A program made the position numbers and the translations under genes. Source: an uncultured Hippea sp. (GTDB lineage: Bacteria > Campylobacterota_A > Desulfurellia > JAADFJ01). From it: a stretch of 48,754 nucleotides of DNA. The notes beneath the pieces were generated by a model that saw only the letters and a program-made list of their open reading frames with translations, made no database searches and was not told the DNA's origin. The stretch is taken from contig CAJVZA010000005.1 of the NCBI GenBank assembly GCA_913009315.1, positions 1 to 48,754 on the forward strand, read 5' to 3'. This document shows, piece by piece, positions 1 to 48,754 of the stretch (the first letter of the stretch is position 1; each line of letters starts with the position of its first letter).

Positions 1-2169
1 GTCTCGCAGTTCGCTGAGATTATACACCGGCTGATCTATTATTACCGAATTTTCTCCCGAAATTTCAATAATGCTGCTAAAGTTGACCAAAATTTCAAAA
101 CCGGTAGTCACGTTTGCCAGCTGTCTGTGGAAGTCCGAATTGGGTATTCCTTCTTTATTCAAACCTGATATTTTATAGAAGCGATTTTTTAGTTCAAGGA
201 ACTTTTCTCTGTCTATCTTTTCGCCTGCAAACGGCCCGCTTTTGACCGGTTCTTCAAACCATCTTTCAGGAACCATGTCGTCGTTGCTTGAAAGACCGAT
301 GCGGTAGTTTATCAATCGTTCCAGGCCTGTTATATTTTTGCCTATTTTATTTAGTTCTTCTACGGAAAATTTGAGGTTTGTAACGGCGGAAATTCCGTTT
401 GAAAAATCTTCATAATCTATGGTGCTGGGTGAGTTGAACAACTTTGTCGAGAATCTGCATAATCCGCTTGAATCGCCAACAGCATATAAATCTTCGCATC
501 TTCTGACGGCATATTCCTTTCCGTCATAACTGGTTGGATCGGCCGATACCGCCGCTTTATAGAGCCTTTTCTTATACTCGGAATCGCTGTTTATATGAGC
601 GTTTATCTCGAGAGTTGCCCTGTTTCTCAGATGGTCCATTCCGCGTGTTGCAACTGCGACGCCGAGGGCAAATGCCTTTAATATTCTGCAGTCATGAGGA
701 TCCGATTGAAACAGTCCCTTGATTGTCATTTTATATCTATCGGCTTCTTTCGGATATCTCTTTCTTTCGACTGCCCGGTTTGAATCTGCAAGTGTGTCTC
801 CGAAGCCTTCACGTTTTGCAAGCATAAAAAGAAGTTTTTCAACTGTATCATAGCTGCCCCAGCTGAGATCGATTCCGCCGGTATCTTTTTTGGTTATTAT
901 ACCGCGCTGATAAAGCTCCATTGCCCATGCAACAGCTCCTCCGGTACTTGAGGAATCAAGCCCTAAATCGTTTAATATATTGTTGAGCCGCAATACATGC
1001 TCGACTTTTTTTATGCCGATGTTGGGACCGAATTTTCCAAGTGTGACATATTCAGGTCCATCGCCTCTGTCATAGTTGTCGAAAACTCCGTTGTTGAGGA
1101 TTCCGTTATAACTTTTTTGATTCTCATGAGTGATTTCCGATTCTTTTTCGTCGGTACTTGCGTTGCCTGATACCCCTTTCATGGCATTTTTCCCCCAGCC
1201 TCCCTGTGCCTCCGGGGTCATATCATTCAGAGGTCTGCAGATAATCGGGCATTTATAGCAGCCGGCCATTTTTGTTCTGTATGTATCAATGTTGTCTGCA
1301 TCAAGAGTATCAAACCATGAGGTTTCCTGGTTGTTTTTTACTCCTAAGGCATGAATGATGCGGCTGGGTTTGTACAGAAACGGAGTGCCGACTTTTTTCA
1401 ATGCCTTTTTTGTGACGCTTGCGGAGAGAATTTTTTTGGCAAACTCTCTGTTTATTCGTATGATATCTTCTGAAGCCTTTTTGCGAGGCGGTTTTCCCAA
1501 AACAACTATTGCTTTGAGGTTGAGGGAGCCCATCTTGGCTCCGGTTCCTCCTCTTGCCCATAAAGCTTTGGGGCCGCCCATTATACCGCTGTTTAAAACA
1601 AGATTTTCGCCTGCTGATGTTATTCTTGCTGCAGCCATATCTCTGCCTTCAGTACATTTGAAATCGTTTTCTATCACCTGAGCAAATTCTATGTTGTTCA
1701 TTCCGTGATATTTTTCCGCGTCTGTAAATTTGACGGAATCATACGAAATCAGCAGCATACTCAGGTGTTCCGATTTTCCGTATAAAACAATATGATCATA
1801 TCCGTGCAGCTTAACAAATGAAGGAAAATAGTCTCCGCAGCTTGAGTCCATTATCGCATAGCTGTCAGGAGATATGCTTGTAAAATTTCCTCTTGAAGCA
1901 GATGGAACTATTCCGGTCAAAATTCCGGCTCCAAAAATTAGCGGAATTTCAGGATTAAGCGGATTCTTTGTTTCATCAAGAAGATTATAAAGTATGAACA
2001 TATTCGAACCGCGTCCGGAGAGAAAATTTTTGACAGCATGAATCGGAAGATATGCACTTTTTATGCATTTTCCTGCAAGATCGACGAAAAGAGTTTTGCC
2101 TTGATTAGGATATTCCGGTTCGTTGGAGAGTCTTTTTATAAACTCTTCGACCTTTCTGTCGATATTCAT
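1..2169 (-). CDS. aor: Aldehyde:ferredoxin oxidoreductase (tungsten AOR family) with MoaD/ThiS-like C-terminal tail, cut by window edge
   Basis: Reading from the ATG at 2169 gives 723 codons without a stop before base 1, so the 3' end is outside the window. The family oxidises aldehydes to acids with a tungstopterin and a [4Fe-4S] cluster, reducing ferredoxin. Visible motifs are ARGGTGAKMGSLNLKAI, the cluster cysteines in CYKCPIIC (about residue 305) and the later DSSGLCRF cysteine. The usual AOR C-terminus (PERWFEEPVKSGP and following) ends near residue 683. After it the frame continues with ILVNFSSIIEISGENS and YNLSELRD, which has the beta-grasp look of MoaD/ThiS sulfur carriers. The start has GAGGA at good spacing and lies 12 nt after iorB. 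It is the last visible gene of the 12-gene operon, where it could oxidise arylacetaldehydes or reduce acids. The AOR family is secure; the tail assignment is by eye. Confidence 0.9.
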   Translation of the reverse strand, partial: MNIDRKVEEFIKRLSNEPEYPNQGKTLFVDLAGKCIKSAYLPIHAVKNFLSGRGSNMFILYNLLDETKNPLNPEIPLIFGAGILTGIVPSASRGNFTSISPDSYAIMDSSCGDYFPSFVKLHGYDHIVLYGKSEHLSMLLISYDSVKFTDAEKYHGMNNIEFAQVIENDFKCTEGRDMAAARITSAGENLVLNSGIMGGPKALWARGGTGAKMGSLNLKAIVVLGKPPRKKASEDIIRINREFAKKILSASVTKKALKKVGTPFLYKPSRIIHALGVKNNQETSWFDTLDADNIDTYRTKMAGCYKCPIICRPLNDMTPEAQGGWGKNAMKGVSGNASTDEKESEITHENQKSYNGILNNGVFDNYDRGDGPEYVTLGKFGPNIGIKKVEHVLRLNNILNDLGLDSSSTGGAVAWAMELYQRGIITKKDTGGIDLSWGSYDTVEKLLFMLAKREGFGDTLADSNRAVERKRYPKEADRYKMTIKGLFQSDPHDCRILKAFALGVAVATRGMDHLRNRATLEINAHINSDSEYKKRLYKAAVSADPTSYDGKEYAVRRCEDLYAVGDSSGLCRFSTKLFNSPSTIDYEDFSNGISAVTNLKFSVEELNKIGKNITGLERLINYRIGLSSNDDMVPERWFEEPVKSGPFAGEKIDREKFLELKNRFYKISGLNKEGIPNSDFHRQLANVTTGFEILVNFSSIIEISGENSVIIDQPVYNLSELRD

Positions 2170-2181
2170 GCTTTTCCTCAC

Positions 2182-2763
2182 TCAGACTTCGTTTTTTGCA
2201 GTGCTGCCGTATTCATACGCCTTTATGTTCATCGCCAGAATCTTTTCCGGAATTATTTTTTGCATTGCCAATTTTATCTGCTGTTTCTCAAATGGCAAAA
2301 AATTTGATGCTGCTCCAAACATAACTACATTAAGCGATTTTATGCTTCCTGCTTTGAGGGCAAGTTCGGATGCATTCAGTTTATAGTATCTGATATGATT
2401 TTTTTGGTATATTTTATTAATAGAGTTCGGATAGGAAGCTTTTCCGATTGAGACAGGCATAGGATCAATTTTTCTATTGTTATATAAAATGATACCCGAA
2501 TTCTTCAGATAATCGACCATTCTGAATGCTTCAAGCGGTTCAGTTGCAATTATAAGATCCGCCTCTGCCTTGCCGATTAGCGGCGAATATACTTTATTTG
2601 CAAATTTAATACTGCAGACAACCGAACCTCCGCGCTGGCTCATGCCGTGTACCTCATTTTGTTTGACATCGAATCCGGCTTGAGCGGCAGCTTCGGCAAT
2701 AAGACTTGAAAGCAGCAGGACGCCTTGTCCGCCAACACCGGCTACAAGAATATTTTTATCCAT
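2182..2763 (-). CDS. iorB: Indolepyruvate:ferredoxin oxidoreductase, beta subunit
   Basis: This 193-residue protein matches the POR-gamma/IorB fold in length and in the N-terminal NILVAGVGGQGVLLLSSLIA segment, followed by NEVHGMSQRGGSVVCSIKF. Together with IorA it converts aryl-2-oxo acids (indolepyruvate, phenylpyruvate, 4-hydroxyphenylpyruvate) and CoA to arylacetyl-CoA and CO2, reducing ferredoxin in the cytoplasm. Its start overlaps the end of iorA by 8 nt, as expected for subunits made in step. The pairing with iorA makes the call firm; the true substrate cannot be read from sequence and may include branched-chain oxo acids. Confidence 0.93.
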   Translation of the reverse strand: MDKNILVAGVGGQGVLLLSSLIAEAAAQAGFDVKQNEVHGMSQRGGSVVCSIKFANKVYSPLIGKAEADLIIATEPLEAFRMVDYLKNSGIILYNNRKIDPMPVSIGKASYPNSINKIYQKNHIRYYKLNASELALKAGSIKSLNVVMFGAASNFLPFEKQQIKLAMQKIIPEKILAMNIKAYEYGSTAKNEV

Positions 2764-4492
2764 CTATAACTCCTATAGCATCGAAATTGCACATCTGCTC
2801 ACAAACCGTACAGCCTGTACAGAGCGATTCATCGATGGTCACCTTTTTTGTATCGGGATGCCAGTTTAATGCCATGCAGGCGACGGAAAGGCATATTTTG
2901 CAGCCTGTGCATTTGTCAAGTTCTACACGCAGCGGTGTCAGCTTAATCTTGTATTTAAGAACGCAGGGATCTGTTGATATGGCAACCGATACTCCGGGCT
3001 TTTCTAACTCTGCGGTTAGTTTTTCTTCAGTATCTTTTAGATCGTAAGGGTCGAATTTTATGATATTTTTTACTCCGCTTGCTTCTGCGAGCTTTACAAT
3101 ATCGATTCTCGGAGCAGCCTGTCCGTTTATTTTAACGCCTGTACCGGGATTGGGCTGTCCTCCTGTCATTGCGGTTACTCTGTTGTCCTGAATTATAACC
3201 AGGATGTTGCTTCCGTTGTAAACAGCGTTTATCAGTCCGGTTACTCCTGAATGAAAAAATGTAGAATCGCCGATTATGGCTACAGGCTTGAACTGATCGC
3301 CGGTTTTTCTCACCTGACTCATTCCATGGGCAACTCCGATTGACGCTCCCATACAGATACAGCTGTGCATTGCTCCGAGAGGCGGCAGCGCTCCCAATGT
3401 ATAGCATCCGATATCTCCCGAGACGAATACACGCAATTTTTTTAGAATACGAAAAACTCCTCTGTGCGAACAGCCCGGACAGAGCGTGGGAGGCCTAAGC
3501 GGAACATCTGATTTTTCAAAGCTTTTTGTCGGGTTTTTGCCGAAACTCTGCCGTAAAATATTGGAAGAAAGTTCGCCAATTGAGGGTAAGCGATTTTTGC
3601 CGTAATCAATCTTTATACCAAATGCAGTAATTTCTTTTTCCAGAAACGGATCAAGTTCCTCGATTACGGCAAGCTTGTCAACCTTTTTTGCAAATTCTTT
3701 AATCATTTTTTTATTGAGCGGATAGGTAATACCGAGCTTTAAAACCGAAGCATCGGGAAAAGCTTCTTTCACATACTGAAAGCTTGCCCCGCCTGTAATG
3801 ATGCCCATGGAGTTGTCATTGTATTCAGCATAGTTGATATCGGATTCTCCTGCATACAAGGAAAGATCGTTAATCTTTTTTTCAACGAGAGGTCTTCTCA
3901 ATAATGCATTTGCCGGAAGCATCGTATATTTTTGCCAATTTTTTTCAAGAGGCCTCAGTCCCACATTTTTTCTCTCCTGTATTTCTGCGACACTTCTTGA
4001 ATGACTTATAACTGTTGTTGTTCTTACAAGAACCGGAGTATCAAATTTTTCGCTAATTTCAAAAGCAAGTTTTGTGAAGTTGAGACATTCTCCGCTGTCA
4101 GAGGGCTCAAGAACCGGTATTTTTGCAAACAATCCGTACCACCTGTTGTCCTGTTCGTTCTGTGATGAATGCATTCCCGGGTCATCGGCAGTCAATATGA
4201 CAATTCCTCCGTTTACTCCGGTGTAGGAGAGTGTGAAAAGTGCATCAGCGGCAACATTGAGTCCCACATGTTTCATAGTTACAAGCACGCGTGAGCCTGC
4301 AATAGATGCTCCTATGGCTGATTCGAGAGCAGTTTTTTCATTCGGTGCCCATTCGGTGTTTACCTCTTTATAATCTTTGATTGCTTCAAGCACCTCAGTG
4401 CTTGGCGTGCCCGGATAACCGGTTGCAAACAACGCACCGGCCTCGTAAGCACCTCTGGCAATTGCTTCGTTACCAAGTAAAAGTTTTTTCAT
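2756..4492 (-). CDS. iorA: Indolepyruvate:ferredoxin oxidoreductase, alpha subunit
   Basis: The 578-residue protein has the IorA order: an N-terminal pyrimidine-binding POR domain (LLGNEAIARGAYEAGALFATGYPGTPSTE), CPGCSHRGVF near residue 338, a thiamine-diphosphate region (GDIGCYTLG, then GDSTFFHSG and QDNRVTAMTGG), and two C-terminal [4Fe-4S] motifs, CTGCKIC and CTGCTVCEQMC. The length is normal for the family (about 580-620). It carries TPP and the ferredoxin-type clusters, while IorB completes the enzyme. It begins 12 nt after paaK ends, so arylacetyl-CoA production and arylacetate activation are linked in one transcript. The second member of the first ferredoxin motif is spaced irregularly (CTGCKICLSVAC), which is common in IorA. 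Confidence 0.95.
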   Translation of the reverse strand: MKKLLLGNEAIARGAYEAGALFATGYPGTPSTEVLEAIKDYKEVNTEWAPNEKTALESAIGASIAGSRVLVTMKHVGLNVAADALFTLSYTGVNGGIVILTADDPGMHSSQNEQDNRWYGLFAKIPVLEPSDSGECLNFTKLAFEISEKFDTPVLVRTTTVISHSRSVAEIQERKNVGLRPLEKNWQKYTMLPANALLRRPLVEKKINDLSLYAGESDINYAEYNDNSMGIITGGASFQYVKEAFPDASVLKLGITYPLNKKMIKEFAKKVDKLAVIEELDPFLEKEITAFGIKIDYGKNRLPSIGELSSNILRQSFGKNPTKSFEKSDVPLRPPTLCPGCSHRGVFRILKKLRVFVSGDIGCYTLGALPPLGAMHSCICMGASIGVAHGMSQVRKTGDQFKPVAIIGDSTFFHSGVTGLINAVYNGSNILVIIQDNRVTAMTGGQPNPGTGVKINGQAAPRIDIVKLAEASGVKNIIKFDPYDLKDTEEKLTAELEKPGVSVAISTDPCVLKYKIKLTPLRVELDKCTGCKICLSVACMALNWHPDTKKVTIDESLCTGCTVCEQMCNFDAIGVIDG

Positions 4493-4504
4493 TTAAAATC
4501 CTTA

Positions 4505-5851
4505 TTATATTACTCTATTGTCTATTACTCTTTTTGCTTTTCCCTCAAATCTTGGAAGAGTTTTGGGCATAAACAGTTTTACATCAGTGGTAACTCCGAT
4601 AAGATCTTTGATATCTTTCTTGAGGTTCTGTTTCAAAGCTTCTACCTTTTCGTGAGTCACGGCAAGCGCCTCGGTTCCGTCAGCCATAACTACAGTTCCG
4701 ATAGATCTGGCAAACTCATTTATTACCTCAACTTCAACGGTGAGAGTATCCAGCCGCTCAACTCTTTTGATGACGAGTTGATAATGACCTGCAAGAGAAC
4801 GGAATTTTGTTATCACATCCTCTATCTGGCTTGGAAATACGTTTACACCTCTTATAATCAGCATATCGTCACTTCTTCCGGTTATTCTTGTCATTTTTGT
4901 GAAGTTTCTGCCGCAGCTGCATTTGGTTGGTTTGCTTAAAACAGTTATATCTTTTGTTCTGTATCGTATCAAAGGAAATGCTTCTTTGGTTATTGTAGTG
5001 ATTACCAGTTCTCCTTTCGATCCGTACGGCAGCTGTTCTCCCGTTGCCGGATCAATAATTTCCGCAATAAAATGGTCATCGCTGATATGCATCCCATTCT
5101 TTTCTTCTATGCATTCAAATGAAACACCCGGCCCTATAATCTCGGAGAGGCCGTAGAGATTTATCGCATCTATGGAGAGTTTTTCTTCAATCTCCTTTCT
5201 CATTCCTTCGCTCCAGGGTTCTGCTCCAAGTATAGCTACTCTGAGCGGCAATTTTGCAAAATCAACTCCCGCTTCTCTTCCAATATCATAAAGATATAGA
5301 GCAAACGACGGGGTGCATGTTAAACAGTTGGAACCGAAATCTTCCAAAAGCTGAATCTGTTTTTTTGTATTTCCGCCTGATATCGGAACAACAGCCGCTC
5401 CAAGTTCTTCAGCTCCGTAATGCGCTCCCAATCCTCCCGTAAAAAGGCCGTATCCGTAAGCATTCTGGACGATATCGTTTTTAGTTACTCCGGCTGCCGC
5501 AAATACTCTTGCCATTATTATCGACCATGTTTTTATATCATTTTTTGTATATCCGCATACGGTAGGCTTACCTGTTGTGCCGCTTGATGCATGAATTCTT
5601 ACAATTTTTTCTATCGGAACGGTAAACATTCCGTAAGGATAATTGTCTCTCAAATCCTGTTTAACGGTGAACGGCAGTTTTGCAAGATCTTCAAGCGATT
5701 TGATATCTTCCGGTTTAATACCTTTTTTATCAAACGATTTTTTATAAAAAGTAACATTATCATATACATTTCTGACAGTTTTCTGCAGTCTTTCAAGTTG
5801 AAGCTTTTTTAACTTCTCCCCGCCAAGCAGTTCGTTTTCATCAAAAATCAT
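4505..5851 (-). CDS. paaK: Phenylacetate-CoA ligase (PaaK family)
   Basis: A 448-residue adenylate-forming enzyme of normal PaaK length. The ATP/P-loop motif [14 protein letters not shown] is at residues 89-102, [15 protein letters not shown] marks the adenylate-binding core, and the C-terminal lid contains [22 protein letters not shown]. The family forms phenylacetyl-CoA (or a related aryl-CoA) from acid, ATP and CoA. No aerobic paaABCDE ring-epoxidase genes are present, so an anaerobic role is likely: recovering arylacetate from the AOR, or working with IorAB in either direction. The ATG has a GGGGGAG ribosome site. It sits 15 nt after the 3-hydroxyacyl-CoA dehydrogenase gene. Confidence 0.93.
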
Positions 5852-5866
5852 TCACTCCCCCTTATT

Positions 5867-6721
5867 TTAATCTTTCTTGCTGTAATCGTAAAATCCTTTT
5901 CCGGTTTTTCTGCCGAGCCATCCTGCCTGTACCATTTTCTGCATAACATTGGGCGGCAGAAATTTCTTGTCTTTGGTTTCGTCATATAGTATGTTTCCTA
6001 CAAAATAAGCAATATCCACACCTGTGAAATCCATCAGCTCAAGAGGTCCCATAGGGACTCCGGCTCCAAGTTTCATTGCAGTGTCTATCTGTTCGGGTGA
6101 GGCTATTTCGGCATCATATACCCTTGCTGCTTCAAGCATGTAAGGAACCAGTATTCTATTGACTATAAATCCGGGAGTGTCTTTGCATACAACAGCGGTT
6201 TTTCCCATAATTTCTGCCATACTTTTTGCAGCCTCAACGGTTTTGCTTGCCGTCTGAAGCGCCGGAATAATCTCAACAAGCTTCATCATGGGAACAGGAT
6301 TAAAAAAGTGCATTCCAACGAAATTCGAGCTTCTTCCGCTTGCTTTTGCAAGTGCTGTCATAGAGAGACTTGATGTGTTGGATGCAAAAGGAACGGTTTC
6401 CGGAACAATAGCATTGATTTTTTTGTAAAGCTCTGCTTTTATTTTTATATCCTCAAAAATGGCTTCAAATACAAAATCTGCATTCGATGCTCTTTCGGGA
6501 TCGGTTGCAAACTCAATTCTGCCGATTATTTCATTGGCGGATTCTTTTAGTCGTCCTTTTTTCTCAAAACGCGCAAGACTTTTTTCAATAATTTTTTTGC
6601 CTCTGTCAACTGATGAACGTTCATTGTCAATTGCAACAACCTGCAGCCCATTTGTCGCAGCAGTCTGAATAATTCCACTTCCCATACTACCGGTTCCGAA
6701 CACAGCAATTTTTTTAAACAT
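5867..6721 (-). CDS. 3-hydroxyacyl-CoA dehydrogenase (3-hydroxybutyryl-CoA dehydrogenase type)
   Basis: This 284-residue protein has the N-terminal NAD-binding GTGSMGSG (residues 9-16), the central MHFFNPVPMMKLVEI active-site segment with the catalytic His, and the C-terminal MGPLELMDFTGVDI dimerisation helix. It is the size of monofunctional Hbd/PaaH, not of the FadB fusion. It oxidises (S)-3-hydroxyacyl-CoA to 3-oxoacyl-CoA with NAD+ in the cytoplasm. It follows the enoyl-CoA hydratase gene by 8 nt, and a thiolase lies upstream in the same operon, so the three give a full lower beta-oxidation segment. The chain length or aromatic preference is unknown. Confidence 0.94.
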   Translation of the reverse strand: MFKKIAVFGTGSMGSGIIQTAATNGLQVVAIDNERSSVDRGKKIIEKSLARFEKKGRLKESANEIIGRIEFATDPERASNADFVFEAIFEDIKIKAELYKKINAIVPETVPFASNTSSLSMTALAKASGRSSNFVGMHFFNPVPMMKLVEIIPALQTASKTVEAAKSMAEIMGKTAVVCKDTPGFIVNRILVPYMLEAARVYDAEIASPEQIDTAMKLGAGVPMGPLELMDFTGVDIAYFVGNILYDETKDKKFLPPNVMQKMVQAGWLGRKTGKGFYDYSKKD

Positions 6722-6729
6722 TTCTCCTC

Positions 6730-7509
6730 CTATCTTCCTTTAAAATTAGGTTTTCTTTTTTCTATGAAGCTTGAAAGTCCTTCTTTTGCATCTTCAGTCG
6801 AAAATGCTCCCAAAAACGCCTTCAATTCCACATCAAGCCCCTTTTCAATCGGCCTGTCAACTCCCTGCAATATTGCAGCTTTTGCAAACTCTTTTGCTCT
6901 TATAGCACCTTTTGCAATTTTTGATGCAAAATTATATACGAAATCATCGAAATTCTCATCTTCCGATATTTCATCTAATATTTCCATGTTAAGAGCCTCT
7001 TTCGCAGTTATGCTTCGACCTGCAGCTATCATCTTAAATGCGTTATGTGCGCCTATTAAGCGGGAAAGACGCTGAGTTCCTCCTGCTCCGGGTATAATAC
7101 CCAATGTTGTTTCAGGAAGGCCTAAGACATATTTTCCTTCTGCAGCTATTCTGTAATCGCATGCAAGCGCAAGCTCGAATCCTCCTCCGAGTGCAAAGCC
7201 GTTTATGGCGGCAATTGTCAATTTTCTCGATTGAGCGATTTTGTTGAAGCTGTTTTGAAAAAATCGGGTTGTCTCTTCCGATTCGGATCTGTTGAATTTC
7301 AGAATCATATCGATATCTGCTCCGGCGGCAAAGAACTTCGGTAAACTGCTTGATATAACGATAACATCACATCTGTTATCGTTGGAGAGTCCATCGAAAC
7401 GATTTAATATTTCTTCAACAAACTGTCTGTTGATTGCGTTTGCCGGAGCTCTGTCAAGAATCAGATATCCGATATTGCCATTTAATTTTACATCAGTCCA
7501 GTTATTCAT
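6730..7509 (-). CDS. Enoyl-CoA hydratase (crotonase family)
   Basis: A 259-residue crotonase-fold enzyme with the oxyanion-hole segments FFAAGADID (about residue 60) and GFALGGGFELALACD (about 105), plus ETTLGIIPGAGGTQRL, which carries the second catalytic-acid region. The family hydrates trans-2-enoyl-CoA to (S)-3-hydroxyacyl-CoA. The start overlaps the stop of the 2-hydroxyacyl-CoA dehydratase subunit by 4 nt, which ties it to the product of that enzyme: an enoyl-CoA made by dehydration would pass directly to this hydratase. A dienoyl-CoA hydratase role cannot be excluded. Confidence 0.93.
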   Translation of the reverse strand: MNNWTDVKLNGNIGYLILDRAPANAINRQFVEEILNRFDGLSNDNRCDVIVISSSLPKFFAAGADIDMILKFNRSESEETTRFFQNSFNKIAQSRKLTIAAINGFALGGGFELALACDYRIAAEGKYVLGLPETTLGIIPGAGGTQRLSRLIGAHNAFKMIAAGRSITAKEALNMEILDEISEDENFDDFVYNFASKIAKGAIRAKEFAKAAILQGVDRPIEKGLDVELKAFLGAFSTEDAKEGLSSFIEKRKPNFKGR

Positions 7510-8699
7510 CTTTCCCCCATTTCTGCTAATGTTTCTATTCTTTCTATTATGCTGTCTCTATTGTAATCCCTTGTATCGTTGTGATCTGCCTCTATTATAA
7601 CAGAAGGAATGCCTTTTTGCCTCAATTGATCGGCGAGTTGAACCTGAATCAGAGAATAGCTTTTGCAGCTTCTATCGGCGTGAAACACAACTCCGTCAAC
7701 ATCGTATCTGCCGATTATATCAAGCAGAACCGAAAATCGTTTTTTGATATGAACATTGAGAAATCCGCCTCCTGTATAGTAAGCCAAACCTTTTATCGGA
7801 TTATCAAGTGCAACTTCACCCATGAATTTATCACCCCATGCCTGAGTGTATGTATCGGTTACAAAATTTATTCCTTTTTTTGCAAGTTCATCAAAAAGTC
7901 TGAGATCATGCCATATCGGAAGATTGTCCCACAAAAAACGATGCTTTTCTTCTGCTACCGGATATTCTCCGGACTTTATCCGTTCTTTTGTTTCCCTGTA
8001 CAGCATTTTCAGATGTTCCAGATATTGTTCCGTTCCGCGCAGCGCTACCATTGGAAACATATGCGTAAACAGATCGGCTCCGGTTAAGGGCGACGGATGA
8101 TTAGTTCTGAGTTCCATAGTCTGGCGCCATAACCGTTTTCCTTCGTTTGAAATTTTTACAACCTTTTTGAGGCGATTCAGATCAAACTTTTTCCCCGTTT
8201 CAGCTTCAAGAAACCGAATCATTCGTCTGGTTTCGCTTATCTGATAGGCAAGATGACTGCCGGTTGATTCATATTCAACCATTGGAGAATCAAAAAGAAA
8301 ACAGGAAGCATGGGTTGCCTTTTCGATAAGTCTCCACCATGAAAGTACTGTGACGCATGAATTGCTCGTTTCGACAAGAACAGTCGGTTCGGGGAGCTTG
8401 CCGAGCGGTCCTTCTTTTGAAATTAAGCTTCCGTAGGTGCTCCTCAAATATGAGCATGTGTGCTTGCTTATACCGTCGGCTTCGGCGAATTTTGAATATT
8501 TAACCGCTTCTTTTCTTGCTCCGAGCATTGCGCCGTAGTTTTCCGTATAAAACGGAAAGATATCCATAGCATAAAAAATTTCGCACGGAATTCCAACATT
8601 TACCCATGCTATAGGTTTGCCTGATTCCGCGCTTTTCTTCAGGTCGCCGTAGTATCCTGAAATCAGTTTTTTAAGGTTTCCGGTGGCTTGCAATCTCAT
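7506..8699 (-). CDS. 2-hydroxyacyl-CoA dehydratase subunit (HgdB/FldB/BcrB family), first of pair
   Basis: A 397-residue D-component family protein. The family dehydrates (R)-2-hydroxyacyl-CoA by a ketyl-radical route, or in the Bcr branch reduces benzoyl-CoA. Three cysteines are where the family ligates its [4Fe-4S] cluster: C82 in KHTCSYLRSTYG, C115 in ETSNSCVTVLSWW and C345 in HADRSCKSYSLIQ. The C-terminus has the usual IPSVIIEADHND ending. It overlaps the second subunit gene by 4 nt and the hydratase gene by 4 nt. The ATP-dependent activator (HgdC/BadFG type) that such enzymes need is not in the window. Dehydratase is favoured over ring reductase because BcrA/BcrD partners are also absent. 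Confidence 0.87.
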   Translation of the reverse strand: MRLQATGNLKKLISGYYGDLKKSAESGKPIAWVNVGIPCEIFYAMDIFPFYTENYGAMLGARKEAVKYSKFAEADGISKHTCSYLRSTYGSLISKEGPLGKLPEPTVLVETSNSCVTVLSWWRLIEKATHASCFLFDSPMVEYESTGSHLAYQISETRRMIRFLEAETGKKFDLNRLKKVVKISNEGKRLWRQTMELRTNHPSPLTGADLFTHMFPMVALRGTEQYLEHLKMLYRETKERIKSGEYPVAEEKHRFLWDNLPIWHDLRLFDELAKKGINFVTDTYTQAWGDKFMGEVALDNPIKGLAYYTGGGFLNVHIKKRFSVLLDIIGRYDVDGVVFHADRSCKSYSLIQVQLADQLRQKGIPSVIIEADHNDTRDYNRDSIIERIETLAEMGER

Positions 8700-9823
8700 A
8701 ATTCTTCTCCAATCTGCTCCGCAAATGCTTCAAGGCGCGTAAGAAATTGTCCTTCGGAGCTAACCCGGTAACCTCCTTCCAACCCTATAACGGGTATGCC
8801 TTCTGCCTGCAGTCTTTTTCTGAGTATTGGAAACTCGCATTCTTCCGAATCGCAGAACGTTACGAGATAAAATATTACTCCTTTCACGCCTGCTTCTTTG
8901 CAGTCTTTAATTAGTTCGTCTATTCTGAGATCGATATTACCTTTTGTGGAACATGGAATTTTGCTTAAATATCGTTTTGAAATCGCATGGTAGGGGCCTT
9001 CTTTTGTTTTGATAACAAGTTCTTTGAATGCCCTTGACCCGAACATAAGATCATCTGTCACCATTCTCATACCTGTTTTATCTACAATTTCAAAAAATTG
9101 AGTTGATTCAAGCATAATTCCGGATATTGCTACTTTTATACTGTTTTCTATAGATCGGTCGTCTGTTAATTCCGTCTGCTGCATCAATTGTTCCAGTTTC
9201 TGCGTGTATTCGCTGCTGTCCATAATTGTTGCAAGAGAAATAATGGAAAAGAAGTCTGCCGAATTTATAACAATTTTTCCCTTTTTGATGAGATCATAAA
9301 ATTTTAGAACAGCAAGGCGTTTTTTATTCGAAATTCTTATCGCTTCGGTCAGCATTTCTTCATCAATTTTTATGTTGAAATAGCCGGAAATATGATTTAC
9401 AAGTTTTTTTAGTTCACCGGATAGAAAATTTATCGATTCTACAGTCAATATGGTGGGGTAAGGTATAAAATGATAGAAACTGTCACCTGAATTTTCCTGC
9501 CAGATATCGGCTATTGCCCTGAGTGAATCGCAATATCTAGAAAAAATTACGCCTTTTAGAAAGGAAAGCGTTCCGTTTAAAAGCTGATCGAGAAAGTTTA
9601 TCGATACCGAACAGGCGAAACTTTCTATTTTGGAGCCCCCAACCGCAATTTGCCTATCATTTGGAGATATTCTGAGCGGATGCATACCGGCGGCGTATAT
9701 TATTTCTTCAGGAACATAGGTTTCAAAATAGCCCATAACCGGTTTGTCAATCTTTTTAAGATATTCCGGCAGATTTTTTCTTATAGTCCTGAATTCATTT
9801 AGTGCTTCGGATTCTTTAATCAA
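8696..9823 (-). CDS. 2-hydroxyacyl-CoA dehydratase subunit (HgdA/FldC/BcrC family), second of pair
   Basis: This 375-residue partner of the preceding family member is more diverged but keeps the layout: YVPEEIIYAAGMHPLR near the N-terminus, then C71 (ESFACSVS), C98 (FSRYCDSLR) and C324 (LVTFCDSEECEF), which match the three cluster-ligand positions. The end IPVIGLEGGYRVSSEGQ replaces the more usual E-x-D segment. The two subunits would form the heterodimer carrying one cluster each. Its gene follows the DUF35 gene with a 4-nt overlap and runs into the other subunit with a 4-nt overlap, so stoichiometric synthesis is likely. Confidence 0.85.
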   Translation of the reverse strand: MIKESEALNEFRTIRKNLPEYLKKIDKPVMGYFETYVPEEIIYAAGMHPLRISPNDRQIAVGGSKIESFACSVSINFLDQLLNGTLSFLKGVIFSRYCDSLRAIADIWQENSGDSFYHFIPYPTILTVESINFLSGELKKLVNHISGYFNIKIDEEMLTEAIRISNKKRLAVLKFYDLIKKGKIVINSADFFSIISLATIMDSSEYTQKLEQLMQQTELTDDRSIENSIKVAISGIMLESTQFFEIVDKTGMRMVTDDLMFGSRAFKELVIKTKEGPYHAISKRYLSKIPCSTKGNIDLRIDELIKDCKEAGVKGVIFYLVTFCDSEECEFPILRKRLQAEGIPVIGLEGGYRVSSEGQFLTRLEAFAEQIGEEL

Positions 9824-10296
9824 TTGTCCAGCTCAAATGCGAAATAAACTCTGTCTATGCTGATTTTGTCTCTTCCTATTTCGGCCGGTATGGGAGGAAC
9901 ATCGAATACCTTCAGCTTTACTTTGTCGCCCCTGTGAATATCGTCTATCGATTTGATGCCTACAATTTTTGAGAGTATGTCGAAGGAATCGGAAAGCTTT
10001 ATATATGCATGTATCAGCGGTTTTTCAAAACCTACCGGAACTCCGGCTTTTAATTCCGTAAAATATTCGACGGTTCCTTTTGTCGGCAGATCTATCCATT
10101 CCAATTCTTCGGATAAACATTCAGGGCAGAGGATTCTCGGCGGATAGCTTACTTTGCCGCATTTGATGCATTTTGTTGTAGTTAAACGTCCTTCTTTTAG
10201 ATATTCAAAAAATTTCCATATCTTTGTGAGCTGTTTGCCTTCCATCGGATATGTATCAAGTATAACCGAATAGAGGTTATTGAATTGATTTTCCAT
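9820..10296 (-). CDS. Zn-ribbon/OB-fold protein (DUF35 family), thiolase partner
   Basis: A 158-residue protein with a rubredoxin-like zinc ribbon, CIKCGKVSYPPRILCPEC (residues about 41-58), followed by an OB-fold segment beginning LEWIDLPTKGTVEYF. DUF35 proteins occur beside SCP-x type thiolases and acyl-CoA enzymes and, in cases such as BbsA/BbsB and archaeal HMG-CoA formation, bind the thiolase and help pass or bind CoA thioesters. The gene starts directly after the stop of the thiolase gene, which supports a complex between the two products. No catalytic residues of its own are expected. Confidence 0.9.
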   Translation of the reverse strand: MENQFNNLYSVILDTYPMEGKQLTKIWKFFEYLKEGRLTTTKCIKCGKVSYPPRILCPECLSEELEWIDLPTKGTVEYFTELKAGVPVGFEKPLIHAYIKLSDSFDILSKIVGIKSIDDIHRGDKVKLKVFDVPPIPAEIGRDKISIDRVYFAFELDN

Positions 10297-11463
10297 CTAA
10301 TCCCTCCCGTATATAAGAATAGTATGTGCAACTATTGCACCGCTGAAATTGTGAGTAAGACCATATTTTGCACCTTCAACCTGATGATTGGCATCACCTT
10401 TCAGCTGTTTTGCAATTTCTATTGCCTGCCTTATTCCGGTTCCTCCGAACGGATGACCGCAGCTCAGCAATCCGCCGTCAGTGTTGACGGCAACTTTGCC
10501 TCCGAAATCAGATAGTCCCTTTTCGGCAAAAATGCCTCCTTCGCCTTTTTCACAGAATCCGAGATCTTCATATTCTATCACTTCCGAAATCGTAAAACAG
10601 TCATGCGTTTGAGCGACATCTACATCGTCGGCTGTTATTCCGGCTTTTGAGTATGCGCGCGAAGCCGCAGTTTTGAGTGCATTCCATGTAGTCCAGTTTC
10701 CTCTGTTGGATATGCTGTTGCTTTCTGTTGCCTGAGCGGTGCCTATAATTTTTACAAGCGGTTTGTCCGTAAAATCTTTTGCTGCTTCGCCGGATGTCAA
10801 AATTACCGCTGCGGCACCGTCGGTGATGGGACAGCAATCGTATAATTTCAATGGGGCGGCAACCGGTTTTGCAGTCATAGCATCCTGGAGAGTTATTTCT
10901 TTTCTGAATTGACCTTTTGGATTATTTAATCCGTTTCTTCTGTTTTTTACACTTATAGCTGCAAGCTGTTCCTCTGTAGTTCCATACAAAGCCGCATGGC
11001 GCTGAAACACTATTGACAGTAAAGATGGAGGCAGACCTAATCCCTGGGCACCGTCCCAATCGTGGTCTACGCTGCCTAATTGGCTGTAAAATGTTTCCCA
11101 TCTTTGCGGCGTAAACAGTTTTTCGCCTCCAATCACCATTATTGTATTTGACAAGCCGCTCTTTATCATTCCTGCGGCAAGTATTATTGCCGAGCTTCCG
11201 CTTCCGCACAAAAGTTCCACTCGTGCACATACGGAACTTGTTTTGATACCGAGATATTCGGCAACCATCGGCGCAAGATGGGTTTGTCTCGACAGACGCT
11301 CCGAACATGCTGATGCAACAAGAATACCATCGATATCAGCCGGTTTTATATGAGGATTATCCTCAAAGCATGCTTTTCCGGCTTCCTGAAAAAGCTCAAT
11401 TAGTGTGGCGTCTCTATAGCCCCACTTGGATTGTCCTCCCGCTACTACACATGCATCTTTCAT
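10297..11463 (-). CDS. Thiolase, SCP-x/acetyl-CoA acetyltransferase type
   Basis: A 388-residue thiolase-fold enzyme. The nucleophilic cysteine is C86 in VELLCGSGSSA, HDCFTISEVIEYEDLGFC contains the family His, and GGLLSCGHPFGGTG carries the second Cys and His of the active site. The form is the SCP2-thiolase type that commonly works with DUF35 partners. It should cleave 3-oxoacyl-CoA with CoA to acyl-CoA plus acetyl-CoA (or the reverse). With the hydratase and dehydrogenase downstream it completes a beta-oxidation-like spiral. In benzylsuccinate degradation a comparable thiolase plus DUF35 pair releases benzoyl-CoA, so an aromatic substrate is possible here. Confidence 0.92.
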   Translation of the reverse strand: MKDACVVAGGQSKWGYRDATLIELFQEAGKACFEDNPHIKPADIDGILVASACSERLSRQTHLAPMVAEYLGIKTSSVCARVELLCGSGSSAIILAAGMIKSGLSNTIMVIGGEKLFTPQRWETFYSQLGSVDHDWDGAQGLGLPPSLLSIVFQRHAALYGTTEEQLAAISVKNRRNGLNNPKGQFRKEITLQDAMTAKPVAAPLKLYDCCPITDGAAAVILTSGEAAKDFTDKPLVKIIGTAQATESNSISNRGNWTTWNALKTAASRAYSKAGITADDVDVAQTHDCFTISEVIEYEDLGFCEKGEGGIFAEKGLSDFGGKVAVNTDGGLLSCGHPFGGTGIRQAIEIAKQLKGDANHQVEGAKYGLTHNFSGAIVAHTILIYGRD

Positions 11464-11476
11464 CTCTTCCTCCTGA

Positions 11477-12976
11477 TCATTTTGAAAACTCCTTTTTCGC
11501 CATTTCTCTTAATTTTCTTTTTAGAATCTTTCCCGTCGCATTTTTGGGTAGAGCTTCTGCAAATTTAATTTTCTTGGGTGCTTTAAAACGTGCCATTCTG
11601 CTTTTACAAAATTCTATAAGTTCGGCTTCTTCGACTGTTTTTCCCTCTTTCAGCACAACGTACGCCAATACCGATTCCTGATAGATCTTATCCGGCATTC
11701 CAACCACGGAACATTCCTGAATGCAATCGTTTTGATAGAGCGTTTCTTCGACCTCACGAGGCGAAATATTTTCACCGCCTGAATTTATCATATCTTTTGT
11801 TCTATCTACAATGTACAGATAGCCTTCATCATCCAGTTTTCCTACATCACCTGTATGAAGCCAACCGTTTTTCAAAGTTTCTTCAGTTTCTTTTTGTTTT
11901 CCAAAATAGCCGAGCATAACATTCGGTCCCTGAATCAGAATTTCACCTTCTTCTCCGGTTTTCAGGGGATTATCGTTTTTGTCGGCAACTCTTATCTCCA
12001 CATTTTCTATGGGAGTTCCGACTGATCCTGCTTTATGTCTGAATTCATGATTATATGTTGCAAACGGTGTTGATTCTGTCAATCCGTATGCTTCGTTCAT
12101 GTCCATTCCTGTTTGTTTTTTCCATTCTTTAATCACCTCGACCGGCAGGCTTGCTGCTGCCGAAAAAGAGTATGTCAGCGATTTTAAATATTCTTTGATG
12201 CCGGGCGTATTAAGAAGCATAATATAGATTGTGGGAACAGCATAAAACCGTGTTACCTTATGTTGTTTTGTAAGCTCCAGGATATCATCCTGCTCATATT
12301 TTCTATGCAAAACCAAGGTTGCGCCGCAGTTTATGGCGCTATTGGCAATAAAATTCTGGGCAAATGAGTGAAAAAGCGGCAAAAAGCAGATTAGCCGATC
12401 GTCCGGAGAAATTTTTGTATGATGAATGGCGGCATAGCTGTTGCTTATAATATTGCCATGAGAAAGAATCACACCCTTGGGTTCTCCTGTTGTACCGGAC
12501 GTATATATAATGGAAGCAGGATTCTCAGGTGAGCGGTAAACGGTGTCAAAAAGATCGTTAGAATCGATTTTATCAATATTGTCCTCTAATTTATCCCCAA
12601 ATGAAACAATTTTCTGAAGATAAGTTTCACTTTTGGCAGGAAGTTGTTCGATGAGATCGTCTTCTACAAAAACTATTTTTGTGCGTGAATCATTGAGTAT
12701 ATATTTTACCTCTTTTTTTTGAAGCAGAAAATTTATTGATACTGCAACCCCGCCCATCTTTTGTATGCCGTAGTAGGCATATAAAAATCGTTCATTATTT
12801 GCTGAGAAGATAGCTACATTGTCGCCGGCCTTGATACCGTTTTTTATTAGATAATTTGCAATTCTGTTTGAAAAGGAATACAGCTTGGAATAGCTGAAGC
12901 TGCCGGTTTTAGTTATTATAGCGGGTTTATTCCTATTAAATCTAAAATTTCTGTCTATAAATGACGCATTATTCAT
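11477..12976 (-). CDS. Acyl-CoA synthetase (AMP-forming, long-chain/FadD-like)
   Basis: The 499-residue protein is a class I adenylate-forming ligase: IIYTSGTTGEPKGVILSHGN is the phosphate-binding motif, AYGLTESTP the adenine motif, GWLHTGDVGKLDDEGYL and VDRTKDMINSGGENISPREVE the hinge, and PKNATGKILKRKL contains the catalytic lysine of the lid. It activates a carboxylic acid to its CoA thioester. It is separate from paaK in the same operon, so the operon has two ligases with presumably different acids, for example a 2-hydroxy acid for the dehydratase versus an arylacetate. The start overlaps the reductase gene by 4 nt. The chain-length class is not safely readable. Confidence 0.92.
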   Translation of the reverse strand: MNNASFIDRNFRFNRNKPAIITKTGSFSYSKLYSFSNRIANYLIKNGIKAGDNVAIFSANNERFLYAYYGIQKMGGVAVSINFLLQKKEVKYILNDSRTKIVFVEDDLIEQLPAKSETYLQKIVSFGDKLEDNIDKIDSNDLFDTVYRSPENPASIIYTSGTTGEPKGVILSHGNIISNSYAAIHHTKISPDDRLICFLPLFHSFAQNFIANSAINCGATLVLHRKYEQDDILELTKQHKVTRFYAVPTIYIMLLNTPGIKEYLKSLTYSFSAAASLPVEVIKEWKKQTGMDMNEAYGLTESTPFATYNHEFRHKAGSVGTPIENVEIRVADKNDNPLKTGEEGEILIQGPNVMLGYFGKQKETEETLKNGWLHTGDVGKLDDEGYLYIVDRTKDMINSGGENISPREVEETLYQNDCIQECSVVGMPDKIYQESVLAYVVLKEGKTVEEAELIEFCKSRMARFKAPKKIKFAEALPKNATGKILKRKLREMAKKEFSK

Positions 12977-13938
12977 CTGTTACGAGTCCCCCTTGCCTGC
13001 TTATTCCACAACATTTTTTGTTCAAGTGCTTTAATAATCAGAGTAATTGCATGATTATATGGCGTTTCTACCTTTAGCTGTTTTCCAATTTTTACGATAT
13101 ACCCGTTTAATGTATCGATTTCAGTTCTGCGTTCGGCTTCTATATCCTGCAGCATTGAAATTTTATTATCTTTTACTCCGGCCAGGGCTTTTAATGAAAA
13201 CTCTCCTGGGGATTTCAATTCCTCGAACTCAAGTCCCTTTTTTCTTGCTACCATTGCGGTTTCCTCTGCAAGAAGCTTTATAAGTTCTTTTGCGGGTTCG
13301 CATGCCAGGATTTTTTCACCGGTAAAACCGGTAAAACCGGCAACTGCGTTGCATGCCACATTTGCAATCAGCTTTCGCCAGATAGGAACTTCGATATTGC
13401 CTTCTATCAGCTTAACGGTAAAACCTGCCTGATTGAGAAAATCGATCATTTCTTTGAATGTAGCATCCGGTTTTCTTCCATCGAGGGTTCCAAGCCAAAC
13501 GCCTCCGATACCGCCTGTATAGCGTATATGACAGTCGTCCAGCGGCATGGCGCTGTGCGCAGTAACTCCGCCTACGACTTTTTCTTTTCCTACAATCTTT
13601 GCGATAGTCTCCAAATTGCCAAGGCCGTTTTGGACCGAAAGAACATAGCTGTTGCCGTTGATAATCTTTGCCGCGGTTTTTGCCGCTGCTTCCGTTGCAT
13701 AGCCTTTTACCGATATCTGGACAATATCGAACTTTTCAAGTTTTTCGGGTTCGGTAGTAGCCTTGACCCATTGATGTTTATACGAACCGTCCGGCATGTG
13801 CAGAGTTATGCCGTAATTATTGATTTTTGCAACCTTACTTTTATCGATATCAATGAGCGTTACATCACAGTCTGCTTCTTGTAAAAGGACACCGAATGTA
13901 GCTCCTAATGCACCTGATCCAACTATTGCTACTCTCAT
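12973..13938 (-). CDS. 2-dehydropantoate 2-reductase family (PanE/ApbA) oxidoreductase
   Basis: This 321-residue protein has the N-terminal NAD(P)-binding MRVAIVGSGALGATFG, the SVQNGLGN loop and the helix RKLIANVACNAVAGFTG, which includes the catalytic Lys and Asn of the PanE fold. The length is normal. Classical PanE makes pantoate for CoA. Several PanE-family members are instead (R)-2-hydroxyacid dehydrogenases reducing 2-oxo acids. Being the first gene of a catabolic operon, 4 nt overlapped with an acyl-CoA ligase and upstream of a 2-hydroxyacyl-CoA dehydratase, the second role is attractive here, but it is inference. The ATG has a GGGGGG ribosome site. Confidence 0.85.
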   Translation of the reverse strand: MRVAIVGSGALGATFGVLLQEADCDVTLIDIDKSKVAKINNYGITLHMPDGSYKHQWVKATTEPEKLEKFDIVQISVKGYATEAAAKTAAKIINGNSYVLSVQNGLGNLETIAKIVGKEKVVGGVTAHSAMPLDDCHIRYTGGIGGVWLGTLDGRKPDATFKEMIDFLNQAGFTVKLIEGNIEVPIWRKLIANVACNAVAGFTGFTGEKILACEPAKELIKLLAEETAMVARKKGLEFEELKSPGEFSLKALAGVKDNKISMLQDIEAERRTEIDTLNGYIVKIGKQLKVETPYNHAITLIIKALEQKMLWNKQARGTRNR

Positions 13939-13961
13939 GTTCCCCCCAATTTGAGTTTAAA

Positions 13962-13994
13962 TAGTTCATACATAAAACCATTAACATTGAACTA
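13962..13994. promoter_or_regulatory. Inverted repeat at the operon start site, candidate operator
   Basis: TAGTTCA (13962-13968) and TGAACTA (13988-13994) form perfect 7-bp arms separated by 19 bp. They lie from the expected transcription start to about +33 of the minus-strand promoter at 14001-14028, a place where a bound repressor would block transcription. No regulator gene adjoins it. The arms are short, so chance cannot be ruled out. Confidence 0.45.
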
Positions 13995-14000
13995 CTTCAC

Positions 14001-14028
14001 ATTATATCAAGTAAAGCGTATTTGTCAA
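14001..14028 (-). promoter_or_regulatory. Sigma-70-type promoter of the 12-gene catabolic operon
   Basis: On the minus strand TTGACA (14028-14023) and TATAAT (14006-14001) are both perfect consensus hexamers with a 16-bp spacer. They sit about 60 bp ahead of the PanE-family start codon, the first gene of the operon. Confidence 0.8.
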
Positions 14029-14118
14029 GAATTTAATCATTTTTTTTTGAGGATTGCCGAACCGTAAATGCCTGGAATTAATATAGATCCGTAGATCTGT
14101 TTAATGCACAGCGGTCTT

Positions 14119-14391
14119 ATAATGAGACCACTGCACAATAAGCAAATTCACAGCTTTTTATGAGGTTTTCTATAGACAAGGCAAACTTCTGAAGGACTAA
14201 CGGGTTAATTCAAAGAAGTTTAACGAAGTATATGGGAAACCTCATAAAGCCCGCAGGGAAGTCAAAGAAAGGGCAATCTTCAGGAAATTAAAATTCTCAA
14301 ACTAACCGGTTAGTACCTCAAATTTTAATTTCTAAATCTCACCCTTTCTTTGACTTCTGTGGATATGCTTACTGTGCAGTGGTCTCATAAT
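14119..14391. repeat. 273-bp nested inverted-repeat element, MITE-like
   Basis: The outer arms ATAATGAGACCACTGCACA... (14119-14144) and their inverted match at 14366-14391 agree at 24 of 26 positions. Inside are two hairpins. Hairpin A uses TTTATGAGG (14157-14165) against CCTCATAAA (14240-14248), with inner arms AAACTTCT/AGAAGTTT. Hairpin B uses GTCAAAGAAAGGG (14261-14273) against its perfect complement at 14342-14354, with inner 12-bp arms 14284-14295 and 14321-14332. The centres are related: ACTAACGGGTTAAT (14196-14209) and the perfect palindrome ACTAACCGGTTAGT (14301-14314). A further arm-like copy lies at 14106-14120 and another at 23490-23505. There is no coding frame. It fills most of the 557-bp spacer between the divergent operons at 13938 and 14496. 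Confidence 0.8.
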
Positions 14392-14447
14392 ATGATAAAC
14401 CGATAGCACTTGAAAATCAGACAATCTTACTTAAATTTACCGATTAA

Positions 14448-14473
14448 TAACTGATGTTACGCAGCATCAGTTA
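14448..14473. promoter_or_regulatory. Perfect 9-bp inverted repeat ahead of the DUF2249-ric genes
   Basis: TAACTGATG (14448-14456) and CATCAGTTA (14465-14473) are perfect arms around an 8-nt loop, ending 22 nt before the start codon and just before the GGAGG ribosome site. It may be an operator or an RNA hairpin over the leader. The half-site spacing does not match the FNR TTGAT-N4-ATCAA box. Confidence 0.5.
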
Positions 14474-14495
14474 ATAAAATAATGGAGGCTGCACA

Positions 14496-14726
14496 ATGAA
14501 TGAACTTGATATAATACCGATTGAACCAAGGTTTAAACATTCGACAATTATGAAAACGTTTGATGAACTAAAAGAAGGTGATGCATTTATTCTGAAAAAT
14601 GATCATGACCCTGTTCCCCTTAAATACCAATTTGAGGCAGAGAAAAAGGGAGAATACAGCTGGGAATATATAGAAGAAGGGCCTGAAATATGGAAGGTCA
14701 AAATCGGAAGGACGGCATCGAAATGA
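14496..14726 (+). CDS. DUF2249 domain protein
   Basis: A 76-residue protein, LDIIPIEPRFKHSTIMKTFDEL then GDAFILKNDHDPVPLKYQFE, matches the small DUF2249 family, which is SirA/TusA-like in fold and is regularly found with Ric/YtfE, hemerythrin and NO-handling genes. The DHDP motif is a family hallmark. A ribosome site TGGAGG precedes the ATG. It overlaps ric by 4 nt (ATGA), so the two are made together. The biochemical function of DUF2249 is not established; nitrosative or oxidative stress is the likely setting. Confidence 0.88.
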   Translation: MNELDIIPIEPRFKHSTIMKTFDELKEGDAFILKNDHDPVPLKYQFEAEKKGEYSWEYIEEGPEIWKVKIGRTASK

Positions 14727-15436
14727 GCGGCGTGATAACGCCTGAGCAGTCGCTCGGAGAGATAGTTGGAAAATATCCTTTATTATCGGGATTTTTTGAA
14801 AAAAACGGAATAGACTACTGCTGCGGAGGAAAAGAGACATTAAGAGAAGCCGCCGCAGAACATAATATCGACGAAAACAATCTCATAAAGCAGCTCGAAA
14901 AGGAATTGGAAAGACTTGATGAGTTTCAGGCTGATGAGATCACTTGGGAAACGCGTCCGGCAAGCGAACTCGTTGATTATATAGTGGCAAGACATCATGG
15001 CTACATAAAACAGAATCTTCCCGATTCGGAAGCTCATCTGAGAAAAATACTGCAGGTGCACAGCGAGGTTAATCCTAATGAAATGATGGGCGATGAGAGG
15101 GCTATAGTGAGGCTTCCGAAACTGCTTACCGCTTTTCTTGAGATGAAAGAATCTATATCGAAGCATCTCAAAGAGGAAGAAGATGAGGTTTTTCCTGCTA
15201 TAAAGAATGATGCAGTTGACGAGTCTTTGAAGCGGAAAATTCTTAAGCTGCAGGAAGAGCATGAAGAACTTGGAGAAACTTTGGAGAAGATTAAACAATT
15301 GGCAACCGATTTTGTGCTGCCGGAATGGGCATGCCCGACATTTGCCGCTACATACAGACTGCTGAGCGGATTTCAAGCTGATATCCATAAACATATTCAT
15401 TTGGAAAATAACATCCTTTTTCCAAAATTGATTTAA
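14723..15436 (+). CDS. ric: Iron-sulfur cluster repair di-iron protein (Ric/YtfE/ScdA)
   Basis: The ATG at 14723 overlaps the preceding stop as ATGA and follows GGAAGGA, so it is preferred over an earlier in-frame start at 14690. The 237-residue protein has the ScdA_N (DUF542) domain with NGIDYCCGGKETL near the N-terminus, then a hemerythrin-like four-helix domain whose iron ligands are visible as ARHHGYIKQ, HSEVNP, HLKEEEDEVFP, EEHEELG and HKHIHLENNILFP. The family repairs Fe-S clusters damaged by NO or peroxide. In an anaerobe full of Fe-S enzymes like those of the operon next door this is a plausible protective function. A terminator follows at 15487. Confidence 0.93.
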   Translation: MSGVITPEQSLGEIVGKYPLLSGFFEKNGIDYCCGGKETLREAAAEHNIDENNLIKQLEKELERLDEFQADEITWETRPASELVDYIVARHHGYIKQNLPDSEAHLRKILQVHSEVNPNEMMGDERAIVRLPKLLTAFLEMKESISKHLKEEEDEVFPAIKNDAVDESLKRKILKLQEEHEELGETLEKIKQLATDFVLPEWACPTFAATYRLLSGFQADIHKHIHLENNILFPKLI

Positions 15437-15437
15437 C

Positions 15438-15450
15438 GGGGTCGTGTCTT
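15438..15450 (+). repeat. Dispersed GGGGTCGTGTCTT repeat, copy 1
   Basis: GGGGTCGTGTCTT begins 2 nt after the ric stop and continues as ACATTTGACATAA. The same head followed by TGCATTTGACATAG occurs at 23218, and the first 14 bases recur inverted at 37950-37963. A relative, GGGTCAGGACTTTACTTTTT in inverted orientation, is at 40235-40254. Such GGGTC...TTTGACA strings resemble ends linked to REP-type tyrosine transposases, but that link is from general knowledge and not shown here. Confidence 0.7.
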
Positions 15451-15486
15451 ACATTTGACATAACTTATTAACTTAAACTTATAAGT

Positions 15487-15524
15487 AACCGGTGGACTTA
15501 ACTGTCTGCCGGTTTTCGTTTTTT
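15487..15524 (+). terminator. Rho-independent terminator after ric
   Basis: AACCGGTGGAC (15487-15497) pairs with GTCTGCCGGTT (15504-15514) including two G-U pairs, around a 6-nt loop, and is followed by TTCGTTTTTTC. Confidence 0.75.
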
Positions 15525-15528
15525 CTCC

Positions 15529-15654
15529 GTCACTGCAATCACAGCGAAGCAATCTCACCACAGGCAGGATGCCTATGATACACTGAGACTGCCGCGGCCT
15601 TCGGCCTCGCAGTGACAGAAGGAAAAGTCATTGCGAGCGAAGAGCGGCAATCTC
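15529..15654. repeat. Cluster of REP-like units (GTCATTGCGAG core)
   Basis: Three related units alternate in direction: plus at 15529-15556 (GTCACTGCAATC...GCAATCTC), minus at 15585-15616 (containing GCGGCCTTCGGCCTCGCAG) and plus at 15627-15654 (GTCATTGCGAGCGAAG...GGCAATCTC). A linker CAGGCAGGATGCCTATGATA at 15561-15580 recurs inverted at about 15676-15690 and at 23389-23412. This is the arrangement of bacterial interspersed mosaic elements. Comparable units are known in deltaproteobacterial and related genomes. Confidence 0.75.
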
Positions 15655-16181
15655 AGCTTCTTTATGTGTTATAGGTATCCTGTCTGCGGCAAGATTGATG
15701 AGCTGCAATCTCAAATACTCCTTTCTTTTCTATTTTTTTAAATATTTTCCTTTACTTTTTGATCGATCAAAAATGAGGTTGCAGTCTCCTGTACAAAAAT
15801 TACCGCTGAACTGATAAGAAAAAACTAAAGATTTTCTGTTTCAAATTAGAAGTAGAAAATCTGGGACTCGACTATAAACATCTATATATGCAGACAGAAA
15901 GCAGACGATTTTACGATAGCTATCGCCTGACCAAGCTTCTATGCTCAGACATCACTAAAGTATAATTATTTATTTCCCGACATAACTTTTTAATATAAAA
16001 AATGAATGCAACTGTGTGTTCTCAAATGTTCTCATAAATAATGAACCTGATTAACTTTATAAGACACAAATCAATTTAATCATTCTTTTAAAGTATGATT
16101 CTTGACAAAAAAGTTCTCTCATGTATAAATAAGGGGAACGAAATTGTCGAAAAAGAAACGGAATTGTCGGGGGAGATGTGG
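15655..16181. other. Non-coding spacer before the cytochrome cluster
   Basis: No convincing gene is visible. It holds a degenerate REP end (GCTGCAATCTCA near 15698), an 18-bp perfect palindrome TTTTTGATCGATCAAAAA (15756-15773), and a hairpin AGATTTTC (15829-15836) / GAAAATCT (15855-15862). No riboswitch core (for example a GEMM-type c-di-GMP/cGAMP aptamer) was recognised. An in-frame extension of the cytochrome gene from 16095 is considered leader, not protein. Confidence 0.5.
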
Positions 16182-18197
16182 ATGAAAAATAAAGTTTTGC
16201 TTTTTGTCGGGGTTGCACTGTTTTTATTTTTTATGAGTAAAAGCGGTTTTGCTGCTATACTTTTTGGAAAGATAACCGATCAGTCCAATCATCCGGTGGC
16301 GAACGCAAAGGTTGTTCTGGTGAATGCCGCTGATGCAGGGAGCATAAATTCACTTTCTCCCGTAGAAGATCTTGCAAATAGAGCGGTCATAAAAGGTTAT
16401 CTGTGGACTCTTAGCAATGCCGAAGGAAACTACAAATTTGATAAGGTTCCTGCTGTGCGTGTTTTTCCCTTTGTACTGCCGGCGAAGAATGACACGATTC
16501 ATCTTCCCGGCGGAAACAAGTCTCGAGTCAGCATAATAATTAAAGGTTCTGAAAGACTCAATATCGAGATTACAACCTTTCCTTCTTCAAAAGCGCATTA
16601 TGTAGGTTCCTCTAAATGTCTTTCATGCCACAGACGCGTTAGCGCCAAATATACTCTTCTTTTTCTCGGATTAAGAAAGCCGGGACAATTGAGCGGACTG
16701 CAGAAAACCGGGTTGTCCGGATCTTATCACGATGCAGAGATCACAAACAGAAAGATGCTCAACAAATTTAAAAATCCTGCCGAATGGGTTAAGCTTTCGG
16801 GCTATGGCGCATGGCTCGGTCATGATAAAAGCGGCTATTATTTTCAGCTTGCCGAATCAAAAGCAGCAGTGAGAACGGGAAAATACAAAATAGATTTCAC
16901 CTATGGCGGAGATACAAAGAACTGGAAGGCGGTTTTTATGACTACAACAGGAAAAGACGGCAGACCCGAACCGCTTCACGGTAAAAACAGTGACGGCAGC
17001 TATGCCTATTTTCAAATTGCTCCTTTTGCCTATTTTGTTGCAAAAGATAAGATTGTTCCATATTCGGAAAGCGTTAAAAACTGGTTTTACGGTGGATTTA
17101 AGGGCAATCGTTATGAATCTTTTGATCTTAAGTGCGCGGGATGCCATGGTGCTACCGGCATCGAAAAAGATAACGAGGGCAATCTGATTGTGAAATTTGT
17201 TCCCGATCAATCGGGCTACACATTGGATGACGGAACAGCGAATCGATATGATATCAATGTAGGATGTGAAAAATGTCATGGCCCCGGATCAGAACATATA
17301 AAACATCACGCCCGTGGAATAATAAAACCAAGTGATCTTCCGGCAGGCAGGTTCAGACTTGTTTGCGGCAGATGTCATCAGAGGGGAACCGGCAAGGGTA
17401 TAATCGACGGAACTCACACAACCGGTTCGATTGCTTCAAGCGGAAATCTATTAAAAGGCGGTTCAATTAAATTTGCACCTTCGGGCATTTCTCCTGCAGA
17501 GTTTTACGGCACAAAAGACGGAACCGGAATACTTCCGTTTGAAGGTATGGAGAAAACGGGACATGGGTATTTTACTCCTATTAATATGAACAGTGATCCT
17601 CATAGCTGGCAGGACAGAAAATTTGGCACCAAATTCAATCATTCAAAGGGAAATTATCAGCAGTATCTTGATTTTACAAGATCAGGAATGGCAAAAAACG
17701 ACAGAATGCTTGTGGTTTGCGCAGACTGTCATAATGATCATAAAGCAACAAACGACCATCAGCTGCGCTTTAATGAAAAAAATAACAGACTCTGTCTGAC
17801 TTGTCACAACGGAGATATTTTGCCTGACACAAAAACCGTGTTTGATTCGCTTACCCTTAATGAAATAAAACGCTTTAGCAAATCCGACATAAAAAAGATA
17901 GCAATGGTGGTAAAAAAGCATATGGCCAGGAGAGCATCGCCGGTTATGGGAATGATGTATGATCCTCTCGTAACGAAGATGGGGCGCTGCACAAGCTGTC
18001 ATATGCCCAAAACGGCAAAATCAGCCGAGTTTAAAGTTCAGAAAAACGGATTTATAGTGGGAGATATCCACTCTCATACCTTCGATGTTATGGGCTTTAT
18101 GCCGATAATGAAGATGAAGGCAAAATATGGTAAAATCGGAGTAACGCCAAACGGTTATACAAATAGTTGCGGGGTATGTCATCATGGAACTAAATAA
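16182..18197 (+). CDS. Octahaem c-type cytochrome with N-terminal carboxypeptidase-regulatory-like domain
   Basis: The ATG at 16182 gives a clean signal peptide (MKNKVLLFVGVALFLFF, cleavage near GFAA) and has GGGGGAG 6 nt before it. The mature protein begins with a beta-sandwich-like segment, FGKITDQSNHPVANAKVVLV (about residues 25-140), then eight CXXCH haem sites between residues about 146 and 667: CLSCH, CAGCH, CEKCH, CGRCH, CADCH, CLTCH, CTSCH and CGVCH. It is exported and should carry electrons in the periplasm or at the cell surface. It is a paralogue of the product at 20748, sharing CEKCHGPGS, NHSKG..QQY, CHMPKTAKSA and GDIHSHTFDVM. Its end overlaps the porin gene by 14 nt. No known named cytochrome was recognised. 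Confidence 0.9.
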   Translation: MKNKVLLFVGVALFLFFMSKSGFAAILFGKITDQSNHPVANAKVVLVNAADAGSINSLSPVEDLANRAVIKGYLWTLSNAEGNYKFDKVPAVRVFPFVLPAKNDTIHLPGGNKSRVSIIIKGSERLNIEITTFPSSKAHYVGSSKCLSCHRRVSAKYTLLFLGLRKPGQLSGLQKTGLSGSYHDAEITNRKMLNKFKNPAEWVKLSGYGAWLGHDKSGYYFQLAESKAAVRTGKYKIDFTYGGDTKNWKAVFMTTTGKDGRPEPLHGKNSDGSYAYFQIAPFAYFVAKDKIVPYSESVKNWFYGGFKGNRYESFDLKCAGCHGATGIEKDNEGNLIVKFVPDQSGYTLDDGTANRYDINVGCEKCHGPGSEHIKHHARGIIKPSDLPAGRFRLVCGRCHQRGTGKGIIDGTHTTGSIASSGNLLKGGSIKFAPSGISPAEFYGTKDGTGILPFEGMEKTGHGYFTPINMNSDPHSWQDRKFGTKFNHSKGNYQQYLDFTRSGMAKNDRMLVVCADCHNDHKATNDHQLRFNEKNNRLCLTCHNGDILPDTKTVFDSLTLNEIKRFSKSDIKKIAMVVKKHMARRASPVMGMMYDPLVTKMGRCTSCHMPKTAKSAEFKVQKNGFIVGDIHSHTFDVMGFMPIMKMKAKYGKIGVTPNGYTNSCGVCHHGTK

Positions 18198-19404
18198 AAA
18201 ACTGCTTTTAGTGGTATTTGTCGTATCTATAATCATAGCCGGAAGCGCATCCGTTTCTTTTGCTATGGGTAATGAGTACCCGACTTTTCTTAATAACGAA
18301 AAAAATACGCTTGTCTATGGTTCGCTTGAGAGTCTCTTTGATCTATCGGGCGGAGCAAATAATCCAAGTGATTTTTATCAATATTTCGAACTTGGAAGCG
18401 ATCATTTCCTTGTAGACGGAAACAGCTTTTACTACTATGGATCGCTGAATATTTCCCACAATCAGCCTGATACAAACAGAAACTGGAGGCTTTACTCGAT
18501 TCTGGCGTATGATAGATACAGGAAAGATGCGGTCGACGCCACGGTTGGACGTTTCGATAAATTTATAGGAGCGCATTCTCTTCATCTTACCGGTGCGGAT
18601 TTGTCTTATGGGTTTAATAATTTTGTGATCGGAACATTCGGCGGCAGGGACGATAAACAGAACAGATACTCGGTTTATGCCGGATATACAAACACCGTGT
18701 TTAAGGCATTTTTGTACGGTATTAATAACCAGCATGCGACGAATGAAGCAGACTATCAGGTTACAATGATTCTGCCGAAATTTTACGGCTATTTTTCGGG
18801 TGCAGTTGCAAAGTCAAAAGGGCTGTTTTTTGCTGAGAACTATCTGAGAGCAAATCTCGACCGCTATTTCAACCCATACATCGGATATGATTATCAGCAG
18901 GCAGATGTACTGTTTGCCGATTCGGATAATCCGGTGTTTCAGCATCTTGCAGAAAAGGGCGGCGAATTCAAAACAACAACCGCCGGTATCGATTTCAACT
19001 GGATTGATCTGTCATGGAAGCATATGTGGCATAAATATCCAAAAAAACAGTATAATCTTTATAACATATCGGGTTATTTTCCATTTTATTCCGTTCCTCT
19101 CACTCTAAGAGTATATATTGCAAAACTTGATGATCCTGAAAGAACCGACGGTTATCATGCTGCGGGTTTCGGAGCAATTTATAGATTAGGAAAAGGCGCA
19201 ATCCACTCCGGTTTCGACTGGTATCATCTTGCCAGAAAGATATACGGAAAAAACAGGGCAACCGATCTTTCCGGCGGAATAAGCTACGACATGACGAAAG
19301 ATTTATCAGGCGATGTAACAGTTGAGTATGACAAAAACCCGTTTTTCAACCGCTTGACACAGCTTTTTCTTTCACTGAAATATAGATTTGAGGTACGAAG
19401 ATGA
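18184..19404 (+). CDS. Outer-membrane beta-barrel porin of the cytochrome cluster
   Basis: A 406-residue protein with a signal peptide (KKLLLVVFVVSIIIAGSASVSFA). The rest consists of alternating aromatic-rich strands with polar turns (FYYYGSLNISHNQPDTNRNW, YSILAYDRYRKD, LFLSLKYRFE), as in outer-membrane barrels. It overlaps the octahaem gene before it and the pentahaem gene after it, which points to a porin-cytochrome conduit in which the barrel holds cytochromes across the outer membrane. It has no sequence signature I can tie to MtrB, PioB or the Geobacter porins, so it may be a distinct type. It does not end in an aromatic residue, which is atypical for a porin C-terminus. Confidence 0.8.
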   Translation: MELNKKLLLVVFVVSIIIAGSASVSFAMGNEYPTFLNNEKNTLVYGSLESLFDLSGGANNPSDFYQYFELGSDHFLVDGNSFYYYGSLNISHNQPDTNRNWRLYSILAYDRYRKDAVDATVGRFDKFIGAHSLHLTGADLSYGFNNFVIGTFGGRDDKQNRYSVYAGYTNTVFKAFLYGINNQHATNEADYQVTMILPKFYGYFSGAVAKSKGLFFAENYLRANLDRYFNPYIGYDYQQADVLFADSDNPVFQHLAEKGGEFKTTTAGIDFNWIDLSWKHMWHKYPKKQYNLYNISGYFPFYSVPLTLRVYIAKLDDPERTDGYHAAGFGAIYRLGKGAIHSGFDWYHLARKIYGKNRATDLSGGISYDMTKDLSGDVTVEYDKNPFFNRLTQLFLSLKYRFEVRR

Positions 19405-19964
19405 ACAATTGGTTATTTGAAAAGAAAAGAGCGACGTTGAATGTAAACCGTTCTATTGAATCTCGTTCTGAAACCGTTTCGGGATTTCGAATGCTAAAGC
19501 AAACCATAGGAATCGGATATATTCTGCCGCTGTTGATATTGCTGTTGTTGGCGCCTGTTTCTGTGAATTCTCAGGCCGAATCGTTAAAACATCCGGAAAA
19601 TCTGTTTAATAACAGGCGGGCGATGTGCCTTCAATGCCACGATAATTCAGAAACATTTTATAACAGGGCAAGAAATTTTCAGCATTCGGAAGAGTTTGTC
19701 AAAAATCATAATCGTTTTGCGGCAAATCGGCAGACTTGTGCATTGTGCCATAAACCAAGTTTCTGCGTAACATGTCATAACGTAAAAAATAATCCGCTTC
19801 CCTCAATCAGACTGAAAGGGCAGCCGGAACGATTCTCCATACATCCTTCGGGGTGGCTTTCTATCCATCAGATTGAAGGAAGAAGCAATCCGGGAGAATG
19901 CTATAAATGCCACAGCAGTGATTTTGCGGGGAAATGCTCGGTTTGTCACAGGAATAAGCGATGA
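19401..19964 (+). CDS. Pentahaem c-type cytochrome, membrane-anchored or secreted
   Basis: The 187-residue protein has a 30-residue charged N-terminus, one hydrophobic segment (IGYILPLLILLLLAPVSV, about 38-55) and five haem sites: CLQCH, CALCH, CVTCH, CYKCH and CSVCH. The ATG overlaps the porin stop by 4 nt, so it is kept although the hydrophobic segment starts rather late for a signal peptide; it may act as an uncleaved anchor. CALCHKPSFCVTCH gives two adjacent sites, and histidines HSEEFVKNHNRF may be distal haem ligands. It probably relays electrons between the inner membrane or periplasm and the outer-membrane complex. Confidence 0.88.
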   Translation: MNNWLFEKKRATLNVNRSIESRSETVSGFRMLKQTIGIGYILPLLILLLLAPVSVNSQAESLKHPENLFNNRRAMCLQCHDNSETFYNRARNFQHSEEFVKNHNRFAANRQTCALCHKPSFCVTCHNVKNNPLPSIRLKGQPERFSIHPSGWLSIHQIEGRSNPGECYKCHSSDFAGKCSVCHRNKR

Positions 19965-20593
19965 GAATACAAAAAATAATAATTATATTCTTTGCGGTCT
20001 TTATGACGTCATTGCTTTGGTCGTGCGGCGGAGCCGATATTAACAATAAAGCGCCTCTGTCGGGTTCAACCCTGACTCATCCTGCCGATTGGGCTTCCGT
20101 AGCGGCTTATCAGGCTAAATCTATCAATTTTCACGGTACATTTGTTGACAAAAATGGTGACGGATCATGTGCTCAATGCCATGGCAGCGATTATAAAGGC
20201 GGGATAACCGGCATAAGCTGTTATCAATGTCACAATGGCGGAACAAGCGGAAAGCACACGCCGGAATGGATTAATCCGAAGTTTGATATCCCCCCGGTAT
20301 CAGACCGGTTTCATGGCATATTCGTTAATGAGAACAGCACAAATTCGTGCAGCCAATGTCATGGTTCCGATCTCAGCGGCGGTATCGCTCAAGTAAGCTG
20401 CATATCATGTCATAACGGACCCACAGGATTATGGGGACATCCTGAGGGTTGGACAACAGGCAAAAATGACCCGCTGCATTTTCATGGGTATTATGCTAAA
20501 AAATACTCATTGGCATGTACGGCATGTCATGGCGCTGACTTAAAAGGAGCGCACGGGCCTTCCTGCTATTCGTGCCATGGGAAGCTTTGGTGA
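19961..20593 (+). CDS. Hexahaem lipoprotein cytochrome built of three di-haem repeats
   Basis: The 210-residue protein has a lipoprotein signal ending LLWSC (Cys22). It has three repeats of about 57-60 residues, each starting HP..W then FHG and carrying two CXXCH motifs: 70/87, 130/147 and 186/202 (first Cys). The repeats share CHGSDxxGGI, SCxxCHNG. Internal triplication of a di-haem unit is therefore plain. The ATG overlaps the pentahaem stop by 4 nt. As a lipoprotein next to a porin it may sit at either face of the outer membrane. No family name was recognised; similar CxxCHG-type repeats occur in other metal-reducer cytochromes. Confidence 0.88.
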   Translation: MRIQKIIIIFFAVFMTSLLWSCGGADINNKAPLSGSTLTHPADWASVAAYQAKSINFHGTFVDKNGDGSCAQCHGSDYKGGITGISCYQCHNGGTSGKHTPEWINPKFDIPPVSDRFHGIFVNENSTNSCSQCHGSDLSGGIAQVSCISCHNGPTGLWGHPEGWTTGKNDPLHFHGYYAKKYSLACTACHGADLKGAHGPSCYSCHGKLW

Positions 20594-20670
20594 CAGAGCC
20601 GGCTGGAAATGCTATTCATAATGTAATTTTATATGCGTCATAAACGATCAATATAGATAAAAAGCAGTTT

Positions 20671-20751
20671 GTGAAAGGAGGTGATAAAGGCATTATAGAG
20701 AGGATTTGGGATTTGTATTACAAATCAGAAAACTTGAAGGAGGTTTTATGA
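20671..20751 (+). CDS. Possible 26-residue leader peptide before the second octahaem cytochrome
   Basis: From GTG at 20671 a frame of 26 codons (MKGGDKGIIERIWDLYYKSE, then NLKEVL) ends at TGA overlapping the ATG of the next gene by 4 nt. It contains AAAGGAGGTGAT (20674-20685), a 12-base perfect complement to the usual 16S rRNA 3' end. No ATG, GTG or TTG follows that site at normal distance, though an in-frame ATT is 10 nt on. It may be a translated, coupling leader or simply 5' UTR. No strong ribosome site precedes the GTG itself. Confidence 0.3.
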   Translation: MKGGDKGIIERIWDLYYKSENLKEVL

Positions 20752-23210
20752 AAAGTTGGAAAACGGCTGCAATTGCAGTCTCTGCGGCATTTTTGCTTGC
20801 AGGATGCGGCGGCGGAGGCGGAACCGCCTCATCAACGCCGGCGCCGGCACCAGGCGGAGCTCCCGCGGGAGCGGCAGTTTATGGAATTGTAACAAATAGT
20901 CATCATTCGGAAGGTATTATTGGAGATCCTGTTGCCGGTGCAAAGGTTTTTCTTGTCAAGGCATCGGATGTGGAAGACAGCAACTCTTTGCAGCCGGTTG
21001 AAGATCTCGCAAATAACGGGAATTATGCATCAACACTAACAACTTCAGACGGCAGTTTCTCTTTTAAAGCATCCGCTACTTCTGCAGATGACTATTACGT
21101 TTTTGTCGAGCCGCCAAAATATGATAAAACATTGGCTGACCCAACGAAAAATAGCGATTATTGGCCGGGCGGCTGTGCATCAAGGCAGGCTATTACCTAT
21201 GATGGAAAAACAGCTGTAAAAGTTGGTGATGCCGTTGAAGACTACTGTGCCGATCAGGGTGGTGTCGATGAAATAACATTTAAAAACGATGCTCCTACTT
21301 ATGACGGCGGCAACGACGCTTATTATGTCGGCTCGCAAACATGTCTTATTTGTCATCATAAGGATGACCTGAAGCATACTCTGCATTTTGCAGGTCTGAG
21401 GGTTCCGGGCAAACCGAATAGTCTTCAGAATCTTGATCCAAAATTTAACATTACAAAAATTGCGGATGGCGGAACAACAGGCGGACTCGCTGCATTTGAT
21501 AGCGGCACATGTATTTCATATCCGAATACGCATTTGTCCGGTGTTACAAGTTCGTATGCATGGTTGACCGAGAATAACAGCAGCCAATATTTTGTTCAGA
21601 TGGCAACCGGCTGTACCAATACCAGCACTCCCAGTGGGAATTTATCAGCAAAATACAAGGTTGCATTTACCTACGGCGGCGAAGGACTTTATAAGCAGCG
21701 CTATATGGTTATGGTTGGACCGGACGGCGGTCCGGCAGATGTACAAGTTGCTTTTGGAGGAACGGGATACTACTATCCTATGGGTTTCCAATGGAATGAA
21801 TCCAATGCAAGTACCGATTTTCCTGCCGCATGGGGCGAAAACGGAGAGTTCTCAGGCAAATGGATAGCGCCTGTATCAAGCGGAGCAGCTGTCTTTGCAC
21901 CTAATGGAACCAGTATTCCCGGATACGCACCTGATGAATCTTTCGGCGCAGATTGCGGCGGATGTCATGGCGGTACAGGCATAAAAATAAGCGGTACAGA
22001 CTCAAAAGGTAACCCTATTTTAATTGCTTCATATATAGATCAGGTAGCTCCTGATGTAAATGCCGGCAATATCGGCTGCGAAAAATGCCACGGACCGGGA
22101 TCAAATCATGTATATAATCACCCGAATTCCAGTCAACTGCCTAACGGTTACAATATAACTTATCCTATGGATCTTTCGCAGGGACGTTTGACTATGGTCT
22201 GCGGAACATGCCATGTGAGAGGACAGGGCGGTGGTATTCTTGATGGCAGCGGCGATCATGCGGGATTTGCTTCGGTCGGAAATCTAACTACAGGTGATAT
22301 AACAGTCTTCAAACCCGGAATGAGTCCGGCTCAATTTTACGGCCAAAATACATCAGGACTTGCACCTGACTTCGGATCAACTTCAACCAGTGCATACTTT
22401 GATCCGATAAGCTACGACACTGCAACCGGTGCAAAACCACACACATGGAACGACCTTATTTACGAGCAAAATAATCCATTTGAAACACTTCTTGCCGATG
22501 GTACTACAGCAACTCAGGTAACCGGATATATGAACCATTCTAAAGGTCATCATCAGCAGTATTTTGATCTCGTAAGAGCAAAAATGTGGAAAAATGACCA
22601 TGAGCTTGTGACCTGTATCAGCTGTCATGATGCACATGGCGGAGCATCCGATGCAGATAACAAATATTATGAGCATCAGTTGGCTATGAATGCCGATAAT
22701 AACGCTCTCTGCTTTTCATGTCACAACGGTGAAGATATGGAAAGTAATAATATAAATGATGCAACCGGCGATTTCCAGGGCATAAGCGGAGATATGGCTG
22801 CCGATCTTGCGGCAGGTACGGCTACAACTGATGAAAAAACCATTATAGGCAATCAGGTAATGGAACATGTCGGCAAATGGGCAAATTCAACAATGGGCGG
22901 TTTGCCGTATGATCCTGACGGAAGCACTAAGATGGGGCGCTGCATAACTTGCCATATGCCGAAAACGGCAAAATCAGCGAGATGGGCTAATTCTCTTAAA
23001 ACTGGCAGCGTGTTTGATCCATCTACCGGTAAATTTAAATATTATCAGGAAGGAGACATTCATTCTCATACATTTGACGTTATGACTACAGATGCTATAA
23101 CAGCTATGATGAATGCTGCAAGTATCAATAACGATACATCGAAAGTTACTCCTGCAGCTGTCACAAATAAGTGCGCATATTGTCATACTTCAGGTAGTTT
23201 TGTACCATAG
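20748..23210 (+). CDS. Octahaem c-type cytochrome, lipoprotein, paralogue of 16182-18197
   Basis: The ATG at 20748 follows a perfect AAGGAGG and gives a lipoprotein signal (AFLLAGC, Cys about 24) with a Gly- and Ala/Pro-rich linker. A carboxypeptidase-regulatory-like domain follows (GIVTNSH... VAGAKVFLVKAS). Eight CXXCH sites run from residue about 199 to 809: CLICH, CGGCH, CEKCH, CGTCH, CISCH, CFSCH, CITCH and CAYCH. At 820 residues it is about 150 longer than its paralogue, mainly between the domains. Attachment by lipid and position last in the cluster suggest a surface-exposed terminal reductase or electron exit. A terminator follows at 23268. Confidence 0.9.
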   Translation: MKSWKTAAIAVSAAFLLAGCGGGGGTASSTPAPAPGGAPAGAAVYGIVTNSHHSEGIIGDPVAGAKVFLVKASDVEDSNSLQPVEDLANNGNYASTLTTSDGSFSFKASATSADDYYVFVEPPKYDKTLADPTKNSDYWPGGCASRQAITYDGKTAVKVGDAVEDYCADQGGVDEITFKNDAPTYDGGNDAYYVGSQTCLICHHKDDLKHTLHFAGLRVPGKPNSLQNLDPKFNITKIADGGTTGGLAAFDSGTCISYPNTHLSGVTSSYAWLTENNSSQYFVQMATGCTNTSTPSGNLSAKYKVAFTYGGEGLYKQRYMVMVGPDGGPADVQVAFGGTGYYYPMGFQWNESNASTDFPAAWGENGEFSGKWIAPVSSGAAVFAPNGTSIPGYAPDESFGADCGGCHGGTGIKISGTDSKGNPILIASYIDQVAPDVNAGNIGCEKCHGPGSNHVYNHPNSSQLPNGYNITYPMDLSQGRLTMVCGTCHVRGQGGGILDGSGDHAGFASVGNLTTGDITVFKPGMSPAQFYGQNTSGLAPDFGSTSTSAYFDPISYDTATGAKPHTWNDLIYEQNNPFETLLADGTTATQVTGYMNHSKGHHQQYFDLVRAKMWKNDHELVTCISCHDAHGGASDADNKYYEHQLAMNADNNALCFSCHNGEDMESNNINDATGDFQGISGDMAADLAAGTATTDEKTIIGNQVMEHVGKWANSTMGGLPYDPDGSTKMGRCITCHMPKTAKSARWANSLKTGSVFDPSTGKFKYYQEGDIHSHTFDVMTTDAITAMMNAASINNDTSKVTPAAVTNKCAYCHTSGSFVP

Positions 23211-23217
23211 AGTTAAC

Positions 23218-23231
23218 GGGGTCGTGTCTTT
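23218..23231 (+). repeat. Dispersed GGGGTCGTGTCTTT repeat, copy 2
   Basis: GGGGTCGTGTCTTT starts 8 nt after the cytochrome stop and runs into GCATTTGACATAG. As at 15438 it is followed by a terminator and then a REP-like stretch, so the whole downstream block of about 200 bp is shared by the two loci. Confidence 0.7.
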
Positions 23232-23267
23232 GCATTTGACATAGCCGAAGATTAATTGATTCAAACC

Positions 23268-23302
23268 AAAAGGGTGAGCCGGCAAAGGTTCGCCCTTTTT
23301 TT
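23268..23302 (+). terminator. Rho-independent terminator of the cytochrome cluster
   Basis: AAAAGGGTGAGCC (23268-23280) pairs with GGTTCGCCCTTTT (23287-23299) over 13 positions with two G-U pairs, loop of 6, followed by a run of T to 23302. Confidence 0.9.
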
Positions 23303-23505
23303 ATTAGAATGAGATTATCGGCGGGCTTAGCTGCTTGACGGTTACTTTTTTCGGTATTGCATTGCAATACGCAGCAATCTCAACTTTTCAGTGTATCATG
23401 GGCATCCTGCTTGCGTGCGGCTTACCCGCACAGGCAGACGCAAACGTATAATTTGTTCCCTGGAGACCATTCGAGAATATGCTGTTTATTGTGCAGCGGT
23501 TTCAT
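23303..23505. repeat. Degenerate copy of the 15487-15590 repeat block
   Basis: GGCGGGCTTAGCTGCTTGAC... (23321 onward) aligns with GGTGGACTTAACTGTCTGCC at 15491. It is followed by GCAGCAATCTCA and AGTGTATCATGGGCATCCTG, the inverse of the linker at 15561-15584. TGTGCAGCGGTTTCAT at 23490-23505 matches the outer arm of the 14119-14391 element. No gene is seen in 23211-23510. Confidence 0.6.
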
Positions 23506-23510
23506 CGTCC

Positions 23511-25307
23511 TCAGTTTATATTTTTTTCAAAAGCCGCCACTTTGTTTCTGCCGCTGTTTTTAGCTTTATAAAGGGCTGTATCAGCTGCCCTTATCAGATC
23601 ATTCGGATGGAGATCATCATTTGGAACAATATGAGCAACCCCAAGACTGATAGTTACCCATTTTAGGATTGGTGAGCAGTTATAGGGGATTCGAAGGTTT
23701 TGAACATTGATTCTTATTCTGTTTGCGATCATCAGGGCTCCGTTGATTTTTGTATCAGGTAATATAACGCCGAACTCCTCGCCGCCGTATCTCGCAGCAC
23801 AGTCCGATGGGCGAAACAGGGAGTCCTTAATAGCTTTAGCAATCTTAATAAGACATCTGTCACCTGCTAAATGACCATAGCCGTCATTGTAGCCTTTGAA
23901 TAGATCGATATCAATCATGACAAAAGACAGTGGTGTTCTGTTTCTTTTTGCGCGTTTCCACTCGGAGCTAAGAGTCTCATCAAGCATACGTCTGTTGTAA
24001 ATGCCGGTGAGTCCGTCAATGTATGTAAGCTGTTTGAATTGCGAGGCTATTTTTTTTACATTATCTTTTTCCTGCTGCAATTTGCGTTCTTTATTTCTTT
24101 GTTCCGTAACATCGATAACTGTGCTTATAATCTCGGAACGCCCTTTACGCTGCGTAATTGCCGTAAAAACCTCTAAAGTAATAATTGTTCCATCTTTGCG
24201 CAATCCTCTAATATCATGTTGTGTCGAAGAAATCTTTCCCGAAAGAAGATTGAGCATATCTTCTTTAAGCAGCGCATGATCTTCGTGAATTATCAAATCA
24301 AACGGACTGAGTTTATCTATTATTTCGGAGGCGTCGTAACCGAACATGCTTTCAAATGCAGGATTGACATACCTAAACAGATTGTTCTGGACAATATAGA
24401 CAGCTGCCGACGATTTTTCACTTACAAGACGAAACTTTCTCTCGGAATTTCTTATAGCCTTTTCAAAAGTTTTGCGTTCCGTGATATCGCGGATAATTGC
24501 AATCGCATGCCATTTATTCTCCAGTTTGATGGCTGAAATAGACAGCTCTACCGGAAGCAGCGAGCCGTTTTTGCGCAGAGCCGCTGCTTCTGTAACTTCT
24601 CCTATAAATTTTCCCCGGCCGGTTTTTCCAAATTCAGATAAACCTCTAGCCACTTTCTGTCTGTATTTTACCGGAATCATGGCATCAAGAATCGATTTCC
24701 CTACTATTTCTTCTGCGCTGTAGCCGAACATCTTTTCAGCAGCCTTATTCCAGAGCGTTATATTGCCTGCAGAATTTATCATAACTATTGCATCTATTGC
24801 AGATTCAACTACTATGTTAAGTTGTTTTTCACTTTCTGCGAGCTTATTTTCAGACATTCTGCGATCGGTAATATCTTCTCCTGAAAACAAAATTCCTGAG
24901 ATTGTTCCGTCGATATTTCTTATTATTGAGCTATGAAAGGAAATTAAACGTATATCGCCGTTTTTTCTGAGAAGTTCATTTTCATGGTATTCCGGAGGCG
25001 TCGTTTCTCCACGGATAATTTTCTGAAATATAGTATGCATTTTGCCGCGAATATTTTCCGGTATTAAGAGATCAAACCGGCTGTTGATAAGTTCGTCTCG
25101 CTCATATCCGAGAATCTCACAGCCTTTTCTATTCATATAGACTACTGTTCCTTCCGTATTGATAACCGCAATCATAACCTCGGCTATTTCTAAATATCTT
25201 TCGTGCGCCAAAGCGTCAATTGCAACCGGGCACACTCCTGCTTTAGCCGTATTCCTGCCGCCTGGTTCTCTTCCGCATTGCTCTATTTCCCAGCAGTATT
25301 TTATCAT
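23511..25307 (-). CDS. PAS-PAS-PAS-GGDEF diguanylate cyclase
   Basis: A 598-residue cytoplasmic sensor. It opens with a Cys-rich motif, CWEIEQCGREPGG ... GVCPVA, often seen at the head of deltaproteobacterial signalling proteins. Three PAS domains follow (about 35-150, 155-275 and 285-410), then a linker helix and a GGDEF domain (about 435-598) with the active GGEEF signature and an upstream RPSD inhibitory site, so it should make c-di-GMP and be product-inhibited. No transmembrane helix is seen. The ATG overlaps the hemC stop by 4 nt, joining it to the haem operon, and it lies across from the multihaem cytochrome cluster, so control of haem or cytochrome output by c-di-GMP is possible. Confidence 0.93.
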   Translation of the reverse strand: MIKYCWEIEQCGREPGGRNTAKAGVCPVAIDALAHERYLEIAEVMIAVINTEGTVVYMNRKGCEILGYERDELINSRFDLLIPENIRGKMHTIFQKIIRGETTPPEYHENELLRKNGDIRLISFHSSIIRNIDGTISGILFSGEDITDRRMSENKLAESEKQLNIVVESAIDAIVMINSAGNITLWNKAAEKMFGYSAEEIVGKSILDAMIPVKYRQKVARGLSEFGKTGRGKFIGEVTEAAALRKNGSLLPVELSISAIKLENKWHAIAIIRDITERKTFEKAIRNSERKFRLVSEKSSAAVYIVQNNLFRYVNPAFESMFGYDASEIIDKLSPFDLIIHEDHALLKEDMLNLLSGKISSTQHDIRGLRKDGTIITLEVFTAITQRKGRSEIISTVIDVTEQRNKERKLQQEKDNVKKIASQFKQLTYIDGLTGIYNRRMLDETLSSEWKRAKRNRTPLSFVMIDIDLFKGYNDGYGHLAGDRCLIKIAKAIKDSLFRPSDCAARYGGEEFGVILPDTKINGALMIANRIRINVQNLRIPYNCSPILKWVTISLGVAHIVPNDDLHPNDLIRAADTALYKAKNSGRNKVAAFEKNIN

Positions 25308-26218
25308 TTGCTGTTCAAATGCCGTGATGTCAGCAACTCCTGAGCACCCATTGACTTAAATTCTAAATATGCCGCAAGACCGATGCCTTTCGCGTCTTTA
25401 TTTTCTAAGTCGTAGATCCGTTTTATATAATGTTTGCCGTCAATATCAGAAAGGAATGCATAGAACTTTCCTGATTTTCCTTTATGTTCAAGATATGCAG
25501 CAACAGGCAGATGGCATCCGCCGCCGAAGCTGTTTACGAAACTACGTTCTTCGGCAGCCGCAATTTCAGCTTCTTTATCGTTCAAAAATTTAATACTATT
25601 TTTTGTTTTATCCTCGTTTCTTGTCTGTATTCCAATTATTCCTTGAGTGGACGCGGGTATCATTTTGTCAACGCCAAGAATCTCAGTAATTTTATCGGCT
25701 ATATTCAATCTTCTGAATGCCGCAGCGGCAACGATTATTCCGTCATACATACCGTTCTCAAGTTTTTTCAAACGTGTTTGTATATTGCCTCTGAGTGTTT
25801 TTATCTTCAGATTCGGTTTGTATAAAATAAGCTGAGATAATCTTCTGAGACTTGACGTCCCGATAACCGAGCCATCGGGCAGCTCATCGATACTTTTATA
25901 TTTTCTGCTGACAAACGCATCAAACGGCAATTCCCTCGTAAGATAGGCCGCTATCTTTGTGCCTTCTGCCAATGCTGCGGGCACATCTTTCATGCTGTGA
26001 ACGGCAATATCCACCCTTTTGTCTATAAGCGCTTCTTCGATCTCCTTTATAAACAGACCCTTGCCGCCAAATGTGTAGAGCGGCTTATCTTTTATCTTGT
26101 CACCTGTTGTTTTTATAATTACAATTTCAGTGCTAATACCGTTTTCTTTTAATCTGCCTGCAACATAGTCAGCCTGCCAAAGCGCAAGTTTGCTCCCTCT
26201 TGTTCCTATTTTTATCAC
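25304..26218 (-). CDS. hemC: Porphobilinogen deaminase (hydroxymethylbilane synthase)
   Basis: The start is taken as GTG at 26218, which overlaps the hemA stop (GTGA) and begins VIKIGTRGSKLALWQA, the standard HemC N-terminus. A longer frame from 26266 lies inside hemA. The resulting 304 residues are normal. The dipyrromethane cofactor cysteine is in NSFGGGCHLPVAAY, and TRELPFDAFVSR and GTSSLRR are family motifs. It joins four porphobilinogens into hydroxymethylbilane. Order hemA-hemC is typical, but hemD and hemB are not adjacent here; a diguanylate cyclase gene follows instead. Confidence 0.95.
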   Translation of the reverse strand: MIKIGTRGSKLALWQADYVAGRLKENGISTEIVIIKTTGDKIKDKPLYTFGGKGLFIKEIEEALIDKRVDIAVHSMKDVPAALAEGTKIAAYLTRELPFDAFVSRKYKSIDELPDGSVIGTSSLRRLSQLILYKPNLKIKTLRGNIQTRLKKLENGMYDGIIVAAAAFRRLNIADKITEILGVDKMIPASTQGIIGIQTRNEDKTKNSIKFLNDKEAEIAAAEERSFVNSFGGGCHLPVAAYLEHKGKSGKFYAFLSDIDGKHYIKRIYDLENKDAKGIGLAAYLEFKSMGAQELLTSRHLNSK

Positions 26219-27537
26219 TGGTGATGTTTCCCGTTCATTAATTCTTTTGCTTCCGCAAAGAAACATTTTATATCGCTGCTTTTTTTATTCGAAACTCCAT
26301 ACATCTGTTTTATAGCCTCAATATACATGTCGCCTTCGGGATCATTTGCATATTGTCTTATGGTTACAGTCGGTTTGTGAAGAATCTTTTCAACTATCGC
26401 TCTGCTCATTTTATCCAATATTTTTCTTTCTTTTATAGACAGATCTCTTCCAAATGATTTCAGCGCCTCGGCAACCTCATCTTTCCGCATATCTTCAACT
26501 TGAGCCCTTATTAACTTGACAATATTTTCATAGTTCATCGACTCTATGTATGCTAAGAAATTTAGGGCATCATCCGTAACAATTCTCTCAGCCTTTTCGG
26601 CCTCCTTTTTTCTAAAGTTCATAGCCTCTTTAACTGCGGCTTCAAGATCATCGATATTAAAAACAGTTATGCCTTTGATGTCGGCAATCGCAGGATCAGC
26701 ATCTCTTGGAACGGCAATATCCAGAATCAGGAGATCGGTTTTTATCGCGGCCATATCGGATCTGTTTATTACAAAATTCTTGCTTGCAGTTGAAGATATC
26801 ACTATATCCACATTTTTTAAAATTTTTGGAAAATCGTTGATATGCAGCGCTTTGGCATCATATTGTTCGGCAATCTCCAGTGCTCTGGAAAATGTTCTGT
26901 TTGCAACATAGGAGATGACGGCTTCTGAAGAAAAAAGCGATTTTGCGGCAAGATCTATCATTCTTCCTGCTCCTATCAATAGTGCCTTTTTGCCTGCTAT
27001 ATCGCCGAAATGTTCCTTTGCCTTAATTACAGCTGCGTAGCTTACCGACACGGGTTCTTCTCCGATTCTTGTTTCTGTTCTGACACGTTTCGAGACCATA
27101 AATGTTCTACGCATTATTCTGTTTAAGTTAACACCTGAAGTTCTTGTTTCAACGCTTGCTCTGTAAGCATTTTTCAGCTGACCGAGAATTTGAGGCTCTC
27201 CTATGATTTCGGAATCAAGACTGGAGCTGATCCGAAAAATATGTAAAAGCGCATCATTGCCTTGTATTACTCTGGCGTATTTTCTCCAATTATCCGAAGC
27301 ATCGAAGTTTTTGTCCATCCAGCTATATGTCGCTATGATGGCCTTAGACATATCCTTTGACGGTACCACAAAAAACTCAGTCCTGTTGCATGTTGAAAGA
27401 ATCATACATTCGGCGATTTCAGGCAGTTGGTGAAGTTTGCACAAAATACCATAAAGCTCTCTTTCTGAAATGCTGAAGCACTCTCTTACCTCTACCGGGG
27501 CTGTTTTAAAACTTAATCCAAGTGAAAAAAGATTCAC
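26215..27537 (-). CDS. hemA: Glutamyl-tRNA reductase
   Basis: GTG at 27537 is chosen because AGGAGG precedes it at 4 nt and the protein then begins VNLFSLGLSFKTAPVEVRE, the usual HemA start; the frame upstream to 27696 is probably untranslated. The 440-residue product has the catalytic cysteine in ILSTCNRTEF, the NADPH site KKALLIGAGRMIDLAAKSL and the C-terminal dimerisation helices. It reduces glutamyl-tRNA to glutamate-1-semialdehyde, the first step of C5-pathway haem synthesis. High haem demand fits the 27-haem cytochrome cluster nearby. Confidence 0.95.
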   Translation of the reverse strand: MNLFSLGLSFKTAPVEVRECFSISERELYGILCKLHQLPEIAECMILSTCNRTEFFVVPSKDMSKAIIATYSWMDKNFDASDNWRKYARVIQGNDALLHIFRISSSLDSEIIGEPQILGQLKNAYRASVETRTSGVNLNRIMRRTFMVSKRVRTETRIGEEPVSVSYAAVIKAKEHFGDIAGKKALLIGAGRMIDLAAKSLFSSEAVISYVANRTFSRALEIAEQYDAKALHINDFPKILKNVDIVISSTASKNFVINRSDMAAIKTDLLILDIAVPRDADPAIADIKGITVFNIDDLEAAVKEAMNFRKKEAEKAERIVTDDALNFLAYIESMNYENIVKLIRAQVEDMRKDEVAEALKSFGRDLSIKERKILDKMSRAIVEKILHKPTVTIRQYANDPEGDMYIEAIKQMYGVSNKKSSDIKCFFAEAKELMNGKHHQ

Positions 27538-27751
27538 ATTACCTCCTAACTGTTGAACAAACTGTTTTATGCTGTATATTATCGGCAATATGACAATTGT
27601 TTGCATAGATTTTTTGTTGTCAAGTGGCTGATGGAAAAAAAGAGCGTTTTTGAGAGCTTTTTCCCGGGTTGCCGCCTCACAATTTTCGATAGACAATTAA
27701 TATAGTATTTTGAAAAGAAAATCAAAAAACGATAGATAAACAGTGGAGAAC

Positions 27752-28552
27752 ATGGAAGCGGTAAAAATAGAATCAGTGTCGGTTGTGTTTGGCAATTTTC
27801 TTGCTCTTGAGAATGTAAGTATTTCTGTCAAATCAGGCACTCTGCTTGCCATTGTAGGTCCAAACGGAGCTGGAAAAAGCACACTTCTTAAGGTAATGTC
27901 CGGCATAATAAAACCTACCGTCGGCAAAGCTTTTCTTTTTGGCGAATCTCCTAAGCTGTATAGAAAAAAAAGTCCGATCGGTTATCTGCCGCAGCAGCAG
28001 AATCTTAATATGAATTTGCCTTTAATAGTCAGCGATGTGGTATATATGAATCTTGCAGTAAGGAAAGATATTTCAAAAAAAGATAAAAAATTAATGGTAG
28101 CTGAAGCGTTAAATAATGTCGGAATGTTTGATTTGAGAAACAGGATTTTTTCATATCTTTCCGGGGGAGAGCGACAAAGAGTTATGGTTGCCAGTGCAAT
28201 GGTAAATATGCCGAAAATACTGTTTCTGGACGAACCCAATACCGGAGTTGATATTGTAAATCAGGACGATTTTTATGATTTTATTTCTCATCTTGCCGGC
28301 AGACATGGAATTACAATAATAATGGTAACTCACGATGTCGGAGTCGTATCAAGCTATGTTGATGAAATTGCCTGTCTCAACAAAAAGCTTTATATGCATG
28401 ATAAAGTCAGTAATGTTGATATAAATGAAGCTATGAGCATAGTATATGGAGAAACCGGCAGAATTGTCACGCATCTGCCGAACAATAAAAGCTGCTTTAG
28501 CTGCCCGTTCAAAGATTTTGGTGCCGGGACTTCAGATGATATTAAATCTTGA
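27752..28552 (+). CDS. Metal (Zn/Mn/Fe-type) ABC transporter, ATP-binding protein
   Basis: An ABC ATPase of about 266 residues with Walker A GPNGAGKST, signature YLSGGERQRV, Walker B ILFLDEPNTGVD and the H-loop MVTHD. It is of the ZnuC/MntB class, as shown by the partner permease. The C-terminal tail has two cysteines in CFSCPF and may bind metal. Two starts are possible, GTG at 27743 and ATG at 27752; the second is listed, but its GGAG is close (3 nt). No substrate-binding lipoprotein is adjacent, so that component must be elsewhere. The permease gene overlaps its end by 17 nt. Confidence 0.88.
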   Translation: MEAVKIESVSVVFGNFLALENVSISVKSGTLLAIVGPNGAGKSTLLKVMSGIIKPTVGKAFLFGESPKLYRKKSPIGYLPQQQNLNMNLPLIVSDVVYMNLAVRKDISKKDKKLMVAEALNNVGMFDLRNRIFSYLSGGERQRVMVASAMVNMPKILFLDEPNTGVDIVNQDDFYDFISHLAGRHGITIIMVTHDVGVVSSYVDEIACLNKKLYMHDKVSNVDINEAMSIVYGETGRIVTHLPNNKSCFSCPFKDFGAGTSDDIKS

Positions 28553-29327
28553 ACCTTTTATGATCAGAACTATCGAAGCAGGCATAGTCCTGTCATTTCC
28601 GGTGTCAATACTTTCATTTTTTGTGGTAACGAAAAAGATCTCATTTGCCGCGGTTTCCATAAGTCATGTAACATTTGGAGGTGTGGCAATCGCAATTTTT
28701 ATAGGAGGCTATCTTTTGCCGATTACTATGCTGTTTTCTATCTTAGCCTCTCTGCTAATGGCTTTTCTGTTTCGTATGAAAATAGCAAAAGACAGCTCTA
28801 TAGGCATAGTTTTCTCATCTGTAATGGCGTTTTCTATTATTTTGATAAGTATATCCAAAGGCTATCAGACAGATATAACCAGCTATCTGTTCGGCAATAT
28901 CCTGATGCTTACAAATTCCGATATCAGAATGATAGTAATTGTATCTGCTGTAGTGCTAATTGTTGTGTATAAAAATTTCTGGAAATTTATGCTCTCAACG
29001 TTTTCAGAACCGATAGCCGATATTAACGGCGTCTCAGTTAAAAAGACAGATTATCTCTTTTTTGCATTGCTTGGACTTATCGTTTCTGTCGGAGTCAAGA
29101 TGATAGGAATTATTCTGCTTTCTTCGCTTCTTATTCTTCCGGCATCTATAGGCCTGAATCTCAGCGGACGTTACCGGCCTGTTATTGTTATCAGCTTTTT
29201 GTCCGCAATCGGATCAATGATAACCGGTATTTATCTATCGTGGCAGCTCAATCTGCCAACAGGAGCATCGATTGCATCGATTGCAGCAGTCTTGTTTTTC
29301 ATAACTCTGCCGTTTAAAAGACGATGA
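28536..29327 (+). CDS. Metal ABC transporter permease (ZnuB/ABC-3 family)
   Basis: A 263-residue membrane protein starting at 28536 (MILNLEPFMIRTIEAGIV). It has roughly eight hydrophobic segments, and the ABC-3 family motifs FVVTKKISFAAVSISHVTFGGVAI and GVKMIGIILLSSLLILPAS. The family imports divalent metals such as zinc, manganese or iron across the inner membrane. An earlier in-frame start at 28446 would give a long overlap with the ATPase gene and a non-hydrophobic leader, so it is not chosen. The recombinase gene overlaps its stop by 4 nt. Confidence 0.88.
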   Translation: MILNLEPFMIRTIEAGIVLSFPVSILSFFVVTKKISFAAVSISHVTFGGVAIAIFIGGYLLPITMLFSILASLLMAFLFRMKIAKDSSIGIVFSSVMAFSIILISISKGYQTDITSYLFGNILMLTNSDIRMIVIVSAVVLIVVYKNFWKFMLSTFSEPIADINGVSVKKTDYLFFALLGLIVSVGVKMIGIILLSSLLILPASIGLNLSGRYRPVIVISFLSAIGSMITGIYLSWQLNLPTGASIASIAAVLFFITLPFKRR

Positions 29328-30169
29328 ACCTTGACGGATTTACTGAATATTTAAGAATAAAGAGAGGACTGAGCGAAAAAACATCCGAAGCATATATTTC
29401 CGATATCAATCAGTTTCTGAAATTCAGCAAAGGCGATATCAATAATTCGGCAATAGATTGTTATATAGCAGAATGTTTAAAAACAAAAAAAGGCAGAACG
29501 ATAAATCGCTTCATATCGGCACTGTCAAATCTTAGCGAATGGATGAAACTTATAGGAGAGAAATGTGATTTCGGCAGTCCTGATAGACTCAAAACGGATA
29601 GAAGACTGCCCAAATTTATAAGCTGCGACAGATTGCAGGCAATTTTTGATTTTCCGGTAAAGACAAAGATTGATTATAGAAACATGCTTATTTTTCTGTT
29701 TATCTATTCAACGGGTGTAAGAGTCAGTGAGGCAGCCGATATCAAATTATCAAACCTTCATATGGAGGAAGAGTTTGTTTTGATTGCCGGAAAAGGCAAT
29801 AAAGAGCGGGCTGTGCCTTTTTCCCGTAATATAAAATCTTTTCTTGACGAATATATAAAAATTCATCGTCCCGCCATTCTGAAATCGGCACATTCGGATC
29901 ATTTATTTACCGGTAGAAACGGTCAACTCACCAGACAGATGATCTGGCTCATTATAAGAAGCGTAGGTTCAAAACTTGGAATTGAGAATGTTTATCCTCA
30001 TCTTCTGCGGCATAGCTACGCAACGGCTCTTATATTGGGAGGAGCAAATCTAAGAATTGTAGAGGCTCTGCTGGGACATAAAAATCTTGAAACAACAACT
30101 ATCTATACTCATATTCCGGGAACTTTTCTTGTTGACGAGTTCAAAAGATGTCATCCGAGGGAAAAATGA
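29324..30169 (+). CDS. Tyrosine recombinase XerC/XerD family
   Basis: A 281-residue protein with the core-binding SAM-like N-terminal domain (FTEYLRIKRGLSEKTSEAYISD) and the catalytic domain. The tyrosine-recombinase residues are visible: R in TGVRVSEAADI, K in AGKGNKERAV, H-x-x-R in HLLRHSYAT, H in LLGHKN and the nucleophile Tyr in TTTIYTHI. It likely resolves chromosome dimers at dif. It lies inside a metabolic gene run with 4-nt overlaps on both sides, and no att or dif site was recognised beside it. Confidence 0.9.
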   Translation: MNLDGFTEYLRIKRGLSEKTSEAYISDINQFLKFSKGDINNSAIDCYIAECLKTKKGRTINRFISALSNLSEWMKLIGEKCDFGSPDRLKTDRRLPKFISCDRLQAIFDFPVKTKIDYRNMLIFLFIYSTGVRVSEAADIKLSNLHMEEEFVLIAGKGNKERAVPFSRNIKSFLDEYIKIHRPAILKSAHSDHLFTGRNGQLTRQMIWLIIRSVGSKLGIENVYPHLLRHSYATALILGGANLRIVEALLGHKNLETTTIYTHIPGTFLVDEFKRCHPREK

Positions 30170-32733
30170 AAGTAGTGACATGTCATCTCAATGCCGATTT
30201 TGATGCTCTCTCATCACTTGTTGCAGCTGCTATATTGCATGATGCAAAACTGTTTTTTCCAGGTTCCGGTGAAAAATCGGTTACGCAATATTACAAAAAT
30301 AGAATTGAAAATAATTACGAACTTTTTATTTCCAAAAATTGCGACAGGTCGATTGATACGCTGATACTGGTTGATTTCTCGGATAAAAAACGTATTCACA
30401 AAGCTGTAAAAGAAAAAATAATTCCGGATACGAAAATTATAATATACGATCATCATTTAAAAGATGAAAATAGTTATGAAAATGCAGTTGTGCATTTCAA
30501 AAAATACGGCTCCAACACTACACAGATGGTCTGCGATATCAAAGCAAAGAATATTGAAATATCTCCGGATGATGCCACCAATCTGATTATCGGCATCTAT
30601 GTCGATACCGGAGGCTTCAAATATTATGGTACCGTTCCAGCCGATCTTGAAGCCGCCGCATGGCTGCTTTCGCAGGGTGCGGATCTGAAAGTTGTGGAAA
30701 ATATTGTTTCAAGAGACCTTGAATATGATCAGATATCCATACTTAATCAGTTTCTCATCAACCGAAAAACGGTTTATATAGAAGGGGCTAAAATTGCCGT
30801 CAGCTATAGTACAAGCGATGAATATATATCCGATATAGCAATTGTTGTGGGAAAATTTCTCATAATATCAAATTTGACGGCTGCAATTTGTGCGTCAAGA
30901 TTACGCGACAAGGTTTACATAATAATAAGAAGCAGAGATCCTGCTATCGTTGATGCAAAAGCTATAGCAAAGCTTTTTGGAGGCGGAGGGCATTCCTATG
31001 CAGCCTCAGCGGCAACAACCAAAACATTGACGGAAGTAAACCTTACGCTTGCTAACTGGCTGAGAAATCTTCAACTCAAAAGCTTTCGCACTGAAAAGCT
31101 CATGAGCAGTCCTGTTGTTACAATAAATATGAATGCAAGTATATATGATGCAGAAAGCAAAATGGCGAAATATGCCATTAACAGTATACCTGTCGTGAAA
31201 GGAGATAAAATTGTGGGAATTCTTACAAGGTCTCTTGTCGAACGTGCCGTATTCCATAAACTTTCATCCGAATCGGTCAAAAAATGGATGATGACCGAAT
31301 TTCGTACGGTAGGTATCAACAGCTCTTTTGAGACAATTCGAAAGATAATGATTGAAGGAAGACAGCGATTTCTACCGGTTGTCAAAGAGGGCAAACTGAT
31401 CGGAGCAATCACCAGAACAGATCTGTTTAAAGTATTCGATCAAATTCCGAGATCCTTTCAGACAATAAAGAAAAATCTTACCACTCTGCTCAAACAGAGA
31501 TTAGACAGACAAGTTATGGAGAACATTGAAAAATTAGGTAAACTTGCAGACAGGTTAAATTATGAGGCTTATCTGATCGGAGGCTCCGTAAGAGATATCA
31601 TATTGGGAAATCGGGTAACGGATATTGATATAGCGATTATAGGAAACGGAATTCTCTTTGCGGAGAAGGCCGCAAAACTGCTTGGCGCAAAGGTATCGGT
31701 TCACAAGGAGTTTATGACCGCTGTTATCACTTTTGAAAATACAAAGATTGATATAGCAACATCAAGAAATGAATATTATAATCAGCCGGCCGCTCTTCCT
31801 ACGGTAGAAAAAGGCTCGCTCATCAAAGATTTGAAAAGGAGAGATTTCACGATAAACACTCTCGCTCTGTCTCTCAATCCAAAAACATTTGGTTTGCTTA
31901 TCGATTATTTCGGCGGATTATCGGATATAAAGGAAAAAAAGATTCGCGTTCTTCACAATCTTAGTTTTGTAGAAGATCCCACAAGAATATTCAGGGCAAT
32001 ACGATTTTCGGTGAGATACGGTTTTGCCGTGGGAAGACAGACGCAGAGATTAATGAAAAATGTGGCAACATTGAATATTATGAAAGATCTCCAGCCCTCA
32101 CGTATCATTTCGGAGCTAAGTTTGATATTTGATGAAAGCAGGCCGTCGCTCATCTTTGAGAGACTTTCTAAACTTGGAGTATGGAAGTCATTATCTGTCG
32201 GACATATTAACATAAGTAAAGCTGCAATAAAAAGAGGCGAGAGCATAATATCGGCATATCAAATTATCTTTAAAAGCAGAATAGACAAAGTCTCTTTTTA
32301 TCTGATGCTGATTGGTCTTTTTGTCGATCTCGATCGAATAGAGCCGGTTTTCGAAAGAATAGGTGCTGCAAATTTTATTTACAGAACGGTTTTATTGAGA
32401 AAAAATAGAAACGATCTTCTGAGAGTTTTAATCAGAGGCTCAAAAAGTCAAGCATACAAAAGGCTCAAAGAACTAACTATCGAAGCGAGAATGGCACTTG
32501 CGGCTTTCACGAGAAGTATTAAGATAAGGGACAGGATTATTGAATCAATACGATTTATAAACGAAAAACCGCTGCTGAAAGGATCCGATCTTATAAAAAT
32601 CGGATTCAAAGAAGGTCCGATAGTAGGTGAGATATTGGAAACGATAGAGAATATGTATATCGACGGCAAAATTAACCGATACGATGAGGCAATAAGCTAT
32701 GCTAAGAAATTTATCAACAAAAATGAAAAATAA
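30166..32733 (+). CDS. DHH-CBS-nucleotidyltransferase: CCA/A-adding tRNA nucleotidyltransferase with phosphoesterase domain
   Basis: The start at 30166 overlaps the preceding stop (ATGA) and has GAGGG before it. The 855-residue protein has an N-terminal DHH phosphoesterase (HLNADFDALSS, VDFSDKK, IYDHHLKDEN), DHHA1 with GGGGHSYAASA (about 270), a pair of CBS domains (about 315-430, MSSPVVTINMNASI), and a class II nucleotidyltransferase head with YLIGGSVRDIILGNRVTDID plus the RNA-binding TRIFRAIRFSVRYGF. It completes or repairs the tRNA CCA end; the DHH part may act as an oligoribonuclease-like enzyme. This multi-domain layout is known in deltaproteobacteria and Aquificota. Whether it adds CC, A or CCA is not readable by eye. 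Confidence 0.9.
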   Translation: MKVVTCHLNADFDALSSLVAAAILHDAKLFFPGSGEKSVTQYYKNRIENNYELFISKNCDRSIDTLILVDFSDKKRIHKAVKEKIIPDTKIIIYDHHLKDENSYENAVVHFKKYGSNTTQMVCDIKAKNIEISPDDATNLIIGIYVDTGGFKYYGTVPADLEAAAWLLSQGADLKVVENIVSRDLEYDQISILNQFLINRKTVYIEGAKIAVSYSTSDEYISDIAIVVGKFLIISNLTAAICASRLRDKVYIIIRSRDPAIVDAKAIAKLFGGGGHSYAASAATTKTLTEVNLTLANWLRNLQLKSFRTEKLMSSPVVTINMNASIYDAESKMAKYAINSIPVVKGDKIVGILTRSLVERAVFHKLSSESVKKWMMTEFRTVGINSSFETIRKIMIEGRQRFLPVVKEGKLIGAITRTDLFKVFDQIPRSFQTIKKNLTTLLKQRLDRQVMENIEKLGKLADRLNYEAYLIGGSVRDIILGNRVTDIDIAIIGNGILFAEKAAKLLGAKVSVHKEFMTAVITFENTKIDIATSRNEYYNQPAALPTVEKGSLIKDLKRRDFTINTLALSLNPKTFGLLIDYFGGLSDIKEKKIRVLHNLSFVEDPTRIFRAIRFSVRYGFAVGRQTQRLMKNVATLNIMKDLQPSRIISELSLIFDESRPSLIFERLSKLGVWKSLSVGHINISKAAIKRGESIISAYQIIFKSRIDKVSFYLMLIGLFVDLDRIEPVFERIGAANFIYRTVLLRKNRNDLLRVLIRGSKSQAYKRLKELTIEARMALAAFTRSIKIRDRIIESIRFINEKPLLKGSDLIKIGFKEGPIVGEILETIENMYIDGKINRYDEAISYAKKFINKNEK

Positions 32734-33241
32734 GGCGATATTTCTTGATAGAGACGGAACAATAATTTGCGAACGACACTACCTGTCAAATCTTTCCGAT
32801 ATAGAACTTCTGCCGGGAGCAAAAAAGGCTTTGAGGCTGCTTAAATCTGCCGGATTTTTGTTGATTGTCATCACAAACCAATCCGGCATCGCAAGAGGAT
32901 TTTTTGACAGACGGTTTGTGCAGTCAGCTCACCGGCTAATCAATAGGAAACTTGAAGGAGCAATTGATGATTTTTATGTATGTCCGCATTCTCCCGAGGC
33001 TCACTGCAGCTGCAGAAAGCCGAAGACCGGAATGCTTAGAGCTGCAGCAGGCAAATGGAAGATCGACCTATCCGCATCATGGGTTATAGGAGATAAGAAA
33101 TCCGATACAATGCTCGGCAGAGATAACCTGATGAGAGCGATATTGATAGGAAAAGGCAGTTCATGCCGTTCTTTGTTTAACTGGAAGCCGGCTGCGGAAA
33201 TAATACTGAAAAATGAAAGAAATATTATGCGGAGAATGTGA
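32723..33241 (+). CDS. gmhB: D-glycero-D-manno-heptose-1,7-bisphosphate 7-phosphatase (HAD)
   Basis: A 172-residue HAD phosphatase. The catalytic motif is FLDRDGTI, motif II ITNQSGIARGF, and the Zn ligands are in CPHSPEAHCSCRKPKTGM, which is typical of GmhB. Motif IV is IGDKKSD. It removes the 7-phosphate in the ADP-heptose pathway for LPS inner core, supporting a diderm cell. The ATG at 32723 overlaps the end of the previous gene; an earlier frame start at 32699 would add eight residues lying in that gene. Confidence 0.9.
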   Translation: MKNKAIFLDRDGTIICERHYLSNLSDIELLPGAKKALRLLKSAGFLLIVITNQSGIARGFFDRRFVQSAHRLINRKLEGAIDDFYVCPHSPEAHCSCRKPKTGMLRAAAGKWKIDLSASWVIGDKKSDTMLGRDNLMRAILIGKGSSCRSLFNWKPAAEIILKNERNIMRRM

Positions 33242-33243
33242 AA

Positions 33244-34203
33244 ATGCTGACAGACAGCTACGGAAGAACGATCGATTATATCAGAATATCGGTAACAGAC
33301 AGATGCAACTATCGATGTTTTTACTGCATGCCCGAAGGTGGAGTGAAACTTATTCATAGAAAAGAACTGCTAAGTTACGAGGAAATAGCAGAAGTTATTA
33401 AACAGTTTGCAGCTAAGGGCGTAAGTAAATTGCGATTGACAGGCGGAGAGCCGCTGATAAGAAGTGATATAGAAAAACTGATAAAAATGCTCTCATCAAT
33501 AAGAGGTATCAAAAAGATTGCTATGACGACAAACGGCAGCCTTCTCGAAAACAAAGCTGCAAAACTTAAAGCAAACGGTCTGAACTCGGTTACCGTAAGC
33601 CTTGATACGCTTAATAATGAAAAATTTGAAAAACTAACCAGAATGGGGATTGTTTCAGATGTTGTTTGCGGAATAGATGAGGCGATTAGAATCGGACTCG
33701 ATCTAAAACTCAATACAGTGCTGCTAAGAGGAATAAATGAAAATGAATTGGATGAGCTGATCTCTTTTGCCTTCAAGAGAGATATTACAATACGTTTTAT
33801 TGAACTTATGCCTGCCGACTATGATATCGGTTTTTACAAAAAGCGGTTTATGCCGATTTCATATGTATCTGAATTTGTAAAAAAACGGTACGATGCAAAA
33901 CCTTCGAATTACAGAAGTGCAGGCCCCGCCTCATATGTAGAGATAAATGGCCACCTTATCGGTTTTATTTCAGCAGTCAGTGTCGGTTTTTGTGATAACT
34001 GCAACAGAATAAGACTTGCCTCCAACGGCAAAATCTATCCATGCCTCGGACATATGGAAGAATACTCTGTAGATTTTAAGAAGGCGTTAGGCAAAGGTGA
34101 ATCTATAGATGATCTTATAAAAAAACTGCTTGAGATTAAACCGAAATCGCATAATTTACTAAATTTGTCCATAAAAAGTTCCATGAGTATGATAGGAGGT
34201 TAA
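33244..34203 (+). CDS. moaA: GTP 3',8-cyclase (molybdenum/tungsten cofactor)
   Basis: A 319-residue radical SAM enzyme. CNYRCFYCMPEGG is the CX3CX2C SAM cluster motif, LRLTGGEPLIR the SAM-binding segment, and GFCDNCNRIRLAS...YPCLG the C-terminal cluster binding GTP. The ATG at 33244 has GGAG 9 nt before it; GTG at 33238 is an alternative that overlaps the gmhB stop. It starts the molybdopterin pathway, needed here for the tungsten-type AOR. moaC follows directly. The last residues end ...SMIGG. Confidence 0.95.
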   Translation: MLTDSYGRTIDYIRISVTDRCNYRCFYCMPEGGVKLIHRKELLSYEEIAEVIKQFAAKGVSKLRLTGGEPLIRSDIEKLIKMLSSIRGIKKIAMTTNGSLLENKAAKLKANGLNSVTVSLDTLNNEKFEKLTRMGIVSDVVCGIDEAIRIGLDLKLNTVLLRGINENELDELISFAFKRDITIRFIELMPADYDIGFYKKRFMPISYVSEFVKKRYDAKPSNYRSAGPASYVEINGHLIGFISAVSVGFCDNCNRIRLASNGKIYPCLGHMEEYSVDFKKALGKGESIDDLIKKLLEIKPKSHNLLNLSIKSSMSMIGG

Positions 34204-34677
34204 ATGGAGTTTACTCATTTCAACGATGAAGGCAGAGCAAAAATGGTGGACGTTACATCCAAAGATATAACCATAAGGATTGCTTCGGCGTACGGGAAAA
34301 TATCGATGAAGCATGAAACAAGCGAAGCTATAAAGACCGGAAAAATCAAAAAGGGAGACGTGCTTGCCGTAGCTCAGGTAGCTGGAATTATGGCGGCAAA
34401 GAGAACTTCATCAATAATACCGATGTGTCATCCGCTGCTTTTAACAGGCATCGATCTGAAATTTAATCTACTTTATGATGCCGTAGAAGTTATATCAACC
34501 GTAAAACTTCATGGAAAAACCGGAGTTGAGATGGAAGCTTTGATGGCAGTAACTGTGGCATGTCTCACTATATATGATATGTGTAAGGCTGTAGATAGAG
34601 CTATGACTATTGAAGATATTTTTCTGCTGGAAAAAAGCGGCGGTAAAAGCGGATATTTCAAGAGAACGGCTCTTTGA
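34204..34677 (+). CDS. moaC: Cyclic pyranopterin monophosphate synthase
   Basis: A 157-residue protein of standard MoaC length, with [36 protein letters not shown] and [25 protein letters not shown] carrying the conserved active-site residues (Lys, His, Glu/Met stretch). It converts the MoaA product to cPMP. It starts one base after the moaA stop, so the two make cPMP in sequence. Its own stop touches the terminal repeat of the element at 34678. Confidence 0.96.
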
Positions 34678-34826
34678 GGGCGTATCTATATAATCTGTGA
34701 ACTGATTACCAATGATTTCCTCTGCGCTGTAAATCTTAATAATAGCTCTGTTGCCGCCTGTAATTTGTGCCTTATCGGAAAATTTGGACTCTTAATCCGA
34801 AACGTACGGAATTAACAGAAGTGCCC
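34678..34826. repeat. Terminal-inverted-repeat element (MITE-like), copy 1
   Basis: The 149-bp stretch starts GGGCGTATCTATATAATC right after the moaC stop and ends with the complement of GGGCACTTCTGTTAATTCC. Its reverse complement aligns along its length with 40337-40493, sharing for example the AAGAGTCCAA/AAAAGTCCAA and GATAAG...ACAAATT stretches. It has no gene. It may be an IS-derived element mobilised in trans. Confidence 0.75.
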
Positions 34827-34859
34827 TTAATTTTAGCGGTCGAGAGTTGCAATTGAAAC

Positions 34860-34887
34860 TTGCAATAGATTTCGTCGTTGATATAAT
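34860..34887 (+). promoter_or_regulatory. Promoter of yajC-secDF
   Basis: TTGCAA (34860-34865) and TATAAT (34882-34887) with a 16-bp spacer lie 30 nt ahead of the yajC start. Confidence 0.65.
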
Positions 34888-34917
34888 GGGCGGGTTATTA
34901 AAGAATTGGAGGTTTTG

Positions 34918-35205
34918 ATGCATTTATACTTACTTGGAGCTACAGAGACGGGTTCGGCATTAGGCTCTTTTTTGCCGTTGATATTGATGTTTGCAATTTT
35001 TTATGTCCTTTTGATATTGCCCCAGCAAAAACAAAAAAAGCGCCATAAAGCATTGATTGAATCGTTGAAGAAGGGTGACAAAGTTATTACAAGCAGCGGG
35101 ATTTATGGAGAAATTTCAAAAACCGATCAGGACACTGTTGATATTGAGATAGCCAAGGGATTGACTATAAAAATAAGCAGAGACAATATTTCGACAAAAC
35201 GATAA
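34918..35205 (+). CDS. yajC: Preprotein translocase subunit YajC
   Basis: The ATG at 34918 has GGAGG at 5 nt. An upstream TTG would place the ribosome site inside the protein. The 95-residue protein has one membrane helix (LGSFLPLILMFAIFYVLLIL), then PQQKQKKRHKALIESLKKGDKVITSSGIYG, the YajC signature. It associates with SecDF at the inner membrane. It leads the yajC-secD-secF operon. Confidence 0.95.
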   Translation: MHLYLLGATETGSALGSFLPLILMFAIFYVLLILPQQKQKKRHKALIESLKKGDKVITSSGIYGEISKTDQDTVDIEIAKGLTIKISRDNISTKR

Positions 35206-35206
35206 A

Positions 35207-36784
35207 ATGAAAAATTTTCGGATCAGACTTATTATTGTCGCTGTAATAACTCTTGTTTTTCTGGCCTATGCACTTCCTAATTTTATCTCAAAAAACAGCG
35301 CACAGTTGCTGCATCTTCCGAAAAAATCGCTGCGGCTCGGTCTTGATCTGAAAGGGGGAGTCCATCTTGTCCTGAGTGTCCATACGAAAGACGCCGTTAA
35401 TGCGGTTGTAAATCAGACTGCCGAAGCGCTGAGGAGAGAGCTTCCAAAACAGAGGATAGGATACGACAAAATTGAAAATAAAGGCAAAAAACTGATTATA
35501 ACACTTATTGACCCGTCAGATAATCAAAAAGCTGTGTCATTTCTGGATAATCTGACTGATTATACTATTAATAATAAAAATCCAAAAACCATTATTCTAA
35601 CTATGAAAGATAAAAAAGCTCTGACAATTGAAAAACAGGCCGTCGAACAGAGCATCGAAATAATCAGAAGCAGAATTGATCAGTTTGGTGTTACCGCACC
35701 GACTATTGTAAAATCAGGCGACAATCAGATAACTGTAGATTTGCCGGGATTAAAAAATACCCAAAGAGCAATTAGTCTTATCGGAAAAACCGCAAGACTT
35801 GAGTTTCATCTTGTTGATGATAGTGTAAAGATTTCCAATGCTATAAGCGGAGAACTGCCTGCCGATGATATTCTGCTTTATCAGCAGCATATTGACCCTG
35901 CCACCGGAGATATATCAAAAACTCCTGTTGTTGTAAAAAAAGAGGCCATAATCAGCGGAACAATGATAAAAAGTGCAGCCGTTAGATTTGGCGGATCGTT
36001 GAATCAGCCTTATGTTGCTTTCACTCTCAATTCTAACGGCGCTACTATATTTAGCAATTTCACGGGATCTCATATAGGTCAAAAGCTTGCAATTGTTATG
36101 GATGGAGTTGTGTACTCAGCACCTGTTATTCAGGAACGTATTGGCGGAGGAAGCGGACAGATAACAGGATCGTTTACGACAAGACAAGCGCATGATCTGG
36201 CCATAGTTTTAAGAAGCGGATCGCTGCCTGCTAAAATAACTATAGATGAGAAAACCCAGGTGGGACCATCACTTGGAGCGGATTCCATACATCAGGGATT
36301 GATATCTGTATTGTTGGGCTTCGCACTCGTAGTCATCTTTATGGTTGTATACTATAGTATGTCCGGGGTAGTTGCCGATATTGCATTGATACTGAACATA
36401 GTTATTATTTTTGGTGCGCTTGCATTATTTAAAGCAACCTTAACGCTTCCTGGCATCGCCGGAATTGTGCTGACAATCGGTATGGCTGTAGATGCCAATG
36501 TTCTTATTTATGAAAGAATAAGAGAAGAAATTAGAGTGGGAAGGGGAGTTATGTCGGCAATTGAAGCCGGATACAAACGGGCTACTGTTACGATACTTGA
36601 TGCAAACATAACAACATTGATTACCGCTTTGGTATTGTATCAGTTCGGAACCGGACCCATAAGAGGCTTTGCCGTAACAATGAGTATTGGAATCATAGCC
36701 AGTATGTTTACCGCTGTCATAGTTACAAGACTGATTTTTGATCTGTTCTATTCAAGCGGAACAAAAAAAAGAATAAGTATTTAA
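35207..36784 (+). CDS. secD: Protein translocase subunit SecD
   Basis: A 525-residue SecD. Its N-terminal helix is followed by KKSLRLGLDLKGGVHLVLSV, the periplasmic P1 region, and five C-terminal membrane helices with the conserved GIVLTIGMAVDANVLIYERIREE, whose Asp takes part in proton transfer. It uses the proton gradient to finish export through SecYEG. It starts one base after yajC and 11 nt before secF. Confidence 0.97.
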   Translation: MKNFRIRLIIVAVITLVFLAYALPNFISKNSAQLLHLPKKSLRLGLDLKGGVHLVLSVHTKDAVNAVVNQTAEALRRELPKQRIGYDKIENKGKKLIITLIDPSDNQKAVSFLDNLTDYTINNKNPKTIILTMKDKKALTIEKQAVEQSIEIIRSRIDQFGVTAPTIVKSGDNQITVDLPGLKNTQRAISLIGKTARLEFHLVDDSVKISNAISGELPADDILLYQQHIDPATGDISKTPVVVKKEAIISGTMIKSAAVRFGGSLNQPYVAFTLNSNGATIFSNFTGSHIGQKLAIVMDGVVYSAPVIQERIGGGSGQITGSFTTRQAHDLAIVLRSGSLPAKITIDEKTQVGPSLGADSIHQGLISVLLGFALVVIFMVVYYSMSGVVADIALILNIVIIFGALALFKATLTLPGIAGIVLTIGMAVDANVLIYERIREEIRVGRGVMSAIEAGYKRATVTILDANITTLITALVLYQFGTGPIRGFAVTMSIGIIASMFTAVIVTRLIFDLFYSSGTKKRISI

Positions 36785-36795
36785 AAGGAATCTAT

Positions 36796-37827
36796 ATGCA
36801 ATTTGTAAGACCTGATATAAATATCGATTTTGTCGGAAAAAGAAAGATAGCAATCATGATTTCCGCTGTAGTAATAGCGGCGGGACTGGTATATATTGCC
36901 CTGTTTGGATTAAACTACGGTATCGAGTTCAAGGGCGGCACTGAAGTAAGAATAAAACCAAGCAGACCAATAAGTATAAAACAGTTGAGGAAAAGTGTTG
37001 TTAAACTTGGGTACCGATCACCCACCGTTCAAACAGTAGGTTCTTCAGATGAATATCTTATCTATGTTAACAAGATAATCAAAAGTACTCAATCCAAAGG
37101 TATTGCAGATAAGATAATCAGCGGAATAAAAAAGAGCTTCCCGGGCAATTCTATAGATCTCAGGTCAGTCAATTCCATCGGTCCGAAGTTTGGTAAAACA
37201 TTAAAAGAAAAAGCTATTCTAGCGATCATTATAGCCACAATTGCGATTTTGATTTATGTAAGTATAAGATTCAGGTTTCGGTTTGCGGTTGGGGCTGTTA
37301 TAGCCTTGATTCATGATGTTCTTGTCACGCTTGCTTTTATTGCAATATTCCATTTTCAGTTCACCCTTCAGATTTTGGCTGCAATTCTAACCATTATAGG
37401 ATATTCTCTGAATGACACCATAGTTGTCTACGATAGAATAAGAGAAAATATCAGACTTAATAAAAAGAAATCTACGTTCGAAAAGGTTATCAATAAAGCT
37501 ATAAACGAGACTCTCAGCAGAACAATCCTCACATCGGGAACAACTCTTCTCGTTGTAGCGGTACTGTTTTTTTTCGGCGGTGCTGTAATTCACGGTTTCT
37601 CCTTTGCATTATTGGTCGGAATTGTCAGCGGAACATACTCATCGATATATATAGCCAGTCCTATATTACTAATTTTCAAAAAACCTATAGATATCGGAGG
37701 TAATTTGGAGGCCTCAAACGATAAAGAAATTTCCAAACAGGACAAAATCACTGATCAGCGACAAAAGAAATCTCCTGCAAATAAGAGCAAGAGGAAGCGC
37801 TCACAAAAGGTTGCCTATAAGGTATAA
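36796..37827 (+). CDS. secF: Protein translocase subunit SecF
   Basis: A 343-residue SecF. It has the N-terminal helix then LNYGIEFKGGTEVRI, a small periplasmic domain, and the C-terminal helices with IIGYSLNDTIVVYDRIRENI and SRTILTSGTTLLVV. The last 40 residues are a long, lysine-rich cytoplasmic tail (KSPANKSKRKRSQKVAYKV), longer than usual. It pairs with SecD. It is the last gene of the operon, and corA converges on it from the other strand. Confidence 0.96.
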   Translation: MQFVRPDINIDFVGKRKIAIMISAVVIAAGLVYIALFGLNYGIEFKGGTEVRIKPSRPISIKQLRKSVVKLGYRSPTVQTVGSSDEYLIYVNKIIKSTQSKGIADKIISGIKKSFPGNSIDLRSVNSIGPKFGKTLKEKAILAIIIATIAILIYVSIRFRFRFAVGAVIALIHDVLVTLAFIAIFHFQFTLQILAAILTIIGYSLNDTIVVYDRIRENIRLNKKKSTFEKVINKAINETLSRTILTSGTTLLVVAVLFFFGGAVIHGFSFALLVGIVSGTYSSIYIASPILLIFKKPIDIGGNLEASNDKEISKQDKITDQRQKKSPANKSKRKRSQKVAYKV

Positions 37828-37949
37828 AAGGGTTGTGCCCTTACAATGAATTAACTGACGAAGCAATCTCAAGAGGCGTTGATAATAAAGGTGTTACGAC
37901 ATGCCTTTTGATTTCAGTATCAACAATTAAGGGTTTTTCAACAACCCGC

Positions 37950-37963
37950 AAAGACACGACCCC
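37950..37963 (-). repeat. Dispersed GGGGTCGTGTCTTT repeat, copy 3, inverted
   Basis: AAAGACACGACCCC is the exact complement of the 14-base head at 23218. It lies between the convergent secF and corA genes. A REP-like end, GACGAAGCAATCTCA, is at 37857-37871. Small hairpins AAGGG/CCCTT (37828-37842) and GGGTT/AACCC (37931-37947) are present but have no clear T-tract. Confidence 0.65.
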
Positions 37964-38024
37964 GAGATGCTATGTTGCCGGCCAGGACTCAATTCCTCTA
38001 TTCATAATACGCAAGATGAAGCTG

Positions 38025-38960
38025 TCAAAACCATTTTTTCCATACGAATACTAACGCCGTCAATCCCGATAAAATAACCGAAGATAGTATAAGAATAGAA
38101 AATGCATGCGGATTGCGCTGAAGGGGAAGCGCCACATTCATTCCATAAATACCGCTTAACATAATTGGAATAGTCAAGACTATGGCAAATGATGTTAAAA
38201 ATTTCATTACCTGGTTGAGATTATTCGAGATTACAGAAGCAAAAGCGTCCATCATCCCGCTCAAGACATTACTATAGATCATAGATGTTTCAAGGGCTTG
38301 TTTATACTCAATGATAATATCATCCAACGTTTCAATATCAACATCATTTAACATGTTTCTATATTGCCTTACCGCCCTCATTTTTTCAAGCATCATCTCA
38401 TTTGATTTTAATGATGTGGTGAAGTAAACGAGACTCTTTTCCAAGTTAAAAAGTCTTATAAGTTCTTGATTCCGCATTGATTTACGCAGATGATTTTCAT
38501 ATTCCGAAATTAAATTATTGATAGATTTAAGATCTTCGATATAAAGAATGGCTATCTTATATATAAGATTAAAAATAAAATGTAAAGTAGAGTCATCTTC
38601 GCAATTTCTCTGTCTTATCTTTATAATATGTTTTACCAGTGCTTCATCACTTGAGACAGTCAAAACCTTATTTTCTTCTTTGGGGAGAATAATACCCAAT
38701 GGAATGGTAACAAAAGGTATTTCCAAACCTTTGTTTTTTAATGGAACCCTGATTATTATTAAAAGAGAACCATTCTCTATTTCTATTCTCGATCTTTCGT
38801 CTTTGTCAAGCGGATCTCTTATGAAATCATCCGGAATATCGTATTTTGAGCAAATATTGTCAATCTCATTATTGTTAGGTTTCTCAATATGATGCCAGGT
38901 AAAATTGACGCGGGATGATCTTTTGCGAGCCGATATATCTATTGTTGTTTGAGTATTCAT
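38025..38960 (-). CDS. corA: CorA-family magnesium/cobalt transporter
   Basis: A 311-residue protein with a large cytoplasmic N-terminal domain rich in charged helices and two C-terminal membrane segments. The CorA signature is YGMNVALPL (YGMN between TM1 and TM2), and the end VFVWKKWF is typical. It passes Mg2+ or related ions into the cell as a pentamer. It faces secF tail to tail. The element at 39027 sits upstream, between it and mqnD. Confidence 0.92.
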   Translation of the reverse strand: MNTQTTIDISARKRSSRVNFTWHHIEKPNNNEIDNICSKYDIPDDFIRDPLDKDERSRIEIENGSLLIIIRVPLKNKGLEIPFVTIPLGIILPKEENKVLTVSSDEALVKHIIKIRQRNCEDDSTLHFIFNLIYKIAILYIEDLKSINNLISEYENHLRKSMRNQELIRLFNLEKSLVYFTTSLKSNEMMLEKMRAVRQYRNMLNDVDIETLDDIIIEYKQALETSMIYSNVLSGMMDAFASVISNNLNQVMKFLTSFAIVLTIPIMLSGIYGMNVALPLQRNPHAFSILILSSVILSGLTALVFVWKKWF

Positions 38961-39026
38961 GCTGCAAGTTTATCATAAAAATGAAACAGTTCAATCAGAT
39001 ATTGTCTGTTTCAACAGACTTTTTAA

Positions 39027-39111
39027 GGGCATCTCTATTATCAATATTATCGATAAACGATTATTCTAAAATCTGAATTCAGATTTTAGACCTGATTAAT
39101 AGAGTTGTCCA
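39027..39111. repeat. Terminal-inverted-repeat element, copy 2, with 24-bp palindrome
   Basis: The left end GGGCATCTCTATTATCA and the inverse of the right end, GGACAACTCTATTAATCA, match well. Outside, the flanks TTTTTAA and AAAAATA are also near-complementary. Inside is a perfect 24-bp palindrome at 39067-39090 centred on CTGAATTCAG. The 85-bp core differs from copies 1 and 3, so only the ends are shared. It lies between mqnD and corA. Confidence 0.7.
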
Positions 39112-39126
39112 AAAATATTTTGGGAA

Positions 39127-39966
39127 TTATCCTCTTACGAGATCAATTTTTACAGCTTTTTTTATAAACCCGTTTCTGTATGCTTCATCAAGCAGCAGTT
39201 GAGATGCCTTAAGGCCGTCTTCTCCCATATCAACGGTTCTCCGATTTACATACATTCCAACAAATTTGTCCATTTCTTCTTTTTTTAATTCTCTTGCGTA
39301 GCGGGCCGCGTAATCAAGCGCTTCTTCTCTGTGACTTAATGAATAGTCGATTGCTCTTCTGTGAACCCTTGCAATTTTTTGCATAAGTTCATCTCCGAGT
39401 GATCTTTTGACTGCATCAACTCCAAGCGGCAGCGGAAGTCCGCCTGTTTTTTTGTTCCACCATTCGTACAGATCGCATACATTAAAAAGCCCCTGTTTTC
39501 TGTATGAAAGCTGACCTTCATGTATAATCAGACCGGCATCGGCCTCATCTTTTTTGACAGCATCTATAATTTTATCAAAATCGACTACTTTGTAACTGAA
39601 TTTTCCAAGGATTAGTTCAAGCTCAAGGAAACTTGTTGTGTATATACCGGGAATTGCAATCACCGATTTTGACAGCTCATTTAGAGACATCTTTTCTCTT
39701 GCCACAACAATGGGACCGTATCCTTCGCCCATACTTGCTCCGCTTGCCATAATAGCGTAATTTTCGGCAATATCCGGATAACTTGCAAGGCTTATCGCTG
39801 TCGCATCGTATCTTTTTTCCATTGCACGGCTGTTTAGTGTCTCTATATCCTTCAAAATTTGCTTAAAATGCAGTCCTTCCGTGTCAATTTTTTCAGGTAT
39901 ATCGAGCGGATAATACATAAATGCATCATCGGAATCAGGACTATGTCCAAAGGTAAGTGTATTCAT
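39127..39966 (-). CDS. mqnD: MqnD-type 1,4-dihydroxy-6-naphthoate synthase, futalosine menaquinone pathway
   Basis: A 279-residue protein of the periplasmic-binding-like MqnA/MqnD fold with the MqnD N-terminus LTFGHSPDSDDAFMYYPL and GLIIHEGQLSYRKQGL. GYGPIVVAREKMSL and GGLPLPLGVDAVKR are family segments. It converts cyclic dehypoxanthinyl futalosine to dihydroxynaphthoate. The ATG at 39966 (of two adjacent) has AGGAG at 5 nt. Menaquinone would feed the cytochromes encoded upstream. No other mqn gene is beside it. MqnA is the main alternative, less likely by the SPDxDDAFM motif. Confidence 0.85.
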   Translation of the reverse strand: MNTLTFGHSPDSDDAFMYYPLDIPEKIDTEGLHFKQILKDIETLNSRAMEKRYDATAISLASYPDIAENYAIMASGASMGEGYGPIVVAREKMSLNELSKSVIAIPGIYTTSFLELELILGKFSYKVVDFDKIIDAVKKDEADAGLIIHEGQLSYRKQGLFNVCDLYEWWNKKTGGLPLPLGVDAVKRSLGDELMQKIARVHRRAIDYSLSHREEALDYAARYARELKKEEMDKFVGMYVNRRTVDMGEDGLKASQLLLDEAYRNGFIKKAVKIDLVRG

Positions 39967-39969
39967 CAT

Positions 39970-40336
39970 TTCTCCTTATTTTTATGCCATTATAACGAAT
40001 ATAACAGAAAATTAAACCGCTTGCGGTCATTTCAATGTCGAAATATAAGTTATAGATATATTAGTAATATGTGTCCTATTGGCGCAAATTTTCCAATGCT
40101 GGTAAAGAGAATAAGACAAAGAGCGTCATTGCGATCACTGTGCCTGTTTCCACCTCGTAGGTGGAAACAAAAGGGAGTGGATGGTGAGTTTAGTTATTTT
40201 TTTAACAACTATAGATAAATTTTCTGGAAAGAGTAAAAAGTAAAGTCCTGACCCGCTTGTGTTTCCATTGTTTTTTTCTTGACAAAAGCTGAATATTAAA
40301 TTATCTTTTAACAATGCAGGGTGGAGAAATTATTTA
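39970..40336. other. Non-coding spacer with hairpin and repeat fragments
   Basis: No gene is visible. A GTCATTGCGAT fragment (REP-like) is at 40124-40134. It is followed by a perfect hairpin GTTTCCACCT (40146-40155) / AGGTGGAAAC (40159-40168) with a 3-nt loop but no T-tract. At 40233-40255 the inverted GGGTCAGGACTTTAC... repeat relative occurs. A TATAAT on the minus strand (39994-39989) may be the -10 of mqnD; no clear -35 is seen. Confidence 0.5.
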
Positions 40337-40493
40337 GAACATCTCTGTTGATTCCGGGCACTTCAGATTAAAAGTCCAAGTCCGTCGATAAGATACAAAT
40401 TGCAGGCAGCGGAGGAACCATTGTCATAATTTGCAGCGAAAGGGGATGCCGATTAGTAACTCAATTGGTCATTCATAAATCGATAGAGGTGCT
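40337..40493. repeat. Terminal-inverted-repeat element (MITE-like), copy 3
   Basis: The 157-bp element has left end GAACATCTCTGTTGATTCC and right end whose inverse is AGCACCTCTATCGATT. The body aligns in parallel with the reverse complement of 34678-34826 (shared AAAGTCCAA, CGATAAG, CAAATT(G/A)CAGGC). It lies about 70 bp before hyuA, so it may supply or disturb that gene's promoter. Confidence 0.75.
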
Positions 40494-40560
40494 TTTATTA
40501 CGATCAAGCAGAACAGCAGCAAGGATTTAATATGATTAAAAATTGTACGGGCAAAGAAAA

Positions 40561-42549
40561 ATGGAAATAATCGGAGTAGATACCGGTGGAACATTCACCG
40601 ATTTCATATACAAGTCAAACGGCAAATGGGGGGTTTACAAGATATTGTCTTCTCCGGCAAATCCGGCAGATTCTCTGTTAAAAGGCTTAGAACATGCGGT
40701 AAGTTCAAAAGAATTTAAAATAATTCATGGCTCTACAGTAGCGACCAATGCTATTTTGGAGAGAAAAGGCGCAAAATGTGCACTAATTACAAACAAAGGT
40801 TTTGAAGACATTATCGAAATCGGCAGACAAAACAGAAGCGAACTATATAACTTGTCATATAGAAAAGAACCTGTTCTGGTCCCTGACAAATTAAGATTCG
40901 GTGTTAAATGCAGAGTTAATTTTGAAGGCAAAATTATCGATGAGATAGATGAATCTTCGCTGAACGAAATTATAAAGAACTTGAAAAAGGAGCAAATTGA
41001 ATCTATAGCCGTATGCTTTTTGTTTTCTTATCTAAACCCGAAACATGAATTGGCGATTCAAAAAGCTCTCGAAAAACTGCAGATACCCATTTCTCTGTCG
41101 CACAGAATAGTTGCCGAATTCAGAGAATATGAGCGCACGTCAACAACCATAATCAATGCCTACGTATCGCCAAAAATGAAAAGATATATAAAATGCATAA
41201 TTGACGATATCGGAAATAATGAGTTGCGAATTATGCAGTCAAACGGCGGAAGCATCTCCGCCGATGTAGCAATGAATGAGTCTGTAAGAACTATTATTTC
41301 AGGTCCGGCCGGCGGCGCTGTCGGCGCCTATGAGCTTGGCAAAATGGCAGGCTACAATAAACTTATTACATTTGACATGGGCGGTACATCTACGGATGTA
41401 TGCCTGATTGACGGCAATCTGCCCTTGAGTTTTGAATCCAGGATATCCGAGCTGCCCGTCAAGGTACCAATGATAGATATACATACCGTTGGTGCAGGCG
41501 GAGGTTCTATTGCCTACCGGGATTTGGGTGAATCATTATGCGTCGGACCGGAAAGCGCCGGAGCAGATCCCGGACCTATCTGTTACGGAAAAGGCGAAAG
41601 GATAACCGTTACAGACGCGAATCTATTTCTTGGTCGTCTTGTTCCGGATTATTTTTTGGGCGGCAATATGCAGCTCGGCACAGATAAACTTGATCACTAT
41701 TTCGAAGAAATGGCAAAAGAGGTTGGACTTTCCGCATTGGAACTCGCAGAAGGCGTTCTCTCCGTTGCAAATGCGTCTATGGAAAAGGCCATAAGAGTAA
41801 TATCCGTTGAAAAGGGATTTGATCCGAGAGAGTTTACACTTTTCTCTTTTGGCGGTGCAGGAGGAATGCATGCCGTATTTTTAGCACGGCTTCTTCACAT
41901 ACCTACCGTACTTGTACCTAAAAATCCGGGTATATTATCTGCCATCGGAATGCTTATGGCCGATATAATTAAAGATTATTCGCTGACTGTGATGATGCAG
42001 GGAAAAGACACAAATACAAACAGACTGAAAAAAATCTTTGAACCATTGGAAAAAGAGGCCGTCAATGATCTAACGAAAGAAGGCATCAGGCATAATAAAA
42101 TGCATTTAGAAAGATATCTCGATATGAGATACGTAGGACAATCGTATGAAATAACGGTTCCTTTTGATGAAAATTATATAGATAGTTTTCATAAGTCACA
42201 TAAAAAAAATTACGGCTATGCAAATAGAAGAAAAGAGGTTGAGATAGTAAATATCAGACTGCGGGGACGAGGCATTCCTGAAAAGCCTGTATTTGAAAAA
42301 AACAGAATTGTAATCGGGGATATTGATCCGAAAGCTATTATCGGCAAAAAAAAGGTAATTTTTGATTCACAATCTGTTGCGACAGATATTCTCCTGCGTG
42401 ACAAACTTTTAAGCGGTAATATAATCAAAGGTCCGGCCATAATTTTGGAGTATTCATCTACCATTGTTTTGCCGCCGGACAGTTCTGCAAAAGTAGATGA
42501 ATTCGGAAATCTGATTATAAATGTACAGGGAGCAAAAAGTGAAGGTTAA
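40561..42549 (+). CDS. hyuA: Hydantoinase/oxoprolinase family protein, subunit A
   Basis: A 662-residue HyuA-type ATP-binding subunit: N-terminal GVDTGGTFTDF (actin-like phosphate loop), HGSTVATNAILERKGAK, SGPAGGAVGAYEL and FDMGGTSTDVCLIDG, and AGADPGPICYGKG. These are shared by N-methylhydantoinase A, 5-oxoprolinase and acetone/acetophenone carboxylase alpha subunits. It would activate the substrate with ATP. The ATG at 40561 starts MEIIGVDTGG as expected, with only a weak ribosome site. The substrate is unknown; the linked TRAP genes suggest an imported organic acid or amide. The frame from TTG 40543 is not preferred. Confidence 0.9.
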   Translation: MEIIGVDTGGTFTDFIYKSNGKWGVYKILSSPANPADSLLKGLEHAVSSKEFKIIHGSTVATNAILERKGAKCALITNKGFEDIIEIGRQNRSELYNLSYRKEPVLVPDKLRFGVKCRVNFEGKIIDEIDESSLNEIIKNLKKEQIESIAVCFLFSYLNPKHELAIQKALEKLQIPISLSHRIVAEFREYERTSTTIINAYVSPKMKRYIKCIIDDIGNNELRIMQSNGGSISADVAMNESVRTIISGPAGGAVGAYELGKMAGYNKLITFDMGGTSTDVCLIDGNLPLSFESRISELPVKVPMIDIHTVGAGGGSIAYRDLGESLCVGPESAGADPGPICYGKGERITVTDANLFLGRLVPDYFLGGNMQLGTDKLDHYFEEMAKEVGLSALELAEGVLSVANASMEKAIRVISVEKGFDPREFTLFSFGGAGGMHAVFLARLLHIPTVLVPKNPGILSAIGMLMADIIKDYSLTVMMQGKDTNTNRLKKIFEPLEKEAVNDLTKEGIRHNKMHLERYLDMRYVGQSYEITVPFDENYIDSFHKSHKKNYGYANRRKEVEIVNIRLRGRGIPEKPVFEKNRIVIGDIDPKAIIGKKKVIFDSQSVATDILLRDKLLSGNIIKGPAIILEYSSTIVLPPDSSAKVDEFGNLIINVQGAKSEG

Positions 42550-44104
42550 TCCTATATTACTTGAAGTTTTCAAGAATAAATTATCTTCCGTTTCCGAAGA
42601 GATGGGTGTATCGCTGAATAGAACTGCCTTCTCACCGAATATAAAAGAAAGACGCGATTTTTCCTGCGCTGTGTTTGATAAAAATGGCGATATTATAGCG
42701 CAAGCTGCACATATACCTGTTCATTTAGGTTCTATGCCTCTTTCCGTAAAAGAAGCCATTAAGAATTTTGAATTTGAAAAAGGAGACATGGTTGTCTTAA
42801 ATGATCCTTTCAAAGGGGGAACGCATCTGCCTGATATTACGATTGTTGCACCTATTTTTGCTGAGGGCGTCCGCGAACCTGTATTTTTTGCAGGAAACAG
42901 GGCTCATCACTCGGATGTGGGAGGTATGAGCGCAGGTTCTATGCCGCTTTCTACAAACATTTTTCAAGAAGGTATTATTATACCGCCTCTAAAACTTATG
43001 GAAAAAGGTAAATTGGATGAAAAGCTGATGAGTTTCTTTTTGAATAATGTCAGAACACCTTATGAAAGAGAAGGAGATTTCTCGGCACAAATTATGGCCA
43101 ACATAACAGGCATAAAACGAACCGAGGAATTAATAGAAAAATACGGCCTTGATATGGTAAATTTTTACTCAAAAAGTTTAATTGAATATTCTGAAAAGAT
43201 TATGAGCAAAACGATAGAAAATATACCTGACGGTAAATACGAATTTGAGGATTATCTTGATGATGACGGTACAGGCAGAGAAGATATTAAAATAAATGTC
43301 AGTATCACAATCAACGGCAGCAAGGCCGTAATAGACTTCTCAAAATCCGATGATCGGGTTGAGGGCAGCGTTAACGCCGTCTATGCAATTACCCTGTCAT
43401 GCGTTTTGTATGTTTTTAGGTCGCTGGTTAAGGAAAATATCCCGACAAATGCAGGATGTTTGAGGCCAATAGAGTTGATAACGCAAAAAGGCAGTGTGGT
43501 AGATGCGTCATTTCCTGCAGCTGTTGCCGGAGGCAATGTAGAAACATCTCAAAGAATAGTTGATGTAATTTTAGGGGCACTTTCAAAAGCATTGCCCGAT
43601 ATAATACCTGCTGCATCGCAAGGAACAATGAATAATATTGCAATTGGAGGTATTGATAAAAAAACGGGCAATCCATTCACATATTATGAAACATTGGCAG
43701 GAGGAATGGGTGCTTCTTCCGGGGGAAACGGAGAAAGTGCCGTGCATTCTCATATGACAAATACACTCAACACACCAATTGAAGCACTCGAATACAGCTA
43801 TCCGTTTATAATAAGAGAATATTCTATTAGAAAAGCATCGGGCGGCAAAGGCAAATTTTGCGGAGGGAACGGTTTAACAAGAGAGCTGCAGCTTACCTCT
43901 GATGCAGAGGTAACGGTTTTATCTGAAAGAAGAAAGGGGGTGCCGTATGGCTTAAAAGGAGGTGACGATGGCGGTAAAGGTAAAAACATCATAATAATGA
44001 ATGGGGAAACTTTTAAAATGCCCTCCAAATTTAATACAAAGCTGCATGAGGGCGATATCCTAAGAATCGAAACACCGGGTGGTGGAGGATATGGAAAAAA
44101 ATAA
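42539..44104 (+). CDS. hyuB: Hydantoinase/oxoprolinase family protein, subunit B
   Basis: GTG at 42539 follows AGGGAG at 6 nt and overlaps the hyuA stop. The 521-residue product has KNKLSSVSEEMGVSLNRTAFSPNIKERRDFSCA, AHIPVHLGSMP, NDPFKGGTHLPDITIVAPIF and the C-terminal IETPGGGGYG, all HyuB hallmarks. It forms a complex with HyuA for ATP-dependent ring opening or carboxylation. There is no third, small zinc-bearing subunit as in acetone carboxylase, which favours a hydantoinase or oxoprolinase type. The TRAP binding-protein gene starts 19 nt after its stop. Confidence 0.92.
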   Translation: MKVNPILLEVFKNKLSSVSEEMGVSLNRTAFSPNIKERRDFSCAVFDKNGDIIAQAAHIPVHLGSMPLSVKEAIKNFEFEKGDMVVLNDPFKGGTHLPDITIVAPIFAEGVREPVFFAGNRAHHSDVGGMSAGSMPLSTNIFQEGIIIPPLKLMEKGKLDEKLMSFFLNNVRTPYEREGDFSAQIMANITGIKRTEELIEKYGLDMVNFYSKSLIEYSEKIMSKTIENIPDGKYEFEDYLDDDGTGREDIKINVSITINGSKAVIDFSKSDDRVEGSVNAVYAITLSCVLYVFRSLVKENIPTNAGCLRPIELITQKGSVVDASFPAAVAGGNVETSQRIVDVILGALSKALPDIIPAASQGTMNNIAIGGIDKKTGNPFTYYETLAGGMGASSGGNGESAVHSHMTNTLNTPIEALEYSYPFIIREYSIRKASGGKGKFCGGNGLTRELQLTSDAEVTVLSERRKGVPYGLKGGDDGGKGKNIIIMNGETFKMPSKFNTKLHEGDILRIETPGGGGYGKK

Positions 44105-44123
44105 AATTATTAAGGAGAGAAAA

Positions 44124-45107
44124 GTGAAGAAAATTTTATCGATTTTACTGCTTGCCGGAATAATCTGTTTTGCGGGTTATAATGCCAAGGCAGCTAAGAT
44201 TACAAAAATGAATCTCAATGCAATATACGGACCCACAAGTATACACACACTTGGGGCAATTCATTTTGCAAAACTCGTTGATAAATATACAAACGGCACA
44301 GTGAAGATAACCGTATATCCTGGGGGCAGCTTGGGATTCAAGGGCGCCGAACTCCTGCGAGTTGTCAAGGAAGGTCAGGTGCCAATGTCCGATATTTTGA
44401 TGGGTGTGGTATCAGGCAGTGCACATGTTTTCGGTATCAGCTCACTTCCAAGACTTGTGCTTTCCTACAGAGCAGCTAAGAGGCTTTACAGACTGTCAAA
44501 GCCGCTCTATAAAAAAGCAGCCCTTAAATGGAATCAAAAATTTCTGTATGCTGCGCCATGGCCGCCAAGTGGTCTTGTTACAAAAAAACCGATAAAAAGC
44601 GCCGGCGATCTGAAAGATGTAAAGATTAGAACATACGATAGAAATGGAGCTGAATTTTTGAGATATCTTGGAGCGTCTGCCGTCTCGATGCCATGGGGAG
44701 ATCTCTACTCGGCACTGCGCACAGGACTGGTTAACGGCGTCTTAACATCGGCAGAATCTGCAAAAAACGGGAAATTTTGGGAAGTGCTGAATCATTTCAA
44801 AAAGATTAACTACGCATATCCTCTTAATATGGTAACAATCAATTTAGACTACTGGAATGCATTATCAAAATCTCAAAAGCATGCAATGCTGAGAGCGGCA
44901 AGAGAAACAGAAAGCTTTCAATGGAAAAGATCCCGATCGTACAATAAAAATGCTCTGATAACCATCAAGAATCATGGCATGATTGTATCGGGAGTAACCA
45001 ACAGGTTGAAAGCTGCTATGAATAAGGCAGCCAAAAAGGTAATCAATAAATTTCTTGCAAATGCAAACAGTCAGGAAAAGAACGTGGTGGAACAATTTAT
45101 TAGATGA
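44124..45107 (+). CDS. TRAP transporter substrate-binding protein, DctP family
   Basis: GTG at 44124, preceded by AAGGAG, gives a signal peptide (KKILSILLLAGIICFAGYNAKA) and a 327-residue protein of normal DctP length; earlier in-frame ATG codons lie in the end of hyuB. DctP features are the N-terminal YPGGSLGFKGAELLRVVKEGQV, the LKDVKIRTYDRNG segment whose Arg normally contacts the substrate carboxylate, and the SMPWGDLYSALRTGLVNGV motif. It binds the solute in the periplasm and hands it to the DctQM pair. The neighbouring hyuAB genes suggest that solute is their substrate, but it cannot be named. Confidence 0.93.
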   Translation: MKKILSILLLAGIICFAGYNAKAAKITKMNLNAIYGPTSIHTLGAIHFAKLVDKYTNGTVKITVYPGGSLGFKGAELLRVVKEGQVPMSDILMGVVSGSAHVFGISSLPRLVLSYRAAKRLYRLSKPLYKKAALKWNQKFLYAAPWPPSGLVTKKPIKSAGDLKDVKIRTYDRNGAEFLRYLGASAVSMPWGDLYSALRTGLVNGVLTSAESAKNGKFWEVLNHFKKINYAYPLNMVTINLDYWNALSKSQKHAMLRAARETESFQWKRSRSYNKNALITIKNHGMIVSGVTNRLKAAMNKAAKKVINKFLANANSQEKNVVEQFIR

Positions 45108-45583
45108 TCAATCAAATAATAAAGCGGATAGAATCTCTTTCGAAAATAGGAGCATATCTATCCGCCTTATTATTATCGATCATGGTGTTATTGATTTTTA
45201 TAAACATATTATATAGATCCCTGTTTCACTCATCTATTATGATAACCGATGAGTACAGCGCCTATCTGTTTGTCGGCGTAGTTATGTTTGCACTTGCTTT
45301 TACTTTAAAAGAGGGTGTTCATATAAAAATCATGGTACTTTCCTCTGCGCTCGGCAAAAGATCTGCTAAACTTCTATCAATTGCCGCAACTGCCATAGCA
45401 CTGTTTATCAGTCTGATTACGCTCTATTTTTCTACTACTATGGTTTATCAATCCTTTAGCCTTGACATACGCGCCGACACTGTTGCTCAAACAAAGCTGT
45501 TTATACCTCAACTTTTTATTACCATGGGATTTCTTCTTTTTAGTCTTGAACTATTTGCTATGTTGTTAAAAAAACTGCGATGA
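45104..45583 (+). CDS. TRAP transporter small permease, DctQ family
   Basis: A 159-residue protein with four membrane segments (LSALLLSIMVLLIFINILY; YSAYLFVGVVMFALAF; LSIAATAIALFISLITLYF; LFITMGFLLFSLELFAML) and the DctQ feature VMFALAFTLKEGVHIKI. It helps DctM in sodium-driven uptake. It overlaps dctP and dctM by 4 nt on both sides. Confidence 0.92.
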   Translation: MINQIIKRIESLSKIGAYLSALLLSIMVLLIFINILYRSLFHSSIMITDEYSAYLFVGVVMFALAFTLKEGVHIKIMVLSSALGKRSAKLLSIAATAIALFISLITLYFSTTMVYQSFSLDIRADTVAQTKLFIPQLFITMGFLLFSLELFAMLLKKLR

Positions 45584-46914
45584 TTTCCGATCCCCTAACT
45601 CTCACGGTTTTGCTTTTTGTAATCCTGTTTACATTCTTATTATCAGGTCTTTGGATCGGTTTCTCTCTGTTTTCCACAGGAATTACTCTGATGCTGCTTT
45701 ATAACTTTAATCTGCCGCCTGCCATCTTTATATGGAATAAAATAGGCGGGCTTATGGCTAATTCAATATGGAACAGCACCGATTCCTGGTCGCTGGCGTC
45801 GCTCTCACTTTTTATCTTAATGGGTGAGCTGTTATACGAAACGGATCTTTCCTCAAAACTGTTTAACGGATTGGTACCATGGCTGACAAAAGTTCCCGGA
45901 CGGCTGCTTCACATAAATGTTATAGCATGCTCGATGTTTGCTGCTGTTTCCGGTTCAAGCGCAGCCACAACAGCCACTATAGGCAAAATTACACTGAATG
46001 AATTATCAAAAAGAGGCTACGACAGAGGTTTGTCGGTAGGATCTCTTGCAGGAGCCGGCACATTAGGATTTTTGATACCTCCAAGTATCATAATGATAAT
46101 CTACGGAGTACTCTCAAATACATCGATAGGAAAACTGTTCGCAGCCGGCATACTTCCCGGACTTATGCTTGGAGGATTTTATTCAACCTATATAGCAATT
46201 TACAGCCTGATAAACCCTGCTACTGTGCCCAAAGAAACCACAAAACAAAGCCTGAAGGAAAAATTAATTGCATCGGCCGGAATTATCCCTGTCTTTGCTT
46301 TAATAGTGATTGTACTTGGAAGTATTTACCTCGGTTTTGCAACTCCTACGGAAGCTGCGGCGCTCGGTGTTGTCGGTTCTCTTATAACAGCACTGCTCTT
46401 TAAAAGTTTGACTTTTGCAACGCTTAAAAATGCCTTTATGAGCTCCGTAAAAACAACTGCAATGATTGTCTTTATAGTAACAGGCGCCGCATTTCTTTCT
46501 CAAGTTGTAGGATTTGTAGGAATAGCAAGAGCTCTGAGTCTGTTTGTAGCTGAATTAGGTTTATCAAAATATATGCTTCTTGTCGTAATTGGCATCATGT
46601 ATATGCTGATGGGAATGGTTTTGGACGGTATCTCTATGGTAGTAATGACCCTGCCGATTATTTTACCAATTATGGTTTCTGCCGGTTTTAGCCCTCTCTG
46701 GTTCGGAATTTTCCTTGTCATAATGGTTGAGCTTGCACAAATTACTCCTCCTGTCGGTTTCAGTCTGTTCGTTATTCAGGGCATATCAAACGAGACAACA
46801 AGCAATATCATAAAATACAGCTTTCCATTTTTTCTTATAATGATCCTGGCCATTGTCATACTTACGCTGTTTCCGGAGATAGTCTATTATCTTCCCAATC
46901 AGATGATACACTAA
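45580..46914 (+). CDS. TRAP transporter large permease, DctM family
   Basis: A 444-residue membrane protein with about 12 hydrophobic segments. Typical DctM motifs are AAVSGSSAATTATIGKI, SVGSLAGAGTLGFLIPPSIIMIIYG, ATPTEAAALGVVGSL and MGMVLDGISMVVMTLPIILPI. It is the sodium-coupled transport subunit and completes the dctPQM set. Nothing resembling a terminator follows; a repeat element begins at 46930. Confidence 0.95.
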   Translation: MISDPLTLTVLLFVILFTFLLSGLWIGFSLFSTGITLMLLYNFNLPPAIFIWNKIGGLMANSIWNSTDSWSLASLSLFILMGELLYETDLSSKLFNGLVPWLTKVPGRLLHINVIACSMFAAVSGSSAATTATIGKITLNELSKRGYDRGLSVGSLAGAGTLGFLIPPSIIMIIYGVLSNTSIGKLFAAGILPGLMLGGFYSTYIAIYSLINPATVPKETTKQSLKEKLIASAGIIPVFALIVIVLGSIYLGFATPTEAAALGVVGSLITALLFKSLTFATLKNAFMSSVKTTAMIVFIVTGAAFLSQVVGFVGIARALSLFVAELGLSKYMLLVVIGIMYMLMGMVLDGISMVVMTLPIILPIMVSAGFSPLWFGIFLVIMVELAQITPPVGFSLFVIQGISNETTSNIIKYSFPFFLIMILAIVILTLFPEIVYYLPNQMIH

Positions 46915-46929
46915 CGATAAGATCACTAA

Positions 46930-47002
46930 AAACACAGTTATTGATTTTGAGTGTTCCGGATTCAGGGCTGAAGATGGTCGTTCATAGATTAATAGAAGCA
47001 CT
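46930..47002. repeat. Terminal-inverted-repeat element, copy 4, shortened
   Basis: ACAGTTATTGATTTTGAGTG with TTCCGGATTCAG matches the left part of 40337-40493, and TCGTTCATAGATTAATAGAAGCAC matches its right end (TTCATAAATCGATAGAGGTGC there). The middle is missing, leaving 73 bp. It ends 22 bp before the tdh start. Confidence 0.6.
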
Positions 47003-47023
47003 TTTAAAAATAAGAGGGTTCAG

Positions 47024-48052
47024 ATGAAAGCACTTGTAAAAAAGTATGCAAAACAAGGTTTATGGCTTGATGATTTGCCGATACCGAAGATCGGCATTGA
47101 TGATGTTCTTATTAAGATTCAAAAAACGGCTATCTGCGGAACTGATGTTCATATCTACAACTGGGACAAATGGGCTCAAAATACAATCCCTGTTTCAATG
47201 GCTGTAGGCCATGAGTATGTCGGCAGAGTCGAAGCGATAGGAAGCAATGTAAAAGATGTAAAAATAGGCGAGCTGGTCAGCGGCGAAGGCCATATCACAT
47301 GCGGACAATGCAGAAACTGCCGCGCAGGAAGAAGGCATTTTTGCCCGAATGCAAAAGGAGTCGGGGTTAACCGTCCGGGCTGTTTTGCAGAGTATCTGTC
47401 GATTCCCGTCTCTAATGTATGGCATTGCGATAAATCAACTCCAACCGATATTCTTTCAATCTTTGACCCGCTTGGAAACGCAACTCATGTGGCACTTTCG
47501 TATGATCTGCTGGGAGAAGATGTTTTGATAACCGGGGCAGGACCAATCGGAATAATGGCTGCAGCAATAGCAAGACATGCAGGCGCAAGACATATCGTAA
47601 TCACGGATATCAATAAATATCGGTTAGCTCTTGCAGAAAAAATGGGTGTCGATAAAGCGGTTGACATTACAAAAGAAAATTTACGTGATACAATGAAGGA
47701 ACTTGACATGAAAGAGGGATTTGATGTAGGATTCGAGATGTCCGGCAATCCTGATGCGCTTGTCAATATGATAGATGTAATGTTCCATGGAGGCAAAATA
47801 GCACTGTTGGGTCTCCTTCCGGAAGCATCGATAAACTGGCAGAAGGTAATCTTCAACGGCTTAAATTTGAAAGGCATTTACGGACGCCAGATGTTTGAAA
47901 CATGGTACAAGATGCAGGCTATGCTTCAAAGCGGCCTAAATATAGCACCTGTCATTACCCACAGGCTTTCATATAAAGAGTTCGATAAGGGGTTTCAACT
48001 GATGAAAAGTGAAAATTCCGGCAAGGTGATACTTGACTGGTCAAATATTTAA
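47024..48052 (+). CDS. tdh: L-threonine 3-dehydrogenase
   Basis: A 342-residue zinc alcohol-dehydrogenase family protein. The catalytic zinc site is in [15 protein letters not shown] and [12 protein letters not shown], the structural zinc cysteines in [15 protein letters not shown], and the Rossmann motif is [29 protein letters not shown] and [11 protein letters not shown] are specific to Tdh. It oxidises threonine to 2-amino-3-oxobutyrate with NAD+. AGAGGG precedes the ATG. The kbl gene starts 2 nt after its stop, completing threonine cleavage to glycine and acetyl-CoA. Confidence 0.95.
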
Positions 48053-48054
48053 TC

Positions 48055-48754
48055 ATGAATGAATCAACAAAAAGTCAGTACGAGGCTGTCTTAGCTCAAA
48101 TCAGAAAGGACGGACTCTATAAACACGAACGGGTAATAATGACACCTCAAAGAGCAAATATTGAGGTTTCCGGCGGCCGAAAGGTACTGAATATGTGCGC
48201 CAACAACTATCTTGGACTGGCCGACAATTCTGAAATCATTGAGGCTGCGAAAAAGAGCCTGGAGAAATGGGGATACGGCCTTTCATCTGTACGTTTCATT
48301 TGCGGAACACAGAAGATCCACAAAGAGCTCGAAGGAAAGATCTCAGAGTTTCTCAAAACCGATGATACGATACTTTACTCATCCTGCTTTGACGCCAATG
48401 GAGGACTTTTTGAAACAATCCTTTCAGAAAATGATGCTGTTATCAGCGATGAACTGAATCATGCCAGCATCATCGATGGAATCAGGCTGTGTAAAGCAAA
48501 AAAATACAGATACAGAAATAGAGATATGACTGAACTTGAAAATCGGTTAAAAGAAGCCGAATCGAATAATGCGGATAAATTGCTTATTGCCACAGATGGT
48601 GTTTTTTCAATGGACGGATCCGTTGCTCCGCTGAAAGAGATCTGCGATCTCGCTGATAAATACAACGCTATGACAATGATTGACGATTCTCATGCCGTAG
48701 GATTTAGGGGAAAACATGGCAGGGGAAAACATGAAAAGGGCGGTGGAAGGGGAA
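48055..48754 (+). CDS. kbl: 2-amino-3-ketobutyrate CoA ligase (glycine C-acetyltransferase), partial at window end
   Basis: The first 233 codons of a roughly 395-residue PLP enzyme are present. [70 protein letters not shown] and [10 protein letters not shown] are the class II aminotransferase/oxoamine synthase motifs; the PLP lysine lies beyond the window. It cleaves 2-amino-3-oxobutyrate with CoA to glycine plus acetyl-CoA. The last 50 bases are unusually G-rich and contain GGGGAAAACATG twice, so residues after HGRG may be unreliable. Confidence 0.9.

Follow-up and report, generated by a model that had tools for sequence, protein, structure and literature searches.

Gene content and layout of the locus

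The window analysed here is a stretch of 48,754 nucleotides from an uncultured Hippea sp., and its positions 1-13938 are filled by 12 open reading frames (ORFs), all on the minus strand. The Pfam, NCBIfam and PDB assignments agree with the gene identities given in the initial annotation. In the direction of transcription, the features are as follows:

14028-14001, minus: sigma-70-type promoter match, TTGACA-16-TATAAT (12/12 bases, TG before the second hexamer), about 60 bases upstream of the PanE gene
12973-13938, minus: PanE/ApbA-family reductase, proposed to convert arylpyruvate to (R)-aryl-lactate (TIGR00745, 221 bits, above the cut-off of 141)
11477-12976, minus: AMP-forming acyl-CoA ligase (ACS), proposed to activate aryl-lactate
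10297-11463, minus: SCP2-type thiolase, proposed benzoylacetyl-CoA thiolase (CGSGSSA at 86, HDCF at 287, CGHPFGGTG at 335)
9820-10296, minus: DUF35/ChsH2 zinc-ribbon partner of the thiolase (Cys43, 46, 57, 60)
8696-9823, minus: 2-hydroxyacyl-CoA dehydratase beta subunit, HadC-like
7506-8699, minus: 2-hydroxyacyl-CoA dehydratase alpha subunit, HadB-like, catalytic (profile scores, tree, sites)
6730-7509, minus: enoyl-CoA hydratase (ECH), proposed cinnamoyl-CoA hydratase
5867-6721, minus: 3-hydroxyacyl-CoA dehydrogenase (HBD), proposed to act on 3-hydroxy-3-phenylpropionyl-CoA
4505-5851, minus: PaaK, phenylacetate-CoA ligase family (TIGR02155, 601 bits, slightly below the cut-off of 646; nearest solved chains PaaK, 472 bits)
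2756-4492, minus: IorA, indolepyruvate/arylpyruvate:ferredoxin oxidoreductase alpha subunit (TIGR03336, 687 bits, above the cut-off of 651)
2182-2763, minus: IorB, beta subunit of the same enzyme (217.5 bits, below the cut-off of 230)
1-2181, minus: aldehyde:ferredoxin oxidoreductase (AOR), open at its 3' end, since base 1 of the window is the contig end

The gaps between these genes range from -8 to +15 bases. Together with the promoter match, this layout bears out the earlier description of a twelve-gene operon. The operon is real, and its genes are probably expressed as a single transcript.

Conservation and linkage to benzoyl-CoA genes

The initial annotation had proposed searching other genomes for the same gene order. 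This order is the same in two genomes of the same genus (G001 and G002), as far as their contigs extend, and the core gene set was found again in three further lineages, namely another uncultured genome (G099), two related Firmicutes genomes (G105 and G136) and an Archaeoglobus genome (G127), the genomes compared being draft or metagenome assemblies. In contrast, no thiolase or DUF35 match was found near 77 other HadB relatives. Set against these relatives, the kept order and the recurring core set demonstrate that the gene grouping is more than chance. In 390 genomes sampled from the class that includes a Desulfococcus bin (G108), the thiolase search gave one weaker match with DUF35 and no other query genes in the stretch taken, and no support for the operon was found among these sulfate reducers.

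On a different contig (C19), the genome of the operon has the genes of a BZD-type benzoyl-CoA pathway, namely bzdNOPQ, had, oah and a benzoate-CoA ligase gene. The test for this pathway found BzdNOPQ, Had and Oah all present: BzdO (645 bits, cut-off 449), BzdQ (414, cut-off 380), Had (445, cut-off 339) and Oah (559, cut-off 464), like the benzoate-CoA ligase (609, cut-off 375), exceed their cut-offs, BzdN (445) is slightly below its cut-off of 454, and BzdP was assigned by position and an activase model. The G099 counterpart of the operon comes immediately after dch/had/oah, all on one strand, and is followed by liv-type transporter genes; bzdPQ are located about 10 kb upstream, and BzdN and BzdO were not found in this assembly. 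In G105 and G136, ACS-HadC-HadB-HBD-ECH-IorA-IorB-thiolase-DUF35 are co-directional with bzdNOPQ, and neither PanE nor PaaK was seen in the cluster. IorAB, HBD-ECH, thiolase and DUF35 also adjoin bzdNOPQ in Archaeoglobus, where no HadBC was found beside the cluster and the HadB/HadC matches are BzdO/BzdN paralogues. The central pathway reading is supported because the operon shares loci with the BZD-type pathway in unrelated genomes. This recurrent linkage makes the route testable, and the neighbourhood points to an aryl substrate.

Conservation differs among the members. The thiolase is 68-70% identical to those of G099, G105 and G136 and 47% identical to that of Archaeoglobus, and PaaK and the PanE-family reductase share 59% and 51% identity, respectively, with their counterparts in G099. 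A second ApbA/PanE protein in the genome of the operon (contig C9, 3645-4589) rules out the operon enzyme as its only ketopantoate reductase, and the earlier view of it as the pathway reductase is retained. The AMP-forming ligase shares just 30-36% identity with the ligases of the G099 and G105/G136 operons and has a different position in G099, suggesting that the ligases were recruited independently. Conservation does not extend to AOR. It is absent downstream of IorB in G099 and has no match in the G105 and G136 stretches, so its earlier inclusion in the set did not hold. A BamB (class II) identity was not favoured for the AOR proteins, which scored 228 bits against AOR and 115 against BamB in the window, and 371 and 200 in G099.

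The dehydratase pair and its activator

The two HGD-D subunits are nearer to HadB/HadC than to ring reductases in both profile scores and the tree. The alpha subunit scored 223 bits against HadB and 107 against BzdO, and the beta subunit scored 178 against HadC, 147 against a double-cubane model and 104 against BzdN, the HadB/HadC scores being far below curated cut-offs that were set for the C. difficile-type enzyme. His131 is the acid/base residue of the class I benzoyl-CoA reductase alpha subunit (PMC11971306); in our alignment it is His only in the BzdO rows and Val in the window protein. The beta subunit is without three cysteines common to both BzdN sequences, which belong to the double-cubane cluster set. 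The tree, His131 and the cysteine pattern led us to reject a ring-reductase identity, and the initial reading of the pair as a dehydratase stands.

Compared with the (R)-2-hydroxyisocaproyl-CoA dehydratase HadBC (PDB 3o3m), the operon has both subunits, the three alpha-subunit cysteines (Cys82, Cys115 and Cys345) and Glu53, which corresponds to active-site Glu55 of HadB. However, the operon enzymes form a separate, well-supported clade, have no HadI-type activator encoded in the operon, and have lost HadB Ser37 in all six cases: it is Val in four, including Val35 of the window protein, and Ala in G105 and G136, whereas Ser37 was found in 86 of the 94 sequences compared. This loss could mean that the chemistry or the substrate of the dehydratase differs; our literature search on HadB Ser37 returned nothing useful. 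No dedicated activator gene is present in the operon. The activators found in the three genomes of the genus (the window genome G000, G001 and G002), whose assemblies are incomplete, are BzdP and BzdQ only, and therefore BzdPQ may serve the dehydratase as well as the ring reductase. If so, one activator would be shared by two branches of a single radical enzyme family, for which we know of no precedent. The initial annotation had overlooked both the missing dedicated activator and the replaced Ser37.

A candidate route to benzoyl-CoA and its alternatives

We consider it likely that a peripheral pathway leading to benzoyl-CoA via phenyllactyl-CoA and cinnamoyl-CoA is encoded by the operon, with substrates and a reaction order that we infer. 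The PanE-family enzyme would reduce phenylpyruvate to (R)-phenyllactate, the AMP-forming ligase would activate it, and the HadBC-type radical dehydratase, probably started by BzdP/BzdQ, would produce cinnamoyl-CoA. The hydratase and dehydrogenase would then yield benzoylacetyl-CoA, from which the SCP2-type thiolase and its DUF35 partner would release acetyl-CoA and benzoyl-CoA, the latter then feeding the genome's own BZD-type pathway. IorAB may interconvert phenylpyruvate and phenylacetyl-CoA, and PaaK may serve the entry or salvage of phenylacetate. Side-chain carbon would thus be retained as acetyl-CoA rather than lost as CO2. The initial annotation had proposed such a route from an aryl or branched 2-oxo acid through 2-hydroxyacyl-CoA, enoyl-CoA and 3-oxoacyl-CoA. 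The bzd co-location supports the sequence ending in benzoyl-CoA and acetyl-CoA, whereas having benzoyl-CoA genes as neighbours weakens the branched-chain alternative. Several observations count against the preferred route, including the Ser37 loss, the missing operon activator, the gaps in gene content noted above for G105/G136 (PanE, PaaK), G099 (BzdN/BzdO) and Archaeoglobus (HadBC), the draft state of the genomes, and a thiolase that scores higher with the archaeal acetoacetyl-CoA thiolase (209 bits) than it does with BbsB (149.5 bits). An oxidative IorAB would also divert phenylpyruvate.

Anaerobic breakdown of aromatic compounds converges on benzoyl-CoA, and the operon could account for a conversion left open in sulfate reducers grown in culture. 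Desulfococcus multivorans lacks PadB/PadEFGHI and yet uses phenylacetate, phenylpyruvate and phenyllactate for growth, its conversion of phenylacetate and phenylpyruvate to benzoyl-CoA has been called unclear, and on these two substrates it produces IorAB, a CoA ligase, Hbd, a hydratase and a thiolase (PMC5109826). These proteins resemble the operon set, as matched by description rather than sequence, but D. multivorans has a class II (bam) ring reductase and no dehydratase is named there (PMC5109826). The operon gives a gene-by-gene candidate for this type of conversion.

The direction of IorAB separates two other readings. An appreciable possibility, although not the favoured one, is that phenylpyruvate divides between the phenyllactyl-CoA arm to benzoyl-CoA and an oxidative arm, in which IorAB yields phenylacetyl-CoA and supplies the ring reductase with reduced ferredoxin, with PaaK for phenylacetate salvage only. 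Class I benzoyl-CoA reductases require low-potential electrons, and IorAB is kept where no PaaK was seen (G105, G136 and Archaeoglobus). However, phenylacetyl-CoA would be a dead end without another route; PadBCD and PadEFGHI are absent from the operon and were not found among the molybdopterin proteins of the genome, which are partly classified. More tentatively, PaaK could form phenylacetyl-CoA, which IorAB would carboxylate to phenylpyruvate with reduced ferredoxin, bringing phenylacetate into the same route. All conserved genes would then have one role each in a linear path from phenylacetate to benzoyl-CoA and acetyl-CoA. Methanogens use IOR in the carboxylating direction, with aryl-acetate activation, in aromatic amino acid synthesis, and PaaK and IorAB are neighbours in the window-type and G099 operons. 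This reading would also supply the missing D. multivorans step, where IorA3B3 is present on phenylacetate at a lower level; however, the authors assign IorAB the oxidative direction and consider its presence on phenylacetate possibly gratuitous (PMC5109826). Furthermore, two ATP-to-AMP activations and reduced ferredoxin would be spent before an ATP-dependent ring reductase, and PaaK was not seen in the G105/G136 cluster. It is doubtful, but conceivable, that strict anaerobes without Pad enzymes break down phenylacetate by adding CO2 first, through this line of reactions and with BzdPQ activating both dehydratase and ring reductase, as a module spread across bacteria and archaea. Of the oxidative phenylacetate branch first assigned to IorAB, PaaK and AOR, the AOR part falls away with its lack of conservation, and the IorAB/PaaK part is one of two readings.

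The remaining explanations fit less well. The substrates are unlikely to be branched-chain or other aliphatic 2-oxo acids, as in a leucine route from 2-hydroxyisocaproyl-CoA to isobutyryl-CoA and acetyl-CoA with bzd proximity reflecting a general catabolic island. PanE-family enzymes of lactococci do use branched 2-oxo acids, and among named models for the alpha subunit the HadB of leucine fermentation is closest, but adjacency to bzd/had/oah recurs in three other lineages, the PaaK family is specific for aryl substrates, and Ser37 is gone from every operon enzyme. It is highly unlikely that ECH, HBD and thiolase/DUF35 act in the lower part of the benzoyl-CoA pathway, from 3-hydroxypimelyl-CoA to glutaryl-CoA, beside unrelated HadBC and IorAB; they are near oah in G099, but the ring-cleavage clusters of the window genome and G099 already have a classical thiolase and an SDR dehydrogenase (59% and 55% identity between genomes), and HadBC, ACS, PanE, PaaK and IorAB, though kept together, would go unexplained. 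Least credible is a second aryl-CoA reductase in place of the dehydratase, for although BzdPQ are the sole activators found in G000, G001 and G002, G099 has no other HGD-D pair and Ser37 is lost, the catalytic His of BzdO is Val, the three BzdN cysteines are missing, and the tree and profile scores group the pair with dehydratases.

Returning to the phenyllactyl-CoA route, the conserved gene set looks like an undescribed path from phenylalanine-type compounds, phenylpyruvate or phenylacetate, to benzoyl-CoA, and it was compared with known systems. In the reductive Stickland branch of Clostridium sporogenes (FldABC/FldI), reduction of cinnamoyl-CoA, accompanied by CoA transfer, yields phenylpropionate. 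The likeness lies in phenyllactyl-CoA dehydration, which is performed there by a HadBC-type radical dehydratase (Dickert 2002, as cited in PMC13416013 and PMC11574389), whereas the operon adds an AMP-forming ligase, hydratase, dehydrogenase and thiolase near benzoyl-CoA genes. The Pad pathway (PadJ, PadBCD, PadEFGHI) also leads from phenylacetate to benzoyl-CoA with a PaaK/PadJ-type ligase, but by alpha-oxidation to phenylglyoxylate and decarboxylation (PMC5109826), steps of which the operon encodes none. The benzoylsuccinyl-CoA thiolase BbsAB (PDB 7pxp) shows that benzoyl-CoA-releasing DUF35-type thiolases exist. The operon proteins share its DUF35 plus SCP2-type architecture and, as proposed, its product, but a BbsAB identity was rejected with scores far below the cut-offs (45 against 250 for BbsA, 164 against 750 for BbsB). 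A similar reaction sequence has been proposed only hypothetically, in 2026, for benzene degradation by strain BzS1, through phenylpyruvate, 2-hydroxy-3-phenylpropanoyl-CoA, cinnamoyl-CoA and 3-oxo-3-phenylpropanoyl-CoA to benzoyl-CoA (PMC13416013). In that proposal phenylpyruvate comes from benzene, reduction follows CoA activation and no dehydratase is assigned; the operon offers dehydratase candidates for the cinnamoyl-CoA step of this on-paper route of anaerobic benzene degradation.

Organization and conservation of the operon

Contig CAJVZA010000005.1, which is entirely covered by the window, belongs to a 1.74 Mb draft genome that is 87.6% complete. Twelve ORFs with intergenic gaps of -8 to +15 bases occupy its first part, and the twelve gene identities proposed in the initial annotation were confirmed. 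The operon and its surroundings are as follows:

1-13938, minus strand: operon, in transcript order PanE, acyl-CoA ligase, thiolase, DUF35 protein, HadC-like protein, HadB-like protein, enoyl-CoA hydratase (ECH), 3-hydroxyacyl-CoA dehydrogenase (HBD), PaaK, IorA, IorB and AOR
14028-14001, minus strand: putative promoter, matching 12 of 12 consensus positions, a match that is alone no proof of function
14690-15436, plus strand: protein of the ScdA/hemerythrin type, transcribed away from the operon
16095-23210, plus strand: three ORFs without Pfam matches, bracketed by two large proteins that carry multihaem cytochrome motifs

The gene order was the same in two other genomes of the genus, G001 and G002, to the extent of their short contigs: that of G001 begins within the ligase gene and both stop within IorA, and the comparison covers the ligase to IorA in G001 and PanE to IorA in G002. 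At the end of the G001 contig, the IorA match (L041:8397-9475) is split into two parts that overlap, which is probably an assembly fault. The reading frame of AOR runs open into the contig end in the window, and AOR is not a conserved part of the operon; in the uncultured genome G099, a differing AOR (33% identical) is found, preceded by a small FeS protein.

HadB relatives were detected at no fewer than 79 loci when genome contigs were scanned. Among the matches listed, the thiolase/DUF35 set was found near HadB only at the G002 locus and at L057 (CALINM010000050.1, uncultured bacterium, genome G099). In addition, further families of the class have a ligase-HadC-HadB unit with a HadB about 36% identical (L044-L049), and no matches to the operon thiolase or DUF35 protein were found beside these units.

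Assignment of the dehydratase and its candidate activator

The two subunits resemble 2-hydroxyacyl-CoA dehydratases more than the class I benzoyl-CoA reductase BzdNO. The alpha subunit scored 223 bits with the HadB profile versus 107 with BzdO, and the beta subunit 178 with HadC versus 104 with BzdN, the HadB and HadC scores being far below the curated cut-offs. In a 93-row tree, in which the program flagged long branches, the four operon HadBs formed a 100/100 clade among the dehydratases, and BzdO was separate. His131 is the acid/base residue of BzdO (PMC11971306); the window protein has Val at this position, and the two BzdO rows are the only ones with His. Three cysteines common to both BzdN sequences are missing from the beta subunit, and the alpha subunit retains its three cysteines and Glu55. 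Position 37 of HadB is Ser in 86 of the 94 sequences compared, Val in four operon enzymes, and Ala in those of the Firmicutes genomes G105 and G136 (for G136, as read from its sequence). No catalytic role for Ser37 was found in the literature searched.

A PF01869 search of the window genome, G001 and G002 returned BzdP and BzdQ only. In G099, it returned BzdP/Q, one fused protein of 1360 residues and one weak match below the cut-off. As the assemblies are incomplete, we go no further than to infer that BzdPQ may be shared between the dehydratase and the ring reductase. BzdN and BzdO were not found in the G099 assembly, despite the presence of BzdP and BzdQ at L144:1642-3318.

Association with benzoyl-CoA genes and the proposed route

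Genes of benzoyl-CoA metabolism accompany the operon or its parts in several genomes, most of those compared being metagenome bins. Contig C19 of the window genome codes for BzdN, BzdO, BzdP, BzdQ, Had, a Dch-like hydratase, an SDR, a thiolase, Oah and a benzoate-CoA ligase. In G099, dch, had, oah and an amidohydrolase gene precede the operon on one strand, with bzdP/bzdQ about 10 kb upstream and liv-type transporter genes after the operon. Genome G105, a contig of which is titled Firmicutes bacterium UBA2598, and its class mate G136, both found by a thiolase search, carry ACS-HadC-HadB-HBD-ECH-IorA-IorB-thiolase-DUF35 co-directional with bzdNOPQ. The thiolases of these two genomes are 68-70% identical to that of the window, and their HadB/HadC and ligase no more than about 30-36%, suggesting that the module was kept and that some of its parts are distant or replaced. 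In Archaeoglobus (G127), IorAB, an HBD-ECH fusion, thiolase and DUF35 adjoin bzdNOPQ, and HadBC was not found in this stretch. Two clusters of genome G463 (L223 and L224) contain ACS, DUF35, a thiolase of 65-67% identity and HBD, with an ECH match in L224 only and no match to HadBC in either; they read as if the thiolase also serves phenylpropanoid-type beta-oxidation.

The gene neighbourhood suggests that the substrates of the operon are aryl compounds, and family chemistry suggests an order of reactions. Phenylpyruvate would be converted to phenyllactate, phenyllactyl-CoA and cinnamoyl-CoA, and the latter through 3-hydroxy-3-phenylpropionyl-CoA and benzoylacetyl-CoA to benzoyl-CoA and acetyl-CoA; the dehydrogenase would give back the reducing equivalents spent by PanE. 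IorAB might operate in either direction. If carboxylating, it would, together with PaaK, allow phenylacetate to enter the same line; where no PaaK was seen (the G105 and G136 clusters), a ferredoxin-reducing role for IorAB is equally likely.

No described operon of this kind was found in the literature (open-licence papers). PadB and PadEFGHI are absent from Desulfococcus multivorans, which can use phenyllactate for growth and on phenylacetate or phenylpyruvate forms IorAB, a ligase, Hbd, a hydratase and a thiolase; its path to benzoyl-CoA was termed unclear (PMC5109826). In work on a benzene degrader published in 2026, a very similar sequence of steps was presented as a hypothesis, with the dehydratase unassigned (PMC13416013).

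Possible respiratory genes

The plus-strand cluster at 16095-23210 possibly serves electron export. A check of the window genome for Pad genes covered part of its molybdopterin protein matches; among these, several proteins resemble nitrate reductase or formate dehydrogenase, one on contig C6 had no clear assignment, and none was recognised as a Pad enzyme. Positions 4211-6358 of contig C59 code for a NarG-like nitrate reductase, which scored 875 bits in a match of partial length and gives a hint of nitrate respiration.

Follow-up and report, generated by a model that had tools for sequence, protein, structure and literature searches.

Putative porin-cytochrome conduit of the Pcc/Ext superfamily with paired octahaem cytochromes in an uncultured Hippea species

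We analysed a cluster of five genes, P1 to P5, in 48,754 nucleotides of DNA from an uncultured Hippea sp. (the whole stretch is called the window here). The cluster very probably encodes an outer-membrane porin-cytochrome conduit that belongs to the Pcc/Ext superfamily but has diverged far, with octahaem cytochromes that would replace ExtA and the usual surface cytochrome. Our verdict from the sequence comparisons is that this putative conduit is a lineage-restricted member of the superfamily. A conduit crossing the outer membrane had been proposed in an earlier note on this DNA, and the proposal agrees with our results: the barrel, the pentahaem cytochrome and a lipoprotein are homologous to components that adjoin each other in known conduits. 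That the cluster represents a separate conduit type, as was also suggested, is not supported, since we found clear homology to a described conduit. A probable conduit, too diverged for ordinary annotation, is now placed in a Campylobacterota-labelled genus, and its distinctive feature is the pair of octahaem paralogues P1 and P5.

Layout, haem motifs and conservation of the cluster

All five genes lie on the plus strand. P1 (16182-18197) is an octahaem c-type cytochrome of 671 aa with an ordinary signal peptide, followed by P2 (18184-19404), a haem-free protein of 406 aa without cysteine that profile homology assigns to the outer-membrane barrels of the ExtB/OmbB superfamily. P3 (19401-19964) is a pentahaem cytochrome of ExtC/OmaB type and the proposed wire inside the barrel, P4 (19961-20593) an ExtD-like hexahaem lipoprotein with CHGxDxxGG repeats, and P5 (20748-23210) an octahaem lipoprotein paralogous to P1 and the proposed surface cytochrome. 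Together they hold 27 CXXCH motifs (8, 0, 5, 6 and 8) and no additional CX3CH or CX4CH motifs; shuffled versions of each protein contained 0.00-0.05 haem motifs on average, with a maximum of 2. The first four genes overlap, by 14 bp between P1 and P2 and by 4 bp each between P2 and P3 and between P3 and P4. The five consecutive genes, their individual haem counts, the total of 27 haems and the overlaps described in the earlier note were all recovered. A gap of 154 bp separates P5 from P4, and P5 is preceded by a strong Shine-Dalgarno sequence of its own (GAAGGAGG). Reading the N-termini by eye, we found lipobox-like signals in P4 (LLWSC) and P5 (LLAGC) and ordinary signal peptides on P1, P2 and P3, where M31 (19491) may be the true start of P3. 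Unlike most of its relatives and ExtC, P3 showed no lipobox.

Terminator-like hairpins on the plus strand flank the operon, one upstream (15487-15514), after a RIC/YtfE-type gene, and one downstream of P5 (23268-23299, 13 pairs and a T-run). The upstream gene, named by eye as an iron-sulfur repair gene of this type, covers 14690-15436; a homologue lies upstream in one of the sister genomes, in the opposite orientation (G021, L012 1961-2701). Further upstream, the minus strand carries a run of genes for acyl-CoA metabolism (2182-13938, named by eye), with indolepyruvate-oxidoreductase-like proteins, CoA ligases, enoyl-CoA hydratase and dehydrogenase-like proteins, and two subunits resembling 2-hydroxyacyl-CoA dehydratase or benzoyl-CoA reductase. 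We also observed a 33-nt direct repeat (15418-15450 and 23198-23230, 82% identical, with the exact 18-nt core TTAACGGGGTCGTGTCTT), each copy of which coincides with, or directly follows, the stop codon of a gene bounding the conduit region. A mobile unit delimited by these repeats was considered and dropped, as a longer 24-nt motif built around the first copy is present just once genome-wide.

P1 was found in two other genomes of the genus with 95% (L013) and 78% (L014) identity, together with the start of P2 (96% and 68% identity), and the 14-bp overlap between them is kept in both. This recurrence of P1 and the P2 start shows the operon to be native to this lineage. The complete cluster is present in one assembly; the sister genomes show just P1 and P2, in one of them (G020) also a fragment of P5, because their contigs end. 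Among 22 other genomes of this small Campylobacterota-labelled phylum, we found neither the barrel nor the octahaem P5 nor the pentahaem.

The barrel, the small cytochromes and their relatives in known conduits

Searches with P3 gave matches in 46 of 395 Desulfobacterota genomes, with E values down to 3e-31 and 30-41% identity among the best. Against profiles, P3 scored E 4e-32 with the ExtC type and E 1.5e-14 with OmaB; judged by sequence, it is a clear relative of ExtC-type pentahaem cytochromes. All ten of its histidines were invariant in an alignment of 14 sequences, five within CXXCH motifs and five elsewhere, and since the latter are available as distal ligands, five bis-His haems are possible in P3. 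P4 matched the lipoprotein that follows the pentahaem at one Desulfobacterota locus (L143, E 1e-20) and gave further hits among lipoproteins in that downstream position. In haem composition, P3 and P4 come close to a pair from Geobacter sp. M18, where a five-haem cytochrome and a six-haem surface cytochrome were argued to be enough to cross the outer membrane (PMC4245776).

We mapped 20 loci of P3 relatives in Desulfobacterota (the ExtBCD-like loci, L128-L147). In 19 of them a frame without haem motifs precedes the pentahaem, mostly with a 4-bp overlap; it is about 420-490 codons long, or longer where the start is uncertain, and for the same reason the raw frames overlap in some loci. The downstream position in these 19 is taken by a multihaem protein that in most cases has a lipobox and CHGxDLxGG repeats. 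As references we used extABCD-like loci (L152, L153) and ombB-omaB-omcB-like loci (L151, L154-L157). One genome (G186) provides both kinds: L152 encodes an ExtA-like protein (11 CXXCH and one CX3CH), a barrel, a five-haem lipoprotein and a nine-haem lipoprotein, and L151 two tandem units of barrel, eight-haem protein and multihaem lipoprotein. In gene content and order, L152 appears to agree with published extABCD, which consists of the 12-haem, 32-kDa ExtA, the 18-strand ExtB, the five-haem lipoprotein ExtC and the lipoprotein ExtD (PMC6148476, PMC12977616), and L151 with the tandem ombB-omaB-omcB and ombC-omaC-omcC clusters of Geobacter (PMC4245776, PMC6148476).

When profiles from L151, L152 and L154-L157 were compared with those from L128-L147, ExtB matched OmbB (E 9e-20) and ExtC matched OmaB (E 3e-20), so that both Geobacter conduit classes share a core of barrel plus small cytochrome. 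This profile-level homology runs contrary to a published description of the Ext and OmcB complexes as having no homologous components (PMC6148476). The relation is partly implicit in earlier work, since a survey of Pcc clusters by BLAST with OmaB, OmbB and OmcB counted four in G. sulfurreducens (PMC4245776).

P2 reached this family solely through its neighbouring pentahaem and profile-profile comparison. With hhalign, it matched the ExtB-type profile at 83-87% probability (E 4e-6 to 9e-6 over about 335-338 columns) and a wider barrel profile at 95% probability (E 3.9e-8, 340 columns); against the OmbB profile alone the match was not significant (E 0.1). Controls scored far lower: E was 0.77 and 0.07 for reversed P2, 0.017 for the best of 10 shuffles, 0.0075 for the best of 40 shuffles against the wider profile, and 0.0087 at best for E. 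coli FadL, LamB and OmpF. The length of 406 aa fits an 18-22-strand barrel of the superfamily. A count of amphipathic strands did not separate P2 from its own shuffles and is therefore not used as support, and an AlphaFold2 model from three sequences gave a pLDDT of 29. On the strength of its homology, we assign P2 to the outer-membrane barrels of the ExtB/OmbB superfamily.

P2 is strongly diverged. A conduit that shares no ancestry with Mtr, Pio, Omb-Oma-Omc or Ext would be consistent with several negative search results. Single-sequence searches of Pfam, NCBIfam and PDB with P2 gave no convincing match, direct searches of the 395 Desulfobacterota genomes and of nine genomes carrying related octahaems were empty, and neither P1 nor P5 matched a named conduit cytochrome over its full length. 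The empty direct searches are not evidence of absence, since one of those nine genomes (L019) does carry a related barrel. Independent descent is very improbable, given that ExtB-ExtC-ExtD-type trios with matching gene order are homologous to P3, to P4 and, in profile comparisons, to P2. The earlier impression that no part resembles known conduits holds for Mtr and Pio, as the MtrB_PioB domain (PF11854) is absent from P2 and was not found in the genome; it fails for Ext and Omb-Oma, given the matches of P3 to ExtC and OmaB and of P2 to ExtB.

The octahaem pair

P1 and P5 share 34% identity over 770 columns (E 2e-100). The closer relatives of P5 are octahaems from Myxococcota-type metagenome-assembled genomes (45% identity in L015, 41% in L016), with which it groups in the tree (81/96 support), and P1 stands on its own branch. 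A recent duplication within the operon was therefore rejected; either the two diverged long ago, or P5 was gained in a separate event. Most relatives of these octahaems are lipoproteins, and P1 and its two orthologues are non-lipidated.

The N-terminus of P1 resembles a CnaB/transthyretin-like beta-sandwich (CarboxypepD_reg, E 4e-4, below the curated cut-off). The AlphaFold2 model of P1 was confident just for residues about 25-130 and 190-315, which cover the N-terminal sandwich plus another beta domain, and its best Foldseek matches were mostly CnaB or carboxypeptidase-regulatory-like folds, none at E <= 0.001. P1 showed no similarity to ExtA-like proteins. In a profile search of PDB with P1 and P5, the best results were local matches to MtrA and OcwA (6r2q chain A and 6i5b, which we take to be these two proteins). 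OcwA is a nonahaem cytochrome of a Gram-positive bacterium, which has no outer membrane.

The papers that we consulted do not tie this octahaem family to conduits. Genomic neighbourhoods point to such a tie: two loci from two Nitrospirae-labelled genomes (L179, L180) encode an octahaem, a barrel and a 13-haem protein, part of which is ExtC/OmaB-like, the barrels matching the ExtB profile with E 3e-52 and 3e-59 and the octahaem of L180 carrying a lipobox. The Desulfobacterota locus L166 encodes an OmbB-type barrel together with an 11-haem protein and a 24-haem lipoprotein, within which lies an octahaem-like region. The occurrence of the family beside related barrels elsewhere supports P1 and P5 as genuine conduit partners. 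It would mean that donor and surface cytochromes are exchanged around a conserved core, here for members of an octahaem family.

Some features of these loci stand on their own. The 24-haem lipoprotein of L166 (8626-12759, 1377 aa) appears to be assembled from an octahaem unit and, after it, more octahaem-like pieces. The Nitrospirae-labelled phylum is rich in ExtBC-type conduits, with matches in six of eight genomes (L176-L178), and two of the barrel frames there (L177, L178) are 760-769 aa long and contain four CXXCH motifs, suggesting a fusion of barrel and cytochrome.

Other functions of the octahaems would fit the operon less well. The barrel might export a secreted or filament-forming multihaem protein, with the octahaems acting outside the cell as nanowire or matrix proteins and the whole operon serving secretion and anchoring. 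As a non-lipidated protein P1 might be secreted, surface assemblies commonly contain CnaB-like domains, and cytochrome filaments are co-expressed with conduits (PMC10553843). However, P1 and P5 had no close match to solved filament cytochromes, the local MtrA and OcwA matches being their best in PDB, and the pairing of barrel and pentahaem is a conserved core whose known members act as conduits (PMC6148476), so we hold such a secretion role to be highly unlikely. Equally hard to sustain is an extracellular anion reductase, with the octahaems as reductases of a soluble substrate (nitrite, tetrathionate or sulfite type) that are supplied by way of the porin-cytochrome core. Local profile matches to NrfA and to further chains of nitrite reductases would fit but are weak, and a lysine-ligated active-site haem is absent, since all 16 cysteines of P1 lie within CXXCH motifs and P5 has no CXXCK, and the octahaem relatives are mostly surface lipoproteins, some of them beside barrels.

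Proposed electron path and comparison with known systems

For the conduit that we favour, the barrel P2 would hold P3, a bis-His pentahaem wire, in or against itself. The homology of both proteins to their families is established above; we infer the insertion of P3 into P2 because their families constantly occur as a pair. P4 and P5, both with lipoboxes, would form the surface side. P1 most likely takes over the position of ExtA and supplies the wire from the periplasmic side, although a role as a secreted surface protein is possible; we lean slightly towards the periplasm. Respiratory electrons would most likely be exported to an insoluble acceptor such as Fe(III) oxide or elemental sulfur. 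This direction and substrate are suggested by the family and the likely lineage and are fixed by nothing in the window. Two other multihaem genes of the same genome may encode partners on the periplasmic side: one for a hexahaem protein beside membrane and exported proteins (contig C1, L093 1871-4510), the other cut off by the end of its contig and encoding at least nine haems (contig C7, L094 7031-8485).

A bolder version of this model has a symmetric conduit, in which the paralogues P1, in the periplasm, and P5, on the surface, would lie opposite one another across the outer membrane, connected by an unusually short five-haem wire that runs through a small barrel, and treats the octahaems as a portable module that was fitted independently to ExtB/OmbB-type barrels in several phyla. 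We offer it tentatively and consider it less probable than its negation.

Among known systems, a conduit named OetABI (OetI, OetA, OetB) has been described in syntrophic sulfate reducers (PMC10553843). MtrCAB and PioAB follow a similar functional plan, and the P1/P5 profile matches MtrA over 53 positions (E 2e-9); in contrast to these systems, P2 is much smaller and lacks MtrB_PioB (PF11854), and the cluster has neither a decahaem MtrA nor MtrC. OcwA of Thermincola (PMC6703420) was the best single-sequence PDB match of P1, as a partial local match (E 9e-4).

With ombB-omaB-omcB (PMC4245776), the cluster shares a small barrel, a small multihaem cytochrome and a surface lipoprotein, and P3 is homologous to OmaB. 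It differs in that P3 has five haems and OmaB eight, there is no OmcB-like protein, P4 resembles ExtD-like proteins, and no TetR-type regulator was seen adjoining the cluster. The correspondence with extABCD (G. sulfurreducens GSU2645-2642, PMC6148476) goes further: barrel, pentahaem and multihaem lipoprotein come in the same order and all three are homologous, and extABCD-like and ExtBCD-like loci usually have the same 4-bp overlap as the window. However, the dodecahaem ExtA is missing and the unrelated octahaem P1 occupies its position, the pentahaem is non-lipidated, the ExtD-like P4 is reduced to six haems, and the octahaem lipoprotein P5 is additional.

The Nitrospirae-labelled loci L179 and L180 differ from the cluster in having a 13-haem wire candidate in place of the pentahaem and a single octahaem, with no hexahaem lipoprotein seen. 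As in the window, a P1/P5-type octahaem immediately precedes a related barrel there, and an ExtC/OmaB-like cytochrome comes next.
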